This document shows positions 1 to 39,659 of a DNA stretch of 39,659 nucleotides, piece by piece; position 1 is the stretch's first letter, and each line of letters begins with the position of its first letter. The translations under genes and the position numbers were made by a program. This DNA comes from Candidatus Omnitrophota bacterium (lineage in GTDB: Bacteria; Omnitrophota; Omnitrophia; Omnitrophales; Aquincolibacteriaceae): assembly GCA_019052695.1 (NCBI GenBank), contig JAHQRI010000003.1:1-39659 (forward strand). Direction: 5' to 3'. The notes under the pieces are model-generated. The model saw only the letters and a program-made list of their open reading frames with translations, was not told the DNA's origin and searched no databases.

Positions 1-29
1 GCCGGGATCCTTCGGGGGATTAAGGCAGG

Positions 30-3000
30 ATGTCTTTTGCAACACGGGACCTTTATCGGCACGCTGTTGAGAAACTTTCCTTGCGAAGCAGGATCGGTGA
101 AGAAGAGGTCGCGGTGCGTGCAGTTAAGCTTGCTGAAGATGCAAAAGCGGTGAATGGCTCCGCCCCGGTTACCACCCATGTTGGTTATTATCTTCTCGAT
201 AAAGGACTGGAAATTCTCTGCCGAGGATTGGGTCTCCGCGTGCGGTTCCGGGATTTTTTGCAGGCAAAAAAAACCGCAGGGTCCGCTGTTCTGTACCTTG
301 GGACCATTTCTCTTATCACCGTCGCCGTGACAGCGGGTCTTTTGTCTCTAATTAGGCATTCCGGGATCTCAAATCTGCTGGGGGAGATTTTTTTGGGGTT
401 GCTTCTCCTTTTGACGACAAGCCAGACAGCGGTCTCTCTGACGAACTGGCTTTCTGCATTTTTTGTGAGACCCCGGGGCCTTCCCCGGATGGACTTTTCA
501 GAGGGAGTTCCCGCCTATGCCCACACGCTTGTTGCGGTCCCTTGTCTGCTTCATGACGAGCAGACAGTGGCCGCGCTTCTTGAAGGTCTGGAGGTTCGTT
601 ATCTGGCCAACGCGGATTCGTATATTGATTTTGCGTTAGTCACTGATTTCTTCGATGCCTCTCAGGAGGCGATGCCGGAGGACAAAAAATTGCTGGAGCA
701 GGTCATGGACGGGATCGAACAGCTTAACTATAAATACCGGCGACAAAAAGATTATGTTTTTTATCTTTTTCACAGGTCCCGACGGTGGAACGAAAAAGAA
801 AAGTTATGGATGGGCTATGAGCGTAAACGGGGAAAGCTTTCGGATCTTAACGCGCTTCTCCGAGGAAGAGGGCAGGACAGGTTCAGCGTGATCCTTGGGG
901 ACCCCAAGCGGTTCCAGAGTGTGAAGTATGTCATTACACTCGATATGGACACTCGGATGCCGCGGAATGCGGCCCGGGAACTTGTGGGGGTCATCGAACA
1001 CCCCCTGAACCGGCCGGTCTATGACGAGAAAAAAAAGAGGGTTGTTTCGGGCTACGGGATCCTTCAGCCGCGGGTCGAATCCAGTTACCCTGGAGAAAAC
1101 CCTTCTTTGTTCGTTAAGATTTTTGGCAGTGATTCCGGGATCGATCCCTATACCAAAACCGTATCCGATGTTTACCAGGATCTTTTTTTTGAGGGGTCTT
1201 TTATCGGGAAGGGGCTTTATGATGTCGACGCGTTCGAAAGATCCATCGAAGGCCGCTTTCCGGAAAATCTCATATTAAGCCATGATCTTTTGGAAGGATG
1301 CTGCGCTCGATCCGGGCTGGTCACGGATGTTCAATTCTACGAGGAATATCCTACAAGTTACCTGAAAGACGCAAGCCGGAGGCACCGCTGGATCCGCGGT
1401 GACTGGCAGATCGTGCCCTGGTTATTTCCTTTCGTCCGCGGGCGCGAAGGGAAAAAAGCAAAAAATCCGATCTCTTTCTTATCAAAGTGGAAGATTTTCG
1501 ATAACTTGCGGCGCAGCCTTGTTCCTGTTGCGACCGTTCTATTGTTTATATCGGGGTGGATTTTTTTCCAGCCGTCCTGGAGAGGGTCGGCCCTGCTTAT
1601 TGCGCTCACCGGTTTTCCGCTTTTACCGATGTCTCTGGTGGAAGCCATGAGGAAACCCGGAGACCTTTCCGTTCGCTCGCATCTGGGATTGGTGTTCGTA
1701 TCCTTCAAAAAAAACGCGGTCCGTTTTTTCTTTTCCCTTGTTTTTTTACTGCACGAAGCTGTTTATTGCGGGGACGCGGTCGGAAGAACTTTGTGGAGAA
1801 TGTTTGTGTCACGGAAGCGTCTTCTCGAATGGAGGACATCCCGTGAATCCGAAGCTTTTTTGGCGAATAATATTCTAGGCTGTTTTAAAGGCATGGCTCC
1901 GGAACTGCTCACGGCTGTTTTGCTTTTGACCTTTTTTGTGGGAGCACGGCCTCATTCCGATAGCATTGCTTGGAGCCTTCTGATCCTTTGGGCCGTTTCA
2001 CCGGTCATCGCTTATGGGATCAGCCGGCCGTCTTCTCCCCGGAAGATCCTTTTATCCTTAAGCCAGGTCACATTCTTACGGGATCTTGCCAGGCGGACCT
2101 GGGGTTTTTTTGAGGATTTTGTGACCGAAAAGGATCATTGGCTTCCGCCGGACAATTTTCAGGAAGTGCCTATCGAAGCCGTTGCTCACCGGACCTCACC
2201 GACCAATATCGGTCTGTCCCTTTTGGCCAACTTGTCGGCGTATGATTTTGGATACGTTTCAATGGGTAAGATGTTCAACCGGACAGAAAAAACATTCAAT
2301 ACCCTCAACCTCATGGAAAAATTCAGGGGGCATTTTTACAACTGGTATGACACGGAGTCGCTGAAACCTCTGACGCCTCTTTATATTTCTTCCGTTGATA
2401 GCGGGAACTTGGCCGGACATTTGCTGGTTTTGCGTGCGGGGCTTGCGGAAATGAGCGGATGCAAAATAGTCTCCCTGAAAATATTTGACGGTCTTTGGGA
2501 CACTTTAAATATTTTGCGTCAAACCACCGCGAAATTTGAAAAAAACAAAAAAAACAACATCTTCGGGCTCCTCCAGGGGGTTTCCGAGAAGATCGAACAC
2601 TTTCAGGAAAAGATGAGATCTTCTCCCGCGTGCCTTTCGGAGATCCATATGCTGTTACGCCAGCTTTTAACGGACATTTCCAAGATTCTTTCCGGCATGG
2701 GGCCACAATATTATGAAGAAGTGAAAAAATGGGCCCGGGCCTTTGAAAGGCAATGTTACGATTATTTGGAGGATATGTCTTTTATCGCGCCATGGATCCT
2801 GCTTCCTCCGGAATTGCCAGGCATGTGGGAGATGGGGGATGAGAAACAACAGGAGCGCCTCGGGCGGCTTCAAGAAGCCTTGTGGTACTTAGATGAGATC
2901 CCGGCCCTTGGGGAAGTGGCGAAGTTGGAGCAGAAACTGATCCCGCTCATTGATGAGATTACCGGATCCATGGCTCTCACGGAAAGTGAATCCCAGAAGA

Positions 3001-6000
3001 TCTGTGAATGGTTTCTGAAATTTCGAGACGTCATCAAAGAAGCCGGCACGCGATCTGAGGAAAGGGTCAAAGCGATCGATTACATTGTGTTGAGGTGTAA
3101 TGAAGTGTCCGGCATCGAATATGAATTTCTTTACGACAAGGCCTCACACCTTTTTTCCATCGGATACAATGTCAGCGAGCGGAAAATGGATCGGGGCCGT
3201 TACGATCTGTTGGCTTCTGAAGCGCGGCTTTGTAGCTTTGTCGCGATCGCCCAAGGAAGGATCCCTCAGGATCATTGGTTCAGGCTCGGCCGGATGATTT
3301 TAAAATCTGGTGAGGATCCCGTCCTGGTTTCTTGGGGCGGTTCGATGTTTGAATACCTGATGCCCTTGCTGGTGATGCCGACCTACGAAGGAAGTTTCCT
3401 AGACAGAACCTACAAGGCTGTGATCAAAGGTCAGATTCGGTATGCATCGGGGAATAGCATCCCCTGGGGGATTTCAGAGTCCGGATACAACAAAATCGAC
3501 GCCGGCATGATCTACCAGTATCACTCGTTCGGGGTTCCGGATATGGGTTTTAAAAGGGGTCTCTCGGAGGATCTTGTCGTAGCGCCATATGCCTCGATGC
3601 TAGCTTTGATGGTAGAGCCTGAAAAGGCCTGCGAGAATTTGGAGCGTCTTTTCGCCCAGGGATCCGGAGGCGCCTACGGTTTCTACGAAGCGGTCGATTA
3701 CACGCCTTCGCGTCTTGCGCCGGACCAGACTCATGCGGTCGTTAAATCCTACATGGCCCATCATCAGGGCATGAGCCTATTGTCTCTTGCGTATGTTTTA
3801 TTGGACCGGCCCATGCAAAGACGTTTTCTTTCAGACCCGATGTTTAAAGCCACTGAGCTTCTTCTTCAGGAACGGATCCCGACCGCCGAACCGCTTCTTT
3901 ATGATTCCGAAGTGACCGGGTTGCTTCAAAAACTCGGAGATAGAGAGACGCTCCTTCGGGTGTTTGCCAATCCTCAAACCGCGGTCCCTGAAATAAATCC
4001 GTTATCAAACGGCCGGTACCACGTGATGGTCACCAATGGCGGGGGAGGATACAGCCGCTGGCAGGATCTGGCGGTCACTCGCTGGAGTGAAGACTCCGCG
4101 CTGGACAATGACGGGACTTTTATTTACTTGCGCGACATGGAGTCCGGTGATTTTTGGTCTGCCGCTTATCAGCCGACCCATAAAAAACCCAAGAGTTATG
4201 AAGCCCTATTTTCTCAGGCCCGGGTTGAATTCAAGCGACGGGACCACCAGATCGATACACATACCGAGGTCGCGGTTTCTCCCGAAGACGACATTGAATT
4301 GCGGCGTGTGACGATTTCCAACCGGTCCCGTAACAAACGTATCATTGAAGTCACCAGCTACGCGGAAGTCGTATTAAACAGCCCCGCCAGCGATCAGGCC
4401 CACCGGTCATTTAGCAATCTTTTTGTTCAAACGGAAATTATCAGGTCCCATCAGGCGATCCTTTGCCGCCGTCGTTCGCGGTCCGAAAAAGAAAAATTCC
4501 CTCTGATGCTGCATCTCATGGCGGTTCATGGAGACGCGATCGTCGGCGCTTCCTATGAAACGGACCGGAGCAAGTTCATTGGCCGCGGGCGCACGGTTGC
4601 CGACCCCATCGCCATGCAGGGGCGGGAAAACCTTTCGGACAGTGAGGGCTCTGTCCTGGATCCAAGCATTTCGATCCGTAGCCGGATCGCGCTTGCGCCT
4701 GATGAGTCGGCCGTGATCGATTATGTAACCGGAATTTGCGAAAGCCGGGAGGCTGCGCAGGCGCTGATGGAAAAATACAGGGACCGGAACCTGGCCGACC
4801 GTGTTTTCGATCTGGCCTGGACCCATGGACAAGTCGCGTTGCAGCAAATTAACGCTACGGAAGCTGCCGCCCAACTTTACGGCCGTCTTGCAAGCGCTAT
4901 TTTATATTCGAATCCCGCCTGGCGGGCGAATGCGAGTATCTTACGGAAGAATTCCAGAGGGCAGCCCGATCTTTGGGGCCACGGCATTTCCGGTGATCTC
5001 CCCATCGTTCTCGTACGCATTGAAAATCAGGACAATATAGATCTGGTCATGCAAATGATGCAGGCTCATGCCTTTTGGCGTATGAAGGGATTGCTGGTCG
5101 ATCTGGTCATATGGAATGAAGACAGTTCGGTTTACCGTGACCAACTGGGTGAGAGGATCAGCGGTATGATCGTCGCGGATGCTGAAGAGACCGCGATCCG
5201 GGCCGGAGGCATTTTCTTAGGGCGTGCCGACCAAATGTCTGAAGAAGACCGCATCCTGATGCAGACGGTCGCTCGGATCGTCATTACCGATCGCGGTGGC
5301 ACGCTGGCAGAGCAGCTAGGGGAGATGACGCAGCCCAAGAGCCGTTCTCTGCCGTTTCTTCCGACCCGGAAGGACGACTCAGACGATGAGGTTAAAGGGC
5401 CCCCGGAACGCGCTGATCTCGTGCATTTTAACGGCTTGGGAGGTTTCACTCAGGATGGGCGTGAATATGTGATGATCACAAAGCGCTCGAAGACTACTCC
5501 TGCACCCTGGGTCAATGTGCTGGCGAACCGGAACTTTGGCACGGTTGTTTCAGAAAGCGGAAGCGCCTACACCTGGAGTGAGAACGCACATGAATTCCGG
5601 CTGACGCCGTGGAAGAGCGATCCCGTTTCGGACGCTTCGGGAGAGGCATTTTATATTCGCGATGAAGAAAGCGGGAGATTCTGGTCTCCGACGCCGCTGC
5701 CGGCAACGGGGAAGACCCTCTACACTTCGCGCCACGGATTCGGGTACAGTGTTTTCGAACATGTCGAGAATGGGATCGTATCGGAATTGACCGTTTTCGT
5801 TTCTGTGGAGCAGAGCGTCAAATACTCGATCTTGAAGATCAGAAACTCCTCCGGTCGTCGGAGGACCCTTTCTGCGACGGCATATTATGAGGTTGTCATG
5901 GGGACTTTCAGGGATAAATACCATACCCATGTTGTGACCGAGATCGACCCTAAAAGTGGCGCTCTTTTTGCCTTGAATCCCTACAACAAGGAATTTGCGG

Positions 6001-7814
6001 GCCGGGTCGTTTTTTTGGATGTTAGTGAGCCGACGCGTTTTGTAAGCGGGGACCGGATGGAATTTATCGGGAGGAACGGGGCCATGGCGTCACCATCGGT
6101 GATGCGAAGGGAAAAGCTTTCCGGACGAGTGGGCGCGGGGATCGATCCCTGTTTGTCGACGCAGGTTCAATTTGAGATCGAGGACGGCCACGAGAAAGAG
6201 GTCCTTTTTACTTTCGGCTCCGGAAAAACCGTTGACGAAGCGCGGGAGCTTCTCCGGCGGTTTAGCGGGATCCCGGCGGGGCGCCAGGAACTTGCAAACG
6301 TATGGGAATACTGGAAACGGACTTTAGGTGTTGTGTACGTGGAAACGCCAGACACCTCGATCAATTTTCTTGTGAATGGATGGCTGCAGTACCAGGTCAT
6401 AAGCTGCCGCCTTTGGGGAAGGAGCGGTTTTTATCAGTCCGGCGGGGCTTTTGGTTTCCGGGACCAGCTTCAGGATGTAATGGCGCTCATTCATTCGAAG
6501 CCGGAAATGGTCCGGGAACAATTGCTGACTTTTGCCGCGCACCAGTTTTTGGAAGGGGATGTGCAGCATTGGTGGCATCCGCCCTCCGGCCGAGGGGTCC
6601 GGAGCCATTGTTCGGATGATTATCTATGGCTCCCGTTTGTGACTTGTCTGTATGTGGACAAGATCGGAGATACGGGTGTTCTCGACGAACAAGTGATGCT
6701 TTTAGAAGGCCCCCCGGTCAAGCCCGAAGAAGAATCCTACTATGATCTACCGAGACCGTCTGCCCGGTCCGGGACCTTGTATGAACACTGCGTTTTAAGC
6801 GTTAAACGAAGCTTGCGTTTCGGTGCGCATGGCCTTCCCCTTATGGGAAGCGGGGACTGGAACGATGGCATGAATTTGGTCGGGCAAGAAGGAAAAGGTG
6901 AAAGTGTCTGGCTCGCGTTTTTTCTTTACGATGTTCTCAGCTCGATGGCGGCTTTGGCGGATCGGTATGGGGATAAGGTTTTTTCGGGGGTCTGTGTTGC
7001 GGAGGCTGAAAAACTCTCCAAAAACATTGAAGAATACGCCTGGGACGGCCAGTGGTATCGGCGGGCCTATTTTGACAGTGGGGAAGCCCTGGGATCTTCA
7101 ATGAACAGTGAATGCCGGATTGATTCCATCCCTCAGTCTTGGGCGGTTCTTTCAGGCGCAGCGCAGCGGGACCGAGCAAGGATGGCCATGGATCAGGTGT
7201 ATGTCCAGCTTGTCGACAGGGAACACGCTTTGGTCAAATTATTTGACCCACCCTTTGATAAAGCGCTACCTAAACCGGGGTACATCCAGGGGTATGTCCC
7301 CGGTGTGAGAGAAAATGGCGGCCAATACACACACGCGGCGGTGTGGGCCGCGATCGCGTTCGCGGCGTTGGGGGATAAAAAACGGGCTTGGGAGCTATTA
7401 GAGATGATCAATCCGGTGCATCATTCCGATACTCCTGAAAAATGCGCGGTTTACAAAGTGGAGCCGTTTGTCGTGCCGGGCGATGTGTATGCCTCTCCGT
7501 CCCTTGCCGGACGCGGAGGATGGACCTGGTATACCGGGTCCGCGTCTTGGACGTACCAACTCATTGTGAAGCACCTGCTGGGGCTTCGGTTGAAAGTGGA
7601 CAGGCTTTATTTTGAGCCGTGTTTTCCCGGCAACTGGTCTTCCTGGAAACTTCATTACCGGTATCGGGAAACCTTCTATCACATCACTTTTTTGAGGTCG
7701 GGGCCTTCGGATCGCGTGGGTTCGGTGACCGTGGACGGTATTGAACAGGAAGAAAAAGTCATACGTCTTATCGACGACCGGATCGAGCATTCAGCCGAGG
7801 TGAAGGTCGGATGA
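30..7814 (+). CDS. Cyclic beta-1,2-glucan synthase-like protein (GT84 + GH94)
   Basis: This 2594-residue protein has the layout of NdvB/ChvB cyclic beta-1,2-glucan synthases, which are about 2800 residues. Hydrophobic segments lie near residues 85-145 and 500-550 and again near 570-680, so it should sit in the inner membrane. The glycosyltransferase part shows LDMDT (D305, D307) and, near residue 450, RRHRWIRGDW, like the R-x-x-R-W motif of processive transferases. A glycoamylase-type domain follows near 1105-1250 (PTYEGS, then AHHQGMS). Two sugar-phosphorylase beta-sandwich repeats (about 1330-1600 and 1800-2080) precede a C-terminal GH94 catalytic barrel with SGDWNDGMN near 2273, where the general-acid Asp is expected, YVPGVRENGG near 2421 and GWTWYTGSASW near 2497. 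In rhizobia such enzymes make periplasmic osmoregulatory glucan. The product here is inferred. The ATG follows AAGGCAGG. Confidence 0.88.
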   Translation: MSFATRDLYRHAVEKLSLRSRIGEEEVAVRAVKLAEDAKAVNGSAPVTTHVGYYLLDKGLEILCRGLGLRVRFRDFLQAKKTAGSAVLYLGTISLITVAVTAGLLSLIRHSGISNLLGEIFLGLLLLLTTSQTAVSLTNWLSAFFVRPRGLPRMDFSEGVPAYAHTLVAVPCLLHDEQTVAALLEGLEVRYLANADSYIDFALVTDFFDASQEAMPEDKKLLEQVMDGIEQLNYKYRRQKDYVFYLFHRSRRWNEKEKLWMGYERKRGKLSDLNALLRGRGQDRFSVILGDPKRFQSVKYVITLDMDTRMPRNAARELVGVIEHPLNRPVYDEKKKRVVSGYGILQPRVESSYPGENPSLFVKIFGSDSGIDPYTKTVSDVYQDLFFEGSFIGKGLYDVDAFERSIEGRFPENLILSHDLLEGCCARSGLVTDVQFYEEYPTSYLKDASRRHRWIRGDWQIVPWLFPFVRGREGKKAKNPISFLSKWKIFDNLRRSLVPVATVLLFISGWIFFQPSWRGSALLIALTGFPLLPMSLVEAMRKPGDLSVRSHLGLVFVSFKKNAVRFFFSLVFLLHEAVYCGDAVGRTLWRMFVSRKRLLEWRTSRESEAFLANNILGCFKGMAPELLTAVLLLTFFVGARPHSDSIAWSLLILWAVSPVIAYGISRPSSPRKILLSLSQVTFLRDLARRTWGFFEDFVTEKDHWLPPDNFQEVPIEAVAHRTSPTNIGLSLLANLSAYDFGYVSMGKMFNRTEKTFNTLNLMEKFRGHFYNWYDTESLKPLTPLYISSVDSGNLAGHLLVLRAGLAEMSGCKIVSLKIFDGLWDTLNILRQTTAKFEKNKKNNIFGLLQGVSEKIEHFQEKMRSSPACLSEIHMLLRQLLTDISKILSGMGPQYYEEVKKWARAFERQCYDYLEDMSFIAPWILLPPELPGMWEMGDEKQQERLGRLQEALWYLDEIPALGEVAKLEQKLIPLIDEITGSMALTESESQKICEWFLKFRDVIKEAGTRSEERVKAIDYIVLRCNEVSGIEYEFLYDKASHLFSIGYNVSERKMDRGRYDLLASEARLCSFVAIAQGRIPQDHWFRLGRMILKSGEDPVLVSWGGSMFEYLMPLLVMPTYEGSFLDRTYKAVIKGQIRYASGNSIPWGISESGYNKIDAGMIYQYHSFGVPDMGFKRGLSEDLVVAPYASMLALMVEPEKACENLERLFAQGSGGAYGFYEAVDYTPSRLAPDQTHAVVKSYMAHHQGMSLLSLAYVLLDRPMQRRFLSDPMFKATELLLQERIPTAEPLLYDSEVTGLLQKLGDRETLLRVFANPQTAVPEINPLSNGRYHVMVTNGGGGYSRWQDLAVTRWSEDSALDNDGTFIYLRDMESGDFWSAAYQPTHKKPKSYEALFSQARVEFKRRDHQIDTHTEVAVSPEDDIELRRVTISNRSRNKRIIEVTSYAEVVLNSPASDQAHRSFSNLFVQTEIIRSHQAILCRRRSRSEKEKFPLMLHLMAVHGDAIVGASYETDRSKFIGRGRTVADPIAMQGRENLSDSEGSVLDPSISIRSRIALAPDESAVIDYVTGICESREAAQALMEKYRDRNLADRVFDLAWTHGQVALQQINATEAAAQLYGRLASAILYSNPAWRANASILRKNSRGQPDLWGHGISGDLPIVLVRIENQDNIDLVMQMMQAHAFWRMKGLLVDLVIWNEDSSVYRDQLGERISGMIVADAEETAIRAGGIFLGRADQMSEEDRILMQTVARIVITDRGGTLAEQLGEMTQPKSRSLPFLPTRKDDSDDEVKGPPERADLVHFNGLGGFTQDGREYVMITKRSKTTPAPWVNVLANRNFGTVVSESGSAYTWSENAHEFRLTPWKSDPVSDASGEAFYIRDEESGRFWSPTPLPATGKTLYTSRHGFGYSVFEHVENGIVSELTVFVSVEQSVKYSILKIRNSSGRRRTLSATAYYEVVMGTFRDKYHTHVVTEIDPKSGALFALNPYNKEFAGRVVFLDVSEPTRFVSGDRMEFIGRNGAMASPSVMRREKLSGRVGAGIDPCLSTQVQFEIEDGHEKEVLFTFGSGKTVDEARELLRRFSGIPAGRQELANVWEYWKRTLGVVYVETPDTSINFLVNGWLQYQVISCRLWGRSGFYQSGGAFGFRDQLQDVMALIHSKPEMVREQLLTFAAHQFLEGDVQHWWHPPSGRGVRSHCSDDYLWLPFVTCLYVDKIGDTGVLDEQVMLLEGPPVKPEEESYYDLPRPSARSGTLYEHCVLSVKRSLRFGAHGLPLMGSGDWNDGMNLVGQEGKGESVWLAFFLYDVLSSMAALADRYGDKVFSGVCVAEAEKLSKNIEEYAWDGQWYRRAYFDSGEALGSSMNSECRIDSIPQSWAVLSGAAQRDRARMAMDQVYVQLVDREHALVKLFDPPFDKALPKPGYIQGYVPGVRENGGQYTHAAVWAAIAFAALGDKKRAWELLEMINPVHHSDTPEKCAVYKVEPFVVPGDVYASPSLAGRGGWTWYTGSASWTYQLIVKHLLGLRLKVDRLYFEPCFPGNWSSWKLHYRYRETFYHITFLRSGPSDRVGSVTVDGIEQEEKVIRLIDDRIEHSAEVKVG

Positions 7815-7833
7815 TCTCGGGCTGGGTCCTCCC

Positions 7834-7899
7834 CTGAGCCCTCGTTGCCGCTCGGCTCAGATACCCTCGCAGTGGAGCCCCACGGTCTTACGGCCGTGG
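7834..7899 (+). other. Two hairpins downstream of the glucan synthase gene
   Basis: CTGAGCC at 7834-7840 can pair with GGCTCAG at 7854-7860. CCACGG at 7880-7885 can pair with CCGTGG at 7894-7899. Neither is followed by a run of T, so they are not clear intrinsic terminators. They could stabilise the 3' end of the long mRNA. The rest of 7815-7997 holds no gene I can support. Confidence 0.3.
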
Positions 7900-7997
7900 T
7901 TTCTTGGGATACCCGTCTTGACGAAATTCGCCTTCGACGGCTGCGAACTTTGGTGAGATTTTTGGGGGATTCGAAGTGATTTTCGCTGCGTAGGAAT

Positions 7998-8032
7998 AAA
8001 AAAGCCCGGAGATCGCTCCCCGGGCTTTTTTT
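7998..8032 (-). terminator. Intrinsic terminator of the cold-shock gene (bidirectional)
   Basis: GCCCGG at 8004-8009 pairs with CCGGGC at 8020-8025. An A run (7998-8003) flanks one side and a T run (8026-8032) the other, so the hairpin has a U tract in both directions. It lies just past the stop codon of the minus-strand cold-shock gene and can also stop transcription arriving from the glucan synthase gene. Confidence 0.85.
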
Positions 8033-8046
8033 GATGCGGTGTTGTG

Positions 8047-8247
8047 TTAGATCTTCACAACATTGGAGGCCTGGTCGCCTTTGGGGCCCTGCGTCACGTC
8101 GAACTGGACGGACTGGCCTTCATCCAAAGACTTGTATCCCTCGCCCTGAATAGCGGTGTGATGCACAAAGACATCCGCGCCACCCTCACGGGAAATGAAT
8201 CCAAAGCCTTTTTCGTTGTTGAACCATTTGACTTTTCCTGTAACCAT
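8047..8247 (-). CDS. cspA: Cold-shock domain protein (CspA family)
   Basis: A 66-residue cold-shock protein with a single OB-fold. It begins [18 protein letters not shown] and carries the RNA-binding motifs KGFGFI (RNP1) and VFVHH (RNP2), followed by the usual [14 protein letters not shown] stretch. Such proteins bind single-stranded RNA and keep it unfolded, in the cytoplasm. The start at 8247 is preferred to an upstream in-frame Met because of family length and a strong Shine-Dalgarno (GGAAAGGAGT on the minus strand, 8258-8267) about ten bases upstream. It is transcribed alone, ending at the hairpin 7998-8032. cspA is used in the broad family sense. Confidence 0.95.
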
Positions 8248-8272
8248 GATTGATCGTACTCCTTTCCATCGA

Positions 8273-8278
8273 ATTATA
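8273..8278 (-). promoter_or_regulatory. Probable -10 box of the cold-shock gene
   Basis: The minus strand reads TATAAT here. Transcription would start near 8266, right at the Shine-Dalgarno, giving a very short leader. The -35 region is poor (TTGGTC with only a 14-base spacer). This is unlike enterobacterial cspA, which has a long structured leader. Confidence 0.4.
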
Positions 8279-8383
8279 GTAATGCATGACAAGACCAACG
8301 TTCACTGCTTGTTGTACATCAATCAGGTGATGTTGGAACCGGTCCGCTTCTTTTTCCCGTCCGGGATTTCGAAAACAGGGTAA

Positions 8384-8425
8384 AAAACAAAAAAACCGCA
8401 AGGCTCACTTTCTGACCTTGCGGTT
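8384..8425 (-). terminator. Intrinsic terminator of the candidate small RNA
   Basis: AACCGCAAGG (8394-8403) pairs perfectly with CCTTGCGGTT (8416-8425) over ten base pairs. On the minus strand the stem runs into a T-rich tail, seven T, one G, then six T (8382-8395 as A on the plus strand). It points away from any plus-strand gene. Confidence 0.8.
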
Positions 8426-8455
8426 CAAATCGTGTTCTACCTCTTTGCTTACTAC
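8384..8455 (-). ncRNA. Candidate small RNA of about 70 nt
   Basis: A minus-strand promoter (TTGACT at 8485-8490, 17-base spacer, CACAAT at 8462-8467) is followed within about 70 bases by a strong intrinsic terminator. No ORF of useful length lies between. The unit ends 136 bases before the cold-shock start codon. Either it is an independent small RNA, or it is a prematurely terminated leader of the cold-shock gene; the separate TATAAT at 8273-8278 favours the former. This is inferred from signals only. Confidence 0.45.
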
Positions 8456-8461
8456 AACATA

Positions 8462-8490
8462 ATTGTGCCCGACGAACACCCTAAAGTCAA
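8462..8490 (-). promoter_or_regulatory. Sigma70-type promoter upstream of the candidate small RNA
   Basis: Minus-strand TTGACT (8485-8490) and CACAAT (8462-8467) are separated by exactly 17 bases. The -35 matches consensus at five of six positions and the -10 at four of six. Transcription would begin near 8455. Confidence 0.5.
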
Positions 8491-8523
8491 TTTTTATTAT
8501 GATTGTATAGAGGAAATAGATCG

Positions 8524-8549
8524 CCCCCGGGTAATCCTGCTTCCGGGGG
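8524..8549. repeat. GC-rich inverted repeat in non-coding DNA
   Basis: CCCCCGG (8524-8530) and CCGGGGG (8543-8549) form a seven-base-pair hairpin, followed by a second imperfect GC palindrome around 8550-8567. No T run follows. The stretch 8491-8767 has no supported gene; a 92-codon frame through it has protein-like features only where it shadows the small gene at 8768. Confidence 0.3.
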
Positions 8550-8767
8550 GCCGGGACGGCGCCCCGGGGTAAGGGCCTCTACACGGCCCGTTTTAGAATG
8601 CGGGGTGCCGAAGGTCCGGAGGCTGACGGGTCCAAGGAATTGAGGGGTGGGGTTTTTGAGGTTCATGTGATACAATCAGCAGTTGTTAATTCGCACGCCC
8701 GTTACTCTTTGCCCTTTATCCAACCATCATCAACCCAGGATGACCCTTCTCCGGCCAAAGGACCGTC

Positions 8768-8941
8768 ATGCGACAAAACTTTAAGGGCAACAAAAGGCGC
8801 AAGGAAGAACTGCGCAAACAGAGGCAGGAAGAAAAAAGGAATAAGCGTCGGAACAAAGGCGCGCAGGTCCCGCTGACGGGTCCGACCGGGGTTGCCGTTC
8901 CCGAGGGGATCCCGTGGACTGCTTCAGCCCAGGGTGCATGA
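8768..8941 (+). CDS. Small highly basic protein, 57 aa
   Basis: This short frame encodes a protein whose first 35 residues are mostly Arg, Lys, Glu and Gln in a helical pattern (RRKEELRKQRQEEKRNKRR), followed by a Gly/Pro-rich tail. I do not recognise an experimentally characterised family, although similar short basic helices occur in other anaerobes. An AAAGGA ribosome site lies five bases before the ATG. The stop overlaps nothing, and the CarD-like gene starts one base later, so the two are probably co-transcribed. A nucleic-acid-binding role would fit the composition but is a guess. Confidence 0.6.
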   Translation: MRQNFKGNKRRKEELRKQRQEEKRNKRRNKGAQVPLTGPTGVAVPEGIPWTASAQGA

Positions 8942-8942
8942 G

Positions 8943-9452
8943 ATGAAGCCAGGCATGCTCGCCCCGCAAGACCTTTTGTATCATCCGGCCCACGGTTTAT
9001 GCCGGGTGGACCGGGTTACGGTGCAGGAGAGGTCCGGCAAGAAGGTCACTTGCTATTCTTTGGTGCCGCGGATCGCGACCAAGATGAAAGTGCGCTTTGT
9101 GATCGCGGAACCCGATCTGGAAGTTTCCGGATTTCACAGGGTGATCTCGGTCACAGAGGCCCGAAAGATCCTGGCGTACCTAAGAGCGGGGGACAGCAGT
9201 GCCGCGCAAACGGATCAGACCTGGGCGCTGGCCCGGAACATTCTTTCTTTCACCAAAGACAAATTGAACCCGCGAGACCAGCGGAAACGGCAACTTATGG
9301 AACATTCCGTGAGGGGGCTTGTCGGAGAGTTTTCATGTGTTCTTGAAATATCCCTCAAAGAGGCGGTCCGCAAGATCGAACAGAGCCTCGGGTCGAACAC
9401 AACCATCCACCCGCTGCTTCATGCCTCTTTGTCACGCGCAATCGAAAATTAA
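8943..9452 (+). CDS. CarD/CdnL-TRCF family transcription regulator
   Basis: The N-terminal residues 1-65 match the CarD_CdnL_TRCF RNA-polymerase-interacting domain (QDLLYHPAHGLCRVDRV, with the conserved YPxHG-type turn). Residues 80-165 are predicted helical, as in the DNA-contacting C-terminal domain of CdnL. Standalone CarD proteins of about 160-170 residues bind the RNA polymerase beta subunit and stabilise open promoter complexes. The ATG at 8943 gives 169 residues; the in-frame ATG at 8955 is an alternative, and neither has a strong ribosome site. Upstream neighbour: the 57-aa basic protein. Confidence 0.8.
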   Translation: MKPGMLAPQDLLYHPAHGLCRVDRVTVQERSGKKVTCYSLVPRIATKMKVRFVIAEPDLEVSGFHRVISVTEARKILAYLRAGDSSAAQTDQTWALARNILSFTKDKLNPRDQRKRQLMEHSVRGLVGEFSCVLEISLKEAVRKIEQSLGSNTTIHPLLHASLSRAIEN

Positions 9453-9464
9453 GGAGACCGACCG

Positions 9465-9797
9465 ATGACGCACGAACCTCCAAGGCACCAGGAATCTTCC
9501 GAAACGCACGTCCTGGAACTGCTCAAAAAAATCCAGCAACAGCTCACTTTCTTGGAGAGGAAGATCGATGCGCTCGGAAGCGGCGGCGTGCCGGCACCCT
9601 TCCGAAAGGAGGGTTTTTTCCCGCGAAAACCACGGCCCTTTGCACACCCCCATCACTCTGGAGATGGGCGCGGGGCTGGGGCCGGGCCGGGACATTTCCC
9701 TAAGCCCCCGTATCATGATCGGTCATCACGGGGAGAGCGGCGTGGATTTGCCCATCCTAAGAAGTCTTTTTTCCACCACCGTAGAGGGAACGCTTAA
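9465..9797 (+). CDS. Coiled-coil protein paired with a CxxC protein
   Basis: A 110-residue protein with a short amphipathic coiled coil near residues 14-37 (VLELLKKIQQQLTFLERKID) and then a low-complexity His/Pro/Arg/Gly-rich tail ending in GFAHPKKSFFHHRRGNA. From memory, similar coiled-coil proteins with a basic GFxHxKKxFF tail sit directly before CxxC-x17-CxxC proteins in other anaerobes, as this one does. AAGGAG precedes the ATG by about eight bases. The function is unknown; the His-rich tail could bind metal or nucleic acid. Confidence 0.65.
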   Translation: MTHEPPRHQESSETHVLELLKKIQQQLTFLERKIDALGSGGVPAPFRKEGFFPRKPRPFAHPHHSGDGRGAGAGPGHFPKPPYHDRSSRGERRGFAHPKKSFFHHRRGNA

Positions 9798-9838
9798 AAA
9801 GCTTCACGATGCTTTTGAGGCTCACAAGGAGGTATACC

Positions 9839-10000
9839 ATGGGATTTCAACAAAGCGGATTCGCCGGGCGCCCACGAGAAATGCATAAAGCTAACTGCGC
9901 CGATTGCAAGAAGGAGTGCGAGGTCCCTTTTAAACCCCGCGAAGACCGCCCCGTTTATTGCAACGAATGCTTCGCGAAACGCAAAGAAGGGGGCCGGTAA
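9839..10000 (+). CDS. CxxC-x17-CxxC zinc-ribbon protein
   Basis: A 53-residue protein in which CADC and CNEC are separated by exactly 17 residues, the signature of the CxxC-x17-CxxC family. It probably folds as a small zinc ribbon; the family has no established function. I chose the ATG at 9839 over an upstream in-frame start because AAGGAGG (9826-9832) sits at ideal spacing. It lies 41 bases after the coiled-coil protein and is probably made from the same mRNA. Confidence 0.8.
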   Translation: MGFQQSGFAGRPREMHKANCADCKKECEVPFKPREDRPVYCNECFAKRKEGGR

Positions 10001-10074
10001 GCATCCTTCAAGGAACAGAGAGCCCGACCGGGCGAAAGGTATTTTTGTCTTAGAGCCTGAGAAAGAAAGGGAAC

Positions 10075-10545
10075 ATGGATCCAGCATCTGAGGGCAGTCA
10101 GGAATTGTCCCGAATCAGTCGAGAGAAGATCAAGGACCGGGCGGCCGCGATATGGAAAAGAAAATGTCAGTCCCTTAGCACCGCACTGGATGATTGGCTT
10201 CAGGCTGAGCGGGAATTACGATCGGAAACCGAGATCGGATGTAAAAGCTCCGATCAGTACACTCGCGACGCAATGTCGCGGATCCGACACAGGGCGCAGA
10301 AGATCCGTGAAGAGAAAGTTCGCTCCCTGAGGACCGCTTTTGACGATTGGATCGAGGCGGAAAAGGAACTGAGGGAGGAACTGAAAAAGAAGGCCGGCGC
10401 GGGCGATCTTTTCGACCTTTGGTTCCATAAGGTATCAGCCCGTATTACGCCCTTGCTGGCTTCGGACACGACGGTCCAGGCGAGCGCTTTTAATAGCGCG
10501 TTGGAGCAGCTCTATGTTGAACTCATGGCCGAGTGTATGACTTGA
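10075..10545 (+). CDS. Protein with two DUF2934-like repeats
   Basis: A 156-residue protein with two similar helical units at about residues 17-50 and 68-103. Each has the pattern of charged helix, then R/S-L-x-T-A-x-D-D-W-x-x-A-E-x-E-L (ALDDWLQAERELR and AFDDWIEAEKELR). The ending W-x-x-A-E-x-E-L is characteristic of the short DUF2934 motif, which normally occurs once in small proteins. The last 50 residues are a separate helical segment. No signal peptide or membrane segment is visible and the function is unknown. An AAAGGG lies before the ATG. Confidence 0.6.
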   Translation: MDPASEGSQELSRISREKIKDRAAAIWKRKCQSLSTALDDWLQAERELRSETEIGCKSSDQYTRDAMSRIRHRAQKIREEKVRSLRTAFDDWIEAEKELREELKKKAGAGDLFDLWFHKVSARITPLLASDTTVQASAFNSALEQLYVELMAECMT

Positions 10546-10587
10546 GCGGGACATCATGAACGAAGAACTTCGGACCAGTGTGCGACT

Positions 10588-10881
10588 GTGAGGGCAGGGC
10601 GCGGGTGGTTTTGGTTCCTTTCGGCGTTCTTGACCATTTGCGTTTGTGAACCGTCGGAGGGCCGCACGGAAGACAAACCTTCGGGACTTTATGCCGGTCC
10701 TTTGTCCGTTGCCGCAGGAGCAGTCGTCGAGACCCGCGAGTCCGGACCGATGCCTGACGTGCGACGTATGATTCGCCCCAGATACAAAGGAACCACCGGA
10801 GCGGTCGGGCAACAGGGGACCACGTTGGAAGAAGAGAGTCCTCTCAGCATTTCCTCAGCGGCTGAAGACCGTCTTTCCTAA
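10588..10881 (+). CDS. Possible small exported protein
   Basis: A 97-codon frame starting with GTG whose first 20-25 residues look like a signal peptide (basic start, then WFWFLSAFLTICVC). The rest is polar with no motif I recognise. There is no convincing ribosome site, and the GTG choice is weak. It may be real, because composition changes sharply after the hydrophobic stretch, or it may be chance. Confidence 0.3.
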   Translation: MRAGRGWFWFLSAFLTICVCEPSEGRTEDKPSGLYAGPLSVAAGAVVETRESGPMPDVRRMIRPRYKGTTGAVGQQGTTLEEESPLSISSAAEDRLS

Positions 10882-11173
10882 GCCCGGCTTTCCTATCGGT
10901 CGCGGCCCCTCGATAACCGGTGGACACGTCTCAAAAAAATCATTCCTGACGGTCCCTGTTATGAAGGATCCCTCTTGCGAAAGGGGGCCCGTTCCGTGCG
11001 TCTGGAAGCATTGAGATAGATCCTTAGAGGCTATTTTTACGAACCTCTTTTCCCACCGAACGGCCGCCGTCAGTCTTCGGTCCCTTTAAAGTCAATCAGC
11101 CCGTGCCGCTCGTGTCTCCTGCAGGGTATCCGCTGTTTTCATGGCTCCAGGGGATGAACCCGCAATGAAATAT
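10882..11173. other. Non-coding stretch before the Fur promoter
   Basis: I see no gene, RNA or repeat that I can support in this segment. All frames are short and lack ribosome sites. It ends at the -35 box of the Fur-controlled promoter. Confidence 0.5.
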
Positions 11174-11202
11174 TTGACAGCGCACGTAAGGGGAGCTATA
11201 TT
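11174..11202 (+). promoter_or_regulatory. Sigma70 promoter of the Fur-led gene run
   Basis: A perfect -35 TTGACA (11174-11179) and a -10 TATATT (11197-11202) are separated by 17 bases. The start point would be near 11209, inside the Fur box that follows. This is the strongest promoter in the window and precedes a plus-strand run of genes reaching past 26 kb. Confidence 0.85.
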
Positions 11203-11218
11203 ATTGATAATCATTTTC
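11200..11218 (+). promoter_or_regulatory. Fur box overlapping the transcription start
   Basis: The 19 bases read ATTATTGATAATCATTTTC and match the classical Fur consensus GATAATGATAATCATTATC at 15 positions, including the whole core TGATAATCATT. The box overlaps the -10 edge and the predicted start, where a bound repressor would block polymerase. The first gene downstream encodes a Fur-family protein, so autoregulation by iron is the simple reading. Confidence 0.8.
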
Positions 11219-11237
11219 AATAAGGAGGACGGTGCTT

Positions 11238-11705
11238 ATGCCCAGACGGGATGGGTGCGGGCCCCCGTGGTTCTCGGGTCAGTTGAGAGGATGCGGGCGC
11301 AGGATGACGGTCACCAGAGAGCTCATCTTGGATGTTGTCAGCAAAAAGGGCGGACATCTGAGTGCAGATGAGGTGTTCGAGGCGGTCCGAAAAAGGTATC
11401 CCGGGATCGGCCTTGTTACGGTTTATCGGACCCTGGACCTTTTAGCTGGTATGGACGTTCTTTCGAAGCATGAATTTGGGGATGGACGTGCTCGTTATGA
11501 AATGATCAACGGCTCCAAAAGCGATGACCATCACCATCATCTTGTCTGCACGTCCTGCAATTGCGTTGTCGATTATAGGGATTTTATCGATGACGAGGTG
11601 CAGTTGTTGAAAAAGACCGAGGCGGGTCTTTCGAAGAAGTTCCGTTTCAAGATCACGGACCATGTGATCGAGTTCTACGGTCTTTGCGAGAAATGCCAAC
11701 AGTAA
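11238..11705 (+). CDS. Fur-family metal- or peroxide-responsive regulator
   Basis: A 155-residue Fur-family protein. The winged helix covers about residues 22-92 (RMTVTRELILD, SADEVF, VTVYRTLDLL). The dimerisation half has a His cluster (98-101) and two CxxC pairs, C104/C107 and C150/C153, the usual structural zinc site. It carries a 20-residue N-terminal extension with two extra cysteines (C7 and C19). The start at 11238 has AAGGAGG nine bases upstream; the GTG at 11232 is too close to that site. Fur, PerR and Zur cannot be separated on this evidence, but the box upstream is of Fur type. Confidence 0.9.
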   Translation: MPRRDGCGPPWFSGQLRGCGRRMTVTRELILDVVSKKGGHLSADEVFEAVRKRYPGIGLVTVYRTLDLLAGMDVLSKHEFGDGRARYEMINGSKSDDHHHHLVCTSCNCVVDYRDFIDDEVQLLKKTEAGLSKKFRFKITDHVIEFYGLCEKCQQ

Positions 11706-11717
11706 GAGGGCCTGAGG

Positions 11718-12038
11718 ATGAACATTGGGATCATTATTTCGACGAACGACGCGGAAACGTGCTGGAACGCCTTAAGGTACGCGAACTTCTGTCTCGGTCA
11801 AAAAGATACGGTGAAGATTTTCTTTATGGGGAAAGGTGTGGAATACCAAAAGGTCAGTACGGACAAATTTAGTACGGTTGAACAGGTGGACCGCTTTTTG
11901 AAATCGGGGGGCGAGATCTACGCGTGTGGCTCTTGTATCAGGTCAAGAGAACAGGACGGCTCCGAGATGTGTCCGCTTTCGACCATGAAAGATCTGTATG
12001 ACATTGTAAAAGAATGTGACCGGACGGTTTCTTTTTAA
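11718..12038 (+). CDS. DsrE/DsrF-like sulfur-relay family protein
   Basis: A 106-residue alpha/beta protein starting MNIGIIISTNDAETCWNALR, a DsrE-fold opening. A YACGSC element at about 69-73 gives a conserved-looking Cys pair (C70, C73) at the position where DsrE/TusD proteins carry the persulfide-bearing cysteine. It lies 12 bases after the Fur-family gene. A role in moving sulfane sulfur or in thiol redox sensing is inferred from the family, and fits the neighbouring Fe-S proteins. Confidence 0.75.
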   Translation: MNIGIIISTNDAETCWNALRYANFCLGQKDTVKIFFMGKGVEYQKVSTDKFSTVEQVDRFLKSGGEIYACGSCIRSREQDGSEMCPLSTMKDLYDIVKECDRTVSF

Positions 12039-12066
12039 CAGATTTCAAAATGAGGAGGTGACGATC

Positions 12067-12420
12067 ATGCCAGGAGGAGATAGAACAGGACCCACGGGAA
12101 TGGGGCCCATGACAGGAAGGGCTGCCGGCTATTGCGCAAGTTACGCAGGTCCCGGCTATGCGAACCCCGTCGTGGGAAGGCGGTTCGGGCTAGGACTCGG
12201 TTGGGGCTGGGGGAGAGGACGTGGCGGCGGGTTCGGCCGTGGTTTTGGCAGGGGTTGGGGCGCTTATGCTTACGCGGCTCCTTATTATCCTGCGGAGCTT
12301 TCTCCGACAAGAGAAGCCGAGGTTCTTCGGGATCAGGCCAAAACTATGCAGCAAGAGATCGATGCCATCAATCGACGTATCCAAGAGCTCGAATCTTCAC
12401 AGTCGTCGGAGAACAAATAA
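12067..12420 (+). CDS. DUF5320-type Gly/Arg-rich protein
   Basis: A 117-residue protein with the DUF5320 opening MPGGDRTGPTGMGPMTGR followed by GYC, then a long Gly/Trp/Arg-rich segment (about 40-72) and a C-terminal helix of coiled-coil type (EAEVLRDQAKTMQQEIDAI). A strong GAGGAGGTGA site precedes the ATG at 12067, so the longer in-frame start is rejected. The family is usually found beside NifX-type and MinD-type genes, as here. Its biochemical role is unknown. Confidence 0.8.
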   Translation: MPGGDRTGPTGMGPMTGRAAGYCASYAGPGYANPVVGRRFGLGLGWGWGRGRGGGFGRGFGRGWGAYAYAAPYYPAELSPTREAEVLRDQAKTMQQEIDAINRRIQELESSQSSENK

Positions 12421-12454
12421 GAAGATCGACTTTCAAAAAAAGGGGGCGTTTTCT

Positions 12455-12694
12455 ATGCCAGGAGGCGATGGGACCGGACCGAGTGGAAGAGGCCCGCGAG
12501 GGCGAGGGGGTGTCGGCCGCGGCATGGGGCGGGGTCGTAATGGGCTGAACCCAGGCGTGTTGGGTTCGGTCCCGGAGGGGGTTTGTGTTTGCTCAAATTG
12601 CGGAGCCGAGATCAGGCACCAAGTCGGAATCCCGTGTTCTTCCGTTAACTGTCCGAAATGCGGAACTTCGATGACAAGAAAGGCCTCAATTTAA
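12455..12694 (+). CDS. Small MPGGD-leader zinc-ribbon protein
   Basis: A 79-residue protein that repeats the MPGGDGTGPSGRGP opening of its upstream neighbour, then a Gly/Arg stretch, then a zinc-ribbon-like part with CVCSNCG and CPKCG plus further Cys residues between. The ATG at 12455 follows AGGGGG. The shared opening suggests both proteins bind a common partner or arose from one ancestor. The function is unknown; metal binding by the paired cysteines is the safest statement. Confidence 0.7.
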   Translation: MPGGDGTGPSGRGPRGRGGVGRGMGRGRNGLNPGVLGSVPEGVCVCSNCGAEIRHQVGIPCSSVNCPKCGTSMTRKASI

Positions 12695-12805
12695 GAAAGA
12701 TCGTTGTACGATCCATCCCGCGTCAGGGACGGGTTAAGCGGTTGTTTCGATCAGCCAGCACAGGATCGATAAAATCAAAACTAAGCTTTAATGCGGGGGA
12801 AATTT

Positions 12806-13189
12806 ATGAGATACGCTATAGCAAAAGACGGAAATTTGGTTTCGGCCCATTTCGGAAGATGTATGGAATACGTGCTTTTGGATGTTGAAAACGGCCAGAT
12901 CAGTAATGAACAAGTGGTCGCCAATCCCGGACACGCTCCGGGTAATATCCCCGATTTTTTAAATTCGCACCGGGTCAACGTGGTCATTGCGGGAGGAATG
13001 GGTGCGCGGGCCGTTCAATTCTTCAAGCAATTCGGAATGGACACCGTCGTCGGAGTTGCCGGTACCCTCTCCGAAGTCAAAAAGATGCTCACTGAAGGAG
13101 CGCTCAAAGGTGGCGAAAGCACTTGCAGCCCTAAAAGCGGCCGGGGGTACGGGCTCGAACGCCAAGGCGGTTGTCACCATGATGAGTAA
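12806..13189 (+). CDS. NifX/NafY-type FeMo-cofactor-family protein, copy 1
   Basis: A 127-residue protein of the dinitrogenase iron-molybdenum cofactor biosynthesis family: MRYAIAKDGN, VSAHFGRCMEYVLLDVENG and VIAGGMGARAVQFF, with the conserved HFGRC element. It ends with a Cys/His-rich tail (GGCHHDE). Family members bind Fe-S or Mo-Fe(-Cu) clusters, as in NifX, NafY and the orange protein. The start at 12806 is preferred because GGGGGA lies just before it. No nitrogenase genes are in the window, so nitrogen fixation is not implied. Confidence 0.85.
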   Translation: MRYAIAKDGNLVSAHFGRCMEYVLLDVENGQISNEQVVANPGHAPGNIPDFLNSHRVNVVIAGGMGARAVQFFKQFGMDTVVGVAGTLSEVKKMLTEGALKGGESTCSPKSGRGYGLERQGGCHHDE

Positions 13190-13278
13190 CGTTTTTTTAC
13201 GTTTGTGAAGGACGGTGTTGTCCGGGTCTTCATGAATTGGATAAATGCGGTACCTACTATAACAACAAGGAGAAGAAC

Positions 13279-13971
13279 ATGGAAAGCACAGCAACAGTTG
13301 TCAACCGAGTGCCTTTGATCGGCGAAAAGGCCCCCGCGTTCGAGGCGGACACCACGCAGGGAAAGATCAAGTATCCCGAGGATTACAAGGGGAAATGGGT
13401 CATCCTGTTCAGTCACCCGGCAGATTTCACGCCGGTCTGTACGACGGAATTTATGACCTTCGCCACGATGGAAAAGGAATTTGAAGACCTGAACTGCAAG
13501 CTCATCGGTCTTTCGATCGATAGCCATTTCAGTCACATCGCGTGGCTCAGGACGATCAAGGAAAAGATCGAGTACAAAGGCATGAAGAACGTCGAGGTGA
13601 AGTTCCCGGTCATCGCGGATCTCAAGATGGAGGTCGCGTACAAATACGGGATGGTGCAGCCGGCGGCGAGCGACATCAGCGCGGTCCGTGCCGTGTTTTT
13701 CATGGACCCCGAGGCCAAAGTGCGCGGGATCATTTTCTATCCCTCGTCCCTGGGACGTAATTTTCAGGAGATCAAAAGGGCCTTGATCGCCATGCAGGTC
13801 GCGGATAAACACCAGGTGGCGACCCCCGCGGACTGGCAGCCGGGCGATGATGTGATCGTGCCGCCTCCGGGGAGTTGCGGGGTGGCGAAAGAAAGGGTCG
13901 ACAACGCGCAAAAGGAAGGGATCAAATGCCTGGACTGGTTCATGTGCCTGAAACCGCTCAAACTGAAATAA
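13279..13971 (+). CDS. Peroxiredoxin (Prx6/AhpC-TSA family)
   Basis: A 230-residue thioredoxin-fold peroxidase with the catalytic motif HPADFTPVCTTEF (peroxidatic C54) and a long C-terminal arm (PPPGSCGVAKERV, KCLDWFMCLKPL) containing three more cysteines that could act as resolving residues, as in archaeal Prx6-type enzymes. It reduces hydrogen peroxide and organic peroxides in the cytoplasm. The ATG at 13279 follows AAGGAG. A weak promoter (TTGTCC at 13218, TAAATG at 13242) may serve it. Placed between two NifX genes, it probably protects oxygen-sensitive clusters. Confidence 0.93.
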   Translation: MESTATVVNRVPLIGEKAPAFEADTTQGKIKYPEDYKGKWVILFSHPADFTPVCTTEFMTFATMEKEFEDLNCKLIGLSIDSHFSHIAWLRTIKEKIEYKGMKNVEVKFPVIADLKMEVAYKYGMVQPAASDISAVRAVFFMDPEAKVRGIIFYPSSLGRNFQEIKRALIAMQVADKHQVATPADWQPGDDVIVPPPGSCGVAKERVDNAQKEGIKCLDWFMCLKPLKLK

Positions 13972-13996
13972 CGAGCTGCCAAGAAAGGAAAAGCGA

Positions 13997-14365
13997 GTGA
14001 AGATCGCCATTACTTCAGAAGGGAAAAGCCCGGCCGCGGCCGTAGATCCGCGTTTCGGGAGGTGTAAATATTTCATCGTCTACGATTCTGATTCCGGTGC
14101 CTTCGAATCCTTGGAAAATACGCACGCCCAAGCTTCGGGCGGGGCCGGCATTCAGGCGGGCCAGTGGATGGTTTCCAAAGGTGTGGAGGCGGTGTTGACG
14201 GGGCATGTGGGACCGAATGCTTCCGGCGTTTTGCTTCCTGCCGGCATTAAGATCTATACGGGTGTCTCAGGGACCGTGGCTGAAGCGTTCGAACGTTTTC
14301 GGAAAGGAGAATTGCCGACGGCCCCCGGTCACCCGGGGATGGTTGACGGAGGGAAGACTTCGTGA
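13997..14365 (+). CDS. NifX/NafY-type FeMo-cofactor-family protein, copy 2
   Basis: A 122-residue second member of the family: MKIAITSEG, VDPRFGRCKYFIVYD, and VLTGHVGPNASGVL with the Gly-rich ligand loop. It starts with GTG at 13997, preceded by AAAGGA. Its stop overlaps the GTG of the ferredoxin (GTGA, four bases), so the two are translationally coupled. This arrangement, NifX-type protein then ferredoxin then MinD-ferredoxin ATPases, is the one described around orange-protein genes in sulfate reducers. Cluster type is not predictable from sequence. Confidence 0.87.
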   Translation: MKIAITSEGKSPAAAVDPRFGRCKYFIVYDSDSGAFESLENTHAQASGGAGIQAGQWMVSKGVEAVLTGHVGPNASGVLLPAGIKIYTGVSGTVAEAFERFRKGELPTAPGHPGMVDGGKTS

Positions 14366-14532
14366 TCCGGATCGATAGTTCAAAGTGTGATGGGTGCGGG
14401 ATCTGCGTCGAGATCTGCCCTGTCCGGGGCGTCGAAGTTATGGCGGGCAAAGCGGTCGCTAATGAACGATGCATCGATTGCGGGACTTGCGTGCCGTGTT
14501 GTCCCCCCGAGGCGATCACCCGTGGGGAATGA
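14362..14532 (+). CDS. 2[4Fe-4S] ferredoxin, 56 aa
   Basis: A short frame encodes two classical clusters: CDGCGICVEICP and CIDCGTCVPCCP, each CxxCxxCxxxC followed by Pro. The start is GTG at 14362, overlapping the stop of the second NifX gene, and the frame ends at TGA 14530-14532. A longer overlapping frame in another register is not the product here. It is a low-potential electron carrier, probably serving the adjacent MinD-ferredoxin proteins or the NifX partner. Confidence 0.93.
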   Translation: MIRIDSSKCDGCGICVEICPVRGVEVMAGKAVANERCIDCGTCVPCCPPEAITRGE

Positions 14533-15172
14533 CCTGCGTCCGTTTTCCGGAAGCTGCCCGACGCCTGCCGGAGCACCGGAAGCGATCCTGTATCTCCTAC
14601 AACGCAAAAAACTCTTTCTCGAGTACGGTTACGACCTTGACGGAGAACGAGACGCGTTATTGGACCAGTTGGGGTCCGTCCGCGGGAAAGTGCTTGAGGT
14701 CGGAACGGGAAAAGGGCATTTCGCGCTCGCCCTGGCGCGTCGGGGCGTTGCGTTTACGACGGTCGATATTTCACGCGAAGAAAGTGAGATCGCCAGGGTC
14801 TACCTCGCGTTCCACGGTCTCGAAAAGTTCGCGGACTTCAGGCTCGAAAAAGACGACCGGCTGAGTTTTTCTGGCGGGTCATACGATTGGGTCCTCTCGG
14901 TCAATCTTCTGCATCATTTAAAGAACCCTCGTGAAACCCTTGGGGAGTTTATCAGGGTGCTGAGGCCCGAGGGCACGCTCATGCTCAGCGATTTCACGGA
15001 AGAGGGATTTGGTCTGATGGATAAGATCCATGCCCTGGACGGGCGAGTACACGATCGCGGCGTGGCCCCTCTGGCCCAAGCCGTGGACTTTCTTACCGAG
15101 ACGGGAATGCGTTTGGAGAAACGTTGGACAAGCCGTTTCCAACAAAGCGTTCTTCTCCGGAGGTCCCGATGA
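14522..15172 (+). CDS. Class I SAM-dependent methyltransferase
   Basis: A 216-residue protein with the Rossmann SAM site VLEVGTGKGHFALALARRG near residues 55-73, an acidic end of strand two (VDIS), and DWVLSVNLLHHL at motif IV/post-I. The likely start is GTG at 14522, eleven bases inside the ferredoxin gene, after a GAGG. The next gene starts in an ATGA overlap at 15169. The substrate is unknown. Embedding between ferredoxin and a MinD-type gene suggests it belongs to the same system. Confidence 0.82.
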   Translation: MGNDLRPFSGSCPTPAGAPEAILYLLQRKKLFLEYGYDLDGERDALLDQLGSVRGKVLEVGTGKGHFALALARRGVAFTTVDISREESEIARVYLAFHGLEKFADFRLEKDDRLSFSGGSYDWVLSVNLLHHLKNPRETLGEFIRVLRPEGTLMLSDFTEEGFGLMDKIHALDGRVHDRGVAPLAQAVDFLTETGMRLEKRWTSRFQQSVLLRRSR

Positions 15173-16011
15173 TCATCGCGGTGGCGAGCGGGAAGGGGGG
15201 GACCGGAAAAACGACGGTCGCGGTCAACTTGGCCCTGGCGTTGGGGGACTGTCAGTTGTTGGATTGTGATGTTGAGGAACCCAACGCGCAGATCTTTCTG
15301 AAGGCCGACCTTAAGGGGTCAAGACCTGCGACGGTGCTTGTTCCCGAGGTCGACCACAATAAGTGCACTTTTTGCGGGCGATGCAGGGAGGTGTGCGCTT
15401 ATCACGCTTTGGCGGTCCTTCCCAAAAAAGTCCTCTTTTTCCCTCAAATGTGCCACAGTTGCGGGGCCTGTGAGATGTTCTGCCCGGAAAAGGCGATCCG
15501 GGAGGTTGAACGTCCGATCGGAGTGATCGAAACAGGGAAGAAGGGGGGTATCCGGTTCGTACAGGGAAGACTGAACGTCGGAGAGACCATGGCCCCGCCG
15601 CTTATCCGGCAAGTCAAATCCCTTTGTGAGCCCGGTTCCACGGTCATCATTGACGCGCCGCCGGGGACCTCGTGTCCCATGGTCACCGCCGTGAAGGGAA
15701 GCGATTTTTGCATTCTCGTCACCGAACCCACCCCCTTCGGGATGAACGATCTTCAATTGGCCGTGGAGACCGTCAGGAAACTCGGGGTCCCGTTCGGTGT
15801 CGTCCTCAATAGGGCTGAACCCCATGACATCAAGACCCGGTTGTTCTTTAAGGCACAACGGCTTCCCGTCCTCTTGAAGATCCCATTTGACCGGAAGATC
15901 GCCGAGCTTTATTCTACCGGGACCCCTTTTATTGATCATTTTCCCGAGTACCGTGAAAAATTTCTCGGGATCTTCAGGCAGATCTCCGGAAATGTGAAGG
16001 TGCGCGCATGA
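15169..16011 (+). CDS. MinD-type ATPase with inserted 2[4Fe-4S] domain, copy 1
   Basis: A 280-residue P-loop ATPase of the MinD/Mrp class. The deviant Walker A motif SGKGGTGKTT lies at 7-16, and DAPPGTSCP marks the Walker B region. A ferredoxin domain is inserted at about 60-110 with CTFCGRCREVC (C66, C69, C72, C76) and CHSCGACEMFC (C95, C98, C101, C105). The second copy of this architecture is at 17798. Such proteins accompany NifX/ORP genes; they are thought to use ATP to load or move clusters. ATGA overlap with the methyltransferase fixes the start. Confidence 0.92.
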   Translation: MIIAVASGKGGTGKTTVAVNLALALGDCQLLDCDVEEPNAQIFLKADLKGSRPATVLVPEVDHNKCTFCGRCREVCAYHALAVLPKKVLFFPQMCHSCGACEMFCPEKAIREVERPIGVIETGKKGGIRFVQGRLNVGETMAPPLIRQVKSLCEPGSTVIIDAPPGTSCPMVTAVKGSDFCILVTEPTPFGMNDLQLAVETVRKLGVPFGVVLNRAEPHDIKTRLFFKAQRLPVLLKIPFDRKIAELYSTGTPFIDHFPEYREKFLGIFRQISGNVKVRA

Positions 16012-16123
16012 GATGGGCTTCCGAAAACCGTGACCGTACGGAGCTACCCGTGTCCGAGCGCCTCCACCGGACGAACGCGGGGCGATCTTGCGGAAGATCT
16101 CGCGGCGATGCCGGGGGGACAGC

Positions 16124-17797
16124 ATGTTGCTCCTGATCTTTCTTTCGGTCCTCGCTCTATTTTACGCGGCTTATCACTTTTACGGGGAGGGGGTGCTTTC
16201 GAAGCTTTTCGGCGTGGATGACAAGAACCCGACGCCGTCCCATACCCAAAGCGACGGCATCGATTATGTCCCGACCCCCAATTTGATCTTGTTCGGGCAC
16301 CATTTTTCGTCCATCGCGGGCGCGGGGCCGATCGTCGGCCCCATCATCGTCGGGGTCGCCTTTGGATGGCTCCCCGCCTTGATCTGGATCGTTCTGGGGT
16401 CGATTTTGATCGGGGGGCCGCATGACATGGGGGCCGTCCTGGCTTCGGTGAGGCATCAGGGAAGGTCCCTCTCGGAGATCGCCCGCCGGTACATTTCGCC
16501 GCTTTCCTATAAACTTTTTCTACTTTTTATTTGGCTGGCGCTTGTGTACATCCTTATCGTCTTCGCGGACCTGACCTCTGCCTCTTTTGTGGAGGACGGT
16601 GCGACCGCCACCGCGTCCTTTTTCTACATCCTTCTCGCTGTCTTGTTCGGATTGGCCATCAACCGGTTCGGATTGAACATTTTTCGGAGTTCCCTGATAT
16701 TCGTGCCCCTCATTTTCGCCGGGATCTACATCGGCATAGTGTTCCCGGTAAAAAATGTTCCCTTGATCCTGGGCTCCGCGAACGGATTTTTCAATTTCGT
16801 GCTTCTGGTCTATGTTTTTTTCGCTTCGACCTTGCCTGTCTGGTTCCTTCTGCAGCCGAGGGACTACCTGAGCTCATACCTTCTCTACTTCTCCGTTTTG
16901 GCCGGGGTCGCGGGTATCCTGTTGGGGGAGTTCAAGATCGCCTATCCCGCTTTTACCTCGTATCAGTCCGATTATCTGGGGCCGCTTTTTCCGCTCGTGT
17001 TCGTGACCATTGCCTGCGGGGCGGTTTCGGGTTTCCATGCCTTGGTAGGTTCTGGAACGACCTCAAAACAGATCAATCGCGAAAGTGACGCGGTCAAGAT
17101 CGGGTACGGGGGGATGCTCGTCGAAGGGATCGTGGCCGTGATCGCGCTAATGACCGTCATGATCCTGGCGCCCTCGGGAGAGCTCGGGTCCAAAGCGCCC
17201 CTTGCCGTCTATGCGGAAGGGATCGCCCGATTCCTGGCCGTTTTTCATCTGCCGGTCGCGTTCGGTAAAACGTTCGGCCTGATGGCGCTCTCGGCTTTCA
17301 TTCTCACGACCCTTGACACGGCCACGCGACTGGGGAGGTACGTTTTTCAGGAATTCTTTGGTTGGACGGACTCGAGGCACCGTTGGAAAGCCACGGCCGT
17401 GACGTTGATATTCCCGGCGATCGGCCTATACTCTACGCTTCAGGATCCTTTGTCGGGCAAGGTGCTTCCCGCCTGGAAGGTGATCTGGCCGCTTTTTGGG
17501 ACCACGAACCAGCTCCTTGCCGGTCTGGTGCTTTTGGTGATCTCCGTTTATTTGTTGAAGAGCCGGAAGAAGATCTCCTACACACTGATCCCTTGCGTTT
17601 TCATGGTGGTCATGAGCGTCTGGTCTTTAGCGGAACTGATCTTGAAATATGGAGGGACCATGATCGGGGGGATCGCGATCGCCATCCTGATCTTAACGGT
17701 CGTGATCATTGTTGATTCGGCGGTCACGATTAAAAAATATTATCAAAACCCTTTTTGTGACGAAAAAAAACTTGTGAAAAGCGGAATCGCCGGGTGA
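16124..17797 (+). CDS. CstA-family carrier (carbon starvation protein A type)
   Basis: A 557-residue polytopic inner-membrane protein with about 14-16 hydrophobic segments. The CstA hallmarks are a GHHFSSIAGAGPIVGP block, GGPHDMGAVLASVRH, SGFHALVGSGTTSKQI and TTLDTATRLGRY. CstA proteins import pyruvate or peptides; E. coli CstA has 701 residues, so this is a short form with a reduced C-terminal part. GGGGGG lies three bases before the ATG at 16124; the upstream in-frame TTG is less likely. It abuts the second MinD-ferredoxin gene without a gap. The substrate here is unknown. Confidence 0.9.
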   Translation: MLLLIFLSVLALFYAAYHFYGEGVLSKLFGVDDKNPTPSHTQSDGIDYVPTPNLILFGHHFSSIAGAGPIVGPIIVGVAFGWLPALIWIVLGSILIGGPHDMGAVLASVRHQGRSLSEIARRYISPLSYKLFLLFIWLALVYILIVFADLTSASFVEDGATATASFFYILLAVLFGLAINRFGLNIFRSSLIFVPLIFAGIYIGIVFPVKNVPLILGSANGFFNFVLLVYVFFASTLPVWFLLQPRDYLSSYLLYFSVLAGVAGILLGEFKIAYPAFTSYQSDYLGPLFPLVFVTIACGAVSGFHALVGSGTTSKQINRESDAVKIGYGGMLVEGIVAVIALMTVMILAPSGELGSKAPLAVYAEGIARFLAVFHLPVAFGKTFGLMALSAFILTTLDTATRLGRYVFQEFFGWTDSRHRWKATAVTLIFPAIGLYSTLQDPLSGKVLPAWKVIWPLFGTTNQLLAGLVLLVISVYLLKSRKKISYTLIPCVFMVVMSVWSLAELILKYGGTMIGGIAIAILILTVVIIVDSAVTIKKYYQNPFCDEKKLVKSGIAG

Positions 17798-18655
17798 ATG
17801 TTCATGAAACAGATCGTTGTGATCAGCGGCAAAGGGGGGACGGGCAAGACGATGCTGACCGGCGCCCTGGCGGCATTGATCCCGAACAAGGTCGTGGCGG
17901 ATTGCGACGTGGACGCCGCGAACCTTCATCTTTTGCTGCATCCGTCCGTTAAGGAGGTCCATTCGTTCAAAAGCGGGGCCGCGGCCCGGATCGATCCCTT
18001 GCTTTGCACGCGGTGTGGCCGCTGTGTTGAGGTATGCCGCTTCGGCGCGGTCCGTGAGGGGTTCGAGATCGACCCGATCGCCTGTGAAGGGTGCGGGCTT
18101 TGCGCTCATGTCTGCCCCGTCAAAGCGATCAGCATGGAAGAATGCACCGCGGGAGAATGGTACGTTTCCAAGACGCGCTACGGCCCGTTCGTCCACGCGA
18201 AGCTCGGGATTGCGGAAGAGAATTCAGGAAAACTTGTGGCTAAAGTACGGCAGGTCGCTAAAGAGATCGCGGAAGAAAAAAAAGCGGATTATGTGATCAT
18301 TGACGGTCCGCCGGGCATCGGGTGCCCCGTGATCGCGTCGCTTACCGGTGTGGACCTGGTCGTGGTCGTGACCGAACCGACCCTCTCGGGCCTTCACGAT
18401 GCGGAGCGGGTGATCGAGTTAGCGGAGCATTTTAACGTACCTGTGCGAATGGTGATCAATAAATGGGACATCAATCCGGAGGCGGCCGCAAAGATCCGGG
18501 CGTTGTGCGAGTCCCGGAAGATCCCCGTGATCGGGTCCATCCCGTTCGACAGAACGATCACCGAGTCGGTGATCGCGGGAAATACGGCCTCGGAACACGC
18601 TCAGGGAGCGCTCCGGGACCGGTTTGCCGCTATTTGGGAGGCCGTGAAGGGGTAA
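17798..18655 (+). CDS. MinD-type ATPase with inserted 2[4Fe-4S] domain, copy 2
   Basis: A 285-residue paralogue of the 15169 gene. It has SGKGGTGKTM (Walker A), an inserted ferredoxin domain with CTRCGRCVEVC (C70, C73, C76, C80) and CEGCGLCAHVC (C96, C99, C102, C106), and DGPPGIGCP. The start at 17798 directly follows the CstA stop; the ATG at 17804 gives the more typical MKQIVVISGKGG opening and is equally possible. Two such ATPases probably form a heterodimer. It is followed three bases later by the DUF2099 gene. Confidence 0.92.
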   Translation: MFMKQIVVISGKGGTGKTMLTGALAALIPNKVVADCDVDAANLHLLLHPSVKEVHSFKSGAAARIDPLLCTRCGRCVEVCRFGAVREGFEIDPIACEGCGLCAHVCPVKAISMEECTAGEWYVSKTRYGPFVHAKLGIAEENSGKLVAKVRQVAKEIAEEKKADYVIIDGPPGIGCPVIASLTGVDLVVVVTEPTLSGLHDAERVIELAEHFNVPVRMVINKWDINPEAAAKIRALCESRKIPVIGSIPFDRTITESVIAGNTASEHAQGALRDRFAAIWEAVKG

Positions 18656-18658
18656 GTG

Positions 18659-19660
18659 ATGAGGACCGCTGACCGGGATCTCCATGTTTTGAAATATTTT
18701 TCGTCCGTTGTCACGGTTTCCAAAGGCCAGGTTATCAATGTCACGGAACCTTCGCTCCGCGCCTGTCCGCTGGCGAGCCATTTTTATCCAGAATTCAGGA
18801 ATGCCGATCCGGAAGATCCGGCGTCCGTGAAACGCGCGGTTCGGGAAGTCATCGAAGCCAAGGTCCGGAACTACGGTTTTTTTACCGATGGTCGGTCCTT
18901 TCATTTTCCGCGATGTGTGGTCCCGTATGGGGCTTCCGAAATGCTCTCGAGCGCATTGAAAAATCAATTCCTCGAGGCGGCCGTCGTGGTCTGCGACGGG
19001 GCGGGGACGGTGATCGTCCGTTCGCCCGAGATCGTCCAGGGGATCGGGGCGCGCATGAATTCCCTCATTTTTACGTCTCCCTTGAAGGGGGTTCTCGAAA
19101 AACTGGACCAAGCCGGTTGCCGGGTCATATCCAGGGACACTGCTTGGATCGATCAGCCAAAGGGTGTTGAAAAAGCGCTGTCGCTGGGCTACGGCAAAAT
19201 AGGCGTGACCGTGACCGGTTTCGCGGCGGACCAACTTGCGCAGATCCGTGAGCTGGAACAAAGAGCCCGGGCGGAGGTGACTCTTCTTGCCGTGTGCACG
19301 AGCGGGATCTCCGGTGATAAGATCGAGACGATCCGCCGTCATGCCGACCTGGTGTGGGCCTGCGCGTCTGGTGAAGTCCGGGAACGGCTCGGTCCCTCGG
19401 CCAAAGTGCAGCTTTCGAAACGGATCCCGGTCTATGCCTTGACCGACCGAGGGGTTGCTTTCGCCGCAGCTTATTTGAACGATCCTTTCCTTGTCCGGTG
19501 CCTGGACCTTCAAAAGCAGTACTGTGTTTCAAGCGGAGCCGGGCTGCGTTCGCCCTTCTCAGGTTCTTTGAAGACACAGATCCGGGAAACGGGGTCGCCT
19601 ACGGACGTGTCGAATGCTTCGTGTTACGAACCGGTGCAAAGTCAAAGGGGTGAGGGATGA
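18659..19660 (+). CDS. DUF2099 protein (methanogenesis marker 8 family)
   Basis: A 333-residue soluble protein matching my knowledge of the DUF2099 / methanogenesis marker protein 8 family: a CPL segment near residue 36, ASEMLSSALKNQFLEAA, the diagnostic VVVCDGAGTVIV (108-120), VQGIGARM, and IDQPKGVEKALSLGY (164-178). The family is best known from methanogens, where its role is not settled. ATG at 18659 follows AAGGGG; GTG at 18656 is a fallback. It shares an ATGA overlap with the NifU-type scaffold, a strong hint of joint function. Several cysteines (C36, C86, C112) are candidates for metal or cluster binding. Confidence 0.85.
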   Translation: MRTADRDLHVLKYFSSVVTVSKGQVINVTEPSLRACPLASHFYPEFRNADPEDPASVKRAVREVIEAKVRNYGFFTDGRSFHFPRCVVPYGASEMLSSALKNQFLEAAVVVCDGAGTVIVRSPEIVQGIGARMNSLIFTSPLKGVLEKLDQAGCRVISRDTAWIDQPKGVEKALSLGYGKIGVTVTGFAADQLAQIRELEQRARAEVTLLAVCTSGISGDKIETIRRHADLVWACASGEVRERLGPSAKVQLSKRIPVYALTDRGVAFAAAYLNDPFLVRCLDLQKQYCVSSGAGLRSPFSGSLKTQIRETGSPTDVSNASCYEPVQSQRGEG

Positions 19661-20043
19661 CCCGGCAAGGTGCCGTATTCTTCGGAAAAATGAAAAAACC
19701 GACCGCGCAGGCGTGTATACAGGGGCCATGCGGGGATACCATGGAGTTCTTTTTAAAGATCACGCGTCATACGGTGAGACAGGTCCGTTGTTCCACGTCC
19801 GGCTGCGGGGCGTCAAAGGCTTGTGCCGTCGAGACCGCGAGGATGGCCCAGGGCAAGAGTCTCGCGAGCGTGCTCCTTATTTCTCCCGGTAAAGTGATCC
19901 GGGCGCTCAAGAACATTCCTGAGGGTCATTTGCATTGCGCCATTCTGTCCGTAAGCACCTTGCACCGGGCGGTCGCTGACTATCTCATGCGTGGGAAACG
20001 AAAGATCAACATTCGGGGAAAGGCGGGTTCTCATGGACACTGA
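19657..20043 (+). CDS. NifU/IscU-type iron-sulfur scaffold protein
   Basis: A 128-residue protein with the three scaffold cysteines of the IscU/NifU N-terminal domain: GPCGDTM (C25), SGCGASKAC (C50) and HLHC (C94). The Asp next to C25 and the GKSL helix are also present. Extra cysteines at 20, 45 and 56 are unusual. Clusters would be assembled here and passed on. Its start lies in the ATGA overlap with DUF2099 and its end overlaps the ZIP transporter gene by 11 bases, so all three are coupled. No cysteine desulfurase is in the window. Confidence 0.87.
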   Translation: MTRQGAVFFGKMKKPTAQACIQGPCGDTMEFFLKITRHTVRQVRCSTSGCGASKACAVETARMAQGKSLASVLLISPGKVIRALKNIPEGHLHCAILSVSTLHRAVADYLMRGKRKINIRGKAGSHGH

Positions 20044-20785
20044 AATGTTCTTTTGGATATTCGGAAGCGGGGTTCTCATGAGCGGGATCGCTTTGATCGG
20101 AAGTGTCAGCTTTTTGCTAAGACAAGAGGTCCTGGACCGGCTGGTCTTACCCTTGGTCGCGTTGGCCGCGGGGAGCCTGATCGGCGGCGCGTTGTTCCAT
20201 ATGCTCCCCGCGGCACTATCGAGCGCTCATTTGGACGCGCTGAAGATCGGTATCTGGCTGGCGGCGGGGTTCACGGTTTTTTTCGCGCTGGAGCAGTTCA
20301 TTCACCATCACCACTGCCACCGGAAGGCCTCAGACTGTAAGAAACCTTTCGGGTATCTCGTTCTTATCGGGGACGGTTTCCATAATCTTCTGGGGGGCAT
20401 GGCCGTCGCGGGGACCTTTCTCGTGGACATCCGCCTCGGGATCGCGACGTGGATCGCCGCGGCGGCGCATGAGATCCCCCAGGAATTAGGAGATTTCGGG
20501 GCCTTGGTCTACAGCGGATGGAGCCGGAAAAAAGCGCTCCTCTGGAATTTTGCCTCTGCGTTGATGTTCCCGGTGGGGGGCTTGCTCACCTATTTTCTTT
20601 CGTTCCAGATCCAAACGGATTTCCTGATCGCTTTTGCGGCCGGGAATTTTATCTACATCGGGGCTTCGGACCTCGTCCCGGAAGTCAATAAGGCCCGCAC
20701 GATCGGGACGAATATCATTCATTTCTCGGCCTTTGTGAGCGGGTTGTTGATGTTGCTGAGCATTCATTTCTTTTTACACCATTGA
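20033..20785 (+). CDS. ZIP-family divalent metal transporter
   Basis: A 250-residue membrane protein with about eight hydrophobic segments. TM4 and TM5 carry the ZIP metal-site motifs GDGFHNLLGG and AAAHEIPQELGDFG. A His-rich cytoplasmic loop (FIHHHHCHRK) near residue 87 is typical. ZIP proteins bring zinc, iron or related ions into the cytoplasm. The HEIPQE form is the animal ZIP-like bacterial subgroup. The ATG at 20033 gives a normal family length and lies within the end of the scaffold gene. Iron is attractive as substrate because of the neighbours, but zinc is as likely. Confidence 0.9.
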   Translation: MDTEMFFWIFGSGVLMSGIALIGSVSFLLRQEVLDRLVLPLVALAAGSLIGGALFHMLPAALSSAHLDALKIGIWLAAGFTVFFALEQFIHHHHCHRKASDCKKPFGYLVLIGDGFHNLLGGMAVAGTFLVDIRLGIATWIAAAAHEIPQELGDFGALVYSGWSRKKALLWNFASALMFPVGGLLTYFLSFQIQTDFLIAFAAGNFIYIGASDLVPEVNKARTIGTNIIHFSAFVSGLLMLLSIHFFLHH

Positions 20786-20798
20786 ACGAGGGAACGGT

Positions 20799-21158
20799 AT
20801 GAACGTGGCGTTGGTCGGGGCAACGAACAAGCCGGAACGGTATGCCTACCAAGCGATGAGGCTGTTATGGGAAAAAGGCCACCGGGTCTATTTGGTGCAT
20901 CCGCGTCTTGCGGAGATCGAAGGGGCCCGAGTTTATCGAACGATCCGTGAGATACCGGAACGCATTCACACGGTGACGCTTTATGTCGCGGCATCGCGGT
21001 CGGTACCGATGGTTCAAGAGATCCTTGAGTGTCGGCCCCAAAGGATCGTTTTCAATCCGGGGGCGGAAAATGACGCGTTAGAAAAAAAGGCCCGGGGGGC
21101 CGGCATCCAAACGGTCCAAGGGTGTACGTTGGTCATGCTCAAAACCGATCAGTTCTAG
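20799..21158 (+). CDS. CoA-binding domain protein (YccU type)
   Basis: A 119-residue Rossmann-fold protein: VALVGATNKPERYAYQAMRLL at the start, GHRVYLVHP, and VQEILECRPQRIVFNPGAEND. These match the small standalone CoA-binding proteins (CoA_binding_2, YccU-like). Their role is not well known. GAGGGA precedes the ATG. It is 13 bases downstream of the ZIP gene and 12 bases upstream of a methyltransferase gene. Confidence 0.87.
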   Translation: MNVALVGATNKPERYAYQAMRLLWEKGHRVYLVHPRLAEIEGARVYRTIREIPERIHTVTLYVAASRSVPMVQEILECRPQRIVFNPGAENDALEKKARGAGIQTVQGCTLVMLKTDQF

Positions 21159-21170
21159 GTCCTGACGACG

Positions 21171-21818
21171 ATGAAAAATCTGTTTGACCGATTCTATAAG
21201 CGGTACGACGCTTGGTATGACCGCCACAAGAACGCTTTCCGGTCCGAGCTCAAGGCGGTTCGACGGTTCCTTCCCCGAAAGGGAAAGGGGCTTGAGGTCG
21301 GGGTCGGCACGGGGCGATTTGCCGCTTCGCTGGGGATCCAAATAGGGATCGACCCGTCAAAGAAAATGATCGCGATCGCGAGAACGCGGGGCATCGACGC
21401 CCGTTGGGGCCGCGGCGAGTCTCTCCCGTTCCCAAGGTCGTCTTTTGATCACGTCGTTTTGATCATCACGCTATGTTTTGTTCAAAAACCCGCCTGCGTC
21501 TTAAAAGAGGCACGGCGGGTTTTGAAAAAAAACGGGACCTTACTCGTAGGGATGATCCCCGGGGACAGTGCCTTAGGGGCGGCTTATCAAAAAAAAGGAA
21601 GCGTTTTCTATAAGAATGCGCGTTTCTTCACGGTGACCGAGCTTTTGCGCAAGTTAACGGCTTTGAAGTTCTCGGATTTCAAAATTTGCGAAACACTTTT
21701 CCGTTCCCCGGACAAAATGACACGGCCGCAGAACCCCAAGGACGGGTCCGGGAAGGGCGGGTTTGTTGTCGTGGCCTGTCGCAAGAACGAAAGCGGGAGA
21801 AGGGCAGGGCGCGAATGA
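21171..21818 (+). CDS. SAM-dependent methyltransferase (type 11)
   Basis: A 215-residue methyltransferase with the SAM loop GLEVGVGTGRFAASL near residues 40-54, DPSKKM at the acidic motif, and RWGRGESLPFPRSSFDHV, the usual E-x-LPF pattern of type 11 enzymes. The substrate is unknown. The stop overlaps the start of the J-domain gene (ATGA). Confidence 0.87.
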   Translation: MKNLFDRFYKRYDAWYDRHKNAFRSELKAVRRFLPRKGKGLEVGVGTGRFAASLGIQIGIDPSKKMIAIARTRGIDARWGRGESLPFPRSSFDHVVLIITLCFVQKPACVLKEARRVLKKNGTLLVGMIPGDSALGAAYQKKGSVFYKNARFFTVTELLRKLTALKFSDFKICETLFRSPDKMTRPQNPKDGSGKGGFVVVACRKNESGRRAGRE

Positions 21819-22135
21819 AAAAGAAGATCGGATTCGAAGAGATCGACCGCGCAAGGCGGGTGTTGGCGCTTGACGAACACGCGTCCATGCAGGAGATCAA
21901 GGACGCCTACCGCCATCTTGCGGCCCGGTACCACCCGGACCGGTGTAAAAAACGCGAGTTGGCTTTGTGCGAAAAAAAGATCAGGGAAATCAATCTTGCA
22001 AAGGACCTTCTGATGGCTTATTGCGCGAATTACCGGTATTCCTTCGGGGAAAAAGACGCAACGCGCAATGCTTTCGAAAAGGAAGAATACGAACATTTGA
22101 AACAGTTTTACGACGGTTGGATCGCGGAACTATGA
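21815..22135 (+). CDS. Small J-domain protein
   Basis: A 106-residue protein with a J domain at about residues 12-75 and an intact HPD motif at 40-42 (RYHPDRC). It lacks the Gly/Phe and zinc-finger parts of DnaJ. J domains stimulate Hsp70 ATPase. HscB does this for IscU, so a co-chaperone role for the NifU-type scaffold at 19657 is a reasonable guess. Start and end both lie in ATGA overlaps. No Hsp70 gene is in the window. Confidence 0.87.
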   Translation: MKKKIGFEEIDRARRVLALDEHASMQEIKDAYRHLAARYHPDRCKKRELALCEKKIREINLAKDLLMAYCANYRYSFGEKDATRNAFEKEEYEHLKQFYDGWIAEL

Positions 22136-22599
22136 AAACGATTCTTCAAAAGATACAGCGGGAGGAACACGGCCGTTGTTTTATGTGCGGCCGGGACAAC
22201 GAACGGGGTTTCAAGCTTGATTTTAATGCCACGGCCGACGGCGGGCTCGAGGCCTTTTTAGGCCCCTCCGATGAGCTTGCGGGTTACAGCAACGTCATGC
22301 ACGGCGGGGTCATGTCCGCCTTATTCGACAGTGTCATGACAAATTGTCTTTTTGCCCGCGGGATCAAGGCACTGACGGCGGAATTAAAGACCCGCTTTCT
22401 CGTCCCCGTTCAGACGAACGCCGCGGTTCAATTAAGGGCGTGCATTGAAAGATGCTACGGGAACTATTACATTTTGAAGGCCACGCTTTTTCAGGAGGGC
22501 ATCTTGAAGGCCAAAGCTACCGGAAAATTCGTTGCCTTTTCTAAACAAACCGCCAGGGCAAATAAGCCGGGGCGGGAGAAGGGCCTGAAAGGTCCGTGA
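22132..22599 (+). CDS. Hotdog-fold thioesterase (PaaI/4HBT type)
   Basis: A 155-residue protein with the hotdog signature YSNVMHGGVMSALFDSVMT near residues 58-76 and LKTRFLVPV later. An N-terminal CFMCG pair (C16, C19) with RDNERGFKLDF is shared with PaaI-like proteins. It would hydrolyse an acyl-CoA or similar thioester; the substrate is unknown. The start is coupled to the J-domain gene through ATGA, and the next ATG is two bases after its stop. Confidence 0.87.
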   Translation: MKTILQKIQREEHGRCFMCGRDNERGFKLDFNATADGGLEAFLGPSDELAGYSNVMHGGVMSALFDSVMTNCLFARGIKALTAELKTRFLVPVQTNAAVQLRACIERCYGNYYILKATLFQEGILKAKATGKFVAFSKQTARANKPGREKGLKGP

Positions 22600-22600
22600 T

Positions 22601-23428
22601 ATGAAAAACGCTAAAAAAAGGAGGCGGAGGTTGAAACCGGCAACGGCGAGCTATCGTTACATCTACGGCCCCGTGGCATCCTGGAGGCTTGGGAGCTCGT
22701 TGGGAGTAGACCCTATCTCGGCGAAAAATAAAATCTGTAGTTTCGATTGTATCTATTGCCAGCTCGGCCCGACCCGGGCATTTTTGGACCGTCGGAGCGT
22801 GTTTGTTCCTGCAAAGGCGATTGTGGATGAGATCAAGGGCCTTCCTCAGACGTCGATCGATTACATAACGTTTTCCGGGGCTGGAGAACCCACGCTCGCA
22901 AAAAATCTTGGAACAATGATCCGGGCGGTCAAAAAGGTCCGAAAGGAAAAGATCGCCGTGATCACCAATACTTCGCTGATCGATCGCGAAGACGTTCGGA
23001 AAGATCTGGGGGAGGCGGATCTTGTTCTGGCGAAACTGGATGCGGATCGCGAGCCCCTTTTCCAAAAGGTGAACCGTCCGATGGCCGGGATCCATTATCG
23101 GAAAATGCTTCAAGGCTTAAAAAAATTTACGGCAAATTTTCGCGGTCGGTTAGCCCTTCAGATCATGTTTACGGCGGCGAACGCCCGCGCCGCTGCTCGG
23201 GTCGCGCGGCTGGCCGGGGCGATTTCCCCGGACGAGATCCAGCTGAACACCCCGTTGCGGCCGTGCGGTGTGAAACCTCTTTCCAAGAAAGCGATGCAAA
23301 ACATCGGGGGCATTTTTCGACGTGTTTGCGGGGGTGCGAGCCATATCGTTAACGTTTATCAGATTGAAAAACGAAAAGTTTCACCGATCAGTAATCCGGA
23401 TACTCTGCGTCGTCGGGGAAAGACTTAA
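22601..23428 (+). CDS. Radical SAM protein (COG0731 type)
   Basis: A 275-residue radical SAM enzyme with the CxxxCxxC cluster motif CSFDCIYCQLG (C46, C50, C53) preceded by YIYGPVASWRLGSSLGVDP, the opening of the COG0731 wybutosine-synthesis-like group. FSGAGEPTLA is the SAM-binding GGE-type element. Bacterial members have no assigned reaction. A TTG start after AGGCGGAGG, about ten codons downstream, is possible; the ATG at 22601 gives a Lys/Arg-rich N-terminus. Confidence 0.88.
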   Translation: MKNAKKRRRRLKPATASYRYIYGPVASWRLGSSLGVDPISAKNKICSFDCIYCQLGPTRAFLDRRSVFVPAKAIVDEIKGLPQTSIDYITFSGAGEPTLAKNLGTMIRAVKKVRKEKIAVITNTSLIDREDVRKDLGEADLVLAKLDADREPLFQKVNRPMAGIHYRKMLQGLKKFTANFRGRLALQIMFTAANARAAARVARLAGAISPDEIQLNTPLRPCGVKPLSKKAMQNIGGIFRRVCGGASHIVNVYQIEKRKVSPISNPDTLRRRGKT

Positions 23429-23450
23429 CTGTTCGAGAGGGAACGCTTAA

Positions 23451-24266
23451 ATGTTTTTTCGAATACTCTTAAGGAGGCGAGTGCTTCATCGTGCGCTGAC
23501 GGCTCTTTTTTTTCTAGCCTTTGCCGGTCTTCTCTCCGGGTGCGCTTCAGCGCCGCCGCGGTCGACCCCGGTCTTTTACAGCTCGCGTCAGTCCGTCTTA
23601 TCATCGTCGGTAGTGGCCCCGGTCTCTGCCGTCGGACTCCGTGATGTCTATCACGAAGTCGGGCCTTGTGAAACGCTTTGGCGGATCTCTAAAGTTTATG
23701 ATGTGGACATAGAGACCCTCATGCGCGTGAATCACTTGGAGGACAAGACGCAGCTTAAGAAAGGAATGAAACTTTTGATCCCGGGCACGAGAGGGCCGAG
23801 GGCGAACATCCCGCTTTTCCCGACAACGCGTTGGACCCACATTGTGATCCACCACACGGCGACGGATGAGGGCAGCGCTTTTAGTATTGACGGAATGCAT
23901 CACCAAAGGGGATGGGAGAACGGTCTGGGGTATCATTTTCTGATCGATAACGGAACACGTGGGAAGGCCGTCGGGCAGATCGAAGTGGGACCGCGGTGGA
24001 TCAAACAAATGCAGGGAGCGCATGTAAAAGTCGGTGACTGGAACCAGAAATCCGTCGGGATCGGGGTGGTGGGGAATTACAGCGAGGAGAGGATTGACGC
24101 GAAGACGTTCGAGTCCTTGCTGTTCTTGATCGCCACGCTAAAAAATCACTACCGGATCCCCGACCGGAACATCGTCGGACATCGTGATGTGCCCGGGGCG
24201 GCGACAGAGTGCCCGGGCAAACTTTTCCCCTGGAGTGAATTCAAACGCCGTCTCCGGTACGCGTAA
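23451..24266 (+). CDS. LysM-amidase_2 lipoprotein (peptidoglycan amidase)
   Basis: A 271-residue envelope protein. A signal peptide ends in the lipobox LLSGC (C31), so it should be lipid-anchored in the periplasm. One LysM domain covers about 66-112 (CETLWRISKVYDVDIETLMRVN). The amidase_2/PGRP domain runs from about 125 to the end, with zinc ligands in VIHHTA (about 134) and in the GAH and GHRD...ECPG region, as in AmpD-like N-acetylmuramoyl-L-alanine amidases. It cleaves the bond between muramic acid and the stem peptide. The neighbours offer no obvious link; it may be a passenger. Confidence 0.9.
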   Translation: MFFRILLRRRVLHRALTALFFLAFAGLLSGCASAPPRSTPVFYSSRQSVLSSSVVAPVSAVGLRDVYHEVGPCETLWRISKVYDVDIETLMRVNHLEDKTQLKKGMKLLIPGTRGPRANIPLFPTTRWTHIVIHHTATDEGSAFSIDGMHHQRGWENGLGYHFLIDNGTRGKAVGQIEVGPRWIKQMQGAHVKVGDWNQKSVGIGVVGNYSEERIDAKTFESLLFLIATLKNHYRIPDRNIVGHRDVPGAATECPGKLFPWSEFKRRLRYA

Positions 24267-24300
24267 TACGTTCCGCGATAAAACGGTCAGGAGTGATCAC

Positions 24301-24786
24301 ATGCTTTACCTGTACGGTGCGGCGGTTTTGGCGCTTGTAGTCTCATTACGTGCGAACCATCAAAAAACGCGACGCGCTTTGACGGTCGCTTGGCGTGAAT
24401 GCGCGCAGATCTTTCCCGAGCTCATGATCATGGTCGTTCTGGTCACTATCTTTTTGTTCTTGGTGCCGGATCGGGCTATTGCGTCTTTTCTCGGAGGTCG
24501 TGAAAAATGGTCCGGATTTTTGTTTGCGGTATTGTTGGGGTCGATCACGATCATGCCTGGATTCATCGCGTTTCCGCTTTGCGGGATCCTTTTAAAACAA
24601 GGCGTGTCCTACATGGTGCTCTCGGCTTTCGCGAACACCTTGATGATGGTTGGGGTCGTGACGTTCCCGATTGAGAAACGGTATTTTGGGGTCAAGATCA
24701 CGGTGATAAGGAATGGGCTGAGCCTCGTGATCGCGGTGATCGTGGCGCTCGCGACGGGATTTTTTTACGGAGAATTATTCCGATGA
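24301..24786 (+). CDS. Permease half, N-terminal (DUF318/ArsP_1-like)
   Basis: A 161-residue membrane protein with about five hydrophobic segments, including GSITIMPGFIAFPLCGILLKQG, the conserved Gly/Pro-rich segment of the permease family related to YraQ and ArsP. Full-length members are about 300-350 residues with two such repeats. Here the second repeat is a separate gene overlapping by ATGA. GGAG precedes the ATG. The substrate is unknown. Confidence 0.75.
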   Translation: MLYLYGAAVLALVVSLRANHQKTRRALTVAWRECAQIFPELMIMVVLVTIFLFLVPDRAIASFLGGREKWSGFLFAVLLGSITIMPGFIAFPLCGILLKQGVSYMVLSAFANTLMMVGVVTFPIEKRYFGVKITVIRNGLSLVIAVIVALATGFFYGELFR

Positions 24787-25316
24787 CGTCTTCACGCAGA
24801 ATCATGGTTTTCGCGGGAATGTTGTACGGGGCCGTGATCCTTTGGGCGTTCCTGACGGGTTATCAGCCGGGGCAGCAGATCGGTCGGGATTTTGTTACTT
24901 TTAGCGGTGACCTGTTTAAGGTCATGCCTCCGGTTTTTGTCCTCATAGGGTTGTTTGAAGTTTGGGTGTCGTCCGAGGATGTCGAAAAGCATTGCGGAAA
25001 AAATTCGGGGTCCGTCGGTTTTCTTTGGGCCGTGCTTCTTGCCAGTACGACGGTCGGGGGGGCTCAGATGGCGTTCCCGGTCGCGTACGCGTTACACAGG
25101 AAGGGAGCAAGGCTCGCAGTGATTTTTACTTATGTAGGGGCGGCCGCGATTTGCCGGATCCCTATGACGACCTTTGAAGCGACTTTTTTGGGTCCCAAAT
25201 TTACGGTGATCCGATGGGGGATCTCGCTACCGTTGGTCATTGGGACCGCTATTTTTTTGGAGCGTTACGGAACAAAGCAAGGTCGAACGTTGCCTCTTCT
25301 GGAAAGGGATCGATGA
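24783..25316 (+). CDS. Permease half, C-terminal (DUF318/ArsP_1-like)
   Basis: A 177-residue membrane protein with about five hydrophobic segments. ASTTVGGAQMAFPVAYAL echoes the Gly/Pro-rich segment of the first half, so the pair probably form a heterodimer equivalent to one two-repeat permease. Both ends are in ATGA overlaps, with the first half and with the DUF89 gene. There is no sign of a frameshift: each half has its own start and stop at natural ends. Confidence 0.75.
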   Translation: MTSSRRIMVFAGMLYGAVILWAFLTGYQPGQQIGRDFVTFSGDLFKVMPPVFVLIGLFEVWVSSEDVEKHCGKNSGSVGFLWAVLLASTTVGGAQMAFPVAYALHRKGARLAVIFTYVGAAAICRIPMTTFEATFLGPKFTVIRWGISLPLVIGTAIFLERYGTKQGRTLPLLERDR

Positions 25317-26203
25317 GGACCTATCTTGATTGCATTCCTTGTTTTTTCAGACAGGCACTCGAAGCGTCCCAGCTTGCGGGTGCGGACCAGGGGACGCAGC
25401 GGCTCGTAATGAACCGGTTGGCCGCCATCCTGCCGTCTTTTCCTCTTCGCTCGACACCGCCTGAAATGGGCCGTCTCATTTACCGGATGGTCGGCAAGGC
25501 TTCGGGGAAGAGGGACCCCTATGCTCACATTAAGGCCGAAAGCAACCGGAAGGCGCTGAAAATTTACCCCCGGCTCAAAGAACGTATTCTCCGATCCCGT
25601 GACCGGTTGGGCATGGCGGTGCGTTTTGCCATTGCCGGGAACATTATCGATTACGGCGTTAAAAATTCCCTGGATGTTGAATACGAGCTAAAGAAGATGC
25701 TGAAAACCGAGGACCGGACGGTCCGCCAGGAAAGTCACAAATTCTACGCATACGAAAAATTCAAAAAGGCCCTACGAAGGTCTAAAACCATTCTTTATTT
25801 AGCGGATAACGCTGGCGAAACCGTGTTCGATCGATTGCTGATCGAAGAAATCAAAAGGGAAGATGCCGGCAAAAGGATCTTTTACGCGGTCAAGTCTGGC
25901 CCGACGATCAATGACGCGTTGATCGAGGACGCCCGCGTCTGCGGGATCGGGAGCGCGGCCGAGATCATTACGAACGGGCTGGCCGCTCCGGGGACGATCC
26001 TTCCGTTGTGTAGCCGGGCTTTTCTGAAGCGGTTCCGGAACGCGGATATGGTGATCAGCAAAGGACAGGGCAATTTCGAATCGTTGTCGCGTTCTCCGCG
26101 GCGCGTTTTCTTTCTTTTTATGGCCAAATGCCCGGTCGTTGCCTCTCATGTGGGATGCCGGGTCGGGGACATCATTTTGCAATGCGGGGGGAAAAGACCA
26201 TGA
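25313..26203 (+). CDS. DUF89/ARMT1-like damage-control phosphatase
   Basis: A 296-residue protein of the DUF89 family. It has the N-terminal CIPCF pair (C7, C10), YLADNAGETVFDRLLIE with the metal-binding Asp/Asn, KSGPTINDAL, and SKGQGNFESL, where further metal ligands lie. Family members are metal-dependent phosphatases acting on damaged or overflow phosphometabolites; the prokaryotic subgroup with the N-terminal CxxC has no fixed substrate. It is coupled at both ends (ATGA with the permease, ATGA with the small Cys protein). Confidence 0.87.
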   Translation: MRTYLDCIPCFFRQALEASQLAGADQGTQRLVMNRLAAILPSFPLRSTPPEMGRLIYRMVGKASGKRDPYAHIKAESNRKALKIYPRLKERILRSRDRLGMAVRFAIAGNIIDYGVKNSLDVEYELKKMLKTEDRTVRQESHKFYAYEKFKKALRRSKTILYLADNAGETVFDRLLIEEIKREDAGKRIFYAVKSGPTINDALIEDARVCGIGSAAEIITNGLAAPGTILPLCSRAFLKRFRNADMVISKGQGNFESLSRSPRRVFFLFMAKCPVVASHVGCRVGDIILQCGGKRP

Positions 26204-26376
26204 GGATGCTTTTGAGAGTGCTCGCTTTTGTTTGTCAGGTGTGCCCGTTTTGTATCACGCGCCGGCGTTTTCCGGGTTCCAAATTCGCTGCGGGCATGAA
26301 GCGGTTGGAAAAATTCTGTCCTTTTTGCCGCGCCTACGACCAACTGGAACGGGAGGGGTCCTGGCGAAGGAAATGA
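26200..26376 (+). CDS. Small Cys-rich protein, 58 aa
   Basis: A 58-residue basic protein with two CPFC motifs about 20 residues apart (VCQVCPFC and FCPFC). It starts in an ATGA overlap with the DUF89 gene and ends the run of coupled genes. A zinc or Fe-S site is plausible. I do not recognise a family. Confidence 0.6.
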   Translation: MRMLLRVLAFVCQVCPFCITRRRFPGSKFAAGMKRLEKFCPFCRAYDQLEREGSWRRK

Positions 26377-26498
26377 ATTTGCGGCGGGGTTTTTGCGAGT
26401 TCTTTATGGCGAGGCACTCGTGGGAAAGTGACCGGGCCTTGTCCCGCGTGAATTTCGCTGGACCTTTCTTATAACCTTCATGTTGAAAGGAGTTCTAA

Positions 26499-27332
26499 AT
26501 GCAACAAACAGATCAGCAAAAGGCCATTGAAAATCAGCTGGAGCGTGTTAAGGTCCGCATGAAAGCGATCAAGCGGAAATACATCGTCATGAGCGGGAAA
26601 GGGGGCGTCGGTAAAACGACCGTGGCGGTCAACTTGGCTGCGGCCCTTGCGGCGAAAGGGAAGCAAGTGGGTATCTTGGACGTCGATATCCACGGCCCCA
26701 ACATCGCCAAAATGCTCGGGATCGAGACAGAACTGGTCCAGCAGTTCCGCGAGGATTGCATCCAGCCCGTTCCGGTGGGAAGTCACTTGAAGGCGGTTAG
26801 CATTGCTCTCCTCGGGATCGACCCTTCGGAACCGATCATCTGGCGGGGCCCGGCCAAGACGGGGGTCATCCGCCAATTCCTCGGGGATGTGGAGTGGGGC
26901 GAGTTGGATCATTTGATCGTGGATTGTCCCCCCGGCACAGGAGATGAGCCCTTGAGCGTGTGCCAGCTCATTCCCGACCTGACCGGGGTGATCGTCGTGA
27001 CAACGCCCCAGGAAGTAGCGCTTCTGGACGCGCGAAAGAGCATTTCGTTCGCAAAAAAGATCAACATCCCGGTCACGGGGGTCGTGGAGAACATGAGTGG
27101 GTTGACGTGCCCGCATTGCCAGAAAGAGATCGATTTTTTCAAAAAAGGGGGCGGAGCTAAGCTGGCCGCGGAACAAAAAGTGCCGTTCCTCGGGGCCATC
27201 CCCATGAGTGTCGATTTTGTCTGCCACGGTGACCGGGGGATCCCGTTCGTTACGTTGGAACAACCGGGGCCTTCCGTAAGGGCTTTTTTGGAGATCGTTG
27301 ATAAAATAGAATCGAACCAGGGAATTGTGTAA
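26499..27332 (+). CDS. mrp: Mrp/ApbC/NBP35-type Fe-S cluster carrier ATPase
   Basis: A 277-residue P-loop ATPase with the Walker A motif MSGKGGVGKTT (31-41), DVDIHGPNI, DCPPGTGDEPLS, and the cluster-binding CPHC near 204-207. These define the Mrp/ApbC group that binds a bridging 4Fe-4S cluster at a dimer interface and delivers it to apoproteins. AAAGGAG lies seven bases before the ATG, and TATAAC at 26470-26475 may be its -10. Unlike the MinD proteins upstream it has no ferredoxin insert. It is followed by a ferritin-like gene 20 bases later. Confidence 0.94.
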   Translation: MQQTDQQKAIENQLERVKVRMKAIKRKYIVMSGKGGVGKTTVAVNLAAALAAKGKQVGILDVDIHGPNIAKMLGIETELVQQFREDCIQPVPVGSHLKAVSIALLGIDPSEPIIWRGPAKTGVIRQFLGDVEWGELDHLIVDCPPGTGDEPLSVCQLIPDLTGVIVVTTPQEVALLDARKSISFAKKINIPVTGVVENMSGLTCPHCQKEIDFFKKGGGAKLAAEQKVPFLGAIPMSVDFVCHGDRGIPFVTLEQPGPSVRAFLEIVDKIESNQGIV

Positions 27333-27352
27333 ACCAAAAGGAGGGTCATGAG

Positions 27353-27844
27353 ATGGGAACCAAGGGGAAAGAGATCGTTGGCGTGAACATCAAAGAGCTG
27401 CTCAGTCTTTTGAACAAGGCGTACGCCGATGAATGGCTGGCTTATTATCAGTACTGGGTCGGTGCCAAGGTCGCCTCGGGCCGGATGCGCGGGATCGTTG
27501 CCGGGGAACTCGAGGAGCACGCCAAGGAAGAGCTTGAGCACGCAGAGATGCTTGTCGAACGCATGGTCCAACTCGGCGGAACACCGCTTCTCAGTCCGGA
27601 AGCGATCCTTAAGGAAACGAACTGCGGTTACGATATCCCTCAGAACCCGGACACAAAAAAGCTCCTTGCCCAGAACGTGAAGGGAGAGCAGTGCGCGATT
27701 GCGACCTATCAAAAACTCCTGGATTTCGTGAAAGGCAAGGACGCCCTCACGGAAAAGATCATCCTTGAGATCCTGGAAGACGAGGTCGAACACGAGGAAG
27801 ACCTCCAGGCCATGCTCGAAGACATGAAGGCGCCGGTCAAATGA
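27353..27844 (+). CDS. Ferritin-like iron-binding protein
   Basis: A 163-residue four-helix-bundle protein. The carboxylate/His iron ligands show in DEWLAYYQYW (first helix), EEHAKEELEHAEML (second), GEQCAIATY (third) and EDEVEHEEDL (fourth): the ExxH pattern of bacterioferritin/Dps-like ferritins. It oxidises and stores iron or acts in a rubrerythrin-like way. An AGGAGG lies upstream. Its position right after mrp suggests it supplies or buffers iron for cluster building. Confidence 0.9.
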   Translation: MGTKGKEIVGVNIKELLSLLNKAYADEWLAYYQYWVGAKVASGRMRGIVAGELEEHAKEELEHAEMLVERMVQLGGTPLLSPEAILKETNCGYDIPQNPDTKKLLAQNVKGEQCAIATYQKLLDFVKGKDALTEKIILEILEDEVEHEEDLQAMLEDMKAPVK

Positions 27845-27845
27845 T

Positions 27846-27865
27846 CCTCGGGAAATTTTCCGAGG
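27846..27865 (+). terminator. Weak terminator-like hairpin after the ferritin gene
   Basis: CCTCGG at 27846-27851 pairs with CCGAGG at 27860-27865, and the loop adds A/T pairs. A T-rich patch follows only after a gap (27879-27890). It could end the mrp-ferritin transcript, but the T tract is too far away for a confident call. Confidence 0.35.
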
Positions 27866-27910
27866 TGGCAGTCGGGCATTTTCTTGTTACGGCCGAGGGA
27901 CCCCGGGAAG

Positions 27911-28075
27911 ATGCGCGTTCTTGGCTTTTATGGGAGAACGAGGCCCCTTATTTCCGGCGAAACGAAGGATCTATTTGAGATAAAAGGGCGCCCGATGGGG
28001 TCGGCGGCAGAACCTTCCTTGGTGCGATCTTTAAGAGCCAGAAAGATGACGTGTTGTCACCCGAGCCGCGGGTAG
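27911..28075 (+). pseudogene. Possible remnant of an NADPH-dependent FMN reductase
   Basis: A 54-codon frame opens MRVLGFYGRTRP and ends with RSLRARKMTCCHPSRG. This resembles the start of iron-sulfur flavoproteins and FMN reductases (typically MKVLGFxGSPRxGGNT, then VRLRDLKIxPCxxC). The Gly-rich loop is disrupted and about three quarters of the gene is missing. The flanking DNA is otherwise non-coding. The similarity is short and judged by eye. Confidence 0.35.
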
Positions 28076-28103
28076 GGAAAAACAGCCGGAGGTCTATGAT
28101 CTG

Positions 28104-28811
28104 ATGAAGATCCGTTTGATCGCCGAAGGTTCAACAAAACGCGAAAGAAGGATTTTGCGCTGGGGCATCTCTTTTCTGGTCGAGGACGTTCTTTTTGACG
28201 CTTTTGGTCGGGCTGATATTTTTTGGGAGAACATCAGACGCTTTCGGATCGATCTTAGCCCCGTGCGGCACGTAGTGATCTCTCACGATGACTGGGACCA
28301 CATCGCGGGACTTCAAGGATTGCTTCAGGCTCGGCCTAAAATGAAAGTTCACGTTTGCGAGAAGACCGGGGAGGGTCTTAAGGATCTTGTCAGAAGCCAC
28401 CTTGGAACGCTTGTCGAGGTCCGGAAGGTCACAAAGATCGCGCGCCGCATTTTTTCAACCGGGCAGATGCGCGCCGACACGGGCCGAGGTATTCTTTATG
28501 AACAGGCGCTCGTGATCAAAACCCGAAAAGGGATTTCGGTGATCACCGGCTGTGCCCACCCCGGGATCCTCAGGATCGTCAAAAAGGTCATCAGGGATTT
28601 CGGGAAGAACATTTATGCCGTTTGCGGTGGTTTTCACATGAAGAATAACGAACATGCGGAAAATGTGAAGATCGCGACCGCGCTCAAGGCCCTGGGCGTT
28701 GTGAAGGTTGCTCCGCTTCACTGTTCCGGAGCGGCGGCTGTTGCTGTGTTCCAGAAGGTCTTCGGAAAGCATTGCGTCCGATGGAAAGAAGGCGCTCTCT
28801 TAGAGATTTGA
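28104..28811 (+). CDS. Metallo-beta-lactamase-fold hydrolase (COG1237-like)
   Basis: A 235-residue MBL-fold protein. The metal motif is SHDDWDH (residues 60-66), with GCAHPGI, GGFHM and the late HCSG strand as further ligands. COG1237 proteins have HxHxDH here; in this protein the second His is Asp63, which is unusual. The family was linked to pterin synthesis (RFAP synthase-like), but most members have no tested activity. CGGAGGT lies 11 bases upstream of the ATG. Its location next to DUF2099-bearing genes may be coincidence. Confidence 0.82.
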   Translation: MKIRLIAEGSTKRERRILRWGISFLVEDVLFDAFGRADIFWENIRRFRIDLSPVRHVVISHDDWDHIAGLQGLLQARPKMKVHVCEKTGEGLKDLVRSHLGTLVEVRKVTKIARRIFSTGQMRADTGRGILYEQALVIKTRKGISVITGCAHPGILRIVKKVIRDFGKNIYAVCGGFHMKNNEHAENVKIATALKALGVVKVAPLHCSGAAAVAVFQKVFGKHCVRWKEGALLEI

Positions 28812-28825
28812 TCTTTTTTAACAGA

Positions 28826-28854
28826 TTGCCCCGCTTACGGCCAGGGTGTATCAT
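28826..28854 (+). promoter_or_regulatory. Sigma70-type promoter of a small exported protein
   Basis: TTGCCC (28826-28831), a 17-base spacer and TATCAT (28849-28854) precede the small gene at 28894 by a suitable distance. The match is four of six at the -35 and five of six at the -10. Confidence 0.45.
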
Positions 28855-28893
28855 GCCCCTCATTGCGGTCCTTACCAACCCAGGAGACAAGTT

Positions 28894-29043
28894 ATGAAGA
28901 GATACATTGCGGCAGTTTTCGCCTTGTTGTGCTTCTGTTCGACGATCGCTCCCGCGTGGGCGGGAGGCGATAAAGTGCGGGGCGATCTCGGACAGGGTGC
29001 GGTGAACCAGGTCAATTCGGACAAGCAAGGAAGACAGAATTAG
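28894..29043 (+). CDS. Small exported protein, 49 aa
   Basis: MKRYIAAVFALLCFCSTIAP followed by AWAGG is a typical signal peptide with an Ala-x-Ala cleavage site near residue 24, leaving a polar 25-residue peptide (GGDKVRGDLGQGAVNQVN and so on). AGGAGA precedes the ATG, and a promoter is visible upstream. The mature peptide has no motif I know. It could be an envelope stress or structural peptide; no function is assigned. Confidence 0.6.
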   Translation: MKRYIAAVFALLCFCSTIAPAWAGGDKVRGDLGQGAVNQVNSDKQGRQN

Positions 29044-29071
29044 GGCCTGAAAAAACGCTTTTAAACGACGT

Positions 29072-29155
29072 ACGGTCTTACCACGGTTTTCCAAGACCGT
29101 TCCGGCGGTGTCCTTATCCGGACCGTGCTTCGGCGCGCGACAAAGCGCCGGAGCA
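29072..29155. other. Two hairpins between the exported protein and LysR genes
   Basis: ACGGTCTT (29072-29079) pairs with AAGACCGT (29093-29100). TGCTTCGGCGC (29126-29136) pairs with GCGCCGGAGCA (29145-29155) over 11 base pairs with one G-T wobble. Neither has a T tract. They lie between convergent genes and may help separate the transcripts. I see no gene in 29044-29297. Confidence 0.35.
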
Positions 29156-29297
29156 TGGTTCCCGGGTGCTTCGTCGATTTGTTACCCCAAATCTCTTTTT
29201 CCAGCGACGACCGGCCTACCGCTTACCGATGGTTCAAGTCGTTCCATTCGGGTTTCGGCGTGTCCTGATCCCGTTTCTTTTGTTCGATACCGTCAGG

Positions 29298-30191
29298 TCA
29301 GCGGAGCCTGAATTCTTTAATGACCTGCGTGATCAGGGGATGGGGGGCCTTCCGTTCACGGGTGATCAGGTAGATAGTGTCATCGATCTTCAGTCCCGAA
29401 CGGTCTTTGAGGACGGCCAGCTGCTTTTGTTCGGGACAGTGTTTCACGGCGTAAGAATTTAAAAGTCCCACCCCTTTGCCGATCGCCACGAACATCCTTC
29501 CCAGCTCCAGGTCTTGGATCTCCGCGATGATCCGGGGTTTGATCTTGTTCGTGTGGATGTAATCTTGCATCGCATGATAGGTCCGGTCGGGCGCGGTGGG
29601 CAGGATCAGAGGGGCCCCGTTCAAGTCCTTGGGGAGGTTCCTGAAACGGGGGGCCAGTTGCCGGTTGACGCAGAAGACCATGGGGATCGTTCCGACCCGG
29701 TGATTTTGGATCCCTTGCTCGGGGGAGGTCTCGTAAGGGAAATCATTGAGGACCAGGTCGAGTTTGTAAAGCGAAAGATCTTCGATCATGGTCTCGATCC
29801 TGTCCTGTCTCAGGATCAGACTCGCACCCGGCTTCCGGTCATAGATGAATTGGACCAAGGCCTCAACGATGGCTTTTGGGACCGAGCTGGAGGCCCCGAG
29901 CTGGATCCTGAGGTCCTCGGTGTGTTTACGGTTGACCACGGTGTCCGCGAGCTCCTGTCCCAGATCGAAAATGGCCTTGGCGTAATTCAGGATCACGTGG
30001 CCTTCCTCCGTCAAGGTCAGATTGCCGGGGTCGCGTTTAAAGAGACGCAGGTCCCAGTAACTTTCCAACTGCTTGAGCTGCGCGCTGAGTGCGGGTTGAG
30101 AGATGCGGAGGGTTCGAGCCGCCTTCGAGAAAGAACGCTCTTTCGCGGTTACGTAGAAATAATAGAGATGATGGTAGTTGAACAGTATCAT
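29298..30191 (-). CDS. LysR-family regulator, NhaR-like
   Basis: A 297-residue LysR-type regulator. The helix-turn-helix lies at about residues 5-63 (FNYHHLYYFYVTAKERSFSK, then SQPALSAQLKQLE). The NYHHLYYF opening is the one seen in NhaR, which responds to sodium and pH in enterobacteria. The effector domain fills about 90-295. It is transcribed away from the DUF1232 gene, across an AT-rich control region with dyads at 30208-30237. The ligand and targets are not evident. Confidence 0.92.
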   Translation of the reverse strand: MILFNYHHLYYFYVTAKERSFSKAARTLRISQPALSAQLKQLESYWDLRLFKRDPGNLTLTEEGHVILNYAKAIFDLGQELADTVVNRKHTEDLRIQLGASSSVPKAIVEALVQFIYDRKPGASLILRQDRIETMIEDLSLYKLDLVLNDFPYETSPEQGIQNHRVGTIPMVFCVNRQLAPRFRNLPKDLNGAPLILPTAPDRTYHAMQDYIHTNKIKPRIIAEIQDLELGRMFVAIGKGVGLLNSYAVKHCPEQKQLAVLKDRSGLKIDDTIYLITRERKAPHPLITQVIKEFRLR

Positions 30192-30207
30192 AATATAAAT
30201 ATATACC

Positions 30208-30237
30208 TATAATAGAAATTATATATTTTTATTATAA
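30208..30237. promoter_or_regulatory. Dyads in the LysR/DUF1232 divergent control region
   Basis: TATAAT (30208-30213) and ATTATA (30218-30223) form a perfect palindrome. TTATA (30219-30223) and TATAA (30233-30237) flank nine bases and contain a T-N11-A pair (30222 and 30234), the signature of LysR-type sites. The spacer from 30192 to 30287 is far richer in A and T than the rest of the window. Confidence 0.5.
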
Positions 30238-30287
30238 CTGATTCCAGGGCAAAATGACCGTGTCAGTTCACTTTGGGAGGAGGCCGT

Positions 30288-30797
30288 ATGTTGCAGGCAC
30301 TGGAAGAACGGTTGACGCGGTTGGTTCGGGACCCGGCCGACGATCTTCACAGCCGGGTGCGATTGAGGATCGGTAAAAAGGCCACGCCCCTTTTTGAACA
30401 GCGCCTGAAGAACCTGATCTGCCTCATGCCGCGGCTTTTGTCGCGCGGGCTGGCCTATTGCGGGCGCAAGGAAGTTCCGGCCTCGCTCAAGCGATCGATC
30501 GGTTTCACGCTGACTTACCTTTATCATCCCCGTGATTTCCTTCCGGAAGATCAGGGGGGACTTTTCGGGTACTTGGATGACGCGTACTGCGTCGCGCTGG
30601 TCCATGAAAAAGTCATCCGCGCGCTCCAAAAGGCCCGCGTCAAGGTCCAAGCTGCGGACGAGGACTTCCTCAAGCAGTTCGGCCTTACCAAGCGGAGCGT
30701 GAAGGCGGTGATCCCCGAAGAGGCGAAGGCCATCGGGGAGATGGTCGCCGGCGTGCTGAAGGGGGACTATGGCCCCTTTTACTCGGTTTTTCAATAA
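30288..30797 (+). CDS. DUF1232-like protein (YkvA type)
   Basis: A 169-residue protein with the DUF1232 core at about residues 65-95 (LTYLYHPRDFLPEDQGGLFGYLDDAYCVAL); the family pattern is a hydrophobic helix with P-x-D-x-x-P-D and a GYLDD turn. The function of the family is unknown. GGGAGGAGG lies just upstream of the ATG at 30288; the TTG at 30273 is rejected. It is divergent from the LysR gene and may be its target. Confidence 0.78.
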   Translation: MLQALEERLTRLVRDPADDLHSRVRLRIGKKATPLFEQRLKNLICLMPRLLSRGLAYCGRKEVPASLKRSIGFTLTYLYHPRDFLPEDQGGLFGYLDDAYCVALVHEKVIRALQKARVKVQAADEDFLKQFGLTKRSVKAVIPEEAKAIGEMVAGVLKGDYGPFYSVFQ

Positions 30798-30829
30798 AAA
30801 AATTTCTCGAACGGAAGGAGAACTTTTTT

Positions 30830-31246
30830 ATGAAAGAGAGAAAGATCTATGTGACCACGAATGACGCGCAGCGGCTCCGTCAATTGATCGCGAGCAAGGC
30901 GGATGCGACGGGCCACGAACGGGTTTGTCTGAATTTGCTGGCGGAAGAGCTGCTTCGGGCGGAGGTCCTGGAACCCCAGAAGATCCCCCGGGACGTCGTC
31001 ACGATGAATTCGCTTGTCAAGTTCCGGGACATGGAAAGCCGGGAGGTCTTTGTGTCCAGCATCGTGTATCCCAACAACGCGGATTTTGAGAACGGGAAAA
31101 TCTCCGTGCTGGCCCCGATCGGTATGGCGTTATTGGGCTATCGCGTTGGGGATGTCGTCGAATGGCCGGTCCCGGCGGGCATGAGGCGCCTCAAGGTCGA
31201 AGAAGTGATGTATCAGCCGGAGGCCGCGGGGCAGTACGACCTTTAA
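30830..31246 (+). CDS. Rnk/GreA-C-type polymerase-binding protein, copy 1
   Basis: A 138-residue protein that resembles Rnk (regulator of nucleoside diphosphate kinase): a short N-terminal helix, then a GreA/GreB C-terminal FKBP-like domain at about 50-138 with VVTMNSLVKFRD, SVLAPIGMALLGYRVGD and QPEAAGQYDL. The N-terminal coiled coil of GreA with its acidic tip is absent, so it should compete for the polymerase secondary channel rather than stimulate cleavage. AAGGAG precedes the ATG. A related gene is at 32793. Confidence 0.87.
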   Translation: MKERKIYVTTNDAQRLRQLIASKADATGHERVCLNLLAEELLRAEVLEPQKIPRDVVTMNSLVKFRDMESREVFVSSIVYPNNADFENGKISVLAPIGMALLGYRVGDVVEWPVPAGMRRLKVEEVMYQPEAAGQYDL

Positions 31247-31312
31247 AATGCTCGTGTGCAAAGTCGACGGGACGGAGCGGCCGGTCCCTGAGGATAACTA
31301 CGGAGGTGGGTC

Positions 31313-32764
31313 ATGATGGAATTCAACGGCAAGGTGCTTTGTATCGGTTTCGGGTCCGTGGGGCGTTGCGCGCTCCCCGTACTTCTGGAGCACATCCGCA
31401 TCCCCTACAAGAACATCACGGTCCTGGATTTCGCGGACAAGCGGAAAGAGCTCGCTCCCTGGATCAAGAAAGGCGTCCGGTACGCCCAGGAGAGGATCAG
31501 CCCCGTGAACGTTGCCCGCACGCTTTCCCAGTATGTTTCGTCCGGGGGGATGATCATCGACCTATCCTGGAACATCGACTCGCTGGACATGCTCAGCTGG
31601 TGCCACGAGAACAAAGTGCTCTATGTGAACACCTCGGTCGAGGAGTGGGACCCCTACGCGAACATCGAAAAGAAAACGCCTTACGAAAAGTCCCTTTACT
31701 GCAAACAAATGGAGATCCGGAAAATGATCTCGAAGTGGGACGATGGCCATACGACGGCCGTCCTGGACCACGGCGCGAACCCGGGGCTGATCTCCCATTT
31801 CACGAAGCAGGGGCTCCTCGATATCGCTGAAAAGGCGGCACGGGACAAGACCACCCCCAAGGGCGACCGCAGGGTCCTCGAGCATTTGATCCGTGAGGAG
31901 GACTTCGCGGCCTTGGCCATGAAGCTCGGCGTCAAGACGATCCACGTCAGTGAACGCGACACGCAGATCACGGACCGTCCGAAAGAGGTCGATGAATTCG
32001 TCGGCACCTGGTCGATCGAGGGGCTTCGCGAGGAAGGCGTGGCCCCGGCGGAAATGGGATGGGGGACCCATGAGAAGGAACTCCCGCCTTTCGCAGCCGT
32101 GCCCGCCGTCGGTCCCAAGAACCAGATCTTCCTGTCGCAAATGGGCATGAACACCTGGGTCCGTTCCTGGGTCCCGAACTATGAGATCGTCGGGATGGTC
32201 ATCCGCCACGCGGAGGCCTTCTCGATCTCGGAAAAACTAACGGTGTGGCGCAACGATAAGGCGGTCTACCGGCCCACGGTCCACTACGCCTACATGCCGT
32301 GCAACGAGACGCTCGATTCCCTTTATGAGCTGCGATGCCGCAATTACGAACTTCAGCCGCGGTGCCGCATCATGTCGGACGAGATCATCGCGGGTAAGGA
32401 CATCTTGGGGGCCTTGATCATGGGCCACAAATACACGTCCTGGTGGACGGGGAGCATTCTGGAGATCGGTGAAGCGCGCAAACTCGTGCCGCATCAGAAC
32501 GCGACGACGATCCAAGTGGCGATCGGGGTGGTCGCGGCCGCTTTATGGATGATCAAGAATCCCGGAAAAGGTGTTTGCCTGCCGGAAGATCTTCCGCACC
32601 GGGAGGTTCTCTCCGTTGCGAGACCCTATCTGGGCACGTTCGTTTCCGAGCCGAGCGACTGGACCCCGTTCAAGAACTACCAGGTCTTTTTTCCCGAGAA
32701 CCCCAACTTAAAACTGGACAGGAAGAATCCCTGGTGTTTCCGGAATTTTCTGTTCAAGGATTAA
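31313..32764 (+). CDS. hss: Homospermidine synthase
   Basis: A 483-residue NAD-binding enzyme with a Rossmann opening (GKVLCIGFGSVGRCALPVL), IDLSWNIDSLDMLSWC, VLDHGANPGLISHFTKQ, GWGTHEKELPP and a C-terminal domain with HKYTSWWTGSIL. These match bacterial homospermidine synthase, which makes sym-homospermidine from putrescine with NAD as cofactor. GGAGGTGG precedes two adjacent ATGs (31313 and 31316). The flanking genes are the two Rnk-type proteins. The polyamine type of the organism may thus be homospermidine. Confidence 0.95.
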   Translation: MMEFNGKVLCIGFGSVGRCALPVLLEHIRIPYKNITVLDFADKRKELAPWIKKGVRYAQERISPVNVARTLSQYVSSGGMIIDLSWNIDSLDMLSWCHENKVLYVNTSVEEWDPYANIEKKTPYEKSLYCKQMEIRKMISKWDDGHTTAVLDHGANPGLISHFTKQGLLDIAEKAARDKTTPKGDRRVLEHLIREEDFAALAMKLGVKTIHVSERDTQITDRPKEVDEFVGTWSIEGLREEGVAPAEMGWGTHEKELPPFAAVPAVGPKNQIFLSQMGMNTWVRSWVPNYEIVGMVIRHAEAFSISEKLTVWRNDKAVYRPTVHYAYMPCNETLDSLYELRCRNYELQPRCRIMSDEIIAGKDILGALIMGHKYTSWWTGSILEIGEARKLVPHQNATTIQVAIGVVAAALWMIKNPGKGVCLPEDLPHREVLSVARPYLGTFVSEPSDWTPFKNYQVFFPENPNLKLDRKNPWCFRNFLFKD

Positions 32765-32792
32765 AAGGCGGTTTGCCGGAGGAACGGTTGTG

Positions 32793-33275
32793 ATGGAAAA
32801 GAACCGTATCGCCGAGGGCGGGGCGAACGCCCTCCGCGGATCAAAGGACGCGGCAGGGGGCAAGTGGCCCCTCAAATATATCTCCCGGGCCGATCTCGAG
32901 CGATTGAACGAAGCCATTCGGATCGCCCGTGAGACCGGGGAGGGGCGAACGATCGTGCTTGGGCGGCTGAGAAAACTCCTCAAGGACGCCGAAGTCCTTC
33001 CTGCCGAAAAAATGCCCAAGAACGTCGTGACGATGAACTCCGCGGGGAAGATCCTTTGGCGGGATACCCGGGAAGTGAGACTGTTCTGGCTCGGTTTCCC
33101 CGAGGCCCTTGACCATGACGGGAACAAGGTATCGATCTTCTCGTCGCTGGGGATCGCCCTGCTCGGGTCCCGGGTCGGGGAGGATGCCGCCCAGGAAGTC
33201 CCGACCGGTCACCGTTTGTTCCGGGTCGTCAAATTACTGTACCAACCGGAGGCCAAGCGGGATTATCACCTTTAG
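32793..33275 (+). CDS. Rnk/GreA-C-type polymerase-binding protein, copy 2
   Basis: A 160-residue paralogue of the gene at 30830. It shares VVTMNS, the FSSLGIALLGSRVGE turn and the end LLYQPEAKRDYHL. It has an extra N-terminal Lys/Gly-rich segment of about 25 residues and a less conserved middle. GGAGGAAC precedes the ATG at 32793; the GTG at 32790 is an alternative. Whether the pair act at different promoters or conditions is not visible. Confidence 0.82.
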   Translation: MEKNRIAEGGANALRGSKDAAGGKWPLKYISRADLERLNEAIRIARETGEGRTIVLGRLRKLLKDAEVLPAEKMPKNVVTMNSAGKILWRDTREVRLFWLGFPEALDHDGNKVSIFSSLGIALLGSRVGEDAAQEVPTGHRLFRVVKLLYQPEAKRDYHL

Positions 33276-33317
33276 GACAGGACATTTTGCCATCCGGTGC
33301 GAGATGAAGGATCGCTG

Positions 33318-34535
33318 TCAACGGGAACGTTTCAGCAACAAAGAACGGAAAAGGTCCAAATATTGCTCCAGAAGCCTCGCTTGAAGAAAATGATCCACGA
33401 CGGTTTTCCGCGCTTCTTTCCCGAGCTTTTCTCTCAATGTTCCGCTTTTCAGGAGGGTCACGATCCGGTCCGCGCACTCCTCCACGGAAGAGACCAGATA
33501 CCCGTTCTCCCCGTCGCGTATTTGATGCACGATCCCTCCCACTTTTCCGCCGATCACGGGGGTGCCTTTGTAAAGGGCCTCGGTGACCGTGAGTCCGAAA
33601 CCTTCGCGCAGGGATTTCTGGATGATCACGGCCGCTTTACGCTGCAGTGCGTTGACGAGCGCCGTGTCATCGCCGCAGGCCAGGATCAGGATGCGTTCTT
33701 CCTGTTGTCCCAGCAGCGACTCGAAGATCTCTTTTCCCTCAGGGTCGTCCGTGGCCCCGTTGCCTAGCAGCACGAGCGTGCAGGGTCTCTTTTTTCTCGC
33801 GATCTTATAGGCCCGGATCACTCCTTCCGGGTCCTTCCAGCGGTCAAAACGTGAGATCTGGGCTATGATCGGGAGGTCGGTCGGGATGCGGTAATGTTCC
33901 AAGCGGTCCCGGATCTCTTTTTCGCTCATTTCCCGATTTTTGTAGGAGAAAGGATCGATCGCCGGCATGAAAAAATGCTGCGGGATCGGGAGTTTCTGGG
34001 AATATTTCCGGATGCTGAAGATCGCGCCGTCGTACTTCCGGATGAAGGGACGCAGGTATCTCCAAAGGACAGGGTTGGGATGAGAAAGGTCGATGTGACA
34101 GCGCCAGACCCACGGGTGTTTCCGGGGATAATGATCGATGAGGGGGAGCGGCTGGGGATCGTGGATGATGACCAGGTCATGGTCCAGGTGCATCCGGAGG
34201 GAGTTCTCATAGACGACGTGCTCATAGATCTCTTTTTTTCTGCGGGAGAGGTTGATCTCCGCGCCTTGGAGGGCGTTGTGCATTTTTTTTGTGACCATGA
34301 AGAAATCCGGGCGGCCCGTGATCGTCCGCCATCCCGTCCGGATGCCGAGGCCGTTCATCAGGAGGGTCATCGAGATGAGCAGTTCGGCCACACCTCCGCC
34401 GTAATAAGTGGAATTGACATGAGCAACGTGGAAGTTTTGGAGGGCCCGTGCCTTTTTTTGGATGCGCTCAATGGTCTGAGCGCCCACCAAGGCCCCGTAA
34501 TCTTCGATGCGGACGATCTTGGGTTTCGATATCAT
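33318..34535 (-). CDS. treT: Trehalose synthase, TreT type (GT4)
   Basis: A 405-residue GT-B glycosyltransferase. The N-terminal half has HVNSTYYGGGVAELL (39-53), the acceptor loop of TreT. The C-terminal half has SRFDRWKD (228-235) with nucleotide-sugar contacts and the E-x7-E motif EGFGLTVTE (311-319). TreT makes trehalose from a nucleotide-glucose and glucose. GGAGG lies seven bases before the ATG at 34535. It is convergent with the Rnk-type gene and divergent from citrate synthase. Osmotic protection would match the glucan synthase at the left edge. Confidence 0.85.
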   Translation of the reverse strand: MISKPKIVRIEDYGALVGAQTIERIQKKARALQNFHVAHVNSTYYGGGVAELLISMTLLMNGLGIRTGWRTITGRPDFFMVTKKMHNALQGAEINLSRRKKEIYEHVVYENSLRMHLDHDLVIIHDPQPLPLIDHYPRKHPWVWRCHIDLSHPNPVLWRYLRPFIRKYDGAIFSIRKYSQKLPIPQHFFMPAIDPFSYKNREMSEKEIRDRLEHYRIPTDLPIIAQISRFDRWKDPEGVIRAYKIARKKRPCTLVLLGNGATDDPEGKEIFESLLGQQEERILILACGDDTALVNALQRKAAVIIQKSLREGFGLTVTEALYKGTPVIGGKVGGIVHQIRDGENGYLVSSVEECADRIVTLLKSGTLREKLGKEARKTVVDHFLQARLLEQYLDLFRSLLLKRSR

Positions 34536-34712
34536 TCCGATCCTCCCCGGTTCAACGTGGTTGTTTTTTCAGATCTCTGTCCTGGGCCGTGCCGCCGGGA
34601 GCGTGGCCCGACATTAGAGTATCGAGTGAAGTAGTTTTTTCTGAAGAAAGGACCCCCTAATTTTTGGATCGGGTCGGAAGGCGGGGAGGAGGGTGAGGAA
34701 AGCCGACTTTGC

Positions 34713-34741
34713 TTGACAATCAGGGGGCTGTTTTAGATGAT
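34713..34741 (+). promoter_or_regulatory. Sigma70 promoter of the citrate synthase gene
   Basis: A perfect -35 TTGACA (34713-34718) and GATGAT (34736-34741), four of six at the -10, are separated by 17 bases. The start would be near 34748, giving a leader of about 47 bases. Nothing else is evident in 34536-34794 apart from this and the upstream region of the trehalose synthase gene. Confidence 0.65.
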
Positions 34742-34794
34742 GGGCGCGTTCAGGAGCGATCGTAAACGGACGGAAGAAGAAGAGGGAGGAGCTT

Positions 34795-36111
34795 ATGCCG
34801 GAGATTTTTCAGAAAATTGGTGAAGCGGAACTGCGCCTGGGGTCGCAGAAAACGGTGTTCCCGGTCTATGAAGGGATCGAAAAAGAACGGGGGATCGACA
34901 TCTCGACCCTTCGAGAACAAACGGGACACATCACGCTGGACCACGGGTTTTCGAATACGGGCGCGTGTACCAGCGCGATCACCTATATCGACGGCGAAAA
35001 AGGTGTCCTGCGTTACCGCGGGATCCCGATCGAGGAGCTTGCGGAACAGTCCACGTTTGTCGAAACTGCTTACCTGCTGATCTTTGGAAAACTTCCCAAT
35101 CCCAAGGAGCTTGACGGTCTGAGCCGGCAGTTGACGAAGAACGCGTCCCTGCACGAGGACATCGAACATTTTTTTGAAGGGTTCCCGAGCGCGACCCACC
35201 CCATGGCGATCCTCTGTTCCGTTGTCTCGGCCCTTTCGGGGTATTATCCGGCCGCGCTCAACTTCAAACAGGACGAGGCGCAGATCACTTCGACCGCGGT
35301 CCAGCTCATCTCGAAGGTCCGCACGATCGCCGCGTATTCCTATAAAAAATCGGTGGGGGAGCCGTTCATTTACCCGAAACGCGGGTTGAAGTATTGTGAA
35401 AACTTTCTCCACATGATGTTCTCCTATCCCAGTGAGGAATACGAGATCGACCCCGATGTTGTTCGCGCCCTTGAGTTGGCGCTTATCTTGCATGCCGATC
35501 ACGAACAGAATTGCAGCACCTCGACGGTGCGGTTGGCGGGGAGCTCACGGACGAACCTTTTCGCCTCGGTCGCGGCAGGCATTTGCGCCCTCTGGGGGCC
35601 CTGGCATGGCGGGGCCAATCAGGACGTCATGCAAATGCTCGAGGGGATCCATGAATCCGGCGAAACGATCGAGCAATACATCGAAGAGGCCATCGATCCG
35701 AACAACCCGAAGCGCCTCGCGGGATTCGGACACCGTGTGTATAAGACCTACGATCCGAGGGCGAAGATCCTCAAAGAGGCCTTCCATCGTTTGGTGAAAA
35801 AGGGGGCACAGGGCGGGGGGAACGAAGCGCTCCTTGACATCGCGCTGAAATTAGAGGAAAAGGCCCTGACGGAGGATTTTTTTATAAGCCGTAAACTCTA
35901 TCCGAACGTTGATTTTTACAGTGGGCTTATTTACAACGCGATCGGGATCCCGACGGCCATGTTCCCGGTCATGTTCGCGATCGGCCGGCTTCCCGGCTGG
36001 ATCGCCCATTGGAAGGAAATGCGCGAATTCAAGCCTCCGAGGATCGGGCGGCCGCGACAGATCTACACCGGGCCTGCGAAACAATCCTACGTTCCGATGG
36101 ATCAGCGCTGA
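34795..36111 (+). CDS. gltA: Citrate synthase
   Basis: A 438-residue citrate synthase. The catalytic residues are in place: GPWHGGAN (H271), GFGHRVYKTYDPRA (H313) and NVDFYSG (D373). HADHEQNCSTSTVR at 233-246 is the substrate-binding helix. Citrate synthase condenses oxaloacetate with acetyl-CoA. GGGAGGAG lies before the ATG. The C-terminus (KQSYVPMDQR) is of the usual hexameric bacterial kind. In an anaerobe it would feed glutamate synthesis or a partial cycle. Confidence 0.96.
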   Translation: MPEIFQKIGEAELRLGSQKTVFPVYEGIEKERGIDISTLREQTGHITLDHGFSNTGACTSAITYIDGEKGVLRYRGIPIEELAEQSTFVETAYLLIFGKLPNPKELDGLSRQLTKNASLHEDIEHFFEGFPSATHPMAILCSVVSALSGYYPAALNFKQDEAQITSTAVQLISKVRTIAAYSYKKSVGEPFIYPKRGLKYCENFLHMMFSYPSEEYEIDPDVVRALELALILHADHEQNCSTSTVRLAGSSRTNLFASVAAGICALWGPWHGGANQDVMQMLEGIHESGETIEQYIEEAIDPNNPKRLAGFGHRVYKTYDPRAKILKEAFHRLVKKGAQGGGNEALLDIALKLEEKALTEDFFISRKLYPNVDFYSGLIYNAIGIPTAMFPVMFAIGRLPGWIAHWKEMREFKPPRIGRPRQIYTGPAKQSYVPMDQR

Positions 36112-36216
36112 ACGGGCTACCGTTCGTGAATGGGTTCCGGACGGAGGTCCCGTCCTCTTTCCGGTCGAGCGGGCGGGTGCCCGGGGGATAAAAGGACCGC
36201 GGACCGCCTCTCTTTA

Positions 36217-36225
36217 TGCTATAAT
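36217..36225 (+). promoter_or_regulatory. Extended -10 promoter of the hydrogenase-4 genes
   Basis: TGC followed by TATAAT is a perfect extended -10 (36217-36225). The -35 is poor (CCGCGG at 17 bases). Transcription would start near 36232, leaving a leader of about 80 bases that holds the hairpin at 36270-36296. Confidence 0.6.
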
Positions 36226-36269
36226 AGTGCCCGTCAATCGGTTTTTTTGAAGGGTACGGAAGGTGGAAA

Positions 36270-36296
36270 GCGCGGGATCTTCGCGCAATTTTTTTT
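36270..36296 (+). terminator. Intrinsic-terminator-like hairpin in the hyf leader
   Basis: GCGCG (36270-36274) pairs with CGCGC (36282-36286), extended by one G-T pair, and is followed by AA and eight T (36289-36296). It lies between the promoter at 36217 and the hyfB start at 36314, so transcripts would have to read through it. It may be an attenuator. The stem is short, which lowers efficiency. Confidence 0.5.
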
Positions 36297-36313
36297 GAAA
36301 GTGATCGAAGGTA

Positions 36314-38347
36314 ATGGCTTTATTTTTTTATATCCAGGTAATCCTCCACAGTATCGGAGCGGTCGTCGGTTTTCTTTTTGATCCTCGCGGGGAGCGCGCG
36401 AATCGCGCGACGCACGGGTTGGCAGTTCTGGCTGGGGCGTCGGGGGTTGTCTTCGCGTTGGGGGTCTTGCTGACCGGCCGCCCGTGGGTCCTTGAGCTTC
36501 AGGAGCTCCTTCCCGTGGTCGGGGCGTTGCGGCTGGCCGCGGAGCCCTTCAGCGCCCTTTTCCTTTTGATCATTTCTTTGCTTTCGCTTGCCGCGTCCCT
36601 TTTTGCTATCGGCTACACCCGCGAATACCAGAGCAAGAAAAGCATCGCCCTGCTGGGCTTCTTTTATCATACCTTTATTTTGTCCATGATCCTCGTTGTG
36701 GCGGTCCGGAATGTCTTTTATTTTCTTTTGTTCTGGGAGTTGATGTCGCTTGCCTCCTATTTCCTGGTGATCTTCGAACATGAAAAACCGGGGGCCCGGT
36801 CCGCGGGGACACTTTACCTTGTCATGACGCACGTGGGGACCGCGTTCATTACCGCCGCGTTCCTGCTCCTTGTCGTCCATGCGGGTTCCTTCTTTTTCGA
36901 AGACTTCGGGCCTGCCGCCGGAACGTTGCCGCCCGGACTCAAGGACGTCATTTTCATCGCCGCCCTGATCGGTTTCGGGACGAAAGCGGGTGTGATCCCG
37001 CTCCACATCTGGTTGCCTCAGGCCCACCCGCAGGCTCCGAGCCATGTGTCGGCGCTTATGTCGGGTGTCATGATCAAGATGGCCGTTTACGGTCTCCTGA
37101 GGTTCCTCTTCGGATTTTTGGGGGGGACGCCGGGATGGTGGGGTCCTGCGGTGCTTGCCGTTGCGATCCTGTCGACCCTGTTGGGGATCCTTTACGCCCT
37201 GATGGAACACGACATCAAGCGGCTCCTCGCCTTTTCCAGTATTGAGAACATCGGGATCATCCTTCTTGGGGTCGGCATGGCGCTCGTTTTTTCATCGGCG
37301 GGGCAGCCCCTGTACGTTGCCTTCGCCCTGATCGCCGCTCTCTATCACGGGGTCAATCATGCGGTATTTAAAGGGCTCCTCTTCCTCGGGGCCGGTTCGG
37401 TTTTTTCAAGAACGCACACAAGGAACATGGAATCGCTCGGGGGGCTCATCAAGGCCATGCCCTGGACCGCTGCTTGTTTTCTCGTAGGCGCTGCGGCGAT
37501 CTCCGCGTTGCCCCCCCTTAACGGGTTCGTGAGCGAATGGCTGACCTTCATCGCCCTTTTATCGGGGACGGAGGGCGCGGGGATCGGGGTAAGGTTTTTC
37601 GCTCCGGTCCTGGCTTCGTTCCTCGGGCTCGCGGGGGCCTTGGCGGCGACCTGCTTTGTCAAGGCCTTCGGCGTGACTTTCTTGGGGCTGTCCCGCTCCC
37701 CGCAGGCGGCCCACGCCGAAGAAGCGGGGGCTGCCATGAAATGGGGGATGGGAATCCTGGCCTCGGTTTGTTTCGGATTGGCTTTGGGGGCGCCTTATAT
37801 TTTTGAAATCCTCGGAAAAGTCACCGGCTCACTTTCAGGAACGGATGTCCCGGCGGAGGCCCTGATCCGCACGGTCTTTTTAATTTCTCCGTCGGGAACG
37901 ACCGGTTTTTCGCCGGTGCTGATCGCCGCCCTTTTGTCGGGTTTTCTGCTCGCCGTGGTCATTCTTGTCCGGTTGTTGTGCGGGAAACCCGGGATACGCG
38001 TGGGGCCCAGTTGGGATTGCGGGATGCCGGGCCTTGAGCCCCGGATGCAATACACCGCCACGGGCTATTCCAAGCCGCTGCGGCGGATCTTTTCATTCCT
38101 TTACCAACCGACGCGTCGCGTCGAACTCGAGGATGAGGGACATGAGGTCTTGAGGACCGCGCAGCGGTTCGAGTCCAAGATCACGCACCCGGTGGACGAG
38201 TGGCTGTACCGCCCCCTTGCCGCTTTCGTTTCCGAACTCTCGTTGAAGGCAAAGCGGATCCAAACGGGACACATTCAACTGTATCTGAGTTATATCTTTA
38301 TCACGTTGATCCTGTTGCTTCTTTTCCTCGGGGGGCGCCCGGGATGA
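36314..38347 (+). CDS. hyfB: Hydrogenase-4 component B-like (HyfB) proton-translocating subunit
   Basis: A 677-residue membrane protein of the NuoL/M/N-Mrp antiporter family, with about 15 hydrophobic segments. Key elements are the TM5 Glu in FWELMSLASYFLV, the Lys in GFGTKAGVIPLHIWLPQAHPQAPS, and EHDIKRLLAFSSIENIG. E. coli HyfB has 672 residues. It should form the proton- or sodium-pumping arm of a group 4 [NiFe]-hydrogenase or formate hydrogenlyase. A GAAGG is only two bases from the ATG, an unusually tight site, and upstream is closed by a stop codon. It is coupled to hyfC by ATGA. Confidence 0.9.
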   Translation: MALFFYIQVILHSIGAVVGFLFDPRGERANRATHGLAVLAGASGVVFALGVLLTGRPWVLELQELLPVVGALRLAAEPFSALFLLIISLLSLAASLFAIGYTREYQSKKSIALLGFFYHTFILSMILVVAVRNVFYFLLFWELMSLASYFLVIFEHEKPGARSAGTLYLVMTHVGTAFITAAFLLLVVHAGSFFFEDFGPAAGTLPPGLKDVIFIAALIGFGTKAGVIPLHIWLPQAHPQAPSHVSALMSGVMIKMAVYGLLRFLFGFLGGTPGWWGPAVLAVAILSTLLGILYALMEHDIKRLLAFSSIENIGIILLGVGMALVFSSAGQPLYVAFALIAALYHGVNHAVFKGLLFLGAGSVFSRTHTRNMESLGGLIKAMPWTAACFLVGAAAISALPPLNGFVSEWLTFIALLSGTEGAGIGVRFFAPVLASFLGLAGALAATCFVKAFGVTFLGLSRSPQAAHAEEAGAAMKWGMGILASVCFGLALGAPYIFEILGKVTGSLSGTDVPAEALIRTVFLISPSGTTGFSPVLIAALLSGFLLAVVILVRLLCGKPGIRVGPSWDCGMPGLEPRMQYTATGYSKPLRRIFSFLYQPTRRVELEDEGHEVLRTAQRFESKITHPVDEWLYRPLAAFVSELSLKAKRIQTGHIQLYLSYIFITLILLLLFLGGRPG

Positions 38348-39294
38348 CGATGATCCTCGTTTCTTTTGTCCAGTGCTTGCTCCTGATCGCGTTGGCGCCG
38401 TCCGTCAGCTGGTTCCTCAAGAAGATCAAAGCGGCCTCCCAAAACCGCGTGGGCCCGGGCCTCGCGCAGGTCTACGGCGATCTTGCGAAGTTATTCCGGA
38501 AGGACATGGTCATTTCGGGAACAGCGTCATGGGTTTTTCATGCCGTGCCGTTCGTGCTTTTGGCAAGTACGCTCGCCGTGGCTTCGATGGTACCGGTCCT
38601 CGGAACGGGTTCGCTTTTTGGGTTCGCGGGGGACGCGATCCTGTTCGCCTACCTCCTGGCGCTTGGCCGGTTCTCCCTGACACTGGCGGCCCTCGATACG
38701 GGGACCACGTTCGGCGGGATGGGGTCCAGTCGCGAAATGACGCTTTCGTCTTTGGCCGAGCCGGCGATTTTGCTCGCGCTTTTTGCTTTGGGCCTTCGCG
38801 CGGGGACCCTGTCTTTAGAGGGGATCGTGGCGTACTTCGGCGGGCAGTCTCCCCTCGAAGTCCTTTTCTTCACGAGCCTCGCTTTTGGCGCGCTTTTGAT
38901 CGTCACGCTTGCCGAATGCGGCAAGGTGCCCGTCGACAATCCGGCCACCCATTTGGAACTGACGATGGTCCATGAAGCCATGGTGCTGGAATATTCCGGA
39001 CGCTACCTCGCGCTGATCGAATGGAGCCATCAGATCAAGCAGGTCGTCCTTTTAGCACTTCTGGCCGGTTTTTTCCTTCCGTGGGGGACCCCGGTTGTTC
39101 CGGGGCTGCTTGGGCTGGTCCTTGCGGGCCTTGTCTTTCTGTTGAAAATATTTTTCCTGGCCTTCATCATCGGTTGGATCGAGGTTCATACCGCGAAGCT
39201 CCGTCTTTTCAGGACGCCGGACCTTTTAGCGGTCGGGTTCGTATTGGCGATCCTCTCCCTTCTGGCGCAACTCATCATCGGGAGGGGCGGATGA
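38344..39294 (+). CDS. hyfC: Hydrogenase-4 component C-like (HyfC, NuoH homologue)
   Basis: A 316-residue membrane protein of the NuoH family with eight hydrophobic segments: AASQNRVGPGLAQVYGDLAKL, the quinone-channel-type loop, and FGGMGSSREMTLSSLAEPA near the middle. Acidic residues in CGKVPVDNPATHLELTMVHEA are conserved in HyfC/HycD. It anchors the hydrophilic hydrogenase arm to the membrane. E. coli HyfC has a similar length. ATGA overlaps with both neighbours. Confidence 0.92.
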   Translation: MTMILVSFVQCLLLIALAPSVSWFLKKIKAASQNRVGPGLAQVYGDLAKLFRKDMVISGTASWVFHAVPFVLLASTLAVASMVPVLGTGSLFGFAGDAILFAYLLALGRFSLTLAALDTGTTFGGMGSSREMTLSSLAEPAILLALFALGLRAGTLSLEGIVAYFGGQSPLEVLFFTSLAFGALLIVTLAECGKVPVDNPATHLELTMVHEAMVLEYSGRYLALIEWSHQIKQVVLLALLAGFFLPWGTPVVPGLLGLVLAGLVFLLKIFFLAFIIGWIEVHTAKLRLFRTPDLLAVGFVLAILSLLAQLIIGRGG

Positions 39295-39659
39295 GCGAAA
39301 CGGTCCTGACTTCTCTGGTCCATTTTTTCGGGATGATGCTCCTGATCGCCTCGTTTGCGATTCTGGCTTCCTCGCAATTGGGGGCCTGCATCCGTTTTTA
39401 CGCGATCCACTCTTTCCTCCTGGCCTTGATCACCGCGACGGTCGCGTATGGCAATCACATCGAGCACCTGATGATCCCCGCACTCTTGACGCTCGTGCTC
39501 AAGACCTGGGTCATCCCGCAGGTGTTCTTCCGGATCATCCGGCGGCTTGGGATCCGGAAAGAGGTGGAAAGTTACATCAATATCCCGTTCTCGCTTTTGC
39601 TGGCGGTCCTGCTGGTCTTTGTCTCTTTTTATGTGACGGGCGGCGGGCGTGTTCTGGAC
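39291..39659 (+). CDS. hyfE: Hydrogenase-4 component E-like (HyfE), 3' end beyond window
   Basis: The first 123 codons of a membrane protein with hydrophobic segments near residues 12-30, 37-52 and 102-118 and a HSFLLALITATVAYGNH stretch. These fit HyfE (216 residues in E. coli). Translation is coupled to hyfC through ATGA. The frame is open at the window edge; hyfF, hyfG and hyfI would be expected next. Confidence 0.82.
   Translation, partial: MSETVLTSLVHFFGMMLLIASFAILASSQLGACIRFYAIHSFLLALITATVAYGNHIEHLMIPALLTLVLKTWVIPQVFFRIIRRLGIRKEVESYINIPFSLLLAVLLVFVSFYVTGGGRVLD

Follow-up and report, generated by a model that had tools for sequence, protein, structure and literature searches.

The nearest characterised relative of the gene cluster described here is the ORP complex of Desulfovibrio (Orp3, Orp4, Orp5, Orp8 and MrpORP), in which MrpORP transfers Fe-S clusters to Orp3/Orp4, and which was purified together with an orange protein (PMC6345978). 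A second relevant system is the MCR activation complex of methanogens (McrC, Mmp7, Mmp17, Mmp3 and A2), in which methanogenesis markers take part in ATP-driven delivery of low-potential electrons via Fe-S clusters; marker 8 is not among the co-purified proteins reported for it (PMC12176620). A third point of comparison is provided by the iron-sulfur flavoproteins FrhB and 7-hydroxymethyl chlorophyll a reductase (HCAR, 5dqr) of the families PF04422/PF04432. The [4Fe-4S] cluster of FrhB is held by four cysteines, 104, 134, 192 and 195 (PMC3591093). Marker 8 itself, the family DUF2099 (PF09872; TIGR03275), has no assigned function in the literature that we searched.

Here we analyse a stretch of 39,659 nucleotides (the window), which is one entire contig (C72) of an Omnitrophota MAG of 1.88 Mb and 87% completeness. 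The DUF2099 gene of this contig lies in a cluster with Fur at its head. Like the ORP complex, the cluster combines genes for a pair of MinD-type ATPases, which carry two [4Fe-4S] ferredoxin motifs, with genes for an Mrp carrier and for orange-protein homologues of the NifX type. It differs from the ORP complex in having the Fur head, NifU, methyltransferases, radical SAM and DUF89 proteins, and in the insertion of DUF2099 in some genomes of the bacterial cluster. Its Mrp protein, of 277 aa, has the NUBPL/ParA model as its sole match and lacks the extra Di-Nase domain of MrpORP. ORP operons are divergent and controlled by sigma-54; the window cluster occupies a single strand. With the MCR activation complex the locus shares the combination of a methanogenesis marker with components suited to ATP-driven electron delivery, but bacterial DUF2099 hosts have no MCR.

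The DUF2099 locus in the window

A preliminary description of this DNA had assigned three adjoining genes at 18659-20785 to DUF2099, a NifU-type scaffold and a ZIP transporter, and Pfam profile searches bore this out (Table 1). The DUF2099 protein matches PF09872 with an E-value of 2.5e-75 and 253.5 bits, far over the gathering cut-off of 25 bits, its residues 9-268 covering profile positions 1-251 of 257. Against TIGR03275, the 'methanogenesis marker 8' model, it scores 229 bits, slightly below the equivalog cut-off of 232.7 bits; it shares the full-length match and the invariant residues of marker 8 and differs in carrying an extra C-terminal segment. The scaffold matches PF01592 (NifU_N, E 2.8e-16) and, aligned with its homologues, retains the cluster ligands C25, D27, C50 and H93-C94, and hence the three cysteines and the aspartate. 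Its N terminus is short, the match beginning at profile position 31 of 127, and the protein is shorter than most of its relatives. The transporter matches PF02535 (Zip) with an E-value of 1.1e-30 and 107.5 bits (cut-off 35.1 bits).

The gene junctions, read from the DNA, lie exactly where they had been placed: the stop codon of DUF2099 and the start codon of NifU overlap by four bases in the ATGA at 19657-19660, and the NifU stop codon (TGA, 20041-20043) lies beyond the ZIP ATG at 20033, giving an overlap of 11 bases. The gene for ATPase 1 terminates immediately 5′ of DUF2099, and thus the run of tight junctions begins upstream of the three genes. The contig comes from an Omnitrophota MAG, and DUF2099, although named after methanogens, recurs in other bacterial loci. 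A contaminating contig was considered and is disfavoured: a congener has an ATPase gene 73% identical to that of the window and the same methyltransferase-ATPase-ATPase order, without DUF2099, so that the contig fits its host genome.

Table 1. Genes of the window that belong to, or recur near, the cluster containing DUF2099
Gene product	Position	Strand	Remarks
Fur-family regulator	11232..11705	+	head of conserved cluster
NifX/orange-protein-like Nitro_FeMo-Co domain protein (a)	12791..13189	+	
NifX/orange-protein-like Nitro_FeMo-Co domain protein (b)	13997..14365	+	
SAM-dependent methyltransferase	14387..15172	+	conserved cluster member; ORF, true start uncertain
ATPase 2, MinD/NUBPL-type with ferredoxin insert	15169..16011	+	ORF opens with TTG at 15124; likely start 15169
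CstA-family transporter	16088..17797	+	between the two ATPases in the window genome; outside the conserved core
ATPase 1, MinD/NUBPL-type P-loop ATPase	17798..18655	+	inserted 2x[4Fe-4S] ferredoxin domain (Orp3/Orp4-like)
DUF2099 (PF09872; TIGR03275)	18656/18659..19660	+	ORF; 333 aa; candidate ligands C36, C112, C213, C235
NifU/IscU-type scaffold	19657..20043	+	128 aa; short N terminus
ZIP-family metal transporter	20033..20785	+	
CoA_binding_2 domain protein	20799..21158	+	recurrent neighbour (12 loci)
Second SAM-dependent methyltransferase	21171..21818	+	recurrent neighbour
Radical SAM protein	22601..23428	+	recurrent neighbour (22 loci)
ARMT1-like/DUF89 damage-control phosphatase	25214..26203	+	recurrent neighbour (21 loci)
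Mrp/NBP35 Fe-S carrier ATPase	26499..27332	+	recurrent neighbour
Metallo-beta-lactamase-fold protein	28104..28811	+	recurrent neighbour (32 loci)

The gene run includes further products. A J-domain protein with an HPD motif (21815-22135, + strand), homologues of which occur in 15 compared loci, may serve the NifU scaffold as a co-chaperone of the HscB kind. Small glycine/arginine-rich proteins with the N terminus MPGGD(R/G)TGP are encoded at 12016-12420 and 12221-12694 (ORF) on the + strand; such proteins adjoin NifX-like genes in up to 17 loci, and one of them has a short zinc-ribbon-like tail. Two adjoining half-size permeases resembling ArsP_1, with matches below the Pfam cut-off, lie inside the cluster at 24184-25316 (+ strand).

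DUF2099 as an insert in a wider Fe-S/ATPase cluster

The conserved cluster has the order Fur, two Nitro_FeMo-Co (NifX/orange-protein-like) genes, methyltransferase, two ferredoxin-insert MinD/NUBPL-type ATPases, DUF2099 and NifU, after which come variable members: ZIP, Mrp, radical SAM, DUF89, MBL, CoA-binding and a second methyltransferase. It is found in many Omnitrophota families and in bins of Elusimicrobiota, Auribacterota, Clostridia and Saganbacteria. Neighbourhoods were counted in 34 bacterial DUF2099 loci with sufficient flank and in 38 archaeal loci, several of them short. An ATPase-ferredoxin gene is present in 30 of the bacterial loci and ATPase 1 stands directly upstream of DUF2099 in 18 of them; no ATPase gene was found in the well-flanked loci L071, L074, L079 and L091. 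Within the flanking DNA examined, none of the archaeal loci has NifU or the cluster ATPases. Their neighbours are mixed (NadA, GDC-P, HisD, H-PPase, SMC-like and others), and clustering them gave no recurring partner.

Relatives without DUF2099 are instructive. The order methyltransferase-ATPase 2-ATPase 1-NifU-ZIP is found without it in genomes G023, G099, G126, G329 and G129, and ATPase 1 and NifU are adjacent in G008 and G030. NifU and ZIP thus hold the same places and belong to the cluster irrespective of DUF2099, which is an insert between ATPase 1 and NifU. At the level of whole genomes, ATPase 1 occurs in 24 of 25 DUF2099 carriers vs 77 of 343 non-carriers (Fisher p 7e-14, kinship ignored; the carriers span about 11 family codes). 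DUF2099 depends on the cluster, while the cluster occurs without DUF2099. The tight junction therefore points to DUF2099 having entered this wider cluster, or being an optional component of it, and the cluster offers a more informative context than the three genes singled out earlier.

In G076, G232, G343, G075 and others, and at L065:2453 and L077:12148, the open frame of ATPase 1 has double length, about 600-660 aa, which suggests a fusion of the two ferredoxin-bearing ATPases. Five bacterial loci have a gene for a HydG-like radical SAM protein, identified by eye at L057:12671-14191, in their DUF2099 cluster.

Relationship of DUF2099 to FrhB and HCAR

A sequence search of the PDB with the window protein and its profile gave no relative; one emerged only from fold and profile-profile comparison. 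Two AlphaFold models were compared with the PDB by Foldseek, one of the window protein with a pLDDT of 83 and one of a methanogen-type homologue with a pLDDT of 96, and for both the best match is HCAR, a member of the FrhB family. With the better model all six HCAR chains lead the list, with E-values of 3.8e-5 to 1.5e-4 over 250-310 columns, the next unrelated match being at 0.047. For the two models together the Foldseek probabilities are 0.99-1.00 but the TM scores 0.23-0.36. HCAR superposes only loosely, with a TM of 0.35 by query length and an rmsd of 7-15 A, which means that the fold is rearranged or shared only in part. Comparison of DUF2099 with FrhB proteins by hhalign gave a probability of 94-95% and a score of 67. 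The controls scored lower: seven other families from the loci reached no more than 28, 60 column-shuffled templates no more than 22, and a reversed template 15. Weak matches to PF04422 occur in 28 of 54 DUF2099 members, the best with an E-value of 9.6e-4. Those inspected keep the same register, and none of them exceeds the Pfam cut-off; the window protein itself has no match at E up to 1.

The profile-profile similarity lies in the N-terminal domain and includes the region of the FAD-phosphate-type helix, where GASEML of DUF2099 aligns with the GGVVT-like beginning of the helix in FrhB. Unlike in FrhB, the Fe-S cysteines are not kept as a set: invariance is confined to C36 and C112, with either Cys or His at position 213 and mostly Cys at position 235. 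The looseness of the superposition and the hosts of bacterial DUF2099, which have no F420 ligase, are further differences. These models and alignments provide good evidence that DUF2099 is remotely homologous to FrhB/HCAR, at least to the N-terminal FrhB domain, though short of membership of that family. The placement of DUF2099 with the FrhB/HCAR iron-sulfur flavoproteins by three partly independent tests (Foldseek, profile-profile comparison and Pfam scans) is new here.

Conserved residues and a putative metal site

Residues were compared in 27 bacterial and 27 archaeal DUF2099 sequences. Twenty alignment columns are invariant across all 54, including H9, C36, R79, G91, S93, E94, C112 and a C-x-G-A-G-T loop. 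Position 213 is Cys in all 27 bacteria; among the archaea, 14 have His there and 12 have Cys. Position 235 is Cys in 47 of the 54, comprising all bacteria and 20 archaea. An exchange of Cys and His is typical of metal ligands. It is plausible from the alignment that C36, C112, C/H213 and C235 make up a metal or Fe-S site, mainly because of the exchange at 213 and the ligand-like conservation. The earlier proposal that DUF2099 receives or helps to assemble a metal cofactor is therefore plausible by virtue of its conserved Cys/His positions, but gains no support from the coupling to the scaffold on which it had been based.

Proposed role of DUF2099 and its alternatives

On balance, we lean towards the view that DUF2099, an FrhB-like protein that depends on the conserved ORP-like cofactor assembly cluster and is dispensable to it, serves there as an optional cofactor-binding (metal or Fe-S) redox or receiving partner. 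In anaerobic bacteria, such a cluster would build, store and move cofactors of the iron-sulfur or mixed-metal sulfide type. The NifU scaffold would assemble a cluster, and the Mrp carrier and the pair of ferredoxin-bearing ATPases would deliver it and/or low-potential electrons at the expense of ATP. DUF2099 would bind a metal or Fe-S cofactor through the four positions above, and perhaps also a flavin at the FrhB-like helix, and would serve the ATPase pair as a redox partner or as a recipient. ORP-type cluster delivery is proposed because the Desulfovibrio complex, the nearest characterised system, has the same kinds of parts. For a family without an assigned function, cluster and FrhB/HCAR placement together offer testable residues (C36, C112, 213 and 235) and testable partners (the two ATPases, NifU and Mrp). 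A broader and more tentative extension is that marker 8 may be an ancient MCR-independent redox metalloprotein, a remodelled FrhB fold with a metal site of its own, which bacteria would load and drive via NifU and the ATPase-ferredoxin pair while methanogens would use the same chemistry with other partners.

Alternatively, DUF2099 might catalyse the synthesis or repair of a small molecule that the cluster needs, for instance as a reductase dependent on a flavin or a thiolate, with C112 as the catalytic thiol rather than a metal ligand. HCAR itself belongs to the reductases, H9, R79 and E94 together with the invariant C-D/E-G-A-G-T loop resemble an active site, and genes for methyltransferase, CoA-binding and damage-control phosphatase proteins recur nearby. 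We nevertheless consider an enzyme unlikely: a position that accepts both Cys and His, as 213 does, fits a metal ligand better than a catalytic thiol, and outside the cofactor cluster no substrate or pathway gene accompanies DUF2099 with any consistency.

The preliminary description had taken strict coupling as a sign that the scaffold serves DUF2099, which would make the two a dedicated scaffold-client pair supplied with metal by ZIP. Besides the four-base overlap in the window, the survey of bacterial DUF2099 genes for scaffold neighbours that it had suggested speaks for such a pair: NifU adjoins DUF2099 in 18 of the 34 well-flanked loci, and the neighbourhood is thus not due to chance. However, within the flanking DNA examined NifU is missing from 14 of the 34 bacterial loci and from all 38 archaeal ones, ZIP is near DUF2099 in only five of the 34, and the two genes keep their order in the relatives without DUF2099 listed above. 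The adjacency therefore stands as a recurring arrangement while its interpretation as service to DUF2099 is not supported, and we regard a private pair as improbable. The link between NifU and DUF2099 runs via the cluster that they share.

MCR, F420 ligase and nickel enzymes in DUF2099 carriers

MCR alpha (PF02249) has no match in any of 25 bacterial and in six of 10 archaeal DUF2099 carrier genomes, so that the bacterial carriers lack the methyl-coenzyme M reductase that TIGR03275 expects of a host. F420 ligase was not found in any of the 25 bacterial carriers either, and F420 was accordingly rejected as the cofactor of DUF2099 in bacteria; in both respects the hosts of the bacterial clade differ from those of marker 8 proper. 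DUF2099 is independent of MCR and, in bacteria, of F420. Given non-methanogenic bacterial hosts, a cluster for Fe-S cofactors and the likeness to FrhB, its role is probably something other than methanogenesis itself, and marker 8 is unsafe for inferring methanogenesis from metagenomes.

The absence of MCR matches also bears on a role in maturing a nickel enzyme, MCR in methanogens and CODH/ACS or [NiFe]-hydrogenase in bacteria. This is suggested by the historic marker name and by one locus of Actinomycetota (L091:4175-6406) in which DUF2099 adjoins the gene for a [NiFe]-hydrogenase small subunit, the sole such neighbour seen. CdhC (CODH/ACS) is present in 14 of 25 carriers vs 126 of 343 non-carriers (p 0.09), and the window genome (87% complete) has no match to CdhC or to the [NiFe]-hydrogenase large subunit. 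With no clear association, CODH/ACS and [NiFe]-hydrogenase were set aside as clients, and we consider nickel-enzyme maturation very unlikely.

Distribution, descent and loss

DUF2099 is patchy, being present in 26 of 384 genomes of the phylum and in none of the 57 other genomes, from genus to phylum, of the relatives set. Named relatives of the window protein are mostly Candidatus Omnitrophota. In a tree of 81 members, bacterial DUF2099 sequences cluster with a few Bathyarchaeota and Nanoarchaeota bins, apart from methanogen sequences, and the window protein falls within a bacterial set of 19 rows with 99% SH-aLRT support; the root is a midpoint only and gives no direction of transfer.

Decayed copies occur in two genomes, which indicates that the gene can be lost. 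In G135 (L026/L186) all that can still be recognised next to ATPase 1 is roughly the first 70 codons, and in G158 (L025) C-terminal pieces are split between two frames. That DUF2099 is merely a recent, neutral passenger retained by chance in the operon, as patchiness and decay might suggest, is scarcely credible in view of the conservation of twenty columns among 54 members and the retention of the bacterial clade over many families.

On a Nanoarchaeota-binned contig (L064:3541-5450), DUF2099 directly follows the gene for NadA, quinolinate synthase, an Fe-S enzyme; as this DUF2099 groups with bacteria, the bin may be mixed.
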